DNA of 64,000 bases from Lacrimispora sphenoides JCM 1415 (lineage in GTDB: Bacteria; Bacillota; Clostridia; Lachnospirales; Lachnospiraceae). The translations under genes and the position numbers were made by a program. The stretch covers positions 4,290,501 through 4,354,500 of the forward strand of contig NZ_LT630003.1 in NCBI RefSeq assembly GCF_900105615.1, in the 5' to 3' direction. This document shows positions 1 to 64,000 of this stretch, piece by piece. Below the pieces are notes generated by a model. It was not told the origin of the DNA and did no database searches. It saw nothing but the letters and a program-made list of their open reading frames with translations. Every line of letters starts with the position of its first letter. Within the stretch, counting starts at the first letter, position 1.

Positions 1-776
1 TGAAGCAGTTAAAGAAAAATATCATTATATGGTCACTATCCATGGGCGGACTGATCTTCCTGATGCTGCCGGCTTACCTTGGCTTTATCTCAGGGTCTGA
101 TGCTCTGGTGACAGAGGCAATAAAAAACAACCCAATATTTGAAGCTTTGGGAGTCAGCGCCGCTTTCGTAATGACCCCTCTTGGCATGTTCAGCTTTTTA
201 AACAGCTTTGCCATGACAGCGGCGGCAATCCATGGAATGGGCATTGCCTTTTCCTCTCATACAAAGGAATATGCGAACAAATCAGCGGAATTTCTGCTGA
301 CGAAGCCTTATTCCCGGAACAAAGTTTTCTGGAGTAAGGTTCTTGCCTGCATGACAGACAGCCTGATCGTAGGAGCCGCCTACACCGCAGGAGCCGGGCT
401 GGCGCTTTTGACCGTCAAGGGCATCCGCATTGATTGGCCTGCGTTTCTGCTTATTGGGATATCCCTTGTGCTGGTTGAGCTGATGTTTGTGGTATTGGGA
501 ACAGCCGCAGGAACATTCTTCCCAAATGTGCGGACACCTGTGCTCATATCTTCCTGTGTTATGTTTGGCCTTTTTTGCTTAAGCTCCATGTCAAAGAAGA
601 TCCATCAGCCGGCACTGGGCTATTTTACTCCTTTTGCGTTTTTTAATCCGGTGAGCATCACGGATACCGGATTCTACCAGTGGAATTATGTGATGTGGTA
701 CGTAGCTCTTGGTGCCGGACTGCTGTATATCAGCTGCAGGACATTTCTTAAAAAGGACGTTATATTCGGAGGCTGA
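1..776 (+). CDS. ABC-2 type exporter permease subunit (5' end cut by window)
   Basis: Integral membrane subunit of an ABC-2 family exporter. The frame is open from base 3 and reads KQLKKNIIIW before the first internal Met at base 42. Bases 1-2 are TG, so the native start is probably an ATG whose A lies just outside the window, giving about 258 residues. About six hydrophobic segments are visible. The phrase LLTKPYSRNKVFWSK (around residue 100) is the amphipathic loop typical of this family, which follows the first two helices. The next gene starts 1 base after the stop and has the same architecture, so the two probably form a heterodimeric permease whose ATPase lies upstream, outside the window. 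Substrate unknown. Confidence 0.8.
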   Translation, partial: KQLKKNIIIWSLSMGGLIFLMLPAYLGFISGSDALVTEAIKNNPIFEALGVSAAFVMTPLGMFSFLNSFAMTAAAIHGMGIAFSSHTKEYANKSAEFLLTKPYSRNKVFWSKVLACMTDSLIVGAAYTAGAGLALLTVKGIRIDWPAFLLIGISLVLVELMFVVLGTAAGTFFPNVRTPVLISSCVMFGLFCLSSMSKKIHQPALGYFTPFAFFNPVSITDTGFYQWNYVMWYVALGAGLLYISCRTFLKKDVIFGG

Positions 777-777
777 C

Positions 778-1578
778 ATGAAAATGATCTATTTAAAAGA
801 ACTGAAGCTTACGCGGAAAATGCTGATGATATGGCTTGTGTTAATCGTGATGCTTACAGGATTTGCAGCTATAGAATTTATTGTGTTAAAAGATGCCATG
901 GGAGAAATTGCCGCTCTGGCTGAAAGCTTTCCCAAAATCATATTGATTTTATTTGGATTAAATGGAGTGAGAATCGACACCCCCCTGGGCGCTTATCAGT
1001 GTATGGTATTCTGGACCAACCTGCTTGCCTTCTTTTATGCGGGATTTTCAGGGGTATTTGCCGTTTCCAGAGAAGAGAGGTTCGGTACAAGTGAATTCTT
1101 ATTCTCAAAACCCTATAAGCGTTCCACAATTGTCTGGGCAAAAATCTGGGCAGCTGTAACAAACCTTATGGTATTTTCTCTTACCGTCGGAATAATGTCA
1201 TATTTATGCATCATCCTCCCTCTGGGCGATCTAAGGATAACCGGTACTCATATCATCACAACCCTTGGGATCCTTCTTACCCAAATCGTGCTGTTTTCCA
1301 TCGGACTTTTCATCTCAGGCCTTACAAAAAGCTATAAAGCCGCAAGCCTTTATACATTGCTAACGGTTGCGGCATTTTATGTGATCAGCTTTGCCCTTGA
1401 TTATACCGGTATCATGGCTTTTTTAAAGGTACTGACACCCGTAGGTTATTTTAATGTGGTTTCGGTTTCGGAAAACGGATTAAGCCCTTTTTATATCCTC
1501 CTTTCCTTGATCATTACTCTGGCCGGTTGTTTCATGACAGTCAGGCTTTACGAAAGAAAAGATCTGCACGCTTCGTAA
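778..1578 (+). CDS. ABC-2 type exporter permease subunit
   Basis: Second membrane subunit of the same exporter, 266 residues. I chose the ATG at 778 because a GGAGG lies just upstream at the end of the preceding gene; the frame stays open further upstream but without a ribosome binding site. Six predicted transmembrane segments. The loop EFLFSKPYKRSTIVWAK is the counterpart of LLTKPYSRNKVFWSK in the upstream gene, so the two proteins are distant paralogues. Spacing of 1 base implies translational coupling. A substrate cannot be named; members of this class export antibiotics, peptides or lipids. Confidence 0.8.
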   Translation: MKMIYLKELKLTRKMLMIWLVLIVMLTGFAAIEFIVLKDAMGEIAALAESFPKIILILFGLNGVRIDTPLGAYQCMVFWTNLLAFFYAGFSGVFAVSREERFGTSEFLFSKPYKRSTIVWAKIWAAVTNLMVFSLTVGIMSYLCIILPLGDLRITGTHIITTLGILLTQIVLFSIGLFISGLTKSYKAASLYTLLTVAAFYVISFALDYTGIMAFLKVLTPVGYFNVVSVSENGLSPFYILLSLIITLAGCFMTVRLYERKDLHAS

Positions 1579-1586
1579 AAGCGGCT

Positions 1587-1629
1587 GTAAATATAATAAA
1601 GGAACCGGGCTATTTAATAGCCCAGTTCC
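1587..1629 (-). terminator. Intrinsic terminator of the LUD-domain gene
   Basis: A 14-bp inverted repeat (GGAACCGGGCTATT with its near-perfect complement at 1616-1629) is followed on the minus strand by a T-rich tail (TTTATTATATTT). The stop codon of the LUD gene lies inside the stem. It may also stop the convergent exporter operon. Confidence 0.75.
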
Positions 1630-2252
1630 TCATTAACAAGGATCACTTTAATCCTGTCTTTTATAAATTGGCCTGTAATCAAAACAAAATCATTACAGAT
1701 CCTCTCCCTGTGTCCGCAGTCAATGCAGCGGCCAAGGGTGGTACAGGGAGTTGACTTGTTGAGACGCTTTGCATCCAGGGGAGCCGCGACCTGCCTGGTT
1801 CTTTTTACAGCTGCCTCCACATGTTCCGTTATCTTGTTCGTACCTGCAACAACGATGACCTGCTCTGGCCCGTACAGCATGGGGGCCACCCTGCTTCCAT
1901 TGCCGTCAATGTTAAAGATCTTCCCGTCCCCGGTAATCGCGTTGGCTCCGGTGATAAACGTGTCTGCCGAAAAATTCTTAAGGTATATCTCCCGTTTTCC
2001 TTCCCTGGTAAGAGAAGGATCATACTTATCCAGAAAATCCACATCCCTTTTTCTTAAATCTTCAAACACTCCCGTCTGTTCCAGTGTGACAGAATCTCCG
2101 CATCCTACAGTCGTCCCATCCGGGATAAGCCTTCTTAGAAGCTCCAGAAGTTCATTTTTATCCTGAACCAGATAACCTGCCATGTTATTCCGCTCCAGAC
2201 GTTTTATCAATAAGGGAATGTCCGGCCCGTTTTTTTGTGAATAAAGATCCAT
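1614..2252 (-). CDS. LUD-domain protein (LutC/YkgG-like, DUF162 family)
   Basis: A 212-residue protein of the LUD family, whose best known members (LutC) take part in lactate oxidation; many stand-alone clostridial members have no proven role. Family signs are the glycine-rich VGCGDSVTL near residue 50, the FITGANAITGDGKI block, and the C-terminal cysteine cluster TPCTTLGRCIDCGHRERIC, which could hold a metal. No LutA or LutB gene is nearby. I chose the ATG at 2252, which has GGAGGAAAAATCA in front; 28 further codons upstream are open but have no ribosome binding site. Its start lies 68 bases inside the end of the EamA gene, so expression is probably coupled. Confidence 0.75.
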   Translation of the reverse strand: MDLYSQKNGPDIPLLIKRLERNNMAGYLVQDKNELLELLRRLIPDGTTVGCGDSVTLEQTGVFEDLRKRDVDFLDKYDPSLTREGKREIYLKNFSADTFITGANAITGDGKIFNIDGNGSRVAPMLYGPEQVIVVAGTNKITEHVEAAVKRTRQVAAPLDAKRLNKSTPCTTLGRCIDCGHRERICNDFVLITGQFIKDRIKVILVNEELGY

Positions 2253-3117
2253 TGATTTTTCCTCCAAAGTTAAACATAAGGATCCCAGACAAAATGATTG
2301 CGCCGCCGGTGAGTGTCGCCTTGTCCGGAACCTCATGTATCATTAGAAAACCGAAAACACTTGTTAAAAAAGGAGTCAAAAACATATAATTGCTGACCTG
2401 TGACGTCTGTTTTGCCTTCGCAAATGCCTTTGACCATGACACATAGGCAATAGCGCTGGAGCCTATTCCCAGGGTCACAACATAGAATATCTGGATTCCG
2501 GGGGCATGGACCGCCTCATTTACAGATGACGGAAGAAATATGGCAAGAAACAGCGTACCAAAGAAAATACTAAAGGCGCAGGATTGCAGCGCCTGATAAG
2601 TTTTTGTCAACTTTCTCTGCAAAAGATTGTAAATACTGACCAGCAAAGCTGCAAGGAACAGCCAGAACAAGCCGGAATTAATGGAAAATACCCCATTCAT
2701 CAAGGTCAGTACCAATACTCCGATGAACTGGATCCCAATGGCTGCCCACTGGAAGCCCAGCAGCCTTTCCCTGTAAAAAAAACGGGCCAGAAGCGCGGTA
2801 ATAACCGGAACCGTGGCGAGAACAACGCTGCCGGTGGAAGCCGTTACCATATTCTGCCCTTTGTTAAAGGCAATCATGTAAAAGAAAAAACCGGTTGCCC
2901 CGGAAGCCATGAACCACCAGACATCTCTCTTTTGGGGCAGCCTCATCTTCGTAACGACCACCACCGCAATCAGAGCGAGAGACGCCACCACATATCGGAG
3001 GAATCCCAGGGAAAATGGAGAAAAATACTGAAGAGCCAGCTTAGTGAACACATAGGCCAGTGACCAGAAAAAAATGGTTATGGCCGCATAGGGATGAAAA
3101 CTTTCTTTCCATTTCAT
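2185..3117 (-). CDS. EamA/DMT-family transporter
   Basis: Ten-helix inner-membrane exporter of the drug/metabolite transporter superfamily, 310 residues, with two EamA halves (roughly residues 8-140 and 150-285). The first helix FFWSLAYVFTKLAL and the FLRYVVASLAL segment are typical. Substrate unknown; relatives export amino acids, nucleotides or drugs. The 3' end runs 68 bases into the LUD gene on the same strand, an unusually long tandem overlap. Upstream (3118-3250) is a gene-free stretch that ends with the terminator of citrate synthase, so this is the first gene of its two-gene unit. Confidence 0.85.
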   Translation of the reverse strand: MKWKESFHPYAAITIFFWSLAYVFTKLALQYFSPFSLGFLRYVVASLALIAVVVVTKMRLPQKRDVWWFMASGATGFFFYMIAFNKGQNMVTASTGSVVLATVPVITALLARFFYRERLLGFQWAAIGIQFIGVLVLTLMNGVFSINSGLFWLFLAALLVSIYNLLQRKLTKTYQALQSCAFSIFFGTLFLAIFLPSSVNEAVHAPGIQIFYVVTLGIGSSAIAYVSWSKAFAKAKQTSQVSNYMFLTPFLTSVFGFLMIHEVPDKATLTGGAIILSGILMFNFGGKINGSLFTKKRAGHSLIDKTSGAE

Positions 3118-3241
3118 TTTTGCACCTTGCCTTTAGCCGTAAATTATAGTTACATTTCTGTTTCCTTATAATTTACCACGGAATTGCCATAAAGAAAAGA
3201 AGAAATGAAACGAGATTATGGAATCCTAACGGTAACTATCA

Positions 3242-3274
3242 CAAAAAACAGGGCAGCCTGCTATCAGGCTGCCC
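3242..3274 (-). terminator. Intrinsic terminator of citrate synthase
   Basis: Perfect 10-bp stem GGGCAGCCTG / CAGGCTGCCC with a 4-base loop (3251-3274), followed on the minus strand by TGTTTTTTG. It lies 33 bases past the citrate synthase stop. Confidence 0.9.
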
Positions 3275-3306
3275 AATATAAAATCCATATATATTTCCCG
3301 CATGAC

Positions 3307-4662
3307 CTATCGGTCACCCAAAGATTTATACTCTTCTTCCTGCATCACACTGATGTAGGCAGGACGGATGATCTTATCCATGTTGATAAGCTCTTCGATC
3401 CGGTGGGCACTCCATCCCACAATTCTTGCGATGGCAAAGATCGGGGTGAATAATTCATTGGGAATATCCAGCATGCTGTACACAAAGCCGCTGTAAAAGT
3501 CCACGTTCGCGCTTACGCCCTTATAGATCTTTCTTTCATCTGCAATGACTTGAGGAGCCAGACGCTCGATCATGGAGTAGAGGTTAAAGTCATCCAGACG
3601 TCCTTTTTCCTCTGATAATTGCTTAACAAAGCCTTTAAAAATTTCTGCACGGGGATCAGACTTGGAATAAACCGCATGTCCCATACCATATATAAGACCT
3701 TTCCGGTCAAATGCTTCCTTATGAAGAAGCTTTCTCAAGTACTTCTCCACTTCCTCTTCATCCTTTAAGTCATGGACTTCCTTCCTCAAATCCTCCATCA
3801 TTTCCACAACCTTAATATTGGCACCGCCATGCTTGGGCCCCTTTAAAGAGGCAAGTGCAGCTGCAACCACGCTGTATGTGTCCGTACCGGAGGAAGTGAC
3901 CACATGAGTCGTAAAGGTGGAGTTATTTCCTCCTCCATGCTCCATATGAAGGATCAGGGCCAGGTCAAGAACATGGGCTTCCACCTTAGAATACTTCATA
4001 TCCGGCCTTAATAGCCTTAAAATATTTTCTGCCGTGGACAGCTTTTCATCCGGCCTGTGGATATACATGCTTCCCCCTCTCTCATAATGGTTAAATGTAT
4101 GATATCCATAAACTGCCAGCATTGGCATAACGCTGATTAACATCAGACTCTGGCGAAGCACATTGGGAACAGATATGTCACTGGCCTTATCATCATAAGA
4201 AGACAGAGTAAGAATACTTCTGGCAAGGCAGGACATCATATCCTGGCTCGGCGCCTTCATAACCACATCTCTGACAAAATTGGTAGGCAGAGTCCGGCTG
4301 TAGCCCAGAGTTTTGGTAAAGCGCTCCAGCTGGCTTTCGTCTGGCAGATCTCCGAAAAGAAGGAGGTAGGCAATTTCCTCAAAACCATAACGCCCTTCCC
4401 TGACGACGCCGTTTACCAGGTCATGAATGTTATATCCCCGGTAAAACAACTGGCCTTCACATGGGACCTTTTCTCCATTAACGGTCTTGTTTGATAAAAT
4501 CTTTGATACCTTGGTTAATCCTGCTACAACGCCATCGCCGCTTTTATCCCTAAGCCCCCGCTTTACCTCAAATCTGTCGTAGGCTTCCAAGTCAATTCTT
4601 TCGTCATTCAAACAGATATCAGACCACTCTTCCACATTTTTCATAAATTCTTTCTGGTTCAT
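3307..4662 (-). CDS. gltA: Citrate synthase
   Basis: Condenses acetyl-CoA and oxaloacetate to citrate in the cytoplasm, feeding 2-oxoglutarate and glutamate synthesis in an incomplete anaerobic citric-acid route. The 451-residue protein shows the family landmarks: His242 in EHGGGNN, His278 in GPKHGGAN, His329 in GMGHAVY followed by DPRA, and Asp388 in VDFYSG; the last three correspond to the catalytic triad of the E. coli enzyme. I chose the ATG at 4662 because AGAGGTG sits 6 bases in front; a GTG three codons upstream overlaps that site. It is a single-gene unit with its own terminator. Glutamate dehydrogenase, later in the same pathway, is at 55.9 kb. Confidence 0.95.
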   Translation of the reverse strand: MNQKEFMKNVEEWSDICLNDERIDLEAYDRFEVKRGLRDKSGDGVVAGLTKVSKILSNKTVNGEKVPCEGQLFYRGYNIHDLVNGVVREGRYGFEEIAYLLLFGDLPDESQLERFTKTLGYSRTLPTNFVRDVVMKAPSQDMMSCLARSILTLSSYDDKASDISVPNVLRQSLMLISVMPMLAVYGYHTFNHYERGGSMYIHRPDEKLSTAENILRLLRPDMKYSKVEAHVLDLALILHMEHGGGNNSTFTTHVVTSSGTDTYSVVAAALASLKGPKHGGANIKVVEMMEDLRKEVHDLKDEEEVEKYLRKLLHKEAFDRKGLIYGMGHAVYSKSDPRAEIFKGFVKQLSEEKGRLDDFNLYSMIERLAPQVIADERKIYKGVSANVDFYSGFVYSMLDIPNELFTPIFAIARIVGWSAHRIEELINMDKIIRPAYISVMQEEEYKSLGDR

Positions 4663-4871
4663 CAGGCACACCTCTTTCTGAAATCAGGTTGTCTAGTTCC
4701 ACTTTATTCTTCCCATTGGGCTTTCTAAGCCAGCGTCAACCCCTTTCCTCTGCTGCAGAATCTTTCTATCGTTAAATTTTGAACTTTTCAATATAATATA
4801 AAATTTTATAAAAAAAAGCAAGATATATTTATGTGTTGTGCCAAGCGCTATATTTGTGAAGGCCTGATATA

Positions 4872-4900
4872 TTGACAAATACTCTTTCAAATCTTATACT
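4872..4900 (+). promoter_or_regulatory. Sigma-A type promoter of the TRIC-like gene
   Basis: TTGACA at 4872-4877, a 17-base spacer, then TATACT at 4895-4900, 41 bases before the start codon of the next gene. This is the best match to the vegetative consensus that I found in the window. The rest of the 278-base gap to citrate synthase is AT-rich and shows no other clear element. Confidence 0.75.
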
Positions 4901-4940
4901 TTCCTTAATTTCCCATTGAGGAATGTACCGGAGGTTGTTC

Positions 4941-5591
4941 ATGAAAATAGAATTTTCCCTGTTTTTCTTTATAGAAGTCATAGGAACCATAGCCTTTGCA
5001 TCATCCGGAGCCATGGTTGCCATTAAAAAACAGCTGGATCTGCTTGGAGTCATTGTTTTAGGTGTCACCACAGCCGTAGGAGGCGGTATGCTAAGGGATA
5101 TTATCATAGGAAATGTACCTCCTGCCCTTTTTAAAGACCCAATCTATGTATTGCTGGCCTTTATAACGGTTATGCTTTTATTTATTATAGTAAGGCTGAA
5201 CCAGAAAATCCTGGATGGACGCTCCATTGAAACTTATGAAAAGGTTATGAACATATTTGATGCAATCGGACTTGGTGCTTTTACCGTAGTAGGAATCGAT
5301 ACAGCTGTGCTTTCCGGCTATGGAGATTACCATTTTCTCATCATCTTTTTAGGCGTCATTACCGGAGTTGGAGGAGGCATTCTGCGGGACATTATGGCTG
5401 GACAAACCCCCTATGTCCTTAGAAAACATATTTATGCCTGTGCTTCCATTGCAGGCGCTCTCCTTTATGCCTGGCTTTTGAACTGCATTGATGGCAATAT
5501 CGCCATGCTGATCGGCGCCTGCTCCGTCGTTTTGATCCGCCTGCTTGCAACCCACTTTTGCTGGGACTTACCTACCGCAACAAAAAAATAA
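4941..5591 (+). CDS. TRIC-like (UPF0126/YicG family) membrane protein
   Basis: A 216-residue protein with about seven transmembrane helices, built from two repeats. Each repeat has a glycine-rich LGVTTAVGGGMLRDII or LGVITGVGGGILRDIM motif (near residues 40 and 135), the signature of the UPF0126 family. Bacterial members are homologous to trimeric intracellular cation (TRIC) channels and probably conduct small ions; some have been proposed to act on glycine. I chose ATG 4941 because of the GGAGG 6 bases in front. It is followed 20 bases later by the TIGR01906 gene, so both probably share the promoter at 4872. Confidence 0.85.
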   Translation: MKIEFSLFFFIEVIGTIAFASSGAMVAIKKQLDLLGVIVLGVTTAVGGGMLRDIIIGNVPPALFKDPIYVLLAFITVMLLFIIVRLNQKILDGRSIETYEKVMNIFDAIGLGAFTVVGIDTAVLSGYGDYHFLIIFLGVITGVGGGILRDIMAGQTPYVLRKHIYACASIAGALLYAWLLNCIDGNIAMLIGACSVVLIRLLATHFCWDLPTATKK

Positions 5592-5611
5592 TTCTCTTAA
5601 GGAGGAATTCC

Positions 5612-6313
5612 ATGAACCGTTTGCTTCAAAATACTGCTGGAATCATATTTACCTTCTGCCTTATGATCGTGCTCTTATTTACCTCGGTGGAGGCAGCCGT
5701 TTACTGGGTTCCAGGATACTTTGAAAAAGAATATAACAAATATCAAGTGACTCAGGCAGTCTCCATGACAATGGATGATCTCCTTGATGTTACCGGTGAA
5801 ATGATGTCTTACCTGCGGGGAAAGAGGGATAACCTTCACGTAGATACCACCATGGGAGGCGTAGAACGGGAATTTTTTAATGCCCGTGAAATCGCCCATA
5901 TGGAGGATGTCCGCGGACTGTTTTTAGGCGCTCTTTCCATACGGAGAGGCTGCCTTATGATTATGGTATTATGCCTCATCATTCTTCTTTTATTAAAGAC
6001 AAGCTTTACGCGAACCTTTCCCAAAGCCGTGTGCGCGGGAACTGGGATCTTTTTTGTCCTGTCCGCTGTCATAGCTTTCATTATTTCCACAGATTTTACC
6101 AGATATTTTATCATGTTCCACCATATATTCTTTAAAAATGACCTATGGGTTCTGGATCCTTCCACCGATATGCTCATTAACATCGTTCCGGAAGGCTTTT
6201 TTCGGGACACGGTTGTTCTCATCGGCTTTATCTACCTTTTCTCTATCCTGCTTATCTTAGCTGTCTGTCTTTTTCTTATTGGTAAGGTTAAAAGAAAACA
6301 TCATGCAGCTTAA
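5612..6313 (+). CDS. TIGR01906-family (DUF1461) integral membrane protein
   Basis: A 233-residue membrane protein of the DUF1461/TIGR01906 family, function unknown. Recognisable family features are the N-terminal helix, an extracellular segment with FFNAREIAHMEDVRGLF (about residues 92-108), two central helices, the FMFHHIFFKNDLWVLDPSTD block, and a last helix ending in a basic tail. The start at 5612 follows a GGAGGAATTCC. It forms a two-gene unit with the TRIC-like gene and ends at a terminator. The name is from family resemblance only. Confidence 0.75.
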   Translation: MNRLLQNTAGIIFTFCLMIVLLFTSVEAAVYWVPGYFEKEYNKYQVTQAVSMTMDDLLDVTGEMMSYLRGKRDNLHVDTTMGGVEREFFNAREIAHMEDVRGLFLGALSIRRGCLMIMVLCLIILLLLKTSFTRTFPKAVCAGTGIFFVLSAVIAFIISTDFTRYFIMFHHIFFKNDLWVLDPSTDMLINIVPEGFFRDTVVLIGFIYLFSILLILAVCLFLIGKVKRKHHAA

Positions 6314-6318
6314 ATGTA

Positions 6319-6356
6319 AATCAGCTGGATAAATAGGCATATTCAGCTGGTTTTTT
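6319..6356 (+). terminator. Intrinsic terminator after the TIGR01906 gene
   Basis: AATCAGCTG pairs with CAGCTGGTT (9 bp, one wobble) and is followed by a run of T at 6351-6356. It ends the two-gene unit starting at 4941. Confidence 0.65.
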
Positions 6357-6380
6357 CGTATATAAATACGGGAAAAATAG

Positions 6381-6420
6381 CAAATAACCTTTACTTGTTA
6401 CAACAAATAACCTATACTGT
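6381..6420 (+). promoter_or_regulatory. Direct repeat and likely promoter of the dac operon
   Basis: Two copies of CAAATAACCTnTACT begin at 6381 and 6404, 23 bases apart (14 of 15 bases identical). The downstream copy contains TATACT (6413-6418), a good -10 hexamer, and the upstream copy lies over the -35 zone. This is the arrangement expected of a regulator that binds tandem sites at its own promoter; the response regulator encoded third in this operon is an obvious candidate (inference). Confidence 0.5.
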
Positions 6421-6473
6421 AGATTGAAGTATTGTCTGAAACCGAACGAAAGCTTATGGAGAGATTACTCAAT

Positions 6474-8027
6474 ATGACTCAATATATAAAAAAGATTTTT
6501 ATTTTTTTTCTGTGCCTGCCTTTTTTTGTCTCCTCTTTTACCGGGACTTCACTGGGGGCCGCAGACTGGCCTTCCGGCCCGTCTGTTCAGGCACAGGGAG
6601 CCATTCTGATGGATGCAGACACCGGAACCGTTCTGTGGGGACAGAACATACACAACCAATATTTTCCGGCCAGCATTACAAAGGTCATGACTGCGCTTAT
6701 TGTCATTGAAACATGCAGTCTTGACGAAACCGTAACATTTTCCCATAACGCTGTATTTAATGTAGAATCCGGAAGCAGCAATGCCGGGATCAATGAAGGG
6801 GACAAGCTGTCTGTCAGGGACTGCCTCTATGCCTTGCTGCTTAAATCAGCCAATGAATCAGCCAACGCCCTTGCAGAGCATGTGGCGGGAAGCACAGAAG
6901 CTTTTGCCGATATGATGAACGTACGCGCCAAGGAGCTTGGATGTACCAATACTCATTTTGCCAATCCCAGCGGTTTAAATAACCCGGAGCATTATACTTC
7001 CCCCTATGACATGGCCCTCATCGCAAGAGCAGCCTTTAACAATCCTGTTTTTGAAGATATCGACTCCACAACCTTTTATAAGCTTCCGCCTAACTCCATT
7101 AATAAAGAAGGGCTTACCATCTATCCTGGTCATAAGATGATGAGAAAAAGCACTCCTTTCTACTATCCGGGCATCATCGGCGGCAAAACAGGCTATACCA
7201 CACTGGCCGGCAATACCCTGATAACCTGTGCGGAAAAAAACGGGATGAGGCTGGTTACCATAATTTTAAAGGGATCTACTCCCCAGTATTGGACAGATAC
7301 TAAAAATCTCTTGGACTTTGGTTTTACAAATTTTGTCTCCTTAAAAGCTGCAGATTACGAAAAAACCTATAGTTCCATTACCAGCGATTTAAATTTCAGC
7401 GGTTTGTCAATCACCAGACCAGAAGCCCTGATTTTAGATCCTGACAGCAGGATCATCCTGCCTAAAACAGCTGATTTTTCTGATGCAAAGGCGGAACTCA
7501 GTTATGATATTTCATCGGGTGACCCTCCAAATTCCATCGCGAAAATAAATTACCGGTATAATGACCGGGTCGTTGGAAGTACCTTTCTGGAGGTGAATGA
7601 CGCCTTATTCCAGAACAAGGAAGCGGAAACCAGGATCGCCACCGCTCCCCAGGCCGAAGCGTCCTCCGGATCCGGCGAAGCATTAGACCCGTCTGCAGCC
7701 CAGACTTCCGTAACTCCTTCCGGAAAACGATCGGAGAAAGAAACGGAAGATTACCGGGAAAAGGCTCTAAGGCCCTTTGAGATCCCTTTAGCCGCCTGGC
7801 TGATATTAGGTAGCGTGGGAGCAATCACTGTAATAGGAGGCGCAGCTGCCTTTTTCATATATTGGAAACACAAAGACGCGCAGGATTTCCTTATCAGGCG
7901 GGAGCAGCGCATGAAACGCCTTCGGGACTCCGGTGTTTCAGCCGATGAATTCTACAGTATTCTGGAACAAAGGCGCAGTACCTATTCATCAAAACGGAAA
8001 AGACGGCGGGGAGGCCGTTTCAAATGA
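6474..8027 (+). CDS. dacF: D-alanyl-D-alanine carboxypeptidase (penicillin-binding protein 5/DacF type)
   Basis: Removes the terminal D-Ala of peptidoglycan pentapeptides outside the membrane, limiting cross-linking. The three active-site motifs of peptidase family S11 are present: Ser67-Ile-Thr-Lys70, Ser125-Ala-Asn127 and Lys238-Thr-Gly. There is an N-terminal signal segment (residues 5-28), a C-terminal PBP5-type beta domain, a Ser/Ala/Glu-rich linker, one helix at about 440-464 and a very basic cytoplasmic tail. That tail differs from the amphipathic helix of E. coli PBP5. I chose ATG 6474 (GGAGAG 10 bases in front); ATG 6456 or TTG 6432 in the same frame are alternatives. The next gene follows at 8051. 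Confidence 0.9.
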   Translation: MTQYIKKIFIFFLCLPFFVSSFTGTSLGAADWPSGPSVQAQGAILMDADTGTVLWGQNIHNQYFPASITKVMTALIVIETCSLDETVTFSHNAVFNVESGSSNAGINEGDKLSVRDCLYALLLKSANESANALAEHVAGSTEAFADMMNVRAKELGCTNTHFANPSGLNNPEHYTSPYDMALIARAAFNNPVFEDIDSTTFYKLPPNSINKEGLTIYPGHKMMRKSTPFYYPGIIGGKTGYTTLAGNTLITCAEKNGMRLVTIILKGSTPQYWTDTKNLLDFGFTNFVSLKAADYEKTYSSITSDLNFSGLSITRPEALILDPDSRIILPKTADFSDAKAELSYDISSGDPPNSIAKINYRYNDRVVGSTFLEVNDALFQNKEAETRIATAPQAEASSGSGEALDPSAAQTSVTPSGKRSEKETEDYREKALRPFEIPLAAWLILGSVGAITVIGGAAAFFIYWKHKDAQDFLIRREQRMKRLRDSGVSADEFYSILEQRRSTYSSKRKRRRGGRFK

Positions 8028-8050
8028 CCTTAGATAGCAAGGGGTTTTCC

Positions 8051-9142
8051 ATGAGTAAACAGAAAAAATTATCCAAAAAAGATCTGCTTCGAAATTGTAT
8101 AATTACCTTTATTTCTCTCCTGCTTGCCACCATCCTCTCCTACATGATGCACATACTGGGAGGATATACTAACAATGTAGGAATCATCTATATGATGGCA
8201 GTGGTGGTGATTTCCCGTTATTCCAGCGGCTATATTCCGGGAGTCATTGCCTCCTTTATTAGTGTGATCTGTGTAAACTATGTGTTTACTTACCCATTTA
8301 TGGCGTTTAATTTTATAATGGAAGGATATCCCGTTACCTTCCTTGCACTACTGGTCATTTCAACCATTACAAGCGCTACTACGACAAATTTAAAGGAACA
8401 AAGCCGTATTTTAAACGAACGGGAAAAGTTATTAATGGAAGCAGAAAAAGAGGCCTTGAGAGCAAACCTTTTACGGGCTATTTCCCATGACCTTCGGACT
8501 CCTCTCACAGGTATCATCGGCGCCAGCAACACATACCTGGAAAATACAAACACTATGGCTGAGGCAGAAAAAACCAGCCTGGTCTCCAATATCCGGGAAG
8601 ATGCCAACTGGCTTTTAAATATGGTGGAAAATCTGCTCAGCGTAACCAGGATACGGGATACCGGAGCTCAGGTATTAAAGCGGCCGGAGCCGCTGGAAGA
8701 GGTAGCTTCTGAAGCTATTGAACGCTTTCACAAAAGACTTCCTAAATCCATTGTCCGTGTGACGGTTCCTGATGAGTTCATCATGGTTCCCATGGATGCA
8801 ACTTTGATTGAACAGGTTATCATAAATCTACTGGAAAATGCCGTCTATCACTCCAATTCAACGGATCCCATCAGCCTGTCGATCTTCGTACAGGATGGAT
8901 ATGCCTGGTTTCAGGTCCGGGATCAGGGCGTGGGAATTTCCCCGGAACGGCTGAAGACTTTATTTGACGGTTACACCTCATCGCCCAACAGCAGCTATGA
9001 TTCCCATAAAGGAATGGGAATCGGGCTTTCTATCTGCAAAGCCATTGTTACTGCCCACGACGGGAACATCACAGCCGCCAATGAAGAACATGGCGCAGTT
9101 TTTACATTTACATTACCATTAGGGGAGAATGCTTATGAGTAA
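8051..9142 (+). CDS. Sensor histidine kinase, KdpD C-terminal-like
   Basis: A 363-residue membrane histidine kinase. Residues 12-110 form the four-helix DUF4118 region known from KdpD. A coiled linker follows, then the HisKA helix pair with phospho-acceptor His146 in AISHDLRTP, the N box with Asn263, and the G boxes DQGVGIS and GMGIGLS. It lacks the large N-terminal KdpD and USP sensor domains of the classical K+ sensor, and no kdpFABC genes are nearby, so I do not call it KdpD. It sits between a wall carboxypeptidase and its response regulator (8-base overlap with the latter), which suggests envelope sensing. The start at 8051 is supported by AAGGGG 6 bases in front. Confidence 0.85.
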   Translation: MSKQKKLSKKDLLRNCIITFISLLLATILSYMMHILGGYTNNVGIIYMMAVVVISRYSSGYIPGVIASFISVICVNYVFTYPFMAFNFIMEGYPVTFLALLVISTITSATTTNLKEQSRILNEREKLLMEAEKEALRANLLRAISHDLRTPLTGIIGASNTYLENTNTMAEAEKTSLVSNIREDANWLLNMVENLLSVTRIRDTGAQVLKRPEPLEEVASEAIERFHKRLPKSIVRVTVPDEFIMVPMDATLIEQVIINLLENAVYHSNSTDPISLSIFVQDGYAWFQVRDQGVGISPERLKTLFDGYTSSPNSSYDSHKGMGIGLSICKAIVTAHDGNITAANEEHGAVFTFTLPLGENAYE

Positions 9143-9845
9143 GTTTACAATCGTCATGATTGAAGATGAAAAGAATATCTGCAACTTTATTGAAAGTGCA
9201 TTGGAAAGACATGATTATAAAGTAAATACCGCATACAACGGACGGGATGGGCTGGCTCTGATCAATTCCCTTTGCCCTGATGTGATCCTTCTGGACTTAG
9301 GGCTTCCGGACCTGGACGGAATCGATATCATTAAAAGCGTCCGAAGCTGGACTTCGATTCCTATTATCGTCATCTCCGCAAGGACCCAGGAGCATGAAAA
9401 AGTGTCCGCTCTTGATTTCGGTGCCGATGATTATATAACCAAGCCCTTTGGAACCAGCGAACTTTTAGCCAGGATCCGTACAGCCCTGCGTCATGGAAGA
9501 CCTACCGTCAGCACCGTGGATGGTTCTGTCATTCCCACCCCATACAGCAGTGACGGCCTTTTCATTGATTTTGCCAAGCGGTTGGTCACACTGGACGGAC
9601 ATAAGATCCATTTGACTCAGATCGAATATAAGCTGGTTTCCCTTCTTGCGGAAAACTCCGGCAAGGTCCTGACCTATGACTACATTATTAGTCATATCTG
9701 GGGACCTTACGCTGACAGCAACAATCAGATCCTCCGCGTCAATATGGCGCATATCCGCAGAAAAATAGAAAATAATCCGGCGGAACCAAAATATATCTTT
9801 ACGGAAATCGGGGTTGGATACCGAATGAAGGAAAGCGAAATTTAG
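9135..9845 (+). CDS. OmpR/KdpE-family response regulator
   Basis: A 236-residue DNA-binding response regulator. The receiver domain has the acidic pocket (Glu10, Asp11), phospho-acceptor Asp54 in LLDLGLPDLDG and Lys103 in the KPF motif. A winged-helix domain of OmpR type occupies roughly residues 135-235 (ending GVGYRM). It is most like KdpE, but with no potassium genes near, the target is open. The tandem repeat at 6381-6420 in the promoter of this operon is a candidate binding site. I chose ATG 9135 over ATG 9129 because AGGGGAG lies 7 bases before the former. The stop overlaps the convergent exonuclease gene by 4 bases. Confidence 0.88.
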   Translation: MSKFTIVMIEDEKNICNFIESALERHDYKVNTAYNGRDGLALINSLCPDVILLDLGLPDLDGIDIIKSVRSWTSIPIIVISARTQEHEKVSALDFGADDYITKPFGTSELLARIRTALRHGRPTVSTVDGSVIPTPYSSDGLFIDFAKRLVTLDGHKIHLTQIEYKLVSLLAENSGKVLTYDYIISHIWGPYADSNNQILRVNMAHIRRKIENNPAEPKYIFTEIGVGYRMKESEI

Positions 9846-10834
9846 GAAAGGGGGGAATCCCCCTTCTTTTTATTCTGCTTTCTGGTCTTCGTCTTTTGAA
9901 CCCGTTTCTTTTTGGTTTCTTCCTTTTTTTCGTAAATCTCACGGACGTCTTCCTCACCCACCAGCCTCATGGTCTTAACCACGTAGATACGTCCGTCATC
10001 GCTCCGCCTCATGCGGATTTTGCCTTTTACATTTCCATGCTCAGGACAGGTACCAAGAGCCGTGTAAAACTTCTGGTTCACGGAAAACCATCTGATCTTT
10101 TTCCGAAGCATCCGGTTGCACTTGCAGCAGATCAAATCGGTAACGGTTTTATCCTCAATGGCATCCTGCTTCGTCTCAAAGGGCCTTGAAATATATTTGG
10201 AATACCCGGGAAACACCAGATATACCTCTTCCTCTTTATTTACCGGCAAGCGGTAATAATCCGTAGACAAATATTCCCGGACCTTATCAAAATCCATTTG
10301 GTTCATAACGCGCCCGGTATAATGGGCATCGTCAAGAGCCCGGTGAAAAGGCCGCTCTTCCATGATCTGCAGCTCTAATACTGCAATGTCAAGGGATTGC
10401 CTATCCTTGCCGTCCCCATAAAGCAGGCTGTAGAGTTTCTGCACATCATAGTAGAGAAAGGGCTTGGGAAATGGGTTTGGAATTCCGTAAAAAGCAATGT
10501 TCCGCTGCAGCTCCGTTAAGTCCATGGAGCCCCAGGTACAAAACACGGCTTCCTCGCCGCACCACATGAGAAACTCCCTTACAGCTTCCTCAAAGTTACA
10601 GCCCTCTTCCATCAGAGTCTTTTGATCCATGTGGGTCACTTCTAATATCTTTTCATGAAGCTCGGGATAAATTCGAGGCCTTATAAGCCGCTTAAATTCC
10701 TCCACTTCCTCCAGGGCCTCATTAAGCTTTACTGCCCCGATCTCTATAATTTCAAAGGGAAGGTGCTCTACCGTCTCCTCCTTCCCTCCGGCGCTCTGGT
10801 TCCATTCCAGATCCAGTACAATATAATTCTTCAT
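9842..10834 (-). CDS. DEDDh-family 3'-5' exonuclease (KapD-like) with C-terminal cysteine motif
   Basis: A 330-residue nuclease of the DnaQ fold. Catalytic acids are Asp8 and Glu10 in LDLEW, Asp105 in SMDLTEL, and the DEDDh pair His164 and Asp169 in HRALDDA. The nearest named relatives are sporulation-inhibitor KapD-type proteins. Unusually, the nuclease domain is followed by CCKCNRMLRK ... TCPEHG (about residues 235-270), which looks like a zinc-ribbon, and a Lys-rich tail that may bind nucleic acid. It is the last gene of a minus-strand unit with DUF3006 and a secreted metallo-hydrolase. Substrate (DNA or RNA) is not decided by sequence. Confidence 0.8.
   Translation of the reverse strand: MKNYIVLDLEWNQSAGGKEETVEHLPFEIIEIGAVKLNEALEEVEEFKRLIRPRIYPELHEKILEVTHMDQKTLMEEGCNFEEAVREFLMWCGEEAVFCTWGSMDLTELQRNIAFYGIPNPFPKPFLYYDVQKLYSLLYGDGKDRQSLDIAVLELQIMEERPFHRALDDAHYTGRVMNQMDFDKVREYLSTDYYRLPVNKEEEVYLVFPGYSKYISRPFETKQDAIEDKTVTDLICCKCNRMLRKKIRWFSVNQKFYTALGTCPEHGNVKGKIRMRRSDDGRIYVVKTMRLVGEEDVREIYEKKEETKKKRVQKTKTRKQNKKKGDSPLS
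9846..9875 (+). terminator. Intrinsic terminator of the dac-kinase-regulator operon
   Basis: AAGGGGG (9848-9854) pairs with CCCCCTT (9859-9865) around a 4-base loop, followed by CTTTTTATT. The hairpin lies inside the 3' coding end of the convergent exonuclease gene. Confidence 0.75.
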
Positions 10835-10854
10835 AGTTTGCTCTCTTTAATCCT

Positions 10855-11067
10855 TTATTCAGTCAGCCCTCTCAGCTTTTCACGAATCCTCTGCCTGCGC
10901 CTCTCCGTCTCTTCTTTCTCAAGTGTCCACGTCCCTTTAGTCTCTGTAAGGATATCTCCCTCCCTTACACCTTCCGGCAGTTCAGAGGCTTTAACCTTTA
11001 ACATATCTCCGTTCTCATCCTCACAGATAATTACCGTTTCCCCGATTCTGTCAATGGTATACTTCAT
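10855..11067 (-). CDS. DUF3006 domain protein
   Basis: A 70-residue cytoplasmic protein with a small beta-rich DUF3006 region (IDRIGETVIICEDENG, then LPEGVREGDIL) and a charged C-terminal helix. Function unknown. DUF3006 genes are often found beside secreted ComEC-like metallo-beta-lactamase proteins, exactly as here. I chose the ATG at 11067, preceded by GGGAAGGGAAAAGG; a longer reading upstream would run into the neighbouring gene. Gaps of 20 and 29 bases to its neighbours suggest one operon. Confidence 0.75.
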   Translation of the reverse strand: MKYTIDRIGETVIICEDENGDMLKVKASELPEGVREGDILTETKGTWTLEKEETERRRQRIREKLRGLTE

Positions 11068-11096
11068 AACCTTTTCCCTTCCCTTTCTGTGCCAGG

Positions 11097-12188
11097 CTAA
11101 GGGTTGCAGCTTTGGCACGGCTCATATCCCATCTGTATCAAATTCTCTCTGGAGCCATTATAGGTTTTCCGGTTCTCTTCCTTCATGGAAGCTGCAGACT
11201 TGCAGTCCGGCCGGTGAAATTTTTTGGTATTGGTATTTATTACATAATCCTGGTCTGCAGCCGTGCTTTGCGTCCTGTCTCCATCGGTTCCTTCTGTAAT
11301 TCCAGGGAAAGTAACTTTTAAACCGTCGCTCACTGCCACTATGGTTCCAAGCTGGTCTGTCCGCAAAACCTTAATGTTCCGTTTTTTTAACATATCCAGA
11401 ATTTCCTTGTGAGGATGGCCATAATCATTATTTTTTCCGCAGGAAATCACTCCATATTCAGGATCAACCAGATCCATAAAGCCTTTCGATGATGAAGTGG
11501 TGCTTCCATGATGGGAAAGCTTCAATACATCTGCCTTTAAAGGAAGGCCGTTAGCCACCATATCCTTTTCTGTATCTTTTTCTGCATCTCCGCATAAGAC
11601 AAAGCTGTTCTTTCCATAAACCAGGCGAAGGCCTATGGACCAGTTATTTAAATTATCTCCATAATCCCGGTTGGGAGCGATGATCTGGAAAGATGCATCT
11701 CCTAAGGAGTAGCTTTCCCCTGGCTTTGGAAGGGTTATTTTTAAATTTTTATCAGCAATGGCATCTAACAGGCGTTCATAAACCTTTGTGGTATGTTCTT
11801 TCTCCGGTAAAAAGACTTTTTGCACATCAAATTTCCGGATGATCGTCTCCAACCCGCCGATATGATCTGAATGAGGATGGGTTCCGATCACGTAATCCAG
11901 TTTCTTCACTCCCTGTTTCTCCAGATAAGAAGCGACTGTCTCGCCCTGGTCCCGTTCCCCTGCGTCTATCAGCATATAATGACCGTCTTTTTCTACTAAG
12001 GTGCTGTCTCCTTGGCCCACATCAATAAAATGAACCCTTAGATCTGTCCCCGCCTCATTTCCCATTTCTCTTTGGGTTAATGGGGAAGAGCTTGCAGTTG
12101 GGCTGCATCCTGCCATACAAAGGGCCAGGAGGATTGCCGCCGCTATCAATACCCGCTTATAAAATTTTTCTGTCTTTTTCACTGTCAT
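11097..12188 (-). CDS. Secreted lipoprotein with ComEC-like metallo-beta-lactamase fold
   Basis: A 363-residue exported hydrolase. Lipid attachment is predicted at Cys28 (MAGC). The metal-binding motif His104-x-His106-x-Asp108-His109 and the later Asp201, His226/His227 and His258 match the metallo-beta-lactamase fold of the ComEC C-terminal domain (FIDVGQGDS, LSHHGS). In competence ComEC this domain is proposed to degrade the non-transported DNA strand; here it stands alone on the cell surface. The C-terminus (about residues 316-363) has a His-Cys...Cys-x-x-Cys arrangement (FHRPDC ... CQSC) like the small Ada-type zinc domain. First gene of the unit with DUF3006 and the exonuclease; RBS GGAGG 9 bases before ATG. 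Confidence 0.82.
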   Translation of the reverse strand: MTVKKTEKFYKRVLIAAAILLALCMAGCSPTASSSPLTQREMGNEAGTDLRVHFIDVGQGDSTLVEKDGHYMLIDAGERDQGETVASYLEKQGVKKLDYVIGTHPHSDHIGGLETIIRKFDVQKVFLPEKEHTTKVYERLLDAIADKNLKITLPKPGESYSLGDASFQIIAPNRDYGDNLNNWSIGLRLVYGKNSFVLCGDAEKDTEKDMVANGLPLKADVLKLSHHGSTTSSSKGFMDLVDPEYGVISCGKNNDYGHPHKEILDMLKKRNIKVLRTDQLGTIVAVSDGLKVTFPGITEGTDGDRTQSTAADQDYVINTNTKKFHRPDCKSAASMKEENRKTYNGSRENLIQMGYEPCQSCNP

Positions 12189-12270
12189 TTCTGTATGCCT
12201 CCGCCCTGTTATTATATGATAGAATCTTTAATCCTACAAGTATTTTTCTAATGGTCCGTCTCCAGGCGGT

Positions 12271-12301
12271 AAAAAAGGCGGACCGCTAAAAGCAGCCCGC
12301 C
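12271..12301 (-). terminator. Intrinsic terminator after the wall-binding protein gene
   Basis: GGCGGACCGC (12277-12286) pairs with GCAGCCCGCC (12292-12301, with wobbles). On the minus strand it is followed by TTTTTTACC. Confidence 0.75.
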
Positions 12302-12313
12302 AATTTTTTAATT

Positions 12314-13267
12314 CTAAGGAAGTTTCGCTCCGTCAGCTCCAACATTAGCCCCATCAGGCGTTATGGTGTTTGCCAGCATCTGCCCTCCTGTGAGATCGCA
12401 GTAATACTGTTTTCCGTTCCATGCAACCCAGCCTTTAGCCATATAGCCATTCTCATTGAAGAAATACCACTGTCCTTCGATGTTCTGCCAGGTGCCGACC
12501 GGATAACTTCCGTCGGGATTCACATACCACCAGCCGGTTCCGTCCTGTTTCCAGCCGCCGCTGCTTTGGGAGAATGTACGGTTTAGCTCCGCCGCTGCCC
12601 CATCAACATAATTGACAGGAGACTCAACCCATTCCCCTTTGTTCTCGGCATTCTGCTTGTTAACCGGACGCACTTTAAACGTGTAGCTTCCAGTTTTCCC
12701 CATTAAAAGCCCGAGATCCAGACTCGTCCCCACGGTGGTCTTTACCCCTCCCGTGTTCTTTCCGTCACGGAATACCTTTACTTCATAACTTCCCGCCCCG
12801 GCGGCAGGACTCCACACAGCCATAGTTTTAGACCCCCATGCTGCGCTTTCTATGGACTGGGTAAACTCACTGACCTTGGGAAGATCTATGGTCACCGTCA
12901 GGGTCTGGCTGAAATCTTCCCTCGCCTGCTTTACGTAGGTTCCTCCATCAATTGTGAAACCGGATTCTGCTACAGAAAAATAATATCCTTCCTGCGCATA
13001 CAGCTTTACTTCCAACCTTGGTATATCCTGCTCAGACCACTGAAATCCGCTGTTAGTAAATTCGCATTCTCCCACATCGATCTTGCTGTTTTTTGCGGTT
13101 ATCTCAGCCTGCTGTCCAAAGACAGAACCGCCCGGCATAATATCCGCTGTCACGGTTAAGTTTACTGTTGTGATTTTCTTTCTGGTTGCTGCCATGGAAG
13201 TCATGCAGCTAAGCCCTGTTGCCATTGACACAGCAAGCACCAGAGACAAAATTTTCTTACCATTCAT
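12314..13267 (-). CDS. Secreted protein with C-terminal choline-binding-type (CW) repeats
   Basis: A 317-residue exported protein. It has a signal peptide (about residues 5-26), an N-terminal beta-rich region without a recognised name, a fibronectin-III-like stretch (about 145-225), and about two and a half CW repeats at the C-terminus (GTGWWYVNPDGSYPVG, WYFFNENGYMAKGW, WNGKQYYCD). Such repeats bind choline or other wall polymers without covalent attachment. Clostridia often have many such proteins; a specific role cannot be given. I chose ATG 13267 because GGGG lies 7 bases in front; a TTG two codons upstream is less likely. Confidence 0.75.
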   Translation of the reverse strand: MNGKKILSLVLAVSMATGLSCMTSMAATRKKITTVNLTVTADIMPGGSVFGQQAEITAKNSKIDVGECEFTNSGFQWSEQDIPRLEVKLYAQEGYYFSVAESGFTIDGGTYVKQAREDFSQTLTVTIDLPKVSEFTQSIESAAWGSKTMAVWSPAAGAGSYEVKVFRDGKNTGGVKTTVGTSLDLGLLMGKTGSYTFKVRPVNKQNAENKGEWVESPVNYVDGAAAELNRTFSQSSGGWKQDGTGWWYVNPDGSYPVGTWQNIEGQWYFFNENGYMAKGWVAWNGKQYYCDLTGGQMLANTITPDGANVGADGAKLP

Positions 13268-13659
13268 AAACAATCCCCATCTTTCTATATCATTTCTGAT
13301 TGCGGTGCAATAGGCTCATTATACCCCATCCCCGGGCGTTTGTGAATAGCCATTCGGGTTTCGTAAGGTTTTGCGGCTATTCCTGACGGCAGAAGACCGG
13401 ATCAGCAGCTGGATAATCCACCCAATTTTGAAAAAGCAAGTCAGCCAAAAATCTTAATTGTATACTAAGTATATTTTTATACCTTTATCTCTCAATATTT
13501 TTATTAAATTTAATTCATATTTTCACTTGTTCGTTAATAATATATCAAAATATTACTAATTATATGGCTAATTAAGGTAAATATATGTTGCATTATAACA
13601 ATTAATATGATAAACTAACGTCAATGAAACATTTGCTAGAGAGCAAGAGAAATCAGACG
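13268..13659. other. Gene-free divergent promoter region
   Basis: About 390 bases between the divergent wall-protein gene and the Ugp-like operon leader. The middle part (13440-13620) is strongly AT-rich, consistent with promoters. No open frame or RNA family is recognised. A small hairpin TTGCT-AGAG-AGCAA occurs at 13633-13646, just upstream of the leader terminator. Confidence 0.4.
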
Positions 13660-13717
13660 TTACATTTCCGCCATTATCTCTAAGGCGAAATGTAATACTG
13701 GTTCTTTTTTTCTTTTT
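13660..13717 (+). terminator. Leader hairpin with T-tract before the Ugp-like operon (possible attenuator)
   Basis: TTACATTTCCGCC pairs with GGCGAAATGTAA (13684-13695; 12 bp with one bulge), then after 6 bases comes a tract of 14 T in 16 bases. It ends 24 bases before the start codon of the first gene and directly before its Shine-Dalgarno sequence. It could stop the upstream transcript or act as a regulated leader terminator. The gap between stem and T-tract makes it weaker than the other terminators here. Confidence 0.5.
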
Positions 13718-13740
13718 AGGAAAAGGAGGATAATTTTTTC

Positions 13741-14604
13741 ATGAAAAAGAAGCAGTTTTTCCGGGCAATCGAGCCTTATCTGTATTTGCTGCCCGCCATG
13801 TTTTTCTTCTCGGCTTTCCTGTTCTGGCCGTTCCTCAAAACCATTTGGCTCAGTTTTGCCATGACGACTCCCCTAGGGGCAGTCTCCTCCTTTGTCGGCC
13901 TTGGGAATTATCTTACGATCTTCACCTCCCAGGCCTTTCAAAACAGCCTTCTGGTATCCTTTCAATATGCAGTGATGACAGTCGCCTGCTCCATTGTGAT
14001 CGGGTTTATCCTGGCCATAATCAGCAATGAGGATATTAAGGGGAAGAATCTGTTCCGGACTGTTTATGCCCTACCCATGGCCATTTCCGCAGCAGCGGCT
14101 TCGGTTGTTTTCATGTTCATCTTTCACAGCAGCCTTGGCATCATCAATAAGGTACTGGGAACCCACATCGGATGGCTTACGGATCCCAAATACGCCTTAA
14201 GTGCGGTGACCCTTGTGACCGTATGGATGAACATCGGATTAAACTTTATATTCCTGACCGCCGCTTTACAAAGTGTTCCAGTGGATCTCTATGAGTGTGC
14301 GGCCATTGAAGGAGCCGGATTTTTTGCCAAGCACAGGCATATTACCATCCCATGCATATCCCCTACCCTGTTTTTCCTTTTGATCATTAACGTCATCAAC
14401 GCCCTTCAGGCTTATGCTCAGGTCAAGCTGATGACTCAGGGAGGTCCTTCCGGAAGCACCAATGTCATTGTGTACCAGATTTATCAGGAGGCATTTATGA
14501 ACAGCCGGTTCGGCATGGCCTGTGCGGAATCCATCGTCCTGTTTATAATCCTGATGGTCTTGACATTGATTCAATTCAGACTGGAAAAGAAGGTGACTTA
14601 TTGA
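13741..14604 (+). CDS. ugpA: CUT1-family ABC transporter permease, UgpA-like
   Basis: A 287-residue six-helix permease of a carbohydrate-type importer. It has the extended first helix and the EAA loop (ECAAIEGAGFFAKHRHITIP, about residues 183-202) that contacts the ATPase. The UgpA label rests mainly on the strong UgpB character of the binding protein at the end of the operon. The RBS AAAAGGAGG is good. The stop overlaps the start of the next gene in TGATG. No ATPase gene is in the operon, so a shared MsmX/UgpC-type ATPase encoded elsewhere is expected. Confidence 0.8.
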   Translation: MKKKQFFRAIEPYLYLLPAMFFFSAFLFWPFLKTIWLSFAMTTPLGAVSSFVGLGNYLTIFTSQAFQNSLLVSFQYAVMTVACSIVIGFILAIISNEDIKGKNLFRTVYALPMAISAAAASVVFMFIFHSSLGIINKVLGTHIGWLTDPKYALSAVTLVTVWMNIGLNFIFLTAALQSVPVDLYECAAIEGAGFFAKHRHITIPCISPTLFFLLIINVINALQAYAQVKLMTQGGPSGSTNVIVYQIYQEAFMNSRFGMACAESIVLFIILMVLTLIQFRLEKKVTY

Positions 14605-15419
14605 TGAAAAACAAACTGGTTAAATATTTACTTTATGCCTTAAATATCCTTTTTGCAGTCATCATTATCTCACCAGTGGTTTACTGTTTTAACGTCAGCA
14701 TGATGACCATGAAGGAAGTGTTTTCCGGGGGCTTTTGGCCAAAACAGCTGATCCCGGACAATTACATAAAAGCGCTGCAGCTGGCCCCGTTTTTTACCTT
14801 CATCAAGAATTCCCTGATCGTTTCCTGTACCGTTACCTTCGGACAGATCGTTACCGGGGCTTTGGCAGCCTATGCATTTTCCATGATGAAATTCCGTGGA
14901 AGGAATGCACTGTTTTTATTGATGCTTGCAACCATGATGATCCCAAGCCAGGCCATCATCATTGCAAACTATTTAATCATCTGCGATCTGGGGCTAAAGA
15001 ACAGCTATACGGCCCTGATCCTTCCAAACGTGGCATCAGCATTTGCAGTATTTAACATGAGACAGGCGTTCCTGCAGCTTCCAATGGAGATAAAGGAGGC
15101 AGCGGATATAGACGGATGCGGGAACTTCCGTTTCTTCTGTTTCATTGCCCTTCCCCTTGTAAAACCTTCCATGGGCGCGTTGGGGATTTACACATTCCTT
15201 CAAAGCTGGAACCACTATTTATGGCCGCTTCTTGTTACAGATTCGGTGAACATGAGAACCGTCCAGATCGGTCTTGGAATGCTTCAGGGTGCGGAATCCA
15301 CAGACTTCCGTCCGGTCATGGCCGGGTCCATGATCATCCTCGTCCCTTCGATCCTGGCATTCATGCTGGGACAGAAGCAGCTGATTTCCGGCCTTACCTC
15401 AGGTTCCGTAAAAGGGTAA
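14604..15419 (+). CDS. ugpE: CUT1-family ABC transporter permease, UgpE-like
   Basis: A 271-residue partner permease with six helices and an EAA loop EIKEAADIDGCGNFRFFCFI (about residues 155-174). It pairs with the upstream UgpA-like protein. The ATG at 14604 overlaps the previous TGA; the in-frame TTG one codon before is ignored. The operon order permease, permease, binding protein differs from the E. coli ugpBAEC order. Confidence 0.82.
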   Translation: MKNKLVKYLLYALNILFAVIIISPVVYCFNVSMMTMKEVFSGGFWPKQLIPDNYIKALQLAPFFTFIKNSLIVSCTVTFGQIVTGALAAYAFSMMKFRGRNALFLLMLATMMIPSQAIIIANYLIICDLGLKNSYTALILPNVASAFAVFNMRQAFLQLPMEIKEAADIDGCGNFRFFCFIALPLVKPSMGALGIYTFLQSWNHYLWPLLVTDSVNMRTVQIGLGMLQGAESTDFRPVMAGSMIILVPSILAFMLGQKQLISGLTSGSVKG

Positions 15420-15485
15420 GTATTTCATGCATGCCCTAAGGGCAATGTATAGAGATAAAACTATATCATTTAAAGGAGGATATCT

Positions 15486-16889
15486 ATGAAAAGAAGAAAA
15501 AGGTGGCTTGCGGCGATTATGGCTGCTGTCATGTCCATGACTCTTGCTGCATGCGGTGGAAGTGCTACTTCCGGGGGAACCACAGCGGCAGGTTCCACGG
15601 AAGCCGCTACCACAAAGGCGGCAGCTGACGCAAAAGCTCCGGCTGAGGGGGGCAAAACAGTCATTACCCTCTGGCATGCTATGGGAGGTGTAAACGGAGA
15701 GGCAACCGAAGCTCTGGTTAAAGCCTTTAATGAGTCCCAGAACGAGATTGAAGTAAAAAGTGAATATCAGGGAAACTATGATGACCTGATCACCAAGCTG
15801 AAAGCAGCCATGCAGAGCGGCAGCATGCCGGACGTATGCCAGATGTACGACATCGGCACAAAGTTTATGACCGACAGCGGTCATGCCATTCCGGTACAGG
15901 ATATGTTTGCCTCCACAAACTTTGATCCTTCTACGGTTATGAATATCATCACAAGCTACTATACGGTAAACGGAAAGCAGATGTCCATGCCATTTAATGT
16001 TTCCACTCCAATGCTGTATTACAACAAGGATGTTTTTAAGGCAGCTGGTCTGGATCCTGACACCCCGCCCAAAACATTTGACGAAGTATTGGAATTCTCC
16101 AAAAAAATCGTGGAAAGCAAAGCAGCTCCTGTGGGCTATGCACAGGCCATCTATGGCTGGTTCTTTGAACAGCAGATCGCCGGCCAGGGAAAATTTTATG
16201 CAAACAATGAAAACGGACGGAAAGCGCCGGCAACCGAAGTGGATTTCGTAAACAACGGAGCTGGACTTAAGATTTTTGAAACATGGAAAAAGCTTATGGA
16301 TTCCGGTTATGCGGATAACTACGGCAGCACCACTGCTGATACCCAGACCGCATTCTTCTCAGGCCAGACAGCCATGATCATTGAATCCACAGCTATTCTT
16401 AAAAATGCTACGGCAAGCAGCGACTTTGAGATCGGTACCGGATTTCTTCCAAAGATCGATGCATCTGCTGCCGATGGCGGTGTCATCATTGGAGGCGCAT
16501 CCCTTTGGATGATGGACAATAAGGATGAGGCGAAAAAGAACGCTGCCTGGAAGTTCATCGAATTTACCACCACACCGGATTCCCAGGCCAACTGGAGTAT
16601 GTCCACCGGATACTTCGCAGTTAACCCGGAGGCTTATGATACTCCTGCCATGAAGGATTTCATAGCTCAGAACCCCAACTTTACCACTGCCATCAACCAG
16701 TTAAAGGCTACCCCTGTCAATGGATACACCGCAGGTGTATTATCCGGAGTAGCAACCGAGTCCAGAAAGATCTTTAACGAAGCAATGGAGAAGACCTATG
16801 ACGGCACCTATACACCGGAGCAGGCGGTAAGTTTCCTGGCTGAAAAAGTAAATGCAGCCATTGAAAACTATAATTCATCTACAAAATAA
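15486..16889 (+). CDS. ugpB: ABC transporter substrate-binding lipoprotein, UgpB-like
   Basis: Family 1 solute-binding protein, 467 residues, lipid anchor at Cys23 (TLAAC), followed by an Ala/Thr-rich linker. Several stretches closely resemble E. coli UgpB, which binds glycerol-3-phosphate and glycerophosphodiesters: the WHAMGG opening, YQGNYDDL, PMLYYNKDVFKAAGLDP followed by PPKTFDEV, and GGASLWMMD. By family knowledge the cargo is likely glycerol-3-phosphate or a glycerophosphodiester, but sugars cannot be excluded. RBS AAAGGAGG 7-8 bases before the ATG. A strong terminator follows. Confidence 0.82.
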   Translation: MKRRKRWLAAIMAAVMSMTLAACGGSATSGGTTAAGSTEAATTKAAADAKAPAEGGKTVITLWHAMGGVNGEATEALVKAFNESQNEIEVKSEYQGNYDDLITKLKAAMQSGSMPDVCQMYDIGTKFMTDSGHAIPVQDMFASTNFDPSTVMNIITSYYTVNGKQMSMPFNVSTPMLYYNKDVFKAAGLDPDTPPKTFDEVLEFSKKIVESKAAPVGYAQAIYGWFFEQQIAGQGKFYANNENGRKAPATEVDFVNNGAGLKIFETWKKLMDSGYADNYGSTTADTQTAFFSGQTAMIIESTAILKNATASSDFEIGTGFLPKIDASAADGGVIIGGASLWMMDNKDEAKKNAAWKFIEFTTTPDSQANWSMSTGYFAVNPEAYDTPAMKDFIAQNPNFTTAINQLKATPVNGYTAGVLSGVATESRKIFNEAMEKTYDGTYTPEQAVSFLAEKVNAAIENYNSSTK

Positions 16890-16897
16890 TGTTCAAA

Positions 16898-16935
16898 AAG
16901 CCTTCGGCACAAAAGCCGGAGGCTTTCTTTTCTCT
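16898..16935 (+). terminator. Intrinsic terminator of the Ugp-like operon
   Basis: AAGCCTTCGGC pairs with GCCGGAGGCTT (one wobble) around a 6-base loop and is followed by TCTTTTCT. Confidence 0.85.
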
Positions 16936-17113
16936 ATCCCTTTCCTTTCGGAATCCTCCTTCTTTAACAGATCATGAAAGTAGTTTGTACAGTTTAAAAA
17001 ATAACAAGTGAATTCTTATGATTAGCTTTATCGTTCCGATATATTATATAACGCATGACGCAATTTCCAATCCATATACATTCCGGTAAATAAATCGGGA
17101 AAGGAACGATAAG

Positions 17114-18928
17114 ATGAAAAAAAAGAATACAAATGCCGATGATTCCGGCAAAGAAGCAGGTTCTCTGATAAAAAACCTATCTGTCGGCAAAAAACTGATT
17201 CTAGGTTTTGGCATAATACTGCTGATCATTATAGCATCCACTTCAATATCCGCATGGAACACGAAAAATCTCGGATTCCAGGTGGAACGCTATTACCGCT
17301 ATACCGTACCAAACTCCAACAGCACATGGACCATGAGATCCGGGCTGGCTTCGGCACAAAAATATCTTCTTCAGGCAATTCTTGACGATAATATCCAGTC
17401 TGTACAGGATAGCCTTGCCAGGGCCCAGGAACAGGAAGAAAGCGTTTCCGGCGCATTGGAGACATTTGCAGGCAACCAGTCTTCCAGTGCAAGAGATAAC
17501 GATATCGCACAGATAAGAGATTTGTTATCAAAGACCAAGTCTGCCAGAGAAGAGATTTCAGGGCTGCTTCAAGCTTCCTCCAAAGGAAACAGCAGCAAGG
17601 CCTATGAGTCATATAAAAATAATTATTCACCTGCCATTGATCAGGCCGAAGAAATCCTGTCTGGTTTTTCAACAATCCAGCTGCAGTTTGCTGTTTCCCA
17701 AAAGGAGGAAGCGCAGAACTTCATGAAATCAGCCTGGTTTTCCTTTTCCTTGTCGCTGTTGATTTCTCTTCTGTTTACCCTTTTCATCACCATGATCATC
17801 AGAAAATCAATTTTGGATCCTGTGAAAGAAATCGAACTGGTTTACAAGGAAATATCAAAGGGAAATTTACAGGCCCAGATTACATATGTAAGCAAAGATG
17901 AGCTGGGAAGCATGGCTGAAAACATCAGAAATACAAATGCTGCCATAACCTCCTATATCCGTGACATTACGGAAAAGCTAAATCTTCTGTCACAGGGAGA
18001 TATGCGTTTTTCCATGGATTTAGACTATGTGGGGGACTTTGAAGCCATTAAAAAGGCAATTATAAAAACCGTTTCCTCTTTAAATCGTACCCTCATTATG
18101 ATCGATGTTGCCGCACAACAGGTAAATACAGGAACAGAACAGGTATCGGCAGGAGCACAGCAGCTTGCAGCCGGTTCCACAGAACAGGCCGCCTCTGTAG
18201 AGGAACTCTCCTCCTCCATTGCAAGCATCACGGAACAGGCTGCAGAAAATTCAAAAAATGTTATAAAAGCAACCGAATATGTGGCTCAAACCAGCCATAA
18301 CGTTAAAAACGGCGGTGCACATATGAAGCAGCTTACAAAAGCAATGGACAATATCGCCATCTTTTCCGATCAGATAACCAATATAACAAAGGTGATTGAG
18401 GACATTGCGTTCCAAACCAATATCCTCTCCCTAAACGCAGCCATTGAAGCCGCCCGGGCAGGAACCGCAGGAAAGGGCTTCTCCGTAGTAGCTGACGAAG
18501 TCCGTAATCTTGCTGCCAAATCTGCGGAGGCTGCAAAACAGACAGCGGAGCTGATACAGAATTCCGTAAACGCGGTACAGGAAGGCACTGAAATCACTGA
18601 AAAAACCGCTCAGATTCTGGATGATATTGATAAAACCACCGGCTTTATCAATGATATCGTCAATAAGATCAACCAATCGGCTTCTGAGCAGGCCTCTTCC
18701 ATTGATGAGATCCGCATAGGGCTGGAGCAGGTATCGGCAGTTATACAGGCAAATGCAGCAACAGCAGAGGAAAATTCGGCCTCCAGCGAGGAAATGAGCG
18801 CTCAGGCCAATACACTGCGGGAAGAAGTGGACAAATTCCAATTGGATACTGAACAAAAGACAGAGATAAAAAGAACAAAAGAGTATGAATATGAGGCCAG
18901 GACGGAATCGTCTTTTGAAAAGTATTAA
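17114..18928 (+). CDS. Methyl-accepting chemotaxis protein (four-helix-bundle sensor)
   Basis: A 604-residue transmembrane chemoreceptor. First helix at about 29-47, an extracellular helical segment of about 160 residues resembling the 4HB_MCP domain, second helix at about 208-230, then HAMP and the signalling coiled coil. The signalling tip [18 protein letters not shown] is well conserved, followed by [16 protein letters not shown], which docks CheA and CheW. Ligand unknown. No flagellar or che gene is in this window, so it must feed a pathway encoded elsewhere. Single gene with its own terminator. Confidence 0.92.
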
Positions 18929-18957
18929 TTAAAACAGAAATCCATAATGCCATATGA

Positions 18958-18994
18958 AAGGGCGTTGATCTATTAAAATCAACGCCCTTTTTTA
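18958..18994 (+). terminator. Strong terminator after the chemoreceptor gene
   Basis: Perfect 12-bp stem AAGGGCGTTGAT / ATCAACGCCCTT around an 8-base loop, then TTTTTT. On the minus strand it could also serve the convergent hydrolase gene, although the T-tract there is short. Confidence 0.9.
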
Positions 18995-19026
18995 TGTCCT
19001 TAACAATGGTACTGTTTTCCCTTTTT

Positions 19027-19845
19027 CTAACAATCCACGCTGGCGAATTCGGAAAGAACCTTATTGAATTCGTCCTTTTGGTCATAGAAGGTCGCATGAC
19101 CGCTGAATTCAAAGGATTCCAGCCTGGAGTTTTTAATGCATTGATGCTGGATCTCACCCAGATCATAAGGGACAACCTGATCATGGATCCCATGAATGAT
19201 CAGAGTTGGAACATCAATTGCCTCCAGATCCGAAAATAATACCTCTTCGAGCCAGGTATTAGCAATGGCTGCCGTCGCCCAGCCAGCTGCCTGCAGACCA
19301 AGCTGGAAAAACCATTGGGAGAACGGATAAGTAATATGCTGGAAGAAAAAAATATCTCCAAAATTATTTAACATGTTGGGACGGTCGGCGTAGGTTCCGT
19401 TTATGATTTGAGTTACTACGTCTTTATCAAGTCCATATGGGAAGTTCGGCCGTTTCACAAGGCTTGGCGCTGCAGCAGCGAATAAAGCAAGTCTTGCTAC
19501 CCCAAAGCCCCTGTGCCTTGCCATGTACCTTATGGCAATCGCCCCTCCGGTGGAATGCCCAGCCAGGGTAATATTCCTAAGATTCAGTACATCAATGACC
19601 ACTCTGACATCATCGGCCAGCCGGTCATAATCATACCCACAAAACGGCTTATCAGAATCCCCGAATCCTCTTGTATCAATGCCGATACACCGGAACCCCA
19701 TGGCAGGAAGCACATCAAACTGGTATTCAAAAAGCTTATGGCTTCCCGGCCATCCATGAAGAAATAAAATGGTATTTTCGCAATCCGGATTAAGATCCTC
19801 TACGTAGATGTTTACATTCTTTTCAACGGTTATATAGTATCCCAT
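19027..19845 (-). CDS. Alpha/beta-hydrolase fold enzyme
   Basis: A 272-residue cytoplasmic hydrolase. The catalytic triad is visible: nucleophile Ser98 in AGHSTGG, Asp222 in HGIHDQVVP and His250 in FSGHATF; HGWPGS (residues 30-35) forms the oxyanion hole. The sequence is of the haloperoxidase/esterase type with a lid region around residues 130-200. Substrate cannot be predicted. Start is uncertain: ATG 19845 is chosen, but GTG 19860 in frame is possible and neither has a strong ribosome binding site. It stands alone downstream of the TOPRIM gene (108-base gap). Confidence 0.82.
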   Translation of the reverse strand: MGYYITVEKNVNIYVEDLNPDCENTILFLHGWPGSHKLFEYQFDVLPAMGFRCIGIDTRGFGDSDKPFCGYDYDRLADDVRVVIDVLNLRNITLAGHSTGGAIAIRYMARHRGFGVARLALFAAAAPSLVKRPNFPYGLDKDVVTQIINGTYADRPNMLNNFGDIFFFQHITYPFSQWFFQLGLQAAGWATAAIANTWLEEVLFSDLEAIDVPTLIIHGIHDQVVPYDLGEIQHQCIKNSRLESFEFSGHATFYDQKDEFNKVLSEFASVDC

Positions 19846-19953
19846 GATCTCGCTCTGCACAATATGTTTATTCTATGTTATTCCCTCTCCTTAACCATCG
19901 TTCCGGTTTTTTCAAATAAATACTTAGTGCAGGGCGCAATCAAATTCTTCCTG

Positions 19954-20643
19954 TTAACCTTCCTTAAGAAGCAGATGGAGATTACAGTGCCGGTGTAATG
20001 AATTGAGACCCTGCATAATAAAGTTCCATGTCTCACGAAAATCCCCCGGTACTGCAAAATCATCCGATGAGATAAATGCCTGAAAGCCTTTCTGATCAGA
20101 ACCATACTTATCTGCAAAAGCATCTGCATAATTTACCTTTTCATCGTCAGTCAGATTCCCATGATTGTTGTGAAGCACATGCTCAAGATTCCGGGAAAAA
20201 TAAAAAATAGAATACGGAATTTTACCCACTGCGTCGGCCGTACTAAGCCGGTACAGCACCTGGGATTTTCTTAAATTCCGGTCAATGACCCCCTCAGGAT
20301 CTGCCGATTCGATCCGGTCATCAAAATATCGGATTGTCCCCGTTGAGCTTTTTACAACCTTGTCCGCCGGAATAAACGCCCCGTCAATGTCAACAAGATG
20401 AATCACCTTAAGAATGTCTTTTTTATTAAAGCCATACCGTTTTCTTTCCACCTCTATGTGCTCATTGACCGTTTTAACGGCATTGTTGCCTGATACCGAC
20501 CAGTTGCTTGTCATATCGCCGTGAACCACATGGAAACGGACATCTTCCCTCTGAAATGCTTTTTTAAGAACCGGACTTAATGTCTCCTCGTCAGTGGGCC
20601 CTTCAACGATAAACAGGATTACTTTTTTAGTCTTGGCCGCCAT
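19954..20643 (-). CDS. TOPRIM-like protein partner of AAA ATPase (RloB/DUF4435-like); putative defence effector
   Basis: A 229-residue protein. The N-terminus carries VILFIVEGPTDEE, with Glu14 in the position of the TOPRIM catalytic glutamate, and HLVDIDGAF with Asp85-x-Asp87, the metal-binding pair of TOPRIM domains. This is the pattern of small nuclease-like proteins paired with OLD/RloA-type ATPases in phage defence (RloB, AbiLii, PARIS AriB). Its start overlaps the ATPase end by 17 bases, so the two are co-translated. I cannot place it firmly in one named family. C-terminal half unassigned. Confidence 0.65.
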   Translation of the reverse strand: MAAKTKKVILFIVEGPTDEETLSPVLKKAFQREDVRFHVVHGDMTSNWSVSGNNAVKTVNEHIEVERKRYGFNKKDILKVIHLVDIDGAFIPADKVVKSSTGTIRYFDDRIESADPEGVIDRNLRKSQVLYRLSTADAVGKIPYSIFYFSRNLEHVLHNNHGNLTDDEKVNYADAFADKYGSDQKGFQAFISSDDFAVPGDFRETWNFIMQGLNSLHRHCNLHLLLKEG

Positions 20644-22036
20644 CCCTTACCGTCTTTCCGGCACGCCTGAATGCACGGCCAATTTCCACACTGTCTGTCT
20701 CTTCATAAATAGCTTCTTTTTGACCGCCCAATATGATGCTCCGCAAATACATATCCCGCAAATTATGATTGCTCTTTATGTTCTGCAGACGGATATACCG
20801 GTTGGATGGATTTGTGGTGGAAAATACAATGCTGCTTTTATGAATCATTTCCAATGCCCGCAAGTTATGTGATGTGAAGATCAGCTGCCCCCTCGCACCC
20901 TTTTCAAAGACAGAAAGCAGTTCCCCTAAAAGATATTCATATACACCTGCATCCAGTTCATCAATAATCAAACACATGGAAGCATTGTTATAAACGCACA
21001 TGAGGGCATTAAGAACGGAAATGATCTTAATGATCCCTTCCGACTCATATTTCAAGGGAATTGTAATTTCTCCGCGTTTTGAAATTAATTCGACTCTGTG
21101 TCCTTCTTCCCCCCGTTCAAGAAGCTGCTCACCAAAGTCATAAATTCCAATGGAGAGGCCGGGAATCATGGCGTCAAGAACCACATTCATCTCATGAAGG
21201 ATCTTCCTGGCCATTTCAAAATGTTCTTTACTGATCACTGACGGTTCATCAAGCCTTATAAGCAAATCACCTTTTGCGATCCTTTCACCGAGATCCAGGC
21301 GGAACGCAAACGGGATCATGAAATCCATACTGATTGCTCCTGCACGGGCATTGGAAATTACGAACAGGTTCATGCCTGCATATTGATAAAGGGATTGGAT
21401 GATATAAGCATAATCCTCAGACGCGCCTTCAGAAGCGGATAAAAATACCCCCCTGCCTTCCGGTCCGAAGATAAAAGAAACCAGATCTTTCCGGGCAATT
21501 TTCTTTGCAACGCTTAAATTTACTTTATTTTCATCATTCTCCCGTATTAAATCTTCCAGCCGGTATTTTGGCGTAAATGTTGGCCCTTCTGAATGCAGTC
21601 CGTAATCGATCAAGGCTTTTTTGCTTTCAAACTTTTCTCCGGTCCAGGCTGCGGAACAGAGGGCTTCGTGTTCTATCTCGAACTCACTTTTGGAAATCCT
21701 TTTTAACTGGACAGAATATTCAGCCATGGTTTTTTTACTGTCTGTCTGGATTATAAACTTAACGGTAATTGTACAGGTTTCCATGTCTTTGGAAATATAA
21801 TGAACCACTTCCCTGGACAGGGGCCGCCCCGTTAGTAAAGTCTGAACGAACTCCATTGCTTCAATAACCGCGGTTTTCCCTGAACCGTTCTGGCCATAAA
21901 TGCCGAGAATGTCCGCTGTTTTTGAGAAATAATCCTTATTCCCTGCAGACGGCATTATAATTCTGCCATACTGGGTATTCTTAAATCCTTTTAATTCAAT
22001 CTCACTTACGCGAACCATCGTCTGAACCACGCCCAT
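20627..22036 (-). CDS. AAA15/21-type ATPase, RloA/AbiLi-like; putative defence ATPase
   Basis: A 469-residue ABC-like ATPase of the kind found in OLD, AbiL, PARIS and RloA systems. It opens with a typical RVSEIELKGFKN strand, Walker A GQNGSGKT (residues 48-55), a signature-like LKYESEGI (about 329-335), Walker B with Asp359-Glu360 in CLIIDELDAG, and a His switch TSHN (388-391). There is no fused nuclease domain; the TOPRIM part is supplied by the next gene. I chose the ATG at 22036 because AAGGAG lies just in front; an ATG ten codons upstream lacks this. The NusG-II gene lies 128 bases upstream on the same strand and is probably separate. Confidence 0.8.
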   Translation of the reverse strand: MGVVQTMVRVSEIELKGFKNTQYGRIIMPSAGNKDYFSKTADILGIYGQNGSGKTAVIEAMEFVQTLLTGRPLSREVVHYISKDMETCTITVKFIIQTDSKKTMAEYSVQLKRISKSEFEIEHEALCSAAWTGEKFESKKALIDYGLHSEGPTFTPKYRLEDLIRENDENKVNLSVAKKIARKDLVSFIFGPEGRGVFLSASEGASEDYAYIIQSLYQYAGMNLFVISNARAGAISMDFMIPFAFRLDLGERIAKGDLLIRLDEPSVISKEHFEMARKILHEMNVVLDAMIPGLSIGIYDFGEQLLERGEEGHRVELISKRGEITIPLKYESEGIIKIISVLNALMCVYNNASMCLIIDELDAGVYEYLLGELLSVFEKGARGQLIFTSHNLRALEMIHKSSIVFSTTNPSNRYIRLQNIKSNHNLRDMYLRSIILGGQKEAIYEETDSVEIGRAFRRAGKTVRDGGQD

Positions 22037-22164
22037 ATCAGCTCCTTCCCTGATCCCCAGGATCATTTAGCCCCTAAAACCTGTAATTATTTTTACATAA
22101 CGATACATTTTATTCCGATATTGGATATGATTCTCCAGAAACAGGAGATATATTCGGCGATTCC

Positions 22165-22530
22165 TTATTCTTCCCCTTCGATTGTGACTACCACCCGATT
22201 AGGCAGGCAGACAATCAGTTCCCCGCTTCTGTGGATCTTGCCCGTGCGGACACATACCTTATCAGGGCAGGAAGCATCCGTAATGCTGGCATAACCGTCT
22301 TTAATGATCAGATGATCCGTACCGCCATACCCATCAATAACCATGTCAGCATCTTTATGAAGATCCAGGGTTGCCACTATTTCGCCGTCTACAGTGACCA
22401 CCACCTGCTCCGCCGGCTTTCTGTTTTTGACATAAAATATCCCTGAGAGCAGTCCTGATATCACCAGAATGGCAGCAATCAGGATCAGCTCTCTCCTTTG
22501 TATTACTGTTAATTTTTTTACAAACTTCAT
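22165..22530 (-). CDS. NusG domain II membrane protein linked to flavin-based electron transfer
   Basis: A 121-residue protein with one N-terminal helix (about residues 15-34) and an extracytoplasmic NusG-domain-II fold. The hallmark is ITDASCPDKVCVRTGKI ... GELIVCLPNRVVVTI, with three cysteines. These small proteins occur repeatedly beside ApbE, FMN-binding and quinone genes in Firmicutes, but their biochemical role is not settled. Here it is divergent from the electron-transfer operon, sharing a 305-base promoter region, so a link by regulation is likely. RBS AGAGGT 5 bases before ATG. Confidence 0.8.
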   Translation of the reverse strand: MKFVKKLTVIQRRELILIAAILVISGLLSGIFYVKNRKPAEQVVVTVDGEIVATLDLHKDADMVIDGYGGTDHLIIKDGYASITDASCPDKVCVRTGKIHRSGELIVCLPNRVVVTIEGEE

Positions 22531-22835
22531 CTGTTACCTCTTATTTCTCTTAAATGTAATATCCTGAGATTTCATTATAACATAACAGTCTTGTTTATAA
22601 AATAAAAATTAGTCTAAAATCATTATAGAACACCTTGTATTGCCAGCCCGATTTGGATATCCGGAAACGAATGACCGGCTCCTTTTGACAGGCAATTCTC
22701 TATCTATGTAATAAGTTACAAAAAGTGGAAAAAGTGATCGATTTGCGATAAAATTATGGTAAAAATCATTCCCTTATGTTATAATAATGTCAAAGTGGCA
22801 TTTTGCGTGCCGCTATCATACAAGGAGGGGAAGAC
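22531..22835. promoter_or_regulatory. Divergent promoter region of NusG-II gene and electron-transfer operon
   Basis: Both sides carry the same extended -10 element TGTTATAAT. On the minus strand it is at 22582-22574 (for the NusG-II gene) and on the plus strand at 22777-22785 (for the ndh operon). No convincing -35 hexamer precedes either, which fits extended -10 promoters that may need an activator. The central 22600-22740 has no open frame or clear operator. Confidence 0.55.
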
Positions 22836-24863
22836 TTGAAAAGAATAGTAGTGTTAGGTGCCGGTTATGCCGGTATTTTAACTGCCAAAAAATTGGAAAA
22901 AAAATTCCGCAAGATGAAGATGGAGGACGAGGTAAGTATCTCCATCATAGACAGGCATCCGTTCCATACCATGCTAACAGAACTTCATGAAGTGGCCGCT
23001 GGAAGGGTAGAGGAAGACAGTATCCGCATCAGCCTGAAAAAAGTATTTGCCGGAAGGAATGTGGAAATCATTACTGACACCATCAGTCATATTTCCATTG
23101 AAGAGAAGAAATTGACGGGAAACAAGGGCGAATACGATTATGACTATCTAATCCTGGCCGCAGGCTCTAAGCCCACCTATTTCGGTGTGGAAGGTGCAGA
23201 GAAGAATTCTTATAAGCTTTGGTCTTATGAAGATGCTGTTTTATTAAAAGAACGGATTCACCATGTATTCCGCAAAGCGGCCTGTGAACCGGACGAGGCA
23301 GAAAAACGCCGCCTTTTGACGTTCTACGTCGTAGGCGCAGGTTTTACCGGTGTGGAAATGGCTGGAGAACTGGCAGAATATGTGCCCTTCTTATGTGATG
23401 AGTATGAAATAGAACCGTCTCTCGTCTCCATGTACAACGTAGATGTTTTAAAGCGGGCAGTGCCCATTCTTCCGGAAAAGCTGTCCGGCAAGGTAGAAAA
23501 GCGCCTGACAAAGATGGGCGTAAAGGTAATGATGGAAACCGGCGTGACCGCCATTGGCGAGGATTTCATCGAACTGAATCAGGATGGAAGGAAAAACCGT
23601 TATCCATCCGGTACAACCATCTGGACCGCCGGTATTGAAAGCGCAGATATTACAGGAGAAGCGGCCAAGACGCTTGAATCCGTAGGGCGCGGAAGAATCC
23701 AGGTAGATTCTTTCTTAAGAGCCAAAGACCACGAAGAAGTTTACGTAGTCGGTGACAACATGATGTATGTACCTCAGGGAGAAAATGCACCTGTTCCCCA
23801 GATGGTAGAAAACTGTGAGCAGAGCGCTCATACAGCCGCCCATAATCTGGTATGTGCCATTGCTGGTACCGGAGCGATGGAGGAGTATAAACCGTCCTTC
23901 CATGGCGTTATGGTTTCTGTAGGAGGCCGCTACGGAGTGGCACGGGTAGGACTTCCCAATCTCATGTTTAACCTGTGTTCCTTCTTTGCCATGCTTTCCA
24001 AGCATTTTATCAATGTTATTTATTTTATTCAGGTATTGGGTTGGAATAAAGTGTGGAGCTATGTGTGCCACGAATTCTTTACCGTACGCAACCGCAGAAG
24101 CTTCCTGGGAGGCCATTTCTCCAACAGGACTCCAAGCTTCCTGCTGATGCCGCTGCGTGTATGGCTGGGTGCCGTATGGGTATTTGAAGGCGTTATGAAG
24201 ATTGTTGAAGGCTGGATGGATCAGCCCATGCTGAGCGGATTCTTTGGAGGAGCCAATCAATTCTTCAATAACATTCTGGCTCCCTACGGGATCAGCGGAA
24301 TCGGAGGAGCAGTTCCTTCGGCTGATGCGGTCTCCAGTGCAACTTCTGCTGCTGCAGATGCGGTAGCCAGTGCCACTGGTGCTGCTGCTGGTGCTGCAGA
24401 TGCAGTTTCCAGTGGTGTAGCAGTTTTCTCCTATCATATTTTAGGATTAATCGACGCTACCCTTGTCAGTTCCAAAGGCATTTCCCATTCGACTCTGTCT
24501 GATTATGCCTTTAAACTGGATTTTGCTCCTATGAACTGGTTTGTGAATACTGTGATCCTGCCTAACGGCGGACTTCAGCTGTTTATGCAGCGCGGTATCG
24601 TAATCGCGGAGATCCTGATCGGTCTTGCTTTAATGGCAGGATTATTCAACTTCCTTTCCTCAGCAGCCTCCCTGGTGCTTCAGTTCATGTTTGTGTGCAC
24701 GACTGGTCTTTACTTAAACACGTTCTGGATGATTTTCGCCGGTATCGCAGTGTTAGTCGGCGGCGGCAGAACCCTTGGCCTTGATTATTATTTCATGCCC
24801 TGGCTTAAGAAAAAATGGAGAAAACTTCCCTTTATAAGGAAGTGGTATTTATACAATGACTAA
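22836..24863 (+). CDS. ndh2: Type II NADH dehydrogenase with C-terminal membrane domain (extracellular electron transfer Ndh2)
   Basis: Oxidises cytosolic NADH and passes electrons to membrane quinone. Residues 1-400 are a two-dinucleotide flavoprotein: VVLGAGYAG at the start, the NADH site VVGAGFTGVEMAGEL and the FAD signature YVVGDNMM. Unlike respiratory NDH-2 (about 400-450 residues) it continues to 675 residues with several helices that include a DoxX-like segment (RVWLGAVWVFEGVMKIVEG). This C-terminal membrane part is what distinguishes the Listeria Ndh2 used for extracellular electron transfer. A 40-residue Ala/Ser-rich stretch (about 490-530) interrupts it. The start is a TTG at 22836, preceded by AAGGAGGGG; no ATG fits. 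It overlaps the next gene by 8 bases. Confidence 0.88.
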   Translation: MKRIVVLGAGYAGILTAKKLEKKFRKMKMEDEVSISIIDRHPFHTMLTELHEVAAGRVEEDSIRISLKKVFAGRNVEIITDTISHISIEEKKLTGNKGEYDYDYLILAAGSKPTYFGVEGAEKNSYKLWSYEDAVLLKERIHHVFRKAACEPDEAEKRRLLTFYVVGAGFTGVEMAGELAEYVPFLCDEYEIEPSLVSMYNVDVLKRAVPILPEKLSGKVEKRLTKMGVKVMMETGVTAIGEDFIELNQDGRKNRYPSGTTIWTAGIESADITGEAAKTLESVGRGRIQVDSFLRAKDHEEVYVVGDNMMYVPQGENAPVPQMVENCEQSAHTAAHNLVCAIAGTGAMEEYKPSFHGVMVSVGGRYGVARVGLPNLMFNLCSFFAMLSKHFINVIYFIQVLGWNKVWSYVCHEFFTVRNRRSFLGGHFSNRTPSFLLMPLRVWLGAVWVFEGVMKIVEGWMDQPMLSGFFGGANQFFNNILAPYGISGIGGAVPSADAVSSATSAAADAVASATGAAAGAADAVSSGVAVFSYHILGLIDATLVSSKGISHSTLSDYAFKLDFAPMNWFVNTVILPNGGLQLFMQRGIVIAEILIGLALMAGLFNFLSSAASLVLQFMFVCTTGLYLNTFWMIFAGIAVLVGGGRTLGLDYYFMPWLKKKWRKLPFIRKWYLYND

Positions 24864-25842
24864 TAGAGAATTGTTGGAGGATGCAGACAGCCTGAGGTAT
24901 GGTTTTGAAGAGGCCTTCCAATTAATGGCATCGGCTGTGGAAAAGCATTTATCTTCAGCGCCTCCTGTCATCAGGACTTATACGGCCCATCTGGCAAAGT
25001 CCACAGGTAAATTCATCCGTGCTTATGGGCTGATGGCCTGTTCCATGGATGAAGAGGATAAAGTTCCTGCAGATGCCATTACCCTGGCTTCTGCAGTGGA
25101 ACTGCTGCATTTGGCCACCCTGGTCCATGATGATGTAATCGATGACGCTGATACAAGGCGGGGGATCGATACGCTTCAAAAGAGATTTGGCAAAAAAGCG
25201 GCGGTCATTTGCGGAGATTACCTCTTATCCCTGGCACTTAAACTGGCGGTTTCCATTCCTAAAAGAAAAGAATACGAAGCCCTGGATATGTCCAATTATC
25301 TATGCAGAATCTGCATGGGAGAATTACGCCAGGAAATCAACAATGGGAACCTGGATCTATCCGTTTACCGCTATCTAAGCATCATCAAAGGAAAAACAGC
25401 GGCGCTTTTTGAAGCATCCTTTCACGGCGGCGCCATGCTGTCCACAACGGATGAGAGAAAATTACGCATGTACCGTAAGGTCGGCAATGATGTTGGCATG
25501 ATTTTTCAGCTCATGGATGACTGTATTGATTATGAGATGGATGAAAATGATGCTAAGAAAAACGTCCGGTCCGATTATGAAGAAGGAGTTGTCACCTTGC
25601 CTCTCATTCATGCCATGAAACAGGATGAGAACTTTTTAATGCAGGTTAAAAACGGCCTGGTTTCCGCGAAGGAACTCTATGACAGAGTTTTGGAAGCCGG
25701 CGGAACCGCTTATACAAAAGCAATGGCTGGCAGATACTATACAAAAGCAGTAAGCACCATCGGAGCACTTAATTTATCCGAGGCCAAGATGGCCAGGATC
25801 ATGACCGTGGTGGATAAATCTTATTATGGTATTAAAAAATAA
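24856..25842 (+). CDS. dmkB: Polyprenyl diphosphate synthase (demethylmenaquinone side chain; DmkB-like)
   Basis: Makes the long isoprenoid tail of the quinone from IPP and an allylic primer. The first Asp-rich motif is HDDVIDDADTRRG (Asp92, Asp93, Asp96) and the second is FQLMDDCIDYE (Asp221, Asp222, Asp225), both intact. GKFIR and FEASFHGG are also typical of trans-prenyltransferases. At 328 residues it matches HepT/IspB-type enzymes. Its place between Ndh2 and the flavinylated lipoprotein corresponds to DmkB of the Listeria locus. Chain length cannot be predicted safely. Confidence 0.9.
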   Translation: MTNRELLEDADSLRYGFEEAFQLMASAVEKHLSSAPPVIRTYTAHLAKSTGKFIRAYGLMACSMDEEDKVPADAITLASAVELLHLATLVHDDVIDDADTRRGIDTLQKRFGKKAAVICGDYLLSLALKLAVSIPKRKEYEALDMSNYLCRICMGELRQEINNGNLDLSVYRYLSIIKGKTAALFEASFHGGAMLSTTDERKLRMYRKVGNDVGMIFQLMDDCIDYEMDENDAKKNVRSDYEEGVVTLPLIHAMKQDENFLMQVKNGLVSAKELYDRVLEAGGTAYTKAMAGRYYTKAVSTIGALNLSEAKMARIMTVVDKSYYGIKK

Positions 25843-25874
25843 AATATAAAGCAACATAAGGAGGAGTTTTAACT

Positions 25875-26990
25875 ATGAAAAAACGTGTTTTAGCTTTAGG
25901 CTGCGGTCTTATGGCGGCAGCAACTATCCTGGCAGGGTGTTCATCTAATTTAAAACAGGCACCAACTACTGCAGCACCGACAGAGGCAGCAACAACAGAA
26001 GCACCTACCACACAGGCTGAGGCCACCACAGAAGCTGCAAAGACTGAAGCAGCAGGCGGCGCTCTCTCTACCGGTTATGCAGCAATTTCTTCCATCGGCA
26101 AATCCACAGATGCTGGCGAAAAAGATGGTCTTGCAGAAGTAGATACCATGTTCGCAGCTGTATTAGTAGATGGCAGCGGTAAGATTGTAGACTGTAAAAT
26201 TGATTCCGTTCAGACCAAAGTGAATTTCTCCAAAGAAGGAAAACTGCTTACAGATCTTGGTACCGTTGTGGAATCCAAGAATGAGCTGGGAGAAAAATAT
26301 GGTATGAAAAAAGCTTCCGGTATCAGCAAAGAGTGGAACGAGCAGGCTGATGGCTTTGCTAAGTATGTAATCGGAAAAACTGCCGATGAAGTAAAAGGAA
26401 TTGCCGTTTCTGCAGATGGTGTTGCAGATGATGCAGACTTAAAGGCTACCATTACTGTTCATATCGGAGACTTTATCAATGTTGTTGAGCAGGCTGTTGC
26501 AAATGCTAAGAGCGCAGGAGCTCAGACAGGCGACAAGCTGGGTTATGGTATCGTAACAGGCATCAGCAAGTCCAAAGATGCAGCTGCAGATGCTGACGGC
26601 GTGGCTCAGGCATATTCTACCTACACAATTGCAAGCTTTGGCGCAGACAGCAAGATTACAAGCTGTGTGATTGACGCTTCTCAGGTCAATGTAAACTTCG
26701 ACGCTGCCGGTAAGATCACCAGCGACTTAAAAGCTGCTGATTTCAAGACCAAGAATCAGTTAGGTGAAGCCTATGGCATGAAGAAAGCTTCCGCAATCGG
26801 AAAAGAATGGAATGAGCAGGCTGCTAGTTTCGCAGCTTATGCAACTGGCAAAACAGCCAGTGAGATCACAGGTCTTGCAATTGATGAAAAAGAAGGTGCT
26901 CCTACTGATGCCGACTTAAAAGCCAGCGTAACTGTTGGTATTGGTGACTTCCAGGCAGGCATCTCCAAGGCAGAAGCTAATGCAAAATAA
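25875..26990 (+). CDS. pplA: Flavinylated surface lipoprotein with two FMN-bearing repeats (PplA-like)
   Basis: Extracytoplasmic electron carrier, 371 residues. Lipid anchor at Cys22 (ILAGC), then an Ala/Thr/Glu-rich linker (residues 30-60), then two copies of one domain (about 62-212 and 220-371) that share LGEKYGMKKAS / LGEAYGMKKAS and KEWNEQA. Each copy ends with DADLKA(T/S)xT (Asp186-Thr194 and Asp345-Thr353). This fits the ApbE target pattern Dxx(S/T)GA(S/T)xT except that Leu-Lys replaces (S/T)Gly; Thr194 and Thr353 would carry FMN. In Listeria PplA is the flavin shuttle to extracellular acceptors. RBS AAGGAGG. The next gene starts within its last codons. Confidence 0.9.
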   Translation: MKKRVLALGCGLMAAATILAGCSSNLKQAPTTAAPTEAATTEAPTTQAEATTEAAKTEAAGGALSTGYAAISSIGKSTDAGEKDGLAEVDTMFAAVLVDGSGKIVDCKIDSVQTKVNFSKEGKLLTDLGTVVESKNELGEKYGMKKASGISKEWNEQADGFAKYVIGKTADEVKGIAVSADGVADDADLKATITVHIGDFINVVEQAVANAKSAGAQTGDKLGYGIVTGISKSKDAAADADGVAQAYSTYTIASFGADSKITSCVIDASQVNVNFDAAGKITSDLKAADFKTKNQLGEAYGMKKASAIGKEWNEQAASFAAYATGKTASEITGLAIDEKEGAPTDADLKASVTVGIGDFQAGISKAEANAK

Positions 26991-28053
26991 AAAAGTTATA
27001 ACTTTTATAATGATTGCCGGAACTCTGGCAGCGCTTACTATGGCGGCGGTTAATACCGCCGCCATAGGAGCTAAAAAGGATCAAAGATTTCACGCCGAGT
27101 TCCTGAAACTCTTCGATACCGTCACCCAGATCGTCGGATATGCAAAGAATAAAGAGGAATTTACCCAGATTGCCACGGACGTTCATGATGAGCTGGAGAC
27201 GTACCATGAGCTATATGATATTTACAATGATTATGACGGTATAAACAATATTAAGACCATCAATGATAATGCCGGTAAAAGTCCCGTGAAAGTCGATCAG
27301 AAGATCATCGATATGTTAAAGGTTGCGGAAGAAGCCTATGAAAAAACAGACGGCAAAGTAAATGTAGCCATGGGAAGTGTTCTGTCCATCTGGCACGACT
27401 ATCGCACAAAGGGCATAGATAACCCGGAGACCGCCCAGGTTCCCCCTATGGACAAACTGAAAGAGGCAGCCCTACATACGGATTTCTCAAAGGTCATCAT
27501 AGATGAAGATGCCTCCACCGTATACCTGGAGGATCCTGAAATGCGCTTGGACGTGGGGGCCATTGCAAAAGGCTACGCCACGGAACTGGCAGCAAGATCT
27601 CTGGAAGCCAAGGGGATTGACCATGTTCTTCTCAGTGTTGGAGGCAATATCCGTGCCATCGGTATCCGGGGAGACGGAAAGCCCTGGAAGCTGGATATCC
27701 AAAATCCGGATCTTGACAGTGATAAAAAGTCCATTGATACTTTGGATTTAGACGGCTTTTCTCTCGTCAGCAGCGGTGATTACGAAAGGTATTACATTGT
27801 GGATGGGGTGAAATATCACCACATTATCGACCCTGAGACACTGATGCCTGCAGCATACTTCCGGGCAGTCTCCGTTGTTTGTAAGGACTCTGGCTGGGCA
27901 GATGCGCTGTCTACCGCTATATTTAACATGTCCTATGAAGAGGGACTGGCTATGATCGAAGATATGAAGGGTGTTGAAGCGATGTGGGTTCTGCCGGATA
28001 GCACCATTAAAACCAGCAGCGGCTACGAAGCGTTCCGCAGCCATGACCGTTAG
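26980..28053 (+). CDS. fmnB: FAD:protein FMN transferase (ApbE/FmnB)
   Basis: Covalently attaches FMN from FAD to threonines of exported target proteins; its obvious substrate is the PplA-like protein encoded directly upstream. The 357-residue protein has an N-terminal membrane segment (about 5-25) that places the enzyme outside the cytoplasm. ApbE landmarks are LDVGAIAKGYATE, SVGGNIRAIG, SSGDYERYY, HHIIDPET and the Mg-binding ADALSTA. I chose ATG 26980, 11 bases inside the pplA end; a longer upstream reading would duplicate pplA sequence in another frame and lose the signal segment. Confidence 0.92.
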   Translation: MQNKKVITFIMIAGTLAALTMAAVNTAAIGAKKDQRFHAEFLKLFDTVTQIVGYAKNKEEFTQIATDVHDELETYHELYDIYNDYDGINNIKTINDNAGKSPVKVDQKIIDMLKVAEEAYEKTDGKVNVAMGSVLSIWHDYRTKGIDNPETAQVPPMDKLKEAALHTDFSKVIIDEDASTVYLEDPEMRLDVGAIAKGYATELAARSLEAKGIDHVLLSVGGNIRAIGIRGDGKPWKLDIQNPDLDSDKKSIDTLDLDGFSLVSSGDYERYYIVDGVKYHHIIDPETLMPAAYFRAVSVVCKDSGWADALSTAIFNMSYEEGLAMIEDMKGVEAMWVLPDSTIKTSSGYEAFRSHDR

Positions 28054-28061
28054 GAGGCCAT

Positions 28062-29792
28062 ATGTCATACCGAGGACTACAGGATTTTATTCATAAATTG
28101 GAAGAGAGAGGGGAACTGATCCGGGTGACGGAGAAAGTATCCCCTCTCCTGGAAATAACAGAGATTACAGACAGGGTCTGCAAGTCAGAAAGTAATGATG
28201 GCAAAGCGCTTTTGTTTGAACATGTGGAGGGCTCTCCCTATCCGGTGCTGATGAACGCCTTTGGCACCGATAAGCGGATGGCCCTTTCTCTTGGAGCGGA
28301 TAACTTAGACGATATTGCAGCGGAAATAGGTGCCTATCTGGATTTTGGGAATTATACATCGCTTTTAAAGCTGATCTCCTTTTCGCCAAAGCTCCTGCGC
28401 CTGTTATGCTGCTTTCCTTTCAGGAGCCGTTTTCATGTCAAAAGGCCCAGCTGCCAGGAGGTTATAGAGAGGGAACCAGACTTAGAGCAGCTGCCGGTTC
28501 TGCATTGCTGGCCTCATGACGGAGGGCGTTTCTTTACACTTCCCCTTGTTTTTACAAAATATCCTGATACAAAGCTTCAAAACATAGGCATGTACCGGAT
28601 GCAGGTGCTGGATTCCAAGACAACGGCCATGCACTGGCAGAAACACAAGGATGGGGCCGGTATTTACGAAGCATACAGAAAGAAGGGCTGTCCTATGCCC
28701 GTATCCGTTGCACTTGGATGTGACCCGGCTGTGACATATGCTTCCACAGCTCCTCTTCCGCCGAAACTGGATGAGATGATGCTGGCCGGATTCTTAAGAA
28801 AAAGGCCGGTAAAAATGGTGAAATGCATTACCAACGATCTCTATGTGCCGGAGGATGCAGAATTTGTACTGGAGGGCTATGTAGATCCTCAGGAAGAACT
28901 GGTCTGGGAAGGACCTTTCGGTGATCATACCGGATATTATTCCCTGGCGGACTGGTATCCTAAATTTCATGTTACAACGATTACCCGTAAAAAACATCCT
29001 GTCTATCCTGCCACCGTAGTGGGCAAACCTCCTATGGAAGACTGCTATATGGCAAAGGCTACAGAACGCATCTTCCTTCCCGTATTAAAGACAGCGATTC
29101 CCGAGCTGCAGGATATCCATTTACCATTTGAAGGAGTCTTCCATAACTGCGCAGTGATATCGGTGAAATCATCCTATCCGGGAGCTGCCAGAACTGTCAT
29201 GAACGCCATATGGGGCATGGGACAGATGAGAACGGCAAAGATGATCGTGGCGGTCGATGAAACCATAGATCCCTGTGATGCGGCAGCTGTCTGGCAGGAA
29301 GTCTTGCGCTACGCCCATCCGGAGGAGGATTTTGTAGTCAGCAAAGGGCCGTTAGACGCTCTGGATCACTCTTCCGATTATCCATTGTATGGCGGACGGC
29401 TTGGTATAGATGCCACCAGCAGAGGGAAAGAAGCCTTTACAAAAGGAGCACTTGAAATCGTTCCTATCAGCAAGGAACAGCCCTGGGGAGGAAGGAAAAA
29501 AGCCCTTTCCATGCTGGAAGAAAAAAAGGCTTCTCTCATTTTAGTTGTGGACGAGGATGTAGACCCGTCAGATCATTCCACAGTCATGTGGCGGGTATTT
29601 AATAATATCGACGTTACCAGAGATATGTTTACGGATGGCAGGCGGGCGGCTTTCGATGCTACAAGAAAGCGTCTGGAGGAGGGACTTTCCCGTCCCTGGC
29701 CGGAAGATATCGTGATGACGGATGAAATCAAAAATAAGGTGTCAGCGAAATGGAGTGCTTATGGGATTGATCATAGGAAAAATAGTAAATAA
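28062..29792 (+). CDS. ubiD: UbiD-family decarboxylase (prenylated-FMN dependent; MqnL/UbiD-like)
   Basis: A 576-residue member of the UbiD family, which removes an aromatic or alpha,beta-unsaturated carboxylate using prenylated FMN. Conserved parts include NIGMYRMQVLDSKTTAMHWQ, the EFVLEGYVDPQE loop and WEGPFGDHTGYY, which hold the catalytic Glu and metal-binding residues. In quinone pathways this step decarboxylates the prenylated ring: UbiD in ubiquinone, MqnL in the futalosine route. It starts 8 bases after fmnB and overlaps the UbiA gene by 32 bases; UbiX, which makes its cofactor, is two genes on. The operon context argues for a quinone role over phenolic-acid breakdown. Confidence 0.88.
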   Translation: MSYRGLQDFIHKLEERGELIRVTEKVSPLLEITEITDRVCKSESNDGKALLFEHVEGSPYPVLMNAFGTDKRMALSLGADNLDDIAAEIGAYLDFGNYTSLLKLISFSPKLLRLLCCFPFRSRFHVKRPSCQEVIEREPDLEQLPVLHCWPHDGGRFFTLPLVFTKYPDTKLQNIGMYRMQVLDSKTTAMHWQKHKDGAGIYEAYRKKGCPMPVSVALGCDPAVTYASTAPLPPKLDEMMLAGFLRKRPVKMVKCITNDLYVPEDAEFVLEGYVDPQEELVWEGPFGDHTGYYSLADWYPKFHVTTITRKKHPVYPATVVGKPPMEDCYMAKATERIFLPVLKTAIPELQDIHLPFEGVFHNCAVISVKSSYPGAARTVMNAIWGMGQMRTAKMIVAVDETIDPCDAAAVWQEVLRYAHPEEDFVVSKGPLDALDHSSDYPLYGGRLGIDATSRGKEAFTKGALEIVPISKEQPWGGRKKALSMLEEKKASLILVVDEDVDPSDHSTVMWRVFNNIDVTRDMFTDGRRAAFDATRKRLEEGLSRPWPEDIVMTDEIKNKVSAKWSAYGIDHRKNSK

Positions 29793-30639
29793 ATTAAATG
29801 AATACGGGAAGCTGGTCATGTTCAGCCATACCATCTTTTCCCTGGCCTTTGCTGCAGTGGCCCTGCTTGCTGTTTCCGGCGGCCTGCCGGATCCAAAAGT
29901 CGTATTCTGGGCTGCCCTAGCCTTTTTAAGCGCCAGAACAGGTGCTAATGCCTTAAACCGGGTAGTGGATGCCAGGATCGACGCCAAAAACCCCAGAACA
30001 GCAAGCCGCCAGATTCCAAAGGGACAGATCGGAAAAAAAGAAACCCTGGTCCTGGTGGCAGCCTGCTTTCTGGTTATGGTATTCAGCGCCTCCCGTTTAA
30101 ACCTGCTATGTCTCCTCCTTTCCCCTCTGGCTTTGTTCCTGATGACAATCTACTCCTACACGAAACGATTTACCTGGACATGCCATCTGGTTCTGGGTAT
30201 CACATGCGCCTGCGCTCCCGTAGGAGCCTGGCTGGCGGTAACGGGGAAGTTTTCCCTGATACCGCTTTTCTTTGGTGCTGCCAACTGCCTATGGACTGCG
30301 GGATTCGATATTATCTACGGCTCTCAGGATTATGAATTTGATAAGGCAAACGGACTCCATTCCATTCCTGTGCAGTTTGGCGTGAGAGGCGGGTTATGGA
30401 TCAGTACCCTGTTCCATGTGGCTGCACTGCTTTGCCTGTGTATTGCCGGAGTACTGCTCTATCCCCAGTTTGGTGTGCTCTATGGAACCGGCCTGGGGAT
30501 TATCGCGGTTCTTATGGTGATTCAGCACCGGCTGGTATCACCGGATCATCTGGAAAATGTCAATATTTCGTCCTACAGCATCAGCCAGATCACCAGTATC
30601 GTGCTTCTGGTCTTCGGAACTCTGGATGTATACTTATAA
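29761..30639 (+). CDS. UbiA-family prenyltransferase (DmkA/MqnP-like)
   Basis: Membrane enzyme that joins a polyprenyl chain to an aromatic acid. At 292 residues it has about eight to nine helices and both Asp motifs: NRVVDARID (Asn66, Asp70, Asp74) and DIIYGSQDYEFD (Asp183, Asp190, Asp194). Pairing with UbiD and UbiX makes it more like MqnP or UbiA, which prenylate a ring that keeps its carboxylate, than MenA, where decarboxylation is part of the same reaction. Listeria DmkA stands at the equivalent point of its locus. I chose ATG 29761 with GGAG 5 bases in front; it lies within the ubiD end. Confidence 0.87.
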   Translation: MGLIIGKIVNKLNEYGKLVMFSHTIFSLAFAAVALLAVSGGLPDPKVVFWAALAFLSARTGANALNRVVDARIDAKNPRTASRQIPKGQIGKKETLVLVAACFLVMVFSASRLNLLCLLLSPLALFLMTIYSYTKRFTWTCHLVLGITCACAPVGAWLAVTGKFSLIPLFFGAANCLWTAGFDIIYGSQDYEFDKANGLHSIPVQFGVRGGLWISTLFHVAALLCLCIAGVLLYPQFGVLYGTGLGIIAVLMVIQHRLVSPDHLENVNISSYSISQITSIVLLVFGTLDVYL

Positions 30640-30666
30640 CGCAATGGAAAGGGAAAGAGACAGACT

Positions 30667-31251
30667 ATGAAACAATATGTAGTTGGAATTACAGGCGCCA
30701 GCGGCAGCATTTACGGCCTTCGGACAGTAGAAGCCCTGCTGGAAGGCGGAGCCAGAGTACGGCTCATCCTGACGGGAACAGGGGAAAAGGTCTTAGCCTA
30801 TGAAACCGGACGGGAAGCTGGTGAATGGATCGATGATTTTAAGAAACGTTTTAGAAATCAGCTTATCCTGGAAGATAACAACGATCTGTTTTCCGCTGCA
30901 GCCAGCGGTTCCCATCTGACAGATGGAATGATTATCGCACCATGCTCCATGTCAAAGCTGGCCCACATTGCGGCAGGAATTACACCGGATTTAATGACCC
31001 GGGCTGCCGATGTGGCGTTAAAACAGCGGCGTCCTCTGGTGTTAATGCCCAGGGAAACGCCCCTGTCCCAGATTCATTTGAAAAATATGCTGACTCTGGC
31101 AGAGTGCGGTGCATTTATCGTTCCTGCTATGCCGGCCTTTTACCAGAAGCCAAAATGTCTTGACGACATGGCGGATTTTATGGCCGGCCGGGTACTTGAT
31201 TGCCTGGGGGTTGAAAATCGCCGGTACCCCAGATGGAGAGAAGAAGAATAA
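30667..31251 (+). CDS. ubiX: Flavin prenyltransferase UbiX
   Basis: Makes the prenylated FMN cofactor of UbiD from FMN and dimethylallyl phosphate. The 194-residue protein shows the flavin-binding start GITGASGSIYG, the ASGSHLTDGMIIAPCSMSKLA block and PRETPLSQIHL, all standard for UbiX/Pad1. Presence of the complete UbiD, UbiA and UbiX set in one operon strongly supports a route with separate prenylation and decarboxylation steps. Confidence 0.92.
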   Translation: MKQYVVGITGASGSIYGLRTVEALLEGGARVRLILTGTGEKVLAYETGREAGEWIDDFKKRFRNQLILEDNNDLFSAAASGSHLTDGMIIAPCSMSKLAHIAAGITPDLMTRAADVALKQRRPLVLMPRETPLSQIHLKNMLTLAECGAFIVPAMPAFYQKPKCLDDMADFMAGRVLDCLGVENRRYPRWREEE

Positions 31252-31286
31252 GAAATAAAGCGAACGAATAAACCTAAGGAGAATTT

Positions 31287-32261
31287 ATGAAAAAATCAGA
31301 AAAAAGTGCTAAGAAACATTATTTATTAGGCCGCACGGGAATTCTTGCGGCATTGTTTGGCTGTACAGCGGCGGTTATCCTGGGCGGATGCGCCGCCAAA
31401 GAGAAGACACCCGTGGATAACACTGTTCATTTAGGTGTCATGTATTCTTCCGATATTGTCCCCCTTACCATCATAACGGAACAGGAGCTTGACAAAAAGT
31501 ACGGAGTCCAATTGGATATGCAGGTATTCTCTTCTGCAAAGGACCGGGATGCTGCTCTTCAGGCAGGGGAATTAGATGGGGTGTTTACGGACTTCATCGG
31601 CCTGTGTATGTATCAGAATGCGGGACTTGACGTAAAAGCAACCGGATGCACTGACGGAGATTATGTGCTGCTGGCAGGAAAGGATACTGGAATCACTTCC
31701 CTGGAGAACGCGGCGGGAAAAAGCATTGCAATCTCGGAAAACACGCTGATCGAATATTCCCTGGATTATATTTTAACGAATGCCGGGTTAGTTGATACAT
31801 ATTTGGACAAGCAGGTGGTACCGCGGATCCCAGACAGGCTTGAAATGCTGCGAAACGGCAAGATCGATCTTGTTCTTCTGCCGGAACCATTCTCCACTCT
31901 GGCGATCAAGGATGGCGCGGTAGTTCTTGGGAGTGCCAATACTGACGGACTGTATCCGGCCGTATCTGCATTTACAAAGAAAGCCATTGATGAAAAATCC
32001 GATACCATAAAAAAGATGTATCAGGCATACGATGAAGCAGTTGATTATCTGAATACCACTCCGTTAAAAGAGTATGAAGCCACGATCATCAAGGCGGCAG
32101 GCTATCCGGAAGAACTCACCGGAAATATTAAGCTGCCGGACTATCGGAAAAATGAACTGCCAAAAGCGGCTGACTTACAGGCAGCTGTGGAATGGGCAGC
32201 TAAGAAGGGATTATGCAGCCCGGATTTAAAGCCTGATGAACTGGTGGGTGAATTGAAATAG
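31287..32261 (+). CDS. ABC transporter substrate-binding lipoprotein (NMT1/SsuA-like), candidate quinone-precursor importer
   Basis: A 324-residue lipoprotein, anchor Cys35 (LGGC). The fold is that of NMT1/THI5/SsuA binding proteins (VHLGVMYSSDIVPL opening, ALQAGELDGVFTDF, then the hinge NAAGKSIAISEN). Known members bind hydroxymethylpyrimidine, alkanesulfonates, taurine or aromatic acids; MqnA and MqnD of the futalosine pathway have related folds but are enzymes without signal peptides. Its place directly behind a prenylation and decarboxylation module suggests a naphthoate-like ring precursor as cargo (inference). Thiamine-precursor uptake is the main alternative, but no thiamine gene is near. 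RBS AAGGAG. Confidence 0.75.
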   Translation: MKKSEKSAKKHYLLGRTGILAALFGCTAAVILGGCAAKEKTPVDNTVHLGVMYSSDIVPLTIITEQELDKKYGVQLDMQVFSSAKDRDAALQAGELDGVFTDFIGLCMYQNAGLDVKATGCTDGDYVLLAGKDTGITSLENAAGKSIAISENTLIEYSLDYILTNAGLVDTYLDKQVVPRIPDRLEMLRNGKIDLVLLPEPFSTLAIKDGAVVLGSANTDGLYPAVSAFTKKAIDEKSDTIKKMYQAYDEAVDYLNTTPLKEYEATIIKAAGYPEELTGNIKLPDYRKNELPKAADLQAAVEWAAKKGLCSPDLKPDELVGELK

Positions 32262-32288
32262 AGACTTAAGAAGAACGGAGGGAGCCAG

Positions 32289-33026
32289 ATGCTGAAAGTA
32301 AAAGATATCTCTGTCACATATGGGAAAGGCGGGATGAATAAAATCATTGACCAGATGTCCTGGCAGCTGGAGACCGGAACGGTCCTGGCTGTTGCAGGTC
32401 CCTCCGGCTGCGGAAAATCCACCATGGTTCACGCACTGGCAGGTATACTGCCTTATACGGGCTCCATCACCCTGGATGGTAACGGGCTTGACCCCAAAAC
32501 GTGTTCTATCGGGCTGATCCCTCAAAACTATGGGCTGCTGCCCTGGAAGACAGTAAAGGAAAACTGCCTGTTTACAGCCAAAATCCGTGGAAATACCCAT
32601 GACCTGGAGATGCAGCTTTCCAGCCTGTGCAAAGACCTGGGGATTGACGGGCTATTGGAACGTTATCCAGGTACATTAAGCGGCGGCCAGGCGCAGCGTG
32701 TGGCTCTTGCAAGAGCCTTTCTTATGAATCCGGAGCTTCTCCTGATGGACGAGCCTTTCGCTGCACTGGATATTGTGGCGGCTCTTGCTGCAAGGGAACT
32801 GTTTCTGAGGGTCTGGAAGGAAAAAAAGCCCACTGCAGTCATAGTCACCCATCGGGTGGAAGACGCCCTTTACCTTGCCCATAATATCGCAGTTATGAAA
32901 CGGGGCGGCGGCTTAAATTTTTTCTGTGAAAATCCATGGCAAGGTGTAAAACGTCCCTCAGAAGCAGCATATGCTGAGCTTGAACAGCAGATCACGGAGA
33001 AAATCATAAAGGCGGATGAGATATGA
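32289..33026 (+). CDS. ABC transporter ATPase (SsuB/TauB-like)
   Basis: A 245-residue importer ATPase with Walker A GPSGCGKST, signature LSGGQAQRVALARA, Walker B LLLMDEP and the switch THRVEDALYLA. The type fits nitrate/sulfonate/taurine-class importers and therefore the upstream binding protein. The stop overlaps the permease start in ATGA. Part of the same transcript as the quinone genes: gap of only 27 bases to the binding-protein gene. Confidence 0.88.
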   Translation: MLKVKDISVTYGKGGMNKIIDQMSWQLETGTVLAVAGPSGCGKSTMVHALAGILPYTGSITLDGNGLDPKTCSIGLIPQNYGLLPWKTVKENCLFTAKIRGNTHDLEMQLSSLCKDLGIDGLLERYPGTLSGGQAQRVALARAFLMNPELLLMDEPFAALDIVAALAARELFLRVWKEKKPTAVIVTHRVEDALYLAHNIAVMKRGGGLNFFCENPWQGVKRPSEAAYAELEQQITEKIIKADEI

Positions 33027-33760
33027 GAAAAAAAATGTGGGTCTTTATAAAAGGCTTTTTACTTGTAAATTTACTCTGGTTCCTTCTCGCTGCCCTTCTG
33101 TCCACCTCTGTGCTTCCAGGGCCGCTAACGGTCTACTACAAGTTCAGCCAGGTAATAAACGGAGGGCTTTGGCTTCATATAGGAGCCAGCTTAGGCCGTG
33201 TAACGGCAGGCCTAATCCTTGCCCTCCTCATCGGCGTACCTGTTGGAATCCTTATGGCCTCCTCTGCCATCGCCAGCCGCGTTCTTCACCCTCTGGTGTA
33301 CTTTTCCTACCCGGTTCCCAAAACAGCGCTGCTTCCGGTCTGTATGCTGCTTTTAGGGCTTGGCAATGGCTCTAAAATTCTCATCATCGTCCTGACCACG
33401 GTATTCCAGATCATTGTGGCTGTCCGGGATGCGGCGGAGCATATTGATCAGGGAATTTATTATGTGGCAAAAAGCGCGGGCGCCCGCAAACGAAGTATCT
33501 TAAAGGATATTACCCTGCCTGCGGTGCTGCCGGAGCTGTTCACCAGCATTCGGATTGGAACAGGAACATCCTTAGCCATCCTTTTAATTGTAGAAGCTTA
33601 TGGAACCCGCTGGGGGATGGGCTACTACATTCTGGACGCATGGTCCAGGATTAACTACATTCAGATGTACGGCGGCATTGTCATCATGTCGGTGGTAGGA
33701 GCAGCATTATTCTGGATTTTGGATGGAATTCAGTGGGCGTTGTGCAAGGGAACGAAGTAA
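33023..33760 (+). CDS. ABC transporter permease (SsuC/TauC-like)
   Basis: A 245-residue six-helix permease of the same importer. The ATPase-contact loop is YVAKSAGARKRSILKDITLPAVLP (about residues 152-175). Final gene of the electron-transfer and quinone operon; a strong terminator follows 31 bases later. Confidence 0.88.
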   Translation: MRKKMWVFIKGFLLVNLLWFLLAALLSTSVLPGPLTVYYKFSQVINGGLWLHIGASLGRVTAGLILALLIGVPVGILMASSAIASRVLHPLVYFSYPVPKTALLPVCMLLLGLGNGSKILIIVLTTVFQIIVAVRDAAEHIDQGIYYVAKSAGARKRSILKDITLPAVLPELFTSIRIGTGTSLAILLIVEAYGTRWGMGYYILDAWSRINYIQMYGGIVIMSVVGAALFWILDGIQWALCKGTK

Positions 33761-33791
33761 CGCTTAAACTTATTATCAGCTTCTGAGATCT

Positions 33792-33825
33792 GCCGCAGGA
33801 TATTCGGTATCCTGCGGCTTTTTTC
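33792..33825 (+). terminator. Strong terminator closing the electron-transfer/quinone operon
   Basis: Perfect 11-bp stem GCCGCAGGATA / TATCCTGCGGC around a TTCGG loop, then TTTTTT. It is the first strong plus-strand terminator I see after 22.8 kb, supporting one ten-gene transcription unit. Confidence 0.92.
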
Positions 33826-33950
33826 ATGCCCTGCCCGCCCCTTTTCCGCCCGTTCCATTGGACTGAATTTGCTGCGAACGTAATTGCCATGCCGTTGGAG
33901 CAGGCTAAATTCAGCCCATACCATGGTGTGATTCTGTTTGCAGCGGTATG

Positions 33951-34427
33951 TTAAAAATTAAATTCATCTTCCCAATGAAAGGTTCCTGATTCCTCCAAAC
34001 TCATGGGCCAGTGGCAGCACCAATCTGGTACACTGGGAGTTTCCACCCTGTCCAGGCTCGGCGTATATGGCTTTATATCAAGTACAGGTGTGCCATCATT
34101 CGCATCAATATACGCAATTTGAATAATGCCCGTTTCATAATCTATATGAATAACTTGTGCGGTTGACAGTGCAATCGGATTAGGGCGAACTGGCGATCTT
34201 GTAGCGAATATACCCATTACTGCAGGAGATTTTTTATAAGGTTGCGAGGTTTCAATGGTATTCCTCATTTGCTCGTTATCAAAGTCGCTGAACCACCAAA
34301 TAACACTAAGATGGCTGAACCCATCTAACGCCTGCAAGGCGGGAATATACTTCGGTTCAAGCTCAATGAACATTCCATCTTCGTTGACATTGATTTTACC
34401 AATAGGGGTTACATGAAAATTTTGCAT
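33951..34427 (-). CDS. trmO: tRNA (N6-threonylcarbamoyladenosine37-N6)-methyltransferase TrmO
   Basis: A 158-residue SAM-dependent enzyme of the TrmO/TsaA (YaeB) family, which methylates t6A37 of some tRNAs. It keeps the SAM-binding FSHLSVIWWF, the diagnostic GIFATRSPVRPNPIALS and the DIKPYTPSLD loop; it lacks the C-terminal extension of E. coli TrmO, as is common in Firmicutes. I chose ATG 34427 with GGAGG 8 bases in front; a GTG five codons upstream overlaps that site. The 125 bases downstream to the operon terminator at 33.8 kb hold nothing recognisable. Confidence 0.85.
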   Translation of the reverse strand: MQNFHVTPIGKINVNEDGMFIELEPKYIPALQALDGFSHLSVIWWFSDFDNEQMRNTIETSQPYKKSPAVMGIFATRSPVRPNPIALSTAQVIHIDYETGIIQIAYIDANDGTPVLDIKPYTPSLDRVETPSVPDWCCHWPMSLEESGTFHWEDEFNF

Positions 34428-34502
34428 CGTACGTTCCTCCACATTTTTTTATTTTACCTGTAAATCCAATGTAAACCCTCACATCATGTGAGAGTCAATA
34501 TG

Positions 34503-34542
34503 AAAAAAAGCGTCCTGCAATTATTTTTGCAAGACGCTTTTT
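34503..34542 (-). terminator. Intrinsic terminator of the MerR-family gene
   Basis: AAAAAGCGTCCTGCA pairs with TGCAAGACGCTTTTT around an AT-rich loop. On the minus strand a run of seven T ends it, directly after the MerR stop. T-tracts on both strands would allow bidirectional use. Confidence 0.85.
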
Positions 34543-34543
34543 G

Positions 34544-35359
34544 CTATATTCTTTCCAGCGGGATTTGTATTTCAGTCAGGTATTTATCGGGGCATTCCTC
34601 ATTCCATGGTCCACAGTGAACAATTTGCCTGCTTTGCCCGATCATTTTATACTGGTTATGTTCCTGCAGCCAGCTTGCAAAAGCAAGAAATGCCCCCGCA
34701 ATATTTTCAAAAGGTCCATAGACCATCATACAAGCCATATTGGGAACGGGTTCCGTATTACGAAACACAAACCCGTTTATATTTTCCCCCATCCGGGCCA
34801 CAGGCGCACATATTTCCATATCTACATCCTTTTCTCTGTAATCCCTATCATGATATATGGTAAAAGTATCGCTCGAAACAGGAATGTTATTTTTATCTGC
34901 AAAGGCCGACATTTCTTTCCACAACTGCCCCTCTGCATAATAATCGGGAACAATGCGTCTTAAAGAAAATACCTGATAACTGGGAATGGATTTAATCGAA
35001 ACATTATAGTTTATTGCCATCTTTTCTCTTAGAATATCATTCTTAGCTAACTCAATTTTTGATAGTTTCTCCTGTTCTGCTTTAATTACATTCTCGATTT
35101 CCAGGCGCTTATCTTCAAGCAGCTTTGAAATAAACCCATCTTCCCAATGATTAAGGGCAATCGCAATTTCAGAAACATTAAAACCTAAATCCCTCAAGAA
35201 GATTATTTTATTCAAAGCGGGAATCTGCTCCGCAGCATATAACCTGTAATTGGTGAACCGATCGGTTGCCGCAGGCGTTAGAAGACCTGCTTCATCGTAA
35301 TACCTTAACATACGGATTGATACTTGCGTTAATTTAGAAAACTCGCCTATTTTAAACAT
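34544..35359 (-). CDS. MerR-family regulator with GyrI-like ligand-binding domain (BmrR type)
   Basis: A 271-residue transcription activator. The MerR helix-turn-helix occupies residues 1-70 (FKIGEFSKLTQVSIRMLRYY start), a dimer coiled coil about 75-115, and a GyrI/AraC-effector-type domain about 120-271 that binds drug-like ligands in BmrR. Its target is unclear: no efflux pump is adjacent, and the genes on either side are TrmO and a chemoreceptor. Single gene with terminator. Confidence 0.88.
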   Translation of the reverse strand: MFKIGEFSKLTQVSIRMLRYYDEAGLLTPAATDRFTNYRLYAAEQIPALNKIIFLRDLGFNVSEIAIALNHWEDGFISKLLEDKRLEIENVIKAEQEKLSKIELAKNDILREKMAINYNVSIKSIPSYQVFSLRRIVPDYYAEGQLWKEMSAFADKNNIPVSSDTFTIYHDRDYREKDVDMEICAPVARMGENINGFVFRNTEPVPNMACMMVYGPFENIAGAFLAFASWLQEHNQYKMIGQSRQIVHCGPWNEECPDKYLTEIQIPLERI

Positions 35360-35436
35360 TCGACCACCTCTATATTGAAATTATATCGTGTATATCCTTA
35401 AACTGCAAATAAATACACGACTGAAGTAAATCCAAT

Positions 35437-35477
35437 AAAAAAGGCATTCTGCCGGTTGTCAGCAGGACGCCTTTTTA
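35437..35477 (-). terminator. Intrinsic terminator of the second chemoreceptor gene
   Basis: AAAGGCGTCCTGC pairs with GCAGAATGCCTTT (one mismatch, one wobble) in minus-strand reading, followed by TTTATTGG. Confidence 0.8.
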
Positions 35478-35483
35478 TATCAA

Positions 35484-37049
35484 TCACATTCTCTTTAAGG
35501 TAAACTGATTCGCCAGACCGCTGAGTACCTTTGCCTGCGCAGACAGCTCTTCGCTTGCAGCGGCGCTCTCCTGAGCGGTTGCTGAATTGGATTGTACCAC
35601 TGCGGAAATCTTATCCACACTGTCAGTGATGTGGGATACAGAAAGGCTCTGCTCTTTAGAGGCCGACTGGATCTCCCCGATACCTGCTGCAATTTCTCTG
35701 GCATCCATTAAAACAGTGCTTAATATCGTGGCCATGGAATCCGTTAAATCCTTACCCGTTTCAACCGATCTGACAGAAACGTCTATAAGTTCCGAAGTGT
35801 TTTTTGCCGCCAGCGCACTCTTTGCCGCCAGATTCCTGACTTCATCTGCCACTACGGCAAATCCCTTTCCTGCATCACCTGCTCTTGCTGCTTCTACAGC
35901 CGCATTTAATGCCAGGATATTGGTTTGGAATGCAATGTCCTCTATGGTTTTGTTAATCTTAATAATTTCCTCTGAATTTTTCTGGATCCCTTCCATAGCC
36001 TGTAGCAGGTGCCGCATCTGCTGCTCACTCTCATCAAGGCTCACACCCATTGTCTGGGCTTTGGTGTTAAAAACACTGGCGTTTTCCGTAGTATAATCTA
36101 TTTTTGTTACAATGGTTTCTACTGCATGGGATAAATCATCAATCGCGCCGTTCTGCTCTGCAGCTCCCACAGCCAGAAGCTGGGAACTTGCCGCAACATG
36201 CTCTGCGCCTGCAGATACCTGCTCGGAGGTCTGGTGCAGCTGGTCCAGGGTCTCTGAAATCTGCGCGGTAAACGTTTCAATGGAGTGCCCGATATTGGTA
36301 AAATCTCCAATATACTGCTGGGAGGGCAAATCAAAATTCCCCTGTTCCATCTGCTTCATGGAGTCTCCAATGCGGGAAATATAGTCGGACAGCGTGTTAA
36401 TGGACATTCTCATGCTGTTTGCCAGCATCCCCAGTTCATTCGTTGATGTATAATCGATCTCGCTCTGTAAATCACCCTGTGACAGGCGCTCCATTCCATT
36501 TTCCAGGGTTTTTACCGGAATCAGGATTTTTCTGCGGATGATCATCAGAATAAAGTAAATGGAGATCAGATTGATTACCAGGGTAATGGCGCTTATAGCC
36601 TTAAGCTTTATAATTCCCTGGGCGGAGTATTTTTCAGCCTGAGAAACAGCGGCATTGCTTTTGTTAAAAAGCTCCTCACTGTTTTCCAACAGCTTTTCAT
36701 TCTGTCTATCATTTAAAAGAGGCAGGATCTGCTCTTTCCAATATGTACGGATCTCCTGCATCTGTGAAACCAGCTCTTTGTCTCTTGGCACTGGAAGCCC
36801 AAGCGCTTTGTCGCCTGCGATGATTCCATCCATGGCCTTCTCTACCTTAGCGATCTGCTCTTCCACCGGCTGATCAAGTAAATGAAGCTTCATAATGCGC
36901 TGTGTTGCACCTCTTACAACACCGCAATAATTTACAATCGTTCCGTTGCTTTGGTTTTGGTCCAAAAACAGAAACATCAGGCCAGTACTTAAAATGCTTA
37001 GAATTGCGAGGCAGGCCATTATGTTGTATATAAGTTTCTTAATGCTCAC
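35484..37049 (-). CDS. Methyl-accepting chemotaxis protein (PilJ-type sensor region)
   Basis: A 521-residue transmembrane chemoreceptor. Helix at about 8-30, a short extracellular helical region with [15 protein letters not shown], resembling the N-terminal PilJ/nitrate-sensor domain, a second helix at about 150-175, HAMP, and a signalling coiled coil with tip [19 protein letters not shown] chose a GTG start at 37049 because AAAGGAG lies 8 bases in front and the protein then begins SIKKLIYN right before the helix. A longer reading to 37106 also starts with GTG but has a poorer context. It is divergent from the AfuA-like gene. Confidence 0.9.
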
Positions 37050-37350
37050 GTTTTTATCTCCTTTAAGATTAGTAAATGCGTTATTTAGCAGACAATCATA
37101 TGACACTCCTTGGCTATAAAATATTTGTCATATTTTGTCAATTATGGAGATATCTTACTCTAAATAATATAGCTAGTCAAGCAGATTACGAACCCGCATA
37201 AAGCGAGCCTATATTAATAACAACAATCATTCATAAGTTGTGTATTTTACACCTTTGTGTGATATTGTCGGATTTACATTTCTGACCCCCACAGCTAAAA
37301 TGTAATTATCAGATAAACCAGTGAAACACCAACAGGGAGGAGAGAATCAC
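37050..37350. promoter_or_regulatory. Divergent promoter region between chemoreceptor and AfuABC-like operon
   Basis: About 300 bases. On the minus strand TTGACA (37141-37136) is followed 17 bases later by TATAGC, a plausible promoter for the chemoreceptor. On the plus strand TTGTGT (37238-37243), 17 bases, GATATT (37261-37266) is a weaker candidate for the transporter. The perfect palindrome GTGTA-TTT-TACAC (37240-37252) overlaps that -35 and is a good operator candidate for the downstream response regulator (inference). Confidence 0.45.
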
Positions 37351-38439
37351 ATGAAGAAAACAGTAAAAATTTCAGCAGTCTTATTAGCCATGGCATTGGC
37401 AGCTACCGGCTGCAGCTCCGGGAAACCGGCAGATAACAGCACGGCGGCAGATACCGGAAAAACCGAAGCCGCCGCTCAGACAACAGGGGAGGAAGATCCT
37501 GTTCTGGTCGTTTATACCGCCCGCGGCGAATCCTTAAACAATGCCGTGATTCCTGAATTTGAAAAAGACACCGGCATTAAAGTAGAGGTGGTCGTCGCCG
37601 GAACCGGAGAGCTGTTAAAGAGAGCTCAGTCAGAAAAAGCCAATCCGCTTGGCGATATCTTCTGGGTCGCCGACCAGACCATGTTATCCGCATCCAAAGA
37701 CCTGTTCATGGAATATGTATCTTCCGAAGACGGCAACATGATCGATGCTTTCAAAAACACCACCGGTTATTTTACCCCTGCATTTGCAGATCCAACTGTC
37801 ATGATCGTAAACAAGGACTTAAAAGGCGATATGAAGATCGATGGATTTGAAGATTTATTAAATCCTGAATTAAAAGGAAAAATTGCATTCGGCGATCCTG
37901 TAAACTCCAGTTCCGCATTCCAGTCATTACTGGCTATGCTTTACGGTATGGGCAAAGACGGCGATCCCCTTTCAGACGAAGCATGGGCCTATGTAGACAA
38001 GTTTATCGCGAACTTAGACGGCAAGATGTGCAACAGCTCCAGCCAGGTATATAAAGGCGTGGCTGAAGGGGAATATGTGGTCGGCTTAACCTGGGAAGAT
38101 CCTGCTGCCAACTATGTTAAGGAAGGTGCCGCAGTAGAAGTTATATTCCCGGTAGAAGGAGCCATCTTCCCCGGAGAATCCGTACAGATTCTAAAAGACT
38201 GCAAGCATCCGGAAAATGCAAAGAAATTTGTAGATTACATGCTGTCTGAAAAGATTCAGAATGCAGTCGGTTCCACACTGACCGTAAGACCGCTGAGAAA
38301 AGACGCCACTCTGGCTGACTATATGAAACCTCAAAGCGAGATTAAATTATTTGATAACTATGATGAAGGATGGGTAGCAGAACACAAATTAGAGATCACC
38401 AATCTGTTCAGTGAGCACATGGAAACATCTATGGATTAA
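37351..38439 (+). CDS. ABC transporter substrate-binding lipoprotein, AfuA/FbpA-like family
   Basis: A 362-residue family 1 solute-binding protein with lipid anchor Cys21 (ATGC). The region VVYTARGESLNNAVIPEFEKDTGIKVEVVVAGTGELLKR is typical of the ferric, putrescine and phosphonate-type group. Annotation pipelines often call this 'iron', but the usual iron ligands (paired Tyr near the C-terminus) are not evident, and AfuA itself binds hexose phosphates. A phosphorylated sugar or organophosphonate is a fair guess only. I chose ATG 37351 with GGAGG in front. A terminator separates it from the ATPase gene. Confidence 0.82.
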   Translation: MKKTVKISAVLLAMALAATGCSSGKPADNSTAADTGKTEAAAQTTGEEDPVLVVYTARGESLNNAVIPEFEKDTGIKVEVVVAGTGELLKRAQSEKANPLGDIFWVADQTMLSASKDLFMEYVSSEDGNMIDAFKNTTGYFTPAFADPTVMIVNKDLKGDMKIDGFEDLLNPELKGKIAFGDPVNSSSAFQSLLAMLYGMGKDGDPLSDEAWAYVDKFIANLDGKMCNSSSQVYKGVAEGEYVVGLTWEDPAANYVKEGAAVEVIFPVEGAIFPGESVQILKDCKHPENAKKFVDYMLSEKIQNAVGSTLTVRPLRKDATLADYMKPQSEIKLFDNYDEGWVAEHKLEITNLFSEHMETSMD

Positions 38440-38460
38440 TTAACTTCATCGATCCAAACA

Positions 38461-38499
38461 AAAGACTGCCTGAGACTCAGTCAGGGGCAGTCTTTTTGT
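38461..38499 (+). terminator. Terminator between binding-protein and ATPase genes
   Basis: AAAGACTGCC pairs with GGCAGTCTTT, with an inner TGA/TCA pairing, followed by a T-rich tail. It lies inside the transporter operon, so part of the transcripts should end here. This would give excess binding protein over ATPase and permease, a common arrangement. Confidence 0.8.
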
Positions 38500-38535
38500 A
38501 CCAAAAAATACGGATTACGTTAGGAGACAGAAATT

Positions 38536-39636
38536 ATGGGAGTAGCTATCAGTATAGAAAACGCAGTAAAACGATTTGGAAAAGATACCATTATCAATGG
38601 ATTATCCCTGGATATTAAACCTGGAGAGTTCTTCACCCTGTTAGGGCCATCCGGCTGCGGCAAGACGACCCTGCTTCGAATGATCATAGGCTTTAACAGC
38701 ATCGAAGGCGGTGAAATCAAGGTAGACCAGAAGGTAATCAACAACATCCCCACCAACAAACGAAACATGGGTATGGTCTTCCAGAACTATGCCATTTTTC
38801 CTCACATGTCAGTCAAGGACAATGTGGCTTTTGGACTGAAAAACAGAAAAATACCTGCATCACAAATCGATGCCCAGGTGGATGAAATCTTAAAAATTGT
38901 TAAAATTGATCATTTAAAAAATCGTATGCCCGCCAAGCTGTCAGGCGGCCAGCAGCAGCGAGTCGCCTTAGCGCGTGCCATCGTCATCCATCCCGAAGTT
39001 CTTCTGATGGATGAACCGTTGTCAAACCTGGATGCGAAACTTCGTGTGGAGATGAGAAATGCCATTAAGCGGATACAGCAGCAGATAGGCATCACCACCG
39101 TATATGTAACTCATGACCAGGAGGAGGCTCTGGCTGTATCAGACCGGATCGCAGTCATGAACGGCGGTGTTATCCAGCAGATCGATACGCCTAAGAACAT
39201 CTACCAGCGCCCTGCAAACCTGTTTGTATCTACCTTTATCGGCTTATCCAATATCCTGTCCGGCATAACATCGGTGAAAAACGGTGAAACTTCCATTCAG
39301 ATTCAGGATTATACCGTTCCTATGGATCATTTAAGCAATGAGGTAAAAGACGGTCAGAATATCAAGGTATCCGTTCGCCCCGAAGAATTCATCATCAATC
39401 AGGCAGACGGCGACGGCATCCCTGGGACAGTAAAAAGCAGTGTATTTCTTGGCATTACCACCCATTATTTTGTTACCCTGGCAAACGGCCAGGAAATTGA
39501 AGTCATTCAAAATTCCGATATCTGGGATATCATTCCGGATGGCTCTGACATCCGTCTTGCTGTACAGCCTCAAAAGATCAACGTTTATACCGAAGACGGA
39601 AATAAAAATCTTGTGGTTAGGAGGGATCAGGTATGA
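38536..39636 (+). CDS. ABC transporter ATPase, AfuC/PotA-like with TOBE domain
   Basis: A 366-residue importer ATPase. Walker A GPSGCGKTT, Q-loop VFQNYAIFPHM, signature LSGGQQQRVALARA, Walker B LLMDEPLSNLD and switch THDQEEALAVSD; the C-terminal 120 residues form a TOBE-type regulatory domain (VRPEEFI). It belongs with the double-length permease that follows (ATGA overlap). Confidence 0.9.
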   Translation: MGVAISIENAVKRFGKDTIINGLSLDIKPGEFFTLLGPSGCGKTTLLRMIIGFNSIEGGEIKVDQKVINNIPTNKRNMGMVFQNYAIFPHMSVKDNVAFGLKNRKIPASQIDAQVDEILKIVKIDHLKNRMPAKLSGGQQQRVALARAIVIHPEVLLMDEPLSNLDAKLRVEMRNAIKRIQQQIGITTVYVTHDQEEALAVSDRIAVMNGGVIQQIDTPKNIYQRPANLFVSTFIGLSNILSGITSVKNGETSIQIQDYTVPMDHLSNEVKDGQNIKVSVRPEEFIINQADGDGIPGTVKSSVFLGITTHYFVTLANGQEIEVIQNSDIWDIIPDGSDIRLAVQPQKINVYTEDGNKNLVVRRDQV

Positions 39637-41297
39637 GATATGCCGGCGAAAAGAAGTTCAATATCTGGGTAGCTATGGCACTGGGGATTCTCGGCCTTTT
39701 TCTCATCTTCGTAGTCTACCCCTTAATTCTGATATTATATAAGAGCGTGCTGTCCGAGGATGGTTCCTTCAGTCTTGCATATTTCGGTAAATTCTTCGCC
39801 AGAAAATACTACTGGAGCACCCTGGTAAACAGTTTTAAAGTCACCATTGTTTCCACCCTGCTGGCGGCTGTTCTGGGTCTGGTTATGGCATATGTTTTGC
39901 GAAGTGTACGAATCAGAGGAAGTAAGTATTTAAATATCCTGATCGTCATGTCCTATCTTTCTCCACCATTTATCGGAGCTTATGCCTGGATCCAGTTACT
40001 GGGGCGCAATGGATTTATCACCAAAATCTTAAATGATCTGTTTCATGTGAAGTTAAACGGCATTTATGGATTTGCAGGAATTGTACTTGTATTCTCTCTG
40101 CAATCCTTTCCACTGGTTTATATGTATATCTCAGGCGCTCTTAAGAACCTGGATAACTCCTTAAATGAAGCCGCTGAAAGCCTGGGCTGCAGTGCTATGC
40201 AGAGAGTGGTTCAAGTGATCGTGCCACTGGTCATGCCCACCATGCTTGCCAGTTCCTTACTGGTGTTTATGAGAGTCTTCTCCGACTTTGGTACCCCTAT
40301 GCTGATCGGTGAAGGTTATAAGACATTCCCGGTTTTGATGTACAGCCAGTTTATGGGCGAGGTCAGCACCGATGACCATTTTGCTGCTGCTCTCTGCGTC
40401 ATTATCATCGGCATCACCCTGCTGTTATTTTTCTTCCAGCGCTATCTGGGAAACCGATACACCTATTCCATGACCGCACTAAAACCCATGGAAGCAGAAC
40501 ATTGCACTGGTCTTAAAAATGTATTATCCCATTTGTTTGTATACCTGGTAGTCCTCATCGCCATTCTTCCGCAGCTGACCGTTATCTTCACTTCCTTCCT
40601 GGCTACCGGAGGAGGAAGCGTATACACCGGAGGCTTCTCGCTTGATAACTACCGAAACACACTGTTTTCCAAGAATAACAACGGTGCTATTTTCAACACC
40701 TATTTATTCGGACTGTGTGCCATCGCTATTGTTGTGGTGCTGGGAATATTGATCTCGTACCTGACTGTACGAAAAAAATCAATATTAACTAATATCCTTG
40801 ATACGGTCACTATGTTCCCCTATATCATACCAGGCTCTGTACTGGGTATCTCATTTTTATATGCTTTTAACACAAAACCGTTTCTCCTCAGCGGCACCGC
40901 CCTCATTATTGTCATCTCACTGTCCATCCGGCGTATGCCCTATACCATCCGTTCCAGTACTGCCATCATCGGACAGATCAGTCCCAGTGTGGAGGAAGCC
41001 GCCATCAGTCTGGGCTGTTCAGAGACGAAGTCATTTGCAAAAATTACAGTTCCAATGATGATGTCCGGTGTATTATCCGGCGCCATTATGAGCTGGATCA
41101 CTTTGATCAGTGAGCTGAGTTCATCCATCATACTCTATACCAGCAAGACCCAGACGCTTACCGTAGCTATATACGCGGAGGTTATAAGAAGCAACTTTGG
41201 TAATGCTGCTGCTTACTCTACTATCTTAACTCTGACCAGTATTCTATCGCTGCTTTTATTCTTCAAACTAACGGGCAGCAATGATATCAGCATTTAG
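39633..41297 (+). CDS. ABC transporter permease, double-length AfuB/FbpB-like
   Basis: A 554-residue permease with two fused halves of six helices each. Each half has its own EAA loop: EAAESLGCSAMQRVVQVIVP (about residues 180-200) and EEAAISLGCSETKSFAKITVP (about 448-468). A fused pair is usual in the ferric and hexose-phosphate class of importers. It completes a binding protein, ATPase, permease set, followed by hairpins and the sensor and regulator genes. Confidence 0.9.
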   Translation: MRYAGEKKFNIWVAMALGILGLFLIFVVYPLILILYKSVLSEDGSFSLAYFGKFFARKYYWSTLVNSFKVTIVSTLLAAVLGLVMAYVLRSVRIRGSKYLNILIVMSYLSPPFIGAYAWIQLLGRNGFITKILNDLFHVKLNGIYGFAGIVLVFSLQSFPLVYMYISGALKNLDNSLNEAAESLGCSAMQRVVQVIVPLVMPTMLASSLLVFMRVFSDFGTPMLIGEGYKTFPVLMYSQFMGEVSTDDHFAAALCVIIIGITLLLFFFQRYLGNRYTYSMTALKPMEAEHCTGLKNVLSHLFVYLVVLIAILPQLTVIFTSFLATGGGSVYTGGFSLDNYRNTLFSKNNNGAIFNTYLFGLCAIAIVVVLGILISYLTVRKKSILTNILDTVTMFPYIIPGSVLGISFLYAFNTKPFLLSGTALIIVISLSIRRMPYTIRSSTAIIGQISPSVEEAAISLGCSETKSFAKITVPMMMSGVLSGAIMSWITLISELSSSIILYTSKTQTLTVAIYAEVIRSNFGNAAAYSTILTLTSILSLLLFFKLTGSNDISI

Positions 41298-41316
41298 CGA
41301 AAGCAATGAGCAGTGG

Positions 41317-41381
41317 GAAATAAGTCATGAAAAGATTTTCGTTGTGCTTGCACATAAGAAAATCTTTTCATGACTTATTTC
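41317..41381. repeat. Perfect 24-bp inverted repeat (large hairpin)
   Basis: Arms at 41317-41340 and 41358-41381 are exactly complementary (arm begins GAAATAAGTCATG) around a 17-base loop. No T-tract follows on the plus strand. Longer and more perfect than any terminator in this window. It may be a 3' mRNA stabiliser, a terminator of unusual form, or a remnant of a small mobile repeat. Confidence 0.8.
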
Positions 41382-41398
41382 ATAGGGCGAATGCCCGT

Positions 41399-41429
41399 TA
41401 TCTCATAAAACCGCAGGTTTTATGAGATA
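41399..41429. repeat. 14-bp inverted repeat with 3-base loop upstream of sensor kinase
   Basis: TATCTCATAAAACC (41399-41412), GCA, GGTTTTATGAGATA (41416-41429). It ends 13 bases before the extended -10 element of the kinase gene, so it could be an operator as well as a hairpin. Confidence 0.75.
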
Positions 41430-41442
41430 CACTGCGGACTTA

Positions 41443-41451
41443 TGATATAAT
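41443..41451 (+). promoter_or_regulatory. Extended -10 promoter of the sensor-regulator pair
   Basis: TGATATAAT (TG at 41443, TATAAT at 41446-41451), 64 bases before the kinase start codon. No good -35 hexamer; the -35 position falls in the inverted repeat 41399-41429, consistent with control by a bound regulator. Confidence 0.5.
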
Positions 41452-41514
41452 ACCTATAACCCCACACGCTATCCCCCCCTCAGCCATCACCAACATACAA
41501 TCGGAGGCCCCCTC

Positions 41515-43239
41515 ATGAAAAGTAATCAGTACAAAGACTATATCAAAAAATCCTTTATGAAATACGCACTATCCATCATCTCACTATTATTTGTGCTGGT
41601 GCTTTTATTCCTACTAATCAATGTACAATGGATAATCTCCGGTCCAAATAAAAGAAATCACATTCACTTATCCGGCATCCTGGATCAACAATTCCTTCTC
41701 TATCAAAAAGGACTGACCGAACTCACCCAAAATCCGGATCTTCAGACCGCACTAAACAGCACAGACCCTGCCGACATCACCGCAAACAACCGGCTTCTTT
41801 ATGACTTTACCAACTCCCAGACCATCCGTTCATCATTTACACTCTTAGACCAGAATGGACGCATCGTCAGCAGCAACCTATTTGCCGGCAACCAGGAGAT
41901 TTTCCATGAAAGTGATATCTTTCGCCGAATGACCAGTCAGATGCAGGAACAGCCCGAAAAGATCTTCACACTGCCAAGCCGGTTAAACTATGCCAATGAA
42001 CAGGCAGGGGATTTAATTCTTGGCAAAGCTGTGATAATGGACGGCACTCTTACCGGCTACCTGTTTTTTGACCTGCTGGATACCTATCTTTATGAGATCA
42101 TCCGCGAATATCCTCTGGATGATGTTATCATCACGGACCGATATGACAATCTTATCTTTTCTATCAGCCGCCAGCAGACTGACCCCATAGACAAATACCC
42201 TTCCGGAAAATACCGGATGGACTGGCAGGAAGGAAGTGTGGTAAAGGTCAATGGAAAACATTATCACATTCAAAAAAGCTCACTTCCCGGGAGTTCTTTA
42301 ATCCTATATACACTGGTTTCCACTGAATATCAAAAAGATCTCCTGTTTTACGGCATTGTATTCATGCTCATTGTAGGCATCCTACTGGTCATTATTTCAT
42401 TGCCTGTAACCGAACACATTACCCAGAAAAACCTTCTGGCCATCAATGAGCTCCAGAAATCCATTGAACAGATGGGAAAAGGAAATATGGACTATCAGCT
42501 CCGTTCTAAAGTATTTGATGAATTCCAGAAGCTGGATGATGCATACCGCCACATGGTAATACAGCGGGAAGAGCTGCTGAAATATAACAGTGAACTGTCC
42601 GAACGAAAACGGACCATGGAAATCAAGCAATTAGAAGAACAATTTAACCCTCATTTTATTTTCAATGTGATGGAGACCCTAAGGTATGAAATTATGATTG
42701 ATGCGGCAAAAGCCTCTGATATGGTTCAGTCCTTCGCCAGACTCATGCGCTACAGCATCTATTATGGCAGCACCATAGTCTCCCTCAGAACGGATATTGA
42801 ATATATCAATGATTATCTCCTGTTACAAAAAATGCGCTATAACCGACGCCTAAAATATCATATTGATATTCCGGAGGAACTGCTGGAATACCGGATTCCC
42901 AAGCTGCTGCTGCAGCCGGTTGTGGAGAATTCCCTGGTTCACGGCATGAAAAATACCCACTCCATCTCCATTACGATCACAGGCCGAGTGCATGGAGACC
43001 TCCTGGAGCTGTGTGTGGAGGATGACGGAAGCGGGATTGATGGAGAACGCCTTGCCAGTCTGCGGGCCGGACTGGAATTGGAGGACGGATATAAGGAGCA
43101 TATTGGTCTCTATAATTCCCATCGTGTTGTCCGTCTGTTATATGGTCCTGGATACGGTGTGACCATCGAAAGCCAGCCAGGTTCCGGCACACGGGTCACA
43201 GTAACCATGCCGGCAGATATGGAGGATTATTATGTATAA
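41515..43239 (+). CDS. YesM-type sensor histidine kinase
   Basis: A 574-residue kinase of the LytS/YesM class. Helix 1 at about 17-38, a large extracellular Cache-like sensor (40-275), helix 2 at about 277-297, HAMP (298-350), then the His_kinase domain with His380 in EEQFNPHFIFNVME and a C-terminal ATP-binding domain with LLLQPVVENSLVHG and DDGSGI. Such kinases with AraC-type partners usually sit next to, and control, carbohydrate ABC importers. The AfuABC-like transporter directly upstream is the likely target, and its binding protein may present the ligand. An 8-base overlap joins it to the regulator gene. Confidence 0.9.
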   Translation: MKSNQYKDYIKKSFMKYALSIISLLFVLVLLFLLINVQWIISGPNKRNHIHLSGILDQQFLLYQKGLTELTQNPDLQTALNSTDPADITANNRLLYDFTNSQTIRSSFTLLDQNGRIVSSNLFAGNQEIFHESDIFRRMTSQMQEQPEKIFTLPSRLNYANEQAGDLILGKAVIMDGTLTGYLFFDLLDTYLYEIIREYPLDDVIITDRYDNLIFSISRQQTDPIDKYPSGKYRMDWQEGSVVKVNGKHYHIQKSSLPGSSLILYTLVSTEYQKDLLFYGIVFMLIVGILLVIISLPVTEHITQKNLLAINELQKSIEQMGKGNMDYQLRSKVFDEFQKLDDAYRHMVIQREELLKYNSELSERKRTMEIKQLEEQFNPHFIFNVMETLRYEIMIDAAKASDMVQSFARLMRYSIYYGSTIVSLRTDIEYINDYLLLQKMRYNRRLKYHIDIPEELLEYRIPKLLLQPVVENSLVHGMKNTHSISITITGRVHGDLLELCVEDDGSGIDGERLASLRAGLELEDGYKEHIGLYNSHRVVRLLYGPGYGVTIESQPGSGTRVTVTMPADMEDYYV

Positions 43240-44023
43240 GGTTCTACTTGTAGAAGATGAAGATATCATCAGAAAAGGTCTGATGTTCATGGTAAATTGG
43301 CAGGAAATCAACTGCGTAGTCGTAGGCGAAGCCATAGACGGAGTCGATGGCATCCAAAAGATCAAAGACAATGAGCCCGACATCGTAATTGTAGATATCA
43401 ATATGCCCATCATGAACGGTCTGCAGATGTTGGAAGAAAGCATTAAAGAATACGGTTATGAAGCCATTATCGTATCCGGATACAGTGAATTTGAATTTGC
43501 AAAAAAGGCGATCCGCCTTGGCGTCACAGAATATCTGTTAAAACCCGTGGATTTTACAGAACTTTATGATGCGATTCTTAAGATAACCGAGAAACTGGAA
43601 GCGAATACACGAATAAAGGGATACATCCGGCAAATCGATCTGGAGAAGAAAAAGCTTGGCATATTAGAAACAGATATTTCTGAAACCGTCACCTTCAAAA
43701 ATAAATATGTGAGCTCCATGGTAAAGTATATCGAAGAGCATTATTCTTCCCGTCTTTCCTTAACCGATTTAAGCGAAGTATATAATCTTTCCTGTACCTA
43801 TCTGAATACGAAATTCAAAAGCGAGACCGGCTACACCTTCAATGATTTTTTGAACCGTTACCGGATGCAGAAAGCTGTGGAACTTCTGAAATCAGATCAA
43901 TATAAGGTATATGAAATTGCTGAGATGGTGGGATTTTCTGAATATAAGTATTTTATTAAAGTGTTTAAGAAATATATAGGCTGCTCTCCTGCTAAATTTA
44001 TGGAGGCAGGGGATGGGAAGTAA
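43232..44023 (+). CDS. YesN-type response regulator with AraC DNA-binding domain
   Basis: A 263-residue activator. Receiver domain with Asp55 (IVIVDINMP) and Lys104 (LKPVDF), a short linker, then two helix-turn-helix motifs of the AraC family (about 155-260; LTDLSEVYNLSCTYLNTKFK, and YEIAEMVGFSEYKYFIKVFKKY). It lacks the long central domain of some YesN proteins. Partner of the kinase upstream; candidate operators are the palindrome at 37240-37252 and the inverted repeat at 41399-41429. Confidence 0.9.
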   Translation: MYKVLLVEDEDIIRKGLMFMVNWQEINCVVVGEAIDGVDGIQKIKDNEPDIVIVDINMPIMNGLQMLEESIKEYGYEAIIVSGYSEFEFAKKAIRLGVTEYLLKPVDFTELYDAILKITEKLEANTRIKGYIRQIDLEKKKLGILETDISETVTFKNKYVSSMVKYIEEHYSSRLSLTDLSEVYNLSCTYLNTKFKSETGYTFNDFLNRYRMQKAVELLKSDQYKVYEIAEMVGFSEYKYFIKVFKKYIGCSPAKFMEAGDGK

Positions 44024-44042
44024 TAGTCCCTATCTCCTACTG

Positions 44043-44086
44043 CCGTTTCCATAGGAAAACGGACCACAGAAAATTCTTCCGTGGTC
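44043..44086. terminator. Adjacent hairpins between convergent genes
   Basis: CCGTTTCC-ATA-GGAAAACGG (44043-44062) and GACCAC ... GTGGTC (44062-44086) lie just after the regulator gene. Neither has a long T-tract on the plus strand, so termination here is uncertain. Confidence 0.4.
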
Positions 44087-44137
44087 ATATAAAAAAATAT
44101 TCGCTTAGGGTACACCTTGAATTTAATTAAGCGTAAT

Positions 44138-44185
44138 GAAAACAGGACAGAACCAACCGATTCATCGGAAAGTTCTGCCCTGTAT
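44138..44185 (-). terminator. Terminator of the giant MBG-repeat surface protein gene
   Basis: ACAGGACAGAAC (44142-44153) pairs with GTTCTGCCCTGT (44172-44183; one wobble). In minus-strand reading it is followed by TTTTC. It lies 50 bases past the giant gene's stop. Confidence 0.6.
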
Positions 44186-44232
44186 TTGTTTATAATTTAC
44201 TTGCCGGCTGCTTGAAAACCAAAGCCTTTCTT

Positions 44233-47200
44233 TTACCGGTTCTCCCTCTTGTTCCTGCTGCTTAATGCCGCATAAGCAGCCAGCAGGAATCCTGACAATA
44301 ATGCCACAAGTCCCTGTACATGCATTTTGTCTCCTGTCTTCGGCAGACCTGCTAATGGAATATTGCCGTCATCAATTATCAGAAGGCTGGTTTCTATGTC
44401 ATTCTCAACCGGTAAATTTGATAATGGTACCGCATCAGGAGTGATTGTCACAAAGTTATCACCCGGGCCGCCCGGTACAAAGGGACGTTTCGTGTTCGGA
44501 GAGGAGCCTCCGCTGTTACCGCCTCCTCCGCTGTTACCGCCTCCACTGCTTACATAGGTCACTGTCAGTCTGCCTGCAACGTAGGTGATCTCATAATTCG
44601 CGGTTACATCAAGGTCTCCGGATGTGATCACCGCATCGCTGGCAATATTGTCACTGCTGCCAACCGACTTCTGAGCTCCTGTCAAGAGAACGCTTTTTAA
44701 ACTATGGCCTTCTGCCAGCTGTCCATGGGTGATCTTAGCAGCATTGGCACTTAGATCAGTTCCATCATACCTCTTTTCCGCACTATCCGCAGTAATGGTA
44801 ACAGGTCTTCTGTTAATTGTTACGGTACCTTTCACTACATCTGTTTCTGCATAGTTTGGATTTTGGGCTTTTACATATACAAAGTAAGTTCCTGCATCTG
44901 TAAAGGCCGGCTTTTTCTCGCTGAATGTTACCTGATCCAAAGAGTATAATAAGGTGGACCCGGCTTTTATCGCTGCTGCATCTTTTAAGCCGTATGCGTG
45001 GCCGTCATAGGTCACTGCCTGCCCGGCAACACTTACTCCGTTGTTATTCCCAGCATAGATCTTCAATTCCCCGTTAATAACAGTAACCTTGTAGTTTTCA
45101 TTTGCGTTATAAGCTGCTGTTAATGTTATCTGATCAGAGGCATCTTCTTTCTTTTGGTCTGCCTCAAGCCTGTGATAACGAATGGTCCCTAAGTCCCCTT
45201 CCGCAACCAGACCATCAGCCTGACCGGTAAACTCCGGATCTGCCGTACCATATTCCTTGCTCTTATTGTCTACCCGGATGGTTATATCCTTTGCTGCCAC
45301 CCTGATGATTACGGCTTTCGCTTCCAGATCCACGTATCCAGACCTCGTTGCCTTTATCTGGACAGTTACAAATCCTTCTGATACATTGGTTACGCTTGGC
45401 GGGGTTTCCGTCCACTCGCCGTCTCCTGTCTTGTAGAATGTCGTGTAACCAGGTGCATTCTCCAGCGTCGAACCTGCCTCATGAGGAGCTCCGTCATATT
45501 CCCAGGTACCGCCTGTTCCTGTTAAGGAAGCATTTAAAAGCGATGCTGTCCTGATCTCAAAGTCTCCATTTTTCGCAGTAACAATATAGTTGCTATTCTC
45601 TGTATACGCCGGTACAATGACATCCGGATAGCTTCCTACCGCCTCAGCTTCATTGCTTCTTATGTAAGCGATATTCCCCAGATCCATCTGGCTGATCAGA
45701 CCCTCCACCGTTCCAGAGAATTCAGGATCTGCATCATCATAGTACTTAAATGCATGATATGCTGTGATAAATGCCTCTTTTGCATTTATTTTCAGCGTCA
45801 CATCATCTGCAGTCAAATCCTCGTAACCGACTCTCGCTGCTTTTACAGATACTGTTACCATTCCGTCTGATACATTGGTCACACTTGGCGGTGCGGTACT
45901 CCATTCACTGTCACCGGTCTTGTAATACATGGTATAGCCATCGGCATGATTCAATAAGCCCTTTGCTTCGTGGGCAGCTCCATCATAAGTCCATTCGCCG
46001 CCTTCCGCTGTAAGGACTGCTCCTTCCATGGTTGCCGTCCTAATCTCAAAATTGCCCTTCACAACGGATACGGTATAGTTCTTATTTTCTGTAAATACTG
46101 CTTCCAGAACTCCCGTGTATACAGCCACATCGTTCTCTTTGTTTGTTCTGATATAGCTGATTGATCCCAGATCTCCTTCATTTACAAGGGGATCTACGGT
46201 TCCTGTAAAGATTGGATCCGGCTGATCATAAAACCTGGAGCTGCTATTCACATGAATGGCAATTGCCTTGGGAATGATCTGAAGTGTTACATCATCTGCG
46301 ATCAGATCCTCATAACCGTTTCTCATTGCTTTTACAGATACCGTCATTAGCCCTTCCGATACATTGGTCACACTTGGTGGTGTGATGCTCCAGTCGCCCT
46401 CACCAGCTTTGTAATAAATGGTATAGCCATCTGCATGATCCAATAAACCTTTTGCCTTATGAGCCGTTCCGTCATAAATCCACTTGCCGCCTTCCGCTGT
46501 CAGTTTAGCACCTTCCATGGTTGCCTTCCTGATCTCAAAATTCCCCTTGGAAACAGTAACTGAATAATTGGGATTCGCCTCGTACCTGGCATCTAAAACT
46601 TCCTCATAATTCCCTACATCTTCCGCCTGATTTGTTCTCACATAGCTGATCGTCCCCAAATCTCCTGCATTTACAAGCTCCGGTCCCGGTCCGCTAAAAG
46701 CCGGGTCATCGCTGCCATAATATTTCCAGGCATCTGCTATGGTAATGGTCACAGCCTTGGGAATAATCTTTATTTCTACCGGATCTGCGGTAAGAGTCTC
46801 ATATCCGTTCTTTACAGCCTTCACAGATACGGTTACAGTACCTTCCTTAACGTTGGTTATGCCTGGAGGTGTTGTCGTCCACCCTTTATTTCCTGCCTGG
46901 TAGTAAATTAAGTAGCCGTCCGCATTCTCTATGCCGGCAGTTATTGCATGTAAATTTCCGTCATAGGTCCATTCACCGCCTGCAATAGTTACTTTCGCTC
47001 CTTCCACGGAAGCTGTTTTAATTTCAAAGGTTCCCGGAATTACGGTTACTTCATAGTTGGAGTTCTCTGTGTATTTTGCATTCAGAACTCCCGGATATAC
47101 ATCGACTCCTTCTGCATCATTGATTCTCACATAGCTGATTGTTCCCAGGTCACCGTCTGTCACAAGGCCACTTAAATTTCCTGTGAACGCCGGATCCGGC

Positions 47201-50200
47201 TGGTCAAATGGTTTGGAAGCATCTTCTACGGTAATGGTGACTGCTTTTGGAGTGATGCTTAAGGTTACTTCGTTTGATACTAAGTCCTCATATCCGGTCC
47301 TTGTTCCTCTGGCAATCACTGTCAGGGTTCCATCATCTACATTTTCTACACTTGGAACATCCTCGGACCAGTTCTCACCTTTGTCTATACTGTATTCGAT
47401 CTTGTATTTCTGCAGTTTTGTCAGGATCCCATCGAATCCATCCAGCGATGCCTTGTGAGCCTTTCCATCATAGGGCCAGCTTCCGCCTTTTATTTTTAAA
47501 GTCACATCCAGATCCTTGGCTAACCGGATCTCGAAATCGCCTTTTGTAATGGTTACGTTGTAGTTACTATTTGAAGTGTATTGAGCATTTAAAACCTCTT
47601 GATATTTACCTACTCCCTCGTCATCATTGGTTCTGATATAACTGACTGTACCTAAGTCTGTTTTGTTTACAAGACCGCTTACCTTACCGTCAAAGACCGG
47701 ATCCGCCAAATCAAAGTATTTCCAGTTATTATCTACCTTTATGGATGCTTCCTTCGGTGTTATCCTGATTATGACTGGTTCTGCTTCCAGAGTCACATAT
47801 CCCGTTCTGACTGCCTTTACATAAACGGTTAATGGACCATCGGATACATTGGCTACTCGTGGTGGTGTTTCTGTCCATTTACCATCTCCCAGCTTATAGA
47901 AAACTGTATACTCAGGCGCATTCTTAAGCTCTGCTCCTGCTGCATGAGAAGATCCGTCATACACCCACTCTCCTCCGATTCCTACTACGGAAGCGTTTGG
48001 AATTGATGCTGTCTTGATTTCAAAGCTGCCATATTTCTCAGTTACAATGTAATTGTCATTTGCAGTATAGGCCGGTACGATTACATTTCCATAAAATGCT
48101 ACGCTTTCTTCCCTCTCATTACTTCTTATGTAAATGACCTTTCCAAGATCATTCTGGTTTATCAAACCATCCACCGTTCCGGTGAATACAGGATCCTTTT
48201 CACCAAAGTTCTTGGAGGAATTATCTGCAGTGATGGTCACTGGCTTTGCATTGATCTTAAGAGTTATATCCTTTGATGACAGGGGCTCATAACCGGTTCT
48301 TTCCGCTTTCACGGATACGGTAACCAGTCCATCGGATACATTCGTCACGCTTGGTGGTGTGGTACTCCAGTCACCATTTCCAGCCTTGTAATATACGGTA
48401 TAACCTTCAGCATTGGTAAGCTTTGCTTCAGCCGCATGAGAGACTCCGTCATATACCCAATCGCCACCGACTCCTTCTACGGAAGCGTTGGGAATCGATG
48501 CTGTTTTAATTTCAAAATCACCCTTTGTAACGGTTACGGTATAGTTGGAATTCTCTGTGAATGCTGCGTCCAGTACTCCCGGATATTTCTTTACATCTTC
48601 ACCATTACCGGTTCTCACGTACTTGATTTCTCCAAGATCTCCGGCATTTATAAGGCCGTCTGGCATTCCGGTGAATGCAGGATCTGCCTCTCCATAGAAT
48701 TTCCAGATACTATCTACCTTAATGGAAGCTTCCTTGGGATTGATCTTAAGAGTCACATCATCTGCAGTCAGGTCTACATAACCTCTCTTTACTGCCTTAA
48801 CAGATACGGGTACCGTTCCCTCGGACACGTTGGTCACGCTTACAGGTGTCATGCTCCAGTCGCTGTCTGCGGTTTTGTAGTAGATGGTATAACCGTCCGC
48901 ATTCTTTAATAATCCTTTTGCTTCATGGGCCGTGCCATTATAGATCCACTCGCCGCCTTCTGCCATCAGTTTGGCACCTTCCATGGTTGCCGTCCTGATT
49001 TCAAAGTTTCCTTTAGAAACAGTAACCGAATAATTGGGATTCACCTCGTACCTGGCATCTAAAACTTCCTCGTACTCCCCTACATCTTCCGCTTGATTTA
49101 TTCTCATATAGCTGATCGTCCCCAAATCTCCTGCATTTACCAGTTCCGGTCCGGTTCCGCCAAAGACAGGGTCATCGCTGCCATAATATTTCCAGGCACC
49201 TTCTACGGTAATGGTCACAGCCTTGGGAATAATCTTTATTTCTGCCGGCTCTGCGGTAAGGGTCTCATACCCGGGCTTAACGGCCTTCACCGATACGATT
49301 ACGGTTCCTTCCTGAACGTTTATTATGCCCGGTGGTGTTGTCGTCCACTCTTCATTTCCTGTCTGATAGTAGATTACGTAGCCGTCCGCATTCTCTAAAT
49401 CAGCGGTTATTGTATGCAAATTTCCGTCATAGATCCATTCACCGCCTACGGCATTTACTTTCGCCCCTTCCACGGAAGCTGTTTTTATTTCAAAGGTTCC
49501 CGGGATAACGGTTACTTCATAGTTGGAGTTCTTTGTGTACTTTGCATCCAATACTCCCGGATATACATCGACTCCTTCTGCGTCATTGGTTCTCACATAG
49601 CTGATTGTTCCCAGGTCGCCCTCTATCACAAGACTGTTTACATTTCCTGTGAACACCGGATCCGGCTGGTCAAACGGTTTGGAAGCATCTTCTACGGTAA
49701 TGGTTACTTCTTTTGGAGTAATGCTCAAGGTTATTTCATTTGATACTAAGTCCTCATATCCAGTCCTTGTTCCTCTGGCAATTACTGTCAGGGTTCCATC
49801 ATCTACATTTTTTACACTCGGAATATCCTCGGACCAGTTCTCACCTTTGTCTATACTGTATTCAATCTTGTATTTCTGCAGTTTCGCAAAGATCCCATCG
49901 AATACATCCAGTGATACCTTGTGAGCCTTTCCATCATAGGGCCAGCTTCCGCCCTTAATCTTTAAATCCACATCCGGATCCTTGGCTAATTTGATCTCAA
50001 AATCTCCTTTCATGACAGTTACGGTGTAATTGTCATTTGGGGTATAGTTCGCATTTAAAACCGCTTGGTACTTACCCACTCCCTCTTCAGAATTGGTTCT
50101 GGAATAAGTGACCGTACCTAAGTCTGCGCCATTAATAAGCCCGCTTACCTTACCATTAAATTCAGGATCCGGCTGATCAAATTGCTTGTTGCTGTTTTTT

Positions 50201-53200
50201 ACCTTTATGGTTGCTTCCTTCGGAGTTATCTTGATCGTTATATCACTTGTATACAGGTCCACATATCCTGTCCTCGTCGCCTTTACTTGAACGGTTTTCA
50301 CTCCCTCCGATACATTGGTGACACTTGGAGCAGTCGTAGTCCAGGGTCCGTCTCCTTCCTGATAGAAAATAGTATAACCAGGTGCATTCTTAAGTGTTGC
50401 TCCTGCCGCATGAGAAGCTCCGTCATATTCCCAGGAACCGCCATTTCCTGTTAAGGAAGCATTTTCAAACGATGCTGTCTTGATCTCAAAATTTCCATTT
50501 TTCACGGTAACGGTATAATTGCGATTCTCTATATACGCCGGCACAATGACATTCGGATATCTTCCTACCGCCTCAATCCCTTGATTACTTCTCTTATATA
50601 AGACGCTGCCAAGATCATTCTGGTCGATCAGACCGTATACTGTTCCGCTGAAAGTCGGATCTGGGGATCCATAGGGCTTGGAGGCATCGTTTACTTCAAT
50701 GGTTGCTGCCTTCGGTTCAATCGTCAGTTTGCCTGAAGCCGTAGTAAACTTAAACTGATTTGTTACATTATTTCCACTATCATTAAGGATCTGGGGACTA
50801 CCGGAAAGGGTGATCAGATAACCGCCGTCCTTTACATCCGTTCCTGAACCTACTGCCGTAATACCAGTCAATGTATAACCTGCCGGAAGACCGCTTGTTG
50901 TGAAAGAAGACCCATCGACTGACTGCTGCTGGCCGTTGTAAGTTTTAATCACCTGATCCGCAGTAATAGCCACTGTGGTTTTAGCCTTCCACTGTGCATA
51001 AACAGTCTTATTCTCAGATACGATAGTTTTATCTGTAAAAGCGGCTCCTTTTCCATCAGGAGAGGTATTCCAGCCCATGAAAATATAGTCATCATCCCTT
51101 GCCGCCTTTGCAAGTTTATCTCCAAGTGCTGTATCCCTCGGAATTGTAACAGTACTGACAGAAGGAGTACCTCCATTTCCATCAAATGTTACCGTAACAT
51201 CTGAAATGAACTGATAGCCAAAATATAGATTAACGGCCTTATTCTGGGCGTTTAAGCTGACATCGGACGGATTTGGTGATCCGTTCTTACCGGTACCTGC
51301 ACTGGCGGCAACGTACTGATATTTGCTGTCTTCATATTGAATCACTGCCGGAGCGGAGACAGCGTAGGTTCCAAATGGCAGCGAATCGCTTTCGTATAAA
51401 TCGGTTCCTAATACAACACGTTTGTTGAATTCAACGATCTGACCCGTTGCTTCAGTGGAACTGATAGGATATCCATCTTTATTTACCAGATAGTAGTTCC
51501 TTGTGATATTTCCTACTTCTCCCACAGGTAATCGTGGGTTTGGGATATCTTTCGTTTTGATCACATAATTTGGATCCTTATAAGTTACATCCGCATTCTT
51601 ATTCGTATACGGTGATGTGCCTCCCTGTACGTTTTTTTTCACTCGTATGTAAATCTTCAGGGTTTCCTTATTTTCTGAAATATTTCCAAAATTCCATGTA
51701 ACTGTACGGCCGTCCGCTGACCTGGTTGTAGTACCTGTAGATGCGTCATACCATGTACCGCCATTGTAATCTGTGACAATATCAAATGCATCTGTATTGA
51801 TTACGTCTGTAATCACAGCATTTGTACCTGCAATTTTAATGGAGCTTGCAATATTGTTATATACCTCTGGCAGCTGGTTGATATCCTTAATATTTTTAGC
51901 ATAAGTGTTCTTCGGATCGCTGGCTAATGGCATGATAAAGCGGTTAAATGCTGAATTTCCAATATCAAGTCCCAGAGAATAGATCGTAACACCATCGTTT
52001 CTCAGCCTTTCCGCTCCTGCCTGTCCCGTACGGTAAGGGCTCCACTCATTATCCCTTGGTTCCCCATCACTCATGAATACAATATACGCAGGCCTTGATG
52101 AATCCCAGCGCCCATTAATAGCCTCTTCTGCTTTCGCAAAGGCTACATCATAATTAGTACCACCTTGCGCCGACATTCTCGAAGCCAAGACATAATCCGT
52201 AAAATACTTAGCTGCTGAATACGTCGATTGATTGACCCTGATGGTATCGTCTGCCTTTATGAAAGAATCCCCGGACCCTGATGGATACCTTGCCGCACTG
52301 GAATCAAAATCAACAATGGCCAAGCGGTTATCTGAATCTACACCATCTTGCGGCTTATACAAATTCGTGATAAAGGCTTTGGCTGCATTTACGGCTAACG
52401 TCCACTTTTTACCCGCCATACTTCCGGAACTGTCTATTACTAATACAACATCACTGCCCTGGCGAATCGGATTTCCGAATATGGAAAATTCAATTTTGGC
52501 GATTCCATTGTTTTCATCTACCCATTGAGCAGTCTTTGTTGGAAAAACCATTCCAGGTGTTGTACTGTCTTCGCTAAGAAGGCTGAAAGCGGATCTGGCT
52601 CTTAATGACACATAGGATTTGGGCTGAACCACTACGTCTTCCTCTTCCTTATCCGGAACAATCTCTTCATAATAAAGATCAAGTTTGTTCTCTTCCTGTT
52701 CCCCGATTATGATATGATCCTGAGGGCCTCCCAAATATTCTAAGGTATCCTTATTCCAGCTATAATCTCTGGCAAAGACCTCTTCCCCAGCATCAAAACC
52801 TGTTAAGGTCTCAGTTTCCACCTTCTCCTCATCATTATAATAAGCGTGGTGATTAACGATAAGTGTAAGGCCGTCTTTCTGAGCAGCCGTTAAGTCCTTT
52901 AAGGTTACAACATAAGCCTTAGCATAATAAGACTCATCCACGATAACATGTCTGTATTCATCTCCCTTAGTGGCCTTTTTTGTGTTATTTTGAGGGTCAG
53001 ATCCGTTTTTCTCCTCTTCCTCCACGGTTTCGCTGGCATTACCCGGTGTGGCAACATCATCAGAAACAGTATCTTCAACAGGAGCTGTCAATACATGCAC
53101 CAAATGTCGGGACATGGAGATCTGTTCTGTTTTTGCATCCGTATTTTCTACGGCAGCTTCCTTAGGCTCGCTAACCTCTGAGCCATGGTCAGAATTCTGA

Positions 53201-54054
53201 TCTTTGCTCTCCGACGTTTCCTTTGATGCAGCGGGTATCTCTGCGTTCTCTTTGCTTTCATCCGGAGCTGACAGTTCATCCCGTGTATTATCCGATGTAT
53301 TATCCGATGTTTTATCCGTTGTTTTATCCGTTGTTTTATCCATTGTTTTATCCGTTGTTTCTTCTGGAGCCTCCGTTGCTTCCTCTGGTGCAACGGCAGA
53401 CTCTGTGTTTTCTTCGGTTTCACTCGGTGCAATTGCTGTATCCGGTATTACATCCGGTGTTTCTTCTGTAACAGTCGTTTCTTCTTCAGCACCTTTCCCG
53501 GGGGTCTGATTTTCTCCCTTTTCATTCCCGCCTGGTACCGTTATTTCCTTTTCCAGTAAAAAAGTATTTCCTTTGACAGTAACTTTTTCTGTTATATATC
53601 CGTCAATATCAGTACGGAATTTAATCGTTCCTTCTGAATCATTCATATACAGAAAGATTATCTTTTCATTTCCGGTAAGCTGATATCCTTCCTTTTGATC
53701 CTTTACTTGGATAAACATCCTTAAAAGCGCTCCATCAGCGACTTCATTCTCATCCGTATCATAAGAAGGCATGAATTCATATACGGAACCACCTTCAAAT
53801 AATTTCTTATATTCCTTTGATGTACTTTCTTCCGAAGTAATGCCCAGATCATCAAAATCCAGTGTATTTCCTTCATCAACTGCTGCCTGAGCAGATTCCT
53901 TTAGATCCTCTCCGGACATTATAAATGTAACATTTTGAGTATCTAAAGCATTCCCTACATCCGCCCATGACACCGTATTAAATGATGTGGCGGTTACACA
54001 GAAAGCAAGGAAACCTGCCAGGCTTCGCCTGAATTTACCTCTCACTTTTTTCAT
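44233..54054 (-). CDS. Giant LPXTG surface protein: vWA domain, InlB-like repeat and MBG-type repeat array
   Basis: A 3273-residue wall-anchored adhesin candidate. Order: signal peptide (1-31); acidic Glu/Thr-rich stretch with DKT runs (about 160-330); a von Willebrand A domain from about 535 with an intact metal site (DSSGS, GGTNY, SDGEP); an InlB/Flg_new-type repeat at about 955-1025 (VTFDGNGG, WNTSPDGKG); eleven units that each join an MBG-type module (YGxxDPxFxG...NYxVTV) to a second module (GGxWxYDGxxH...YYxxGxxxW); two further MBG-like modules; a Gly/Ser linker; and the sorting signal LPKTGD with a last helix and RNKRENR tail. RBS AAGGAGGGG. A sortase, not encoded here, should attach it. 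Ligand unknown. Confidence 0.9.
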   Translation of the reverse strand: MKKVRGKFRRSLAGFLAFCVTATSFNTVSWADVGNALDTQNVTFIMSGEDLKESAQAAVDEGNTLDFDDLGITSEESTSKEYKKLFEGGSVYEFMPSYDTDENEVADGALLRMFIQVKDQKEGYQLTGNEKIIFLYMNDSEGTIKFRTDIDGYITEKVTVKGNTFLLEKEITVPGGNEKGENQTPGKGAEEETTVTEETPDVIPDTAIAPSETEENTESAVAPEEATEAPEETTDKTMDKTTDKTTDKTSDNTSDNTRDELSAPDESKENAEIPAASKETSESKDQNSDHGSEVSEPKEAAVENTDAKTEQISMSRHLVHVLTAPVEDTVSDDVATPGNASETVEEEEKNGSDPQNNTKKATKGDEYRHVIVDESYYAKAYVVTLKDLTAAQKDGLTLIVNHHAYYNDEEKVETETLTGFDAGEEVFARDYSWNKDTLEYLGGPQDHIIIGEQEENKLDLYYEEIVPDKEEEDVVVQPKSYVSLRARSAFSLLSEDSTTPGMVFPTKTAQWVDENNGIAKIEFSIFGNPIRQGSDVVLVIDSSGSMAGKKWTLAVNAAKAFITNLYKPQDGVDSDNRLAIVDFDSSAARYPSGSGDSFIKADDTIRVNQSTYSAAKYFTDYVLASRMSAQGGTNYDVAFAKAEEAINGRWDSSRPAYIVFMSDGEPRDNEWSPYRTGQAGAERLRNDGVTIYSLGLDIGNSAFNRFIMPLASDPKNTYAKNIKDINQLPEVYNNIASSIKIAGTNAVITDVINTDAFDIVTDYNGGTWYDASTGTTTRSADGRTVTWNFGNISENKETLKIYIRVKKNVQGGTSPYTNKNADVTYKDPNYVIKTKDIPNPRLPVGEVGNITRNYYLVNKDGYPISSTEATGQIVEFNKRVVLGTDLYESDSLPFGTYAVSAPAVIQYEDSKYQYVAASAGTGKNGSPNPSDVSLNAQNKAVNLYFGYQFISDVTVTFDGNGGTPSVSTVTIPRDTALGDKLAKAARDDDYIFMGWNTSPDGKGAAFTDKTIVSENKTVYAQWKAKTTVAITADQVIKTYNGQQQSVDGSSFTTSGLPAGYTLTGITAVGSGTDVKDGGYLITLSGSPQILNDSGNNVTNQFKFTTASGKLTIEPKAATIEVNDASKPYGSPDPTFSGTVYGLIDQNDLGSVLYKRSNQGIEAVGRYPNVIVPAYIENRNYTVTVKNGNFEIKTASFENASLTGNGGSWEYDGASHAAGATLKNAPGYTIFYQEGDGPWTTTAPSVTNVSEGVKTVQVKATRTGYVDLYTSDITIKITPKEATIKVKNSNKQFDQPDPEFNGKVSGLINGADLGTVTYSRTNSEEGVGKYQAVLNANYTPNDNYTVTVMKGDFEIKLAKDPDVDLKIKGGSWPYDGKAHKVSLDVFDGIFAKLQKYKIEYSIDKGENWSEDIPSVKNVDDGTLTVIARGTRTGYEDLVSNEITLSITPKEVTITVEDASKPFDQPDPVFTGNVNSLVIEGDLGTISYVRTNDAEGVDVYPGVLDAKYTKNSNYEVTVIPGTFEIKTASVEGAKVNAVGGEWIYDGNLHTITADLENADGYVIYYQTGNEEWTTTPPGIINVQEGTVIVSVKAVKPGYETLTAEPAEIKIIPKAVTITVEGAWKYYGSDDPVFGGTGPELVNAGDLGTISYMRINQAEDVGEYEEVLDARYEVNPNYSVTVSKGNFEIRTATMEGAKLMAEGGEWIYNGTAHEAKGLLKNADGYTIYYKTADSDWSMTPVSVTNVSEGTVPVSVKAVKRGYVDLTADDVTLKINPKEASIKVDSIWKFYGEADPAFTGMPDGLINAGDLGEIKYVRTGNGEDVKKYPGVLDAAFTENSNYTVTVTKGDFEIKTASIPNASVEGVGGDWVYDGVSHAAEAKLTNAEGYTVYYKAGNGDWSTTPPSVTNVSDGLVTVSVKAERTGYEPLSSKDITLKINAKPVTITADNSSKNFGEKDPVFTGTVDGLINQNDLGKVIYIRSNEREESVAFYGNVIVPAYTANDNYIVTEKYGSFEIKTASIPNASVVGIGGEWVYDGSSHAAGAELKNAPEYTVFYKLGDGKWTETPPRVANVSDGPLTVYVKAVRTGYVTLEAEPVIIRITPKEASIKVDNNWKYFDLADPVFDGKVSGLVNKTDLGTVSYIRTNDDEGVGKYQEVLNAQYTSNSNYNVTITKGDFEIRLAKDLDVTLKIKGGSWPYDGKAHKASLDGFDGILTKLQKYKIEYSIDKGENWSEDVPSVENVDDGTLTVIARGTRTGYEDLVSNEVTLSITPKAVTITVEDASKPFDQPDPAFTGNLSGLVTDGDLGTISYVRINDAEGVDVYPGVLNAKYTENSNYEVTVIPGTFEIKTASVEGAKVTIAGGEWTYDGNLHAITAGIENADGYLIYYQAGNKGWTTTPPGITNVKEGTVTVSVKAVKNGYETLTADPVEIKIIPKAVTITIADAWKYYGSDDPAFSGPGPELVNAGDLGTISYVRTNQAEDVGNYEEVLDARYEANPNYSVTVSKGNFEIRKATMEGAKLTAEGGKWIYDGTAHKAKGLLDHADGYTIYYKAGEGDWSITPPSVTNVSEGLMTVSVKAMRNGYEDLIADDVTLQIIPKAIAIHVNSSSRFYDQPDPIFTGTVDPLVNEGDLGSISYIRTNKENDVAVYTGVLEAVFTENKNYTVSVVKGNFEIRTATMEGAVLTAEGGEWTYDGAAHEAKGLLNHADGYTMYYKTGDSEWSTAPPSVTNVSDGMVTVSVKAARVGYEDLTADDVTLKINAKEAFITAYHAFKYYDDADPEFSGTVEGLISQMDLGNIAYIRSNEAEAVGSYPDVIVPAYTENSNYIVTAKNGDFEIRTASLLNASLTGTGGTWEYDGAPHEAGSTLENAPGYTTFYKTGDGEWTETPPSVTNVSEGFVTVQIKATRSGYVDLEAKAVIIRVAAKDITIRVDNKSKEYGTADPEFTGQADGLVAEGDLGTIRYHRLEADQKKEDASDQITLTAAYNANENYKVTVINGELKIYAGNNNGVSVAGQAVTYDGHAYGLKDAAAIKAGSTLLYSLDQVTFSEKKPAFTDAGTYFVYVKAQNPNYAETDVVKGTVTINRRPVTITADSAEKRYDGTDLSANAAKITHGQLAEGHSLKSVLLTGAQKSVGSSDNIASDAVITSGDLDVTANYEITYVAGRLTVTYVSSGGGNSGGGGNSGGSSPNTKRPFVPGGPGDNFVTITPDAVPLSNLPVENDIETSLLIIDDGNIPLAGLPKTGDKMHVQGLVALLSGFLLAAYAALSSRNKRENR
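45300..50720 (-). repeat. Array of 11 MBG-type coding units with a 2,466-bp super-repeat
   Basis: Eleven units of roughly 155-165 codons. Equivalent points recur at fixed distance: the conserved CCGTCAT-type site is at 45491, 47954 and 50420 (units 11, 6, 1; spacing 2463 and 2466), and at 45980 and 48446 (units 10, 5; spacing 2466). Units 2 and 7, 3 and 8, and 4 and 9 match best at the protein level. Thus the array is a five-unit block copied once, plus one unit. Confidence 0.85.
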
Positions 54055-54288
54055 AAAAAGTTCCCCTCCTTAGCTAATATTTATTCATCTATCTTATCCT
54101 GACCTATAAAATCAGGGTTGCCATATTAAGAACTCCATATTAAATCTATTTTCACCGCTGCTGCCTCGAATCCGGCAGTAAATCTTACCTGTAAGTTGGA
54201 GTTTGCCTATGCAGGACTTTTTCAGCGAATAAAGGTTACAAAACATAGTAACAATTAGGACTTTGCCTCTGATTGGTATGTTTTTTCC
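54055..54288 (-). promoter_or_regulatory. Long 5' leader of the giant MBG gene
   Basis: About 230 untranslated bases between the likely -10 element and the start codon. It holds two near-copies of AGGCAAA(G/C)TCC (minus strand, about 60 bases apart, near 54267 and 54207), a CTGCC...GGCAG hairpin and a repeated TTAATATGG. No known riboswitch family was matched. The ribosome binding site is AAGGAGGGG. Confidence 0.4.
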
Positions 54289-54320
54289 ATTATAAATCTC
54301 GATGGTTACAGAGTGGTTAC
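54289..54320 (-). promoter_or_regulatory. Promoter with 11-bp-phased direct repeats upstream of the giant MBG gene
   Basis: Minus-strand TATAAT at 54294-54289. Upstream are two copies of GTAACCA (54320-54314 and 54309-54303), 11 bases apart, one helical turn. No -35 hexamer is present. This is the layout expected for a response-regulator activator that replaces the -35. Confidence 0.5.
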
Positions 54321-54397
54321 TTATCCCATTTTACTTCACATCACGCTTAAATATTTTACATTCTTTTTTAAGGGTATTACTAATCCTTAAGAACAGC

Positions 54398-54437
54398 AAA
54401 AAAAAGCTGTGGACCCTTTAAAACTAAGGTTCACAGC
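54398..54437 (-). terminator. Intrinsic terminator upstream of the giant gene
   Basis: GCTGTGGACC (54406-54415) pairs with GGTTCACAGC (54428-54437), followed on the minus strand by eight T. It isolates the giant gene's promoter from transcription entering from the tRNA side. The short stretch 54438-54489 between two terminators holds no recognised gene. Confidence 0.85.
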
Positions 54438-54489
54438 ATAATCTTCTAATAAGCATATTAATATATCACCATATCGGGGAATTCTCTAT

Positions 54490-54527
54490 AAAAAAAGCCG
54501 AATACTTGATAAAATCAGGCCTTCGGC
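54490..54527 (-). terminator. Terminator of tRNA-Arg
   Basis: GCCGAA and TTCGGC (54497-54502, 54522-54527) pair around a long loop; seven T follow on the minus strand. It begins 9 bases after the tRNA 3' end. Confidence 0.7.
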
Positions 54528-54535
54528 GAAAATTC

Positions 54536-54612
54536 TGGCGTTCCTGAGCGGATTCGAACCGCTGGCCTTCCGCTTAGGAGGCGGACGCTCTATCCTGCTG
54601 AGCTACAGAAAC
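54536..54612 (-). tRNA. tRNA-Arg (anticodon CCU)
   Basis: A complete 77-base cloverleaf with encoded CCA. Acceptor GTTTCTG pairs with CAGGAAC; D stem GCTC/GAGC; anticodon stem TCCGC/GCGGA with loop CTCCTAA, so the anticodon is CCU, reading AGG; T arm with TTCGAAT. It stands alone between the DUF3881 gene and the giant surface-protein gene. Confidence 0.95.
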
Positions 54613-54616
54613 ACTT

Positions 54617-54705
54617 ATGAAATTTTATGTGGGGCGAATCCCCAAAAGTGAACGCTTTAACTCCCTTGGAAGGCATTCACTCGATCCCGCTGAGTGCGGT
54701 CCGAC
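54617..54705 (-). pseudogene. Possible degenerate tRNA remnant upstream of tRNA-Arg
   Basis: On the minus strand a perfect D-arm (ACTC-AGCGGGATC-GAGT, 54695-54679), an anticodon-loop-like CTTCCAA (54672-54666) and a T-arm-like GGGGATTCGCCCC appear in tRNA order. The anticodon stem does not pair, the T-loop is 2 bases short and no acceptor stem is found. If real, it derives from a Gly(UCC)-type tRNA. Confidence 0.3.
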
Positions 54706-54751
54706 TACTATTATATTCACAATCACACTTTTCGTCAAGACATATTTAAAC

Positions 54752-55639
54752 TTATTCTACAGGCTCTGTAAAATTTACGATGCCCTGCATCCATATTTGT
54801 CCCTTAAACCTGCGCCCGATCTCCGGAGTTCCCACCAAATCTTTTTTCGCAATTCCTACGTGGAATATAAGGTCGCTGCATTCTAAAGTGAAATCATAAA
54901 CCTCTTCCTTGGTGATCTGATTTTTCTTCTCATCTATCTTTATGATCTCTCCAATAATGGAGTACTGGTCACATTCCACACCGCAGGGCATAAAACAGGA
55001 ATCAATGATGGAATACAGATCCTCCTTCATCACCCTTCTGGAAGCCTGGGAATATAAATCTATATCTTCAATGGTAAGAGTCTCCATCGCATCTTCATCA
55101 CCGTTCTTAGCCGCTTCTAAAAGCGTATTACGGTCCATTGCCGCCACTCTGGCATTTTCCCTCTGAATCTCTGTTTTCTGAATGGGAAGAAGGACCTTAC
55201 CACTTACTGCAAGACCGGAAAGACAAACATCCTTTGTATCCAAAGGATGATGATCAATGATCCGTTCCCTGCACTCAAAGGAATTGTCTATATAGAATAT
55301 GAGGGAAATCCCCACCTTAAATTCATCCAAAAGGCCGGCGTAAGTTTCCCGCTCCGTGTGACGCTGGATGGAACAGGATACTTCTGATGTCATATCATTA
55401 CTTTTCAAATATGGATAATAATAGCTTCTTTGAAATTTACCTTCCCGGTTCATTTCTCCAAAGACAGCAATCCCCATACCTGGAGCCACTTCCCTGCGAA
55501 GCTCACAGAGATTGGATTCCTCATCAATCTGAATCCGTTTCAGGCCGGACAAATCTTCACAGAGCTCATCCAATAATTTTTCTATTTCTTTGTCTTTTTG
55601 ATATTGGCTGAAACCAATGGTTCTCAAGAATTTATGCAT
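54752..55639 (-). CDS. DUF3881-family protein
   Basis: A 295-residue soluble protein that opens MHKFLRTIGFSQYQKDKEIE, as in the DUF3881 family, which I associate mainly with Lachnospiraceae. No catalytic motif is evident. It contains a helical section with EDAMETLTIEDIDLYSQASRR (about residues 180-200) and ends in a beta-rich part. Function unknown. It stands alone: upstream a gap of 255 bases to glutamate dehydrogenase, downstream the tRNA. Confidence 0.65.
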   Translation of the reverse strand: MHKFLRTIGFSQYQKDKEIEKLLDELCEDLSGLKRIQIDEESNLCELRREVAPGMGIAVFGEMNREGKFQRSYYYPYLKSNDMTSEVSCSIQRHTERETYAGLLDEFKVGISLIFYIDNSFECRERIIDHHPLDTKDVCLSGLAVSGKVLLPIQKTEIQRENARVAAMDRNTLLEAAKNGDEDAMETLTIEDIDLYSQASRRVMKEDLYSIIDSCFMPCGVECDQYSIIGEIIKIDEKKNQITKEEVYDFTLECSDLIFHVGIAKKDLVGTPEIGRRFKGQIWMQGIVNFTEPVE

Positions 55640-55767
55640 AGGATCATCACCTGCTTTCTAATAATCTTAAGGAAGTTCAGTTTGCCGCAGTTTATCCAAC
55701 GGCTAATTTATTAAACTTAGGCTGTGCTATGCCTACCTTCATTTTAATATTTCCTGGAAAACAATAA

Positions 55768-55790
55768 GGCGAAGTATACTCCGCCTCAAG
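55768..55790 (-). terminator. Weak terminator-like hairpin upstream of the DUF3881 gene
   Basis: In minus-strand reading AGGCGGAG pairs with CTTCGCCT around TATA, followed by TATTGTTTTCC. It may back up the glutamate dehydrogenase terminator. Confidence 0.4.
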
Positions 55791-55848
55791 CCTTATCGAT
55801 TATTATATACCAAAAATGATGATAATGCCAGCATAATTTTCTTATTTT

Positions 55849-55890
55849 AAAAATTGGGACCAGTTCCCTTTTTAGGGGAAGCGGTCCCTT
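55849..55890 (-). terminator. Terminator of glutamate dehydrogenase gene
   Basis: GGGACC (55856-55861) pairs with GGTCCC (55883-55888), with a further inner pairing of CCC and GGG runs. AATTTTTA follows on the minus strand. Confidence 0.75.
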
Positions 55891-55894
55891 TTTC

Positions 55895-57265
<1,371 letters not shown>

Positions 57266-57293
57266 TCATATATGAAGTATTACTTAAAATGGC

Positions 57294-57327
57294 AAAAAGA
57301 GGCCAGAACTTTTTATAAGTTCCGGCC
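57294..57327 (-). terminator. Terminator of the giant SpaA-repeat protein gene
   Basis: GGCCAGAACTT (57301-57311) pairs with AAGTTCCGGCC (57317-57327, one wobble); TCTTTTTG follows on the minus strand. The start-side gap to gdhA (57230-57293) also holds the palindrome ATACTTC...GAAGTAT near 57260-57280. Confidence 0.85.
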
Positions 57328-57404
57328 CCTTTGCCTTGTTATAACTTCTAAAAAATTATAACAAGTTCATTTAATAAAGTCAATAAACAGATTTCCTTTA
57401 TTTT

Positions 57405-60400
57405 TTAATTTTCTTTTTTCTTTTTGCTAAGTGCTGCATAAAGAGCCATCATGAATCCGGACAAGGTCACCATCACCTTACCGGCGGCATTCTGCCGGTC
57501 GCCTGTCTTAGGCAGTTTGCCAAGGGGTATGTTTCCGTCGTCAACAATTAACAGATCCACGGATCCCCCGCTGGGCAGGTCTGCAAGCGGCACTGGGTCT
57601 GGCAAAATCGTCACCGTTTCACCCGGACCACCTGGGTTATCCTTTCCGGATGGTCCTCCTGATGAACCTCCGCCGCCTTTGATTTTCTCATCCTGAATGG
57701 TAATGGTAAAGCTATTGATTCCATCGAATGTCACAGGCGCTATATTGTTGTTAATATAATATCCGGCCGGAGCTTTTGTCTCAAGGAAGGTGTAGGTGTC
57801 CTTTGGCAGTCTCTTTATCACAAACTGCCCGTCGCTGTCGGTTACAAACCTTCCTGCTGCCGCCTTATCGTCCGTATATCCGGCAAAGGACCCTTGATCC
57901 AGCTTCACATATCTACCATCAGAAGCCTTTAAGATAAATTCGGCGCCTTTTAGTTTCACATCCGCATAGACCGCATTGGTTTTTACTACAGTGATCTTAG
58001 ACGGCATATTCTCAATCGCTCCATTTGTTTTTTCAAACAGTCCTGGCTTGGTATAGCGGATCTCCTTATTGGAGTCATTGATTGTAAACTCTGCTGACCA
58101 TGGAGTCGTTCCAAGAAGGTATCCATCCGGTGCTTTTTTCTCAACCAGACGGTAAGTGCCGTATGGCAGGTTCGTGATAACCCCTTTTCCGTTCAGCACA
58201 AAGGTTATGGTATTTCCTAACACCTGATCAGCCGTCCAGGAGACGCCCTCTGATGCCACCTGATAACGGTAGCTGTCCCAGGCTCCCGGAACCAGGGTAG
58301 AGAGGTTCGACAGCACAAATTCTGCTCCCTCAAGCCTCTTTCCGGTATTTTCACCGTCTACCTTTTCCATTTCCAGATTTCCGGTGCTGATCTTATTCGT
58401 CACAGCAATGGTCACAAGAGCTTCATTTAAAACCGTCACCGCACTGCTGTTGTCCTTTAAGATACTTACTTTGCCTTCCTCGTCGATCCTGATATAGAAC
58501 GGCTCTATGAGATCGTACCGGCCGGTTGAGATTTCCCTGATCCGGTAATCCCCGTGCTTAAGTCCCAGGTAAATGATTCCGTCCTCACCGGTCGTAAACA
58601 ATCCGGTGTCGGCGTCCGCCTCAGTCTTAAACCGGTTGGCTCCAAAAATAGATAAAACTCCATTTTCTTCATACCGTCCTGGTCCTAAGATCTCAAACTG
58701 AATTCCGCTTACCCTGTTTCCAAGATTATCCAGTTTCTTAAGCTGGAGTTCAAACTGGGCCCGCTCATTGACTACTGCATTGCCGTTTCCAAGGTCAGCT
58801 TCCCTTTGGTCCTCTGTAATGGCAAAATCAAATTCTGCCTTTCCATTAAGGCTCAAATAGCCGTTTGGTGCCTTTTCTTCCTTAAGAGTATACGTTCCAT
58901 ATGGGATTCTCTTCATGTCAACATGGCCGTTTACCGCCGTAAAGAGGATTTTTCCATCTTCTGTCTCAATGTCACTGATTCCCATTGCATTCAGCTCATC
59001 CTGGCTCTTGTTTTTTAAGTTTTCTGTAAAATCTTCAAAAGCTCCGTCTACCTGTGCCTCTTTCTTTGTCAGGGAGAACCGGGCGTAAGCAAGCGCTTTT
59101 CCTGTTAAACTGTCGACCTTATCAAATACCAGAGATCCGGTTCCATAATCATCGGTAACGAAATCATTTCCGTCTGCCTGGACCGTGTAAGCCTCTTTTT
59201 CACTGCCAAGTGTTACTTCATATACTCTGTCGCTTAATTCATAACCGGCAGGGGCTTTTTGCTCCTTTACATAATAAGTTCCCAAAGGAAGCATCTCTGA
59301 TTCCCCAATGCCGCCATTTCCAGTTGTCATGGTGCCGGCAAGTGCTGTTAAGTCTATGTCGGAGTAGATCTTAAATACCGCCCCGTCAAGTCTCATCTCA
59401 TGGTTGTGGGATGCAGCCTTGTTGATACGTATTTTGGCCATATTCCTCACATCATATACCATTACGGTTTCTGTATTGCCGGACCGGAGCACGGTAATCT
59501 CCTTATCAGCAGTCACGCCGTAGTTAGCAGGCGCTTCGATTTCCTTTAAAACATAGTTTCCTGCCGGGAGACGTTTTACAGTAACCCTTCCATCGCTTCC
59601 GGTAGTAAACGCAGAACCTTCCGCCTGGCTTTCCTTTAATCCGGTATAAGAGTTGTTTTCATCCAGAGCCACATACGTTCCGTCTGTGGTCATCAGCACA
59701 AACACTGCACCAGGCAGTATTTCTTCCGTCATCTGATCCCGTTTTTCAATGTTCAGCTCGTGAGGCGTATTGACGATTCCACTACTTCCTGTCAGGTTTA
59801 CACCTTCGGCACTTTCAATGGTAAAATCCTTAACCCATTCACTTCCGCTGCTGAATAAATATCCTTCCGGCGCCTTTAACTCCTTTAAGGTGTAGCTGCC
59901 GTATGGGATCTGTGTCAGAATACCTTTCATCGAATCTTCGGTTCCGTCTACCTGGAACCTGATATAGAGCCTTCCGTTCTCGGTTCCTGTTGATACATGA
60001 GATACTCCAAGACCGGTCACATGATTCTGGTAAGCGGCAAATGCTCCGTCAATCAATGAGGTTCCGCTTAACTCAAACTGTGCTCCCGTGATAGCCTTCC
60101 TGGTCTCCCCGTCGAGCTTTTCTAAGTCAAGGGATCCGGTTTTGATCACATTCTTTACAATCAGGTTAATCTGGTTCTGTTCTGAGCTGCTTAAAGTAAG
60201 CTCGCTTCGTCCTTCCCCATTTAACAGAGAAACGGTTCCATTTACATCAATTCTTACATAGAATGGTGCTACTGTTTCATAACCCTCTGCGTCCAACTCC
60301 TCTATTTTGTAATCCCCATATGGGAGATTCCAGGTGATGCGGCCTTCTTCATCGGTCTGTTTTACTTCATACCCGCTTTCAGACGGATCATTTAACTTAA

Positions 60401-63400
60401 ATCTGTCCTTGCTAAACGGGTTCCAGGAGCTGCTTTCATATTTTCCAGGACCGGTTATGGCGAACTTTATTCCGGCTACCTTGTCGTTGCCTGTATTATC
60501 CGCCTTCTTAAGACTTAAGCTGTATTCGGTTCTGGTATTCTTAATAAGGTTGCCCGGAAGATTTGAAAGCACTGCCTTCTGCCCGTTGGTTTCGATCCGG
60601 AATTCGATATCAGCCTGCTTCTTTGTAATATCGTATCCATCAGGCACCCGGATTTCTGACAGGGTGTAGGTTCCGTATGGGATTCCGGTGAGTGTTACTT
60701 TACCAGTTACCACTTCAAATTCCACCGCATCGTCTATTGCCGTTACCTTTGTCACTCCCATGGATTCCGGATCTGCCTTTATGGCCTCTATAAATGCCTT
60801 CCAGGCATCCTCTACCGCTGCATCCTTTTTCTCAATCCTAAATGCTGCTCCGCCAAGCTCTTTTTCCGTTAATCCGTCCAGTTTTGTAAATTCCAGACTT
60901 CCGGACACATATCCGTTCTTGACCGTTATAACACTTGGTATCGGGTTTCCATCTGTCTTAAATTCCTTGCTGAGAAGCTCCCAGGCCTTCTGCCCCTTTA
61001 CCTGATAGGAACCCATCGGAACCATATCATCGGTCTTTGCATTGGCAATTTCATATCCTGCAGTCGCCTGATCCTCTACAACGATATAATTCCGGTAATA
61101 GAGAAGCTCACCCGCACTCCAAATTGCCTCCGTTCCGTCCAGAGCCGTATTGCCCTGGGCAACCGGTTTTCCTAGTGCTTCTGTATTCGTAATTCCATTT
61201 TTCTTAAACGCTGTCATCTCCTCGTTCGTATACGGGCCATATACGCTGAAATGAGCGCCTTCTACCGGATTTCCGGCTTCATTTGTCTTTTTAATTGTTA
61301 CATTTCTAAATGGTACAAAACCAATATCCTTTGTCTTATCATAAATATCTCCCGTCGACCATAAGAAGAAGTCTTCCGATGCATAAGAACCCTTTCCACC
61401 TTTAAAGTTACTGTCAAGGCTCTCTTCGTAATTACTACCTTCCTTTACTAAAGTCTCAGGAAGCCTTGATCTTCCGGCCTCCGGATTTTCCCCGGTGGAA
61501 AGCATGGTTGGTTTCGCCAGCTTAAGCACCAGATCTTCATATCCCACAGGCATATCTTTGGTTTTCACAAAAATCTGGTAGTGAGCAGGATCGTCACCCT
61601 TTAGCTTTGATACGATTAAAGACTGATTGCTGTACCAGCTGTTTTCCTGATCCTTGGTGAATTCCGATCCCGTGATGCCAAAGGGCTTTGCAGGGGTCAA
61701 ACCGTCAAACAGGAATCTGGCATCGCTTAATCCTACCGTACCATTATCTTCATTGTCGCCGCTCTTACCGTACTTCATCAGACTGACCTCAAAATACTTG
61801 GATTGAAGCAGCGGAAGCAGATCCGTAAGAAGATGATCATTTTCAATGCTCTCATCCTGGATACCATTGTTGTTATCGTCAATCCATATCCGTCCTGATA
61901 CCTTTACTTTACCCGGAATCAAAACTACCTGAACTGCATTGCTGGTCTGCGCTTGGATGAACTTAATCTCTGAATCATCTGATAAGTTTTGCTTGTAACT
62001 GTAGGAAGTTGCAAAGTCATTGACCGCATATCCGTAAGCCACGTCATCCAGCTCCTTTTTTTCCGTATAAGGAACAACCGTTTCATAGGTCACTACCAGA
62101 TTTTCTCCCGGAGCCAGATAGAAGAAAGGATCTGTGATCTTAATGCGGATGGCTGAGGGATCATTGGAGCTTACGTTCCAGAATCCATCACTGTTGTCGC
62201 TAAGCATGGAATCCTTCCCAGCTTTTGCAGTAGCCGAATCTTTAAATACCTTATCAGAGTAAGTCACTTCATGGCTAAAGCCTGAAACCTTCCGGCCTGA
62301 ATCATGATCCATTCTGTTTTCAATGGCAATGGACTGGATTCCCACATACTTCAGCCGGTAGTCACTTTTCCGGTCAAAACCGCCGGTACTGTAATCCCCC
62401 TGCACCGGAAGAATATCCATGAACTGCAGCTGGGTGATAAAGTTGCTGGTTGAATCATTGTTTACCATGAGCCGGTATAATACGCTGCCGTCTGAATTGG
62501 TGAGGTCCGTATCATCCGCACTCTTTCCCACCGTTCCTACCGTTGTACCAGATACGAATCTGGTGTCTAAATTCCCCTTTACCTCCTTATGAAGGACCAG
62601 CCCGGTACCGGTGCTCATGGTGTTCTCCGCAGAATCCGAAGCGTAGCCATAGCTGCGGTACTTTTCATCGGGAAGTTTTACATCCTTTGGCAGGTCTGGG
62701 CTGGGCCATTTGCTGCCAGAATCCGTTTTAATCATAAAGGAGGCACCTGTCTGGTTTAATGAAAACGCAGGCTGCAGAACATCGCTGGTAACATAAAGTT
62801 CATTGAGAATGTTCTTTCCGTAATTAATAACGCTGCCCGCAATTTGTGCTTTCACTTCTACCGTAACAGATTCGCCTTTGGCTAAAGCTCCGTTTAGCTG
62901 GATGAACAAAGTCTCCCGCCCGGTATCTTTATCAACTTTTCTGACCGTTTCTTCAATGGTAACCCCCTCAGGAGCATTCTTTAAGGTTACAGCCTTTAAC
63001 AGATGGTTTTCACCCGCTGATTCCCCTGATACGGTAACTCCAAGGGGTACATAATCAATGAGAATTGGCTTTTGCATTGGAACAATATCAGGATCATTGC
63101 TTGTGGTATCATTCTTTACATAAAGCGTATAAGTCAGGATATCACTTGGCTGTATTCCTTTAATAGGATCAACACTCTTTTTCACCGAAATAGTCGGCGC
63201 CTGGCTCTGAATCACCTGGATATCGCATTCCTTTTCTGCCTGGCTCTTTTCCTGATTCTGAGACAGGGTTCCATTGATATCCCATGTTCTAAAGTCCATA
63301 GCCACATCGGCCACGTTGTGGATATATTTAATTTCTTTCTTATAGGTTCCGTCGGGCAGCTTTGCATCCTGACGGTTTAATTTTACCGTAACCTCTATGC

Positions 63401-64000
63401 TTCCCGGTACAAAATCATTTCCAAGGACATAATGGTTATCCGTAGAGCCTTTTAACGTGTCATCCCGGTAGCTGATCTGGAAAGATTTCACCTTTTTTCC
63501 GCTTACCGGTTTTACAAGACCGATTTCACCGTCACCGGATACCGCAACGCTCTGTACCTCTCCCACCTGGTTTCCGCTAAAATCATAGAAGGTTACATCA
63601 GCCATAATGGTACCTGTTTGTGCGCCCTTGATACGGTTCTGTTCCGTGGCTTTCCCCGGCTTTACTTCGGTGATCGTATATTTTTCATTGGTATAATCAG
63701 CCTCTGACATCACTGATTTTCCCGCATCTAACATCTTTAAGCCCGTATCCGTAATTACAAACCGGTCCAAAGGTATGCTGTTGACTACATGAGGTGTCAG
63801 GGTATAGGTCACTGTCTGGCCCTCATTCCACCATAAATCCTTTAATGTGGTTGTGAGGGATGTTTTATCCAGTGTTACTCCTGTCTTCTGTTTTACATTT
63901 GTAAACTCACAGGCTTCTGGAATAATACCCTTTGTAATTTCCACTTCTTTCCTGTAAATGGTTCTGGTATCATCCTTATTAATCACATAGCCCAGGCTGT
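57405..64000 (-). CDS. Giant LPXTG surface protein with SpaA/Cna-B-type domain array (5' end beyond window)
   Basis: At least 2198 residues; the frame is still open at base 64000 (reads SLGYVINKDD), so the N-terminus and signal peptide are missing. Visible order: DUF11/isopeptide D2-like domains (SVKKSVDPIKGIQPSDILTY; ENLVVTYETVVPY), an SdrD-type B module (VSGRIWIDDNNNGIQDE), then about ten SpaA/prealbumin-like domains, each with a Lys near the start (for example FTKLDG, LEKLDG, FDKVDS) and an E-box such as YGTYTLKEEKAPNGY, the arrangement for self-made isopeptide bonds. The C-terminus has a Gly/Pro linker, LPKTGD, a last helix and KKKKEN. Likely a sortase-anchored stalk or pilin-like adhesin. 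No sortase is in the window. Confidence 0.9.
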   Translation of the reverse strand, partial: SLGYVINKDDTRTIYRKEVEITKGIIPEACEFTNVKQKTGVTLDKTSLTTTLKDLWWNEGQTVTYTLTPHVVNSIPLDRFVITDTGLKMLDAGKSVMSEADYTNEKYTITEVKPGKATEQNRIKGAQTGTIMADVTFYDFSGNQVGEVQSVAVSGDGEIGLVKPVSGKKVKSFQISYRDDTLKGSTDNHYVLGNDFVPGSIEVTVKLNRQDAKLPDGTYKKEIKYIHNVADVAMDFRTWDINGTLSQNQEKSQAEKECDIQVIQSQAPTISVKKSVDPIKGIQPSDILTYTLYVKNDTTSNDPDIVPMQKPILIDYVPLGVTVSGESAGENHLLKAVTLKNAPEGVTIEETVRKVDKDTGRETLFIQLNGALAKGESVTVEVKAQIAGSVINYGKNILNELYVTSDVLQPAFSLNQTGASFMIKTDSGSKWPSPDLPKDVKLPDEKYRSYGYASDSAENTMSTGTGLVLHKEVKGNLDTRFVSGTTVGTVGKSADDTDLTNSDGSVLYRLMVNNDSTSNFITQLQFMDILPVQGDYSTGGFDRKSDYRLKYVGIQSIAIENRMDHDSGRKVSGFSHEVTYSDKVFKDSATAKAGKDSMLSDNSDGFWNVSSNDPSAIRIKITDPFFYLAPGENLVVTYETVVPYTEKKELDDVAYGYAVNDFATSYSYKQNLSDDSEIKFIQAQTSNAVQVVLIPGKVKVSGRIWIDDNNNGIQDESIENDHLLTDLLPLLQSKYFEVSLMKYGKSGDNEDNGTVGLSDARFLFDGLTPAKPFGITGSEFTKDQENSWYSNQSLIVSKLKGDDPAHYQIFVKTKDMPVGYEDLVLKLAKPTMLSTGENPEAGRSRLPETLVKEGSNYEESLDSNFKGGKGSYASEDFFLWSTGDIYDKTKDIGFVPFRNVTIKKTNEAGNPVEGAHFSVYGPYTNEEMTAFKKNGITNTEALGKPVAQGNTALDGTEAIWSAGELLYYRNYIVVEDQATAGYEIANAKTDDMVPMGSYQVKGQKAWELLSKEFKTDGNPIPSVITVKNGYVSGSLEFTKLDGLTEKELGGAAFRIEKKDAAVEDAWKAFIEAIKADPESMGVTKVTAIDDAVEFEVVTGKVTLTGIPYGTYTLSEIRVPDGYDITKKQADIEFRIETNGQKAVLSNLPGNLIKNTRTEYSLSLKKADNTGNDKVAGIKFAITGPGKYESSSWNPFSKDRFKLNDPSESGYEVKQTDEEGRITWNLPYGDYKIEELDAEGYETVAPFYVRIDVNGTVSLLNGEGRSELTLSSSEQNQINLIVKNVIKTGSLDLEKLDGETRKAITGAQFELSGTSLIDGAFAAYQNHVTGLGVSHVSTGTENGRLYIRFQVDGTEDSMKGILTQIPYGSYTLKELKAPEGYLFSSGSEWVKDFTIESAEGVNLTGSSGIVNTPHELNIEKRDQMTEEILPGAVFVLMTTDGTYVALDENNSYTGLKESQAEGSAFTTGSDGRVTVKRLPAGNYVLKEIEAPANYGVTADKEITVLRSGNTETVMVYDVRNMAKIRINKAASHNHEMRLDGAVFKIYSDIDLTALAGTMTTGNGGIGESEMLPLGTYYVKEQKAPAGYELSDRVYEVTLGSEKEAYTVQADGNDFVTDDYGTGSLVFDKVDSLTGKALAYARFSLTKKEAQVDGAFEDFTENLKNKSQDELNAMGISDIETEDGKILFTAVNGHVDMKRIPYGTYTLKEEKAPNGYLSLNGKAEFDFAITEDQREADLGNGNAVVNERAQFELQLKKLDNLGNRVSGIQFEILGPGRYEENGVLSIFGANRFKTEADADTGLFTTGEDGIIYLGLKHGDYRIREISTGRYDLIEPFYIRIDEEGKVSILKDNSSAVTVLNEALVTIAVTNKISTGNLEMEKVDGENTGKRLEGAEFVLSNLSTLVPGAWDSYRYQVASEGVSWTADQVLGNTITFVLNGKGVITNLPYGTYRLVEKKAPDGYLLGTTPWSAEFTINDSNKEIRYTKPGLFEKTNGAIENMPSKITVVKTNAVYADVKLKGAEFILKASDGRYVKLDQGSFAGYTDDKAAAGRFVTDSDGQFVIKRLPKDTYTFLETKAPAGYYINNNIAPVTFDGINSFTITIQDEKIKGGGGSSGGPSGKDNPGGPGETVTILPDPVPLADLPSGGSVDLLIVDDGNIPLGKLPKTGDRQNAAGKVMVTLSGFMMALYAALSKKKKEN
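57700..60910 (-). repeat. Duplicated four-domain block of SpaA-type modules
   Basis: Domains follow the order A (GSLEFTKLDG, at 60902), B (LKKADNTG with GPGKYE), C (GSLDLEKLDG), D (NIEKRDQ with DGTYVALDENN), then a short E, then A' (GSLVFDKVDS, at 59138), B' (LKKLDNLG with GPGRYE), C' (GNLEMEKVDG), D' (VVKTN with DGRYVKLDQG). A to A' distance is 1764 bp. Order and sub-type match one by one. Confidence 0.75.

Follow-up and report, generated by a model that had tools for sequence, protein, structure and literature searches.

A conserved ten-gene row with electron-export genes, late futalosine-type genes and an ABC importer, as a putative quinone-salvage operon

A row of ten genes codes for proteins of extracellular electron transfer (EET), for a set of late enzymes of the futalosine (Mqn) pathway, and for an ABC importer. 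As judged from sequence, the row is probably a combined operon for quinone salvage and electron export, in which the importer would bring in a naphthoate for conversion into the demethylmenaquinone used by Ndh2 and PplA. The reading starts from the genes themselves, their order and its conservation, the absence of early pathway genes by the models used, and the linkage of the importer to MqnL across genomes; from these we infer what is transported and in which direction, which quinone is formed, and that electrons are exported at all.

Results

Organization and conservation of the gene row

The window (the whole stretch of 64,000 nucleotides analysed) belongs to a genome of 5.30 Mb in one contig, 99.93% complete, and the closest named relatives of the proteins of the row are from Clostridia. 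The ten plus-strand genes at 22836-33760 are arranged in the order ndh2, polyprenyl synthase (dmkB), PplA-like lipoprotein (pplA), apbE, ubiD, ubiA, ubiX, substrate-binding protein (SBP), ATPase and permease (Table 1), and neighbouring genes everywhere either overlap or stand no more than 35 bp apart. The ndh2 and dmkB genes overlap by 8 bp, pplA overlaps apbE, ubiD overlaps ubiA, and the ATPase and permease genes overlap by 4 bp; the gaps are of 32 bp (dmkB to pplA), 8 bp (apbE to ubiD), 27 bp (ubiA to ubiX), 35 bp (ubiX to SBP) and 27 bp (SBP to ATPase). The first-pass annotation had described such a row, closed by a terminator near 33.8 kb and flanked by a divergent gene for a NusG-domain-II protein; the ten genes and the divergent one are indeed all present, and a hairpin with a T-run was confirmed at the end of the row. 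The genes beyond the terminator are on the opposite strand. The NusG-domain-II gene is also divergent from ndh2 at the loci of the same genus, and its product presumably resembles EetA.

Table 1. Positions in the window of the genes of the row, the divergent gene and the terminator
Feature	Position	Strand	Evidence
Small NusG domain II (PF07009) protein, divergent from ndh2	22165-22530	-	Pfam 110 bits
Ndh2-type NADH:quinone oxidoreductase with C-terminal membrane part	22836-24863	+	Pyr_redox_2 118.6 bits; membrane extension read from sequence
Polyprenyl diphosphate synthase, DmkB-like, quinone tail	24856-25842	+	PF00348 184 bits
PplA-like lipoprotein, two repeats	25875-26990	+	Repeats and motifs from sequence
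ApbE/FmnB-type flavin transferase	26980-28053	+	PF02424 238.7 bits; ORF call opens at TTG 26935, ATG at 26980
UbiD family, MqnL-type decarboxylase	28062-29792	+	TIGR03701 609.6 bits (cut-off 495.9)
UbiA family, MqnP-like prenyltransferase	29722-30639	+	MqnP_DT model 272 bits (cut-off 430) vs ubiA_proteo 125
UbiX family flavin prenyltransferase (MqnM)	30667-31251	+	TIGR00421 210.8 bits (cut-off 108.9); family-level match
NMT1/SsuA-type substrate-binding lipoprotein	31287-32261	+	Family models, alignment, predicted structure
ABC ATPase	32289-33026	+	PF00005 103.7 bits
ABC permease	33023-33760	+	PF00528 67.8 bits
Intrinsic terminator	33792-33818	+	12-pair stem with 7 G-C pairs, then T-run; 31 bp past last stop

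The arrangement was found again in related genomes. All five same-genus loci that were read whole (G002, G006, G009, G012 and G014) have the identical order of 11 genes, which indicates that the order is not due to chance. In a further genome (G008) the row is divided among contigs and the permease was not seen there. Acetivibrio ethanolgignens (L046) also keeps the ten genes together, as does an Oscillospiraceae MAG (L120), where ubiX comes last.

Beside the row, on the minus strand at 19954-22066, the gene for an AAA_21 ATPase (104.5 bits on the AbiLi model and 45.6 on the AriA model) overlaps that for a 229-residue protein with no Pfam or PADLOC match, and the two possibly form a two-gene defence system. 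Two minus-strand genes of the window (44233-54054 and 57405-63986) code for giant proteins of surface type, 3273 and 2193 residues long; 12 MBG stretches and a VWA domain are found in the first, 9 SpaA stretches in the second.

Electron-export genes

The open reading frame of ndh2 was called from 22803; a TTG at 22836 stands behind AAGGAGGGG and is probably the start. The DmkB-like synthase scored 164.6 bits on TIGR02748, under the cut-off of 456.6, and no chain-length model passes. For the PplA-like lipoprotein no Pfam or NCBIfam match was obtained. Its repeats carry D-x4-A-[ST] motifs, DADLKAT (186-192) and DADLKAS (345-351), which are possible candidates for FMN sites, and the PplA-like protein of A. 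ethanolgignens keeps one such motif. A second ApbE is encoded in the same genome (L176:8034-9035), far from the row, and adjoins the frame of what we take to be a CbiK-like chelatase.

Among the genes between 22165 and 33760, neither EetB nor FmnA (parts of the flavin exporter) was found, and the row includes no DmkA (MenA-type) prenyltransferase, its sole UbiA-family member being MqnP-like. The gene assignments altogether uphold the initial view of the row as EET genes joined to a quinone module and an importer. UbiD, UbiX and the importer had been considered foreign to the Listeria locus, and none of them is among the eight EET proteins of Listeria (PMC8906456). Listeria PplA is described as modified at two threonines (PMC8906456).

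Quinone module

Because of the model scores, taken with controls from E. coli and Sporomusa, the UbiD, UbiA and UbiX proteins can be assigned by sequence to the late futalosine-pathway set of MqnL, an MqnP-like prenyltransferase and MqnM, which were proposed for the late steps by Ravcheev and Thiele 2016 (PMC4746308). The UbiD protein of the row gave 337.9 bits on the E. coli-type UbiD model, and E. coli UbiD gave 1153.7 on its own-type model and 481.3 on TIGR03701, just short of the cut-off of 495.9. The prenyltransferase next to mqnL in Sporomusa with the full pathway (L115) also misses the MqnP cut-offs (295/420 and 282/430), and E. coli UbiA scored 94 on the MqnP model and 372 on the proteobacterial UbiA model. 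In the prenyltransferase tree, the MqnP placement of the row protein is not settled. In a Syntrophomonadaceae MAG (L073:5020-6537), UbiX family and ABC_sub_bind (PF04392) domains are found in a single frame, which shows no evident signal peptide.

Absence of early ring-synthesis genes

The genome was searched for early ring-synthesis genes with models of MqnA/D, MqnC and MenD. No match to MqnA/MqnD (PF02621) was obtained, and the best scores were 53 bits for MqnC (cut-off 428) and 62.5 bits for MenD (cut-off 244); that for MenG/UbiE was 57 bits (cut-off 158). With the models used, neither of the known ring routes is seen complete in this genome. MenD and MenG/UbiE were each over the cut-off in 0/26 genomes with MqnL (this genome, six genus-mates, G045, G049 and 17 of the class). 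Given the negative searches for MqnA/D, MqnC and MenD, the ring is probably supplied from outside, and demethylmenaquinone as the product fits with the lack of any MenG/UbiE over the cut-off. The 'self-contained' chain 'with a dedicated quinone' proposed at first is not supported, because the late Mqn enzymes are there but MqnA/D, MqnC and MenD were not found.

Importer and its binding protein

The importer is complete in the row, with the genes for binding lipoprotein, ATPase and permease side by side. In an alignment of 33 sequences of the binding protein, the lipobox Cys35 is nearly invariant, and R87, S150, R184 and W303 are invariant. The predicted model (pLDDT 90) has a fold related to SsuA/TauA/Thi5-type binding proteins; the nearest solved folds are those of SsuA and of PqqT with a bound quinone (PQQ), both at 16-17% identity, and the list of near folds also includes thiamine- and pyrimidine-type binders. 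The fold does not pick the ligand, because SsuA fits as well as PqqT.

Linkage of the importer to MqnL across genomes

Among 393 genomes of the class, each at least 90% complete, MqnL was over the cut-off in 18, the present one included. True MqnA/D was found in none of the 18, with the best match at 47 bits compared with 155-257 bits for real MqnA/D matches. In the 17 other class genomes, the flanks of mqnL were read for up to about 10 kb in either direction. Sixteen of them show one or more importer genes there, with only the binding protein in L160, L164, L165 and L167, and only ATPase and permease in L161. The 17th (G158) has a cut ubiX followed by SBP, ATPase and permease genes at the end of another contig.

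Importer genes are also located beside mqnL at 30 of 80 named loci, from Lachnospiraceae, Clostridiaceae, Fusibacter, Thermoanaerobacterales, Spirochaetota and others. The early pathway was tested in 50 of these 80 genomes, namely the 30 with an adjacent importer and 20 from the remaining 50. Real MqnA/D was detected in 1/30 importer-adjacent genomes versus 11/20 others, an MqnC-type match of at least 280 bits in 1/30 versus 12/20, and either of these genes in 1/30 versus 13/20. Viewed from the pathway, an adjacent importer was found in 29/36 genomes with orphan MqnL versus 1/14 pathway-bearing genomes (Fisher 2.5e-6, a value that ignores kinship; many contigs in the set are short, and many of the pathway-bearing genomes belong to other phyla). 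G180, G225 and G227 of the class sample apparently duplicate the named L060, L056 and L064, so that the class and named samples overlap, apparently by at least three genomes.

With the alignment of 33 binding proteins, 23 genomes were then searched. Nine of the 11 orphan-MqnL genomes that lacked a binding protein by mqnL in the first scan have one elsewhere (249-409 bits), accompanied by ATPase and permease in six of the nine; in G105 it is located about 9 kb from mqnL on the same contig. No such binding protein was detected by this search in G104 and G108, genomes that may be incomplete. The four genus-mates without MqnL gave at most 76.4 bits. Seven of the pathway-bearing genomes were searched in this way. 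Sporomusa acidovorans (G110), which has the early pathway, has a binding protein of 433 bits with ATPase and permease, and in G101 the frame of the binding protein is broken, with ATPase and permease genes behind it; the other five gave at most 75.5 bits or no binding protein.

In a spirochaete MAG (L082, 5972-7612), the permease and the MqnP-like prenyltransferase form one frame of 546 residues, with BPD_transp_1 at 75-240 and UbiA at 280-529, a fusion that ties transport to prenylation and is known from this one MAG. The same genome (G087) also gave MqnA, MqnD and MqnC-type matches. Early pathway and importer coexist in G087 and G110, and perhaps in G101, which counts against the salvage reading, as does the lack of a binding protein in G104 and G108. 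As a separate observation, a genome of 1.5 Mb (G045) carries a tandem pair of binding proteins of the importer family (L209:5376-7273); the fetched stretch of 13 kb shows no matching ATPase or permease.

Link to electron export

In the genus, ndh2 was detected in 7 of 25 genomes, the same seven that have MqnL (agreement 25/25; two genomes are less than 85% complete), one of the MqnL genes being divided among contigs (G008, 268.6 bits). This joint presence indicates that the ndh2 and quinone modules come and go together. Within the fetched stretches, ndh2 was present at 5/30 named importer loci (many on short contigs) and 5/17 class loci; no ndh2 was seen in 12/17 class stretches, and neither ndh2 nor apbE in 11/17. 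In a genome of another family (G049), a divergent SBP gene is followed by ndh2, synthase, mqnL, prenyltransferase, ubiX, ATPase, permease and FMN-binding protein genes. In G103, the importer comes after apbE, ndh2 is divergent from the importer, and mqnL is on a separate contig. Since the importer is also found without visible EET genes, its general role would seem to be salvage, with EET as one of the uses of the quinone.

Discussion

The importer in the row is explained if, as appears, the ring is supplied from outside. Other microbes would make a soluble naphthohydroquinone with a carboxylate, which binding protein, ATPase and permease would bring into the cell. The imported ring would most likely be 1,4-dihydroxy-6-naphthoate, which we prefer because it is the product of the early futalosine pathway and the proposed substrate of the late enzymes (PMC4746308). 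The DmkB-like synthase may build the tail, the MqnP-like prenyltransferase may join it to the ring, and MqnL, using the prenylated flavin cofactor made by UbiX, would strip the carboxylate to yield demethylmenaquinone. Ndh2 would then reduce demethylmenaquinone with NADH, and electrons would exit via the PplA-like lipoprotein, which ApbE would flavinylate.

The importer might instead supply the flavoproteins of the chain with riboflavin or some other flavin, the quinone-gene neighbourhood being secondary. EET depends on flavins, and the fold of the binding protein is shared by binders of vitamins or their precursors, such as the thiamine- and pyrimidine-type binders and RibY. Listeria, furthermore, is described as importing and exporting flavin by ECF transporters (PMC9973259). 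We nevertheless regard flavin import as improbable, because the importer keeps to mqnL in the class stretches without ndh2, lumazine synthase RibH is encoded in 24/26 genomes with MqnL, the present one included (205 bits), and one permease is fused to the prenyltransferase (L082). As to the identity of the ring, 1,4-dihydroxy-2-naphthoate (DHNA) loses its carboxylate during prenylation by MenA, and for this reason the UbiD/UbiX pair would be needless for DHNA; together with the MqnP-like score of the prenyltransferase, this leaves a small probability that the substrate is DHNA or another aromatic acid, or that several naphthoates are carried. In favour of DHNA, it is a documented supplied precursor in EET bacteria (PMC10746273, PMC8837199).

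It is likewise improbable that the ring is made in the cell by an undescribed route, with the importer carrying an early precursor or something unrelated, since mqnL, mqnP, mqnM and the importer are clustered too tightly for extra enzyme genes to fit in between, and MqnC and MqnD, required for the known early intermediates, were not found. Lacking the known genes is, however, not the same as lacking a route, and non-orthologous replacements are known in the pathway (PMC4746308). Very improbable is the view that the UbiD, UbiA, UbiX and importer genes handle another substrate, such as an acid of aromatic degradation, and are mere neighbours of the EET genes, given that ndh2 and MqnL are jointly present or absent in every genus genome (two of them less than 85% complete) and that the score on the MqnL model is clearly above those on other UbiD models. 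This view draws on the breadth of UbiD enzymes, which act on many aromatic acids.

Several known systems come close to the row. In the flavin-based EET (FLEET) locus known from Listeria monocytogenes and from lactic acid bacteria, Ndh2, a DmkB-like synthase, a PplA-like lipoprotein and ApbE/FmnB likewise stand in one row; here, in contrast, MqnP-like, MqnL and UbiX proteins together with an ABC importer take the place of DmkA, the row lacks EetB and FmnA, and the models used detected no early ring synthesis in the genome. With the futalosine pathway the row shares the late enzyme families of MqnL, MqnM and, in an MqnP-like protein, MqnP, and in the survey of 254 gut genomes late Mqn genes are reported in every genome with the Mqn pathway and absent from the rest (PMC4746308), whereas here they stand without MqnA/C/D beside an importer. 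The locus does not fully belong to the futalosine pathway, and as the row lacks DmkA, EetB and FmnA it is not a canonical FLEET locus either. By analogy, it resembles Listeria-type EET fed by quinone salvage as in Lactiplantibacillus plantarum (PMC10746273, PMC8837199), likewise a quinone-ring auxotroph performing EET, both traits being predicted for the present organism. L. plantarum performs EET with supplied DHNA, by uptake pathways described as yet to be identified (PMC10746273); unlike this use of DHNA, the present row offers an ABC importer candidate and Mqn-type enzymes.

The use of supplied or cross-fed DHNA is already known, and genes for quinone-precursor transport were said to 'remain to be annotated' (PMC4746308); the present locus offers a concrete importer candidate with a testable ligand. 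The chances are about even that an as yet unnamed ABC importer for the menaquinone ring is widespread, many Clostridia and some Spirochaetota with orphan MqnL being ring auxotrophs that would fetch 1,4-dihydroxy-6-naphthoate from neighbours, and that several of these have wired salvage to flavin-based export. If this is true, mqnL without mqnA/C/D, plus an importer of the row type, would be a genomic marker of dependence, anaerobes taken for fermenters could respire on rings made by their neighbours, and electron export would be tied to community membership.
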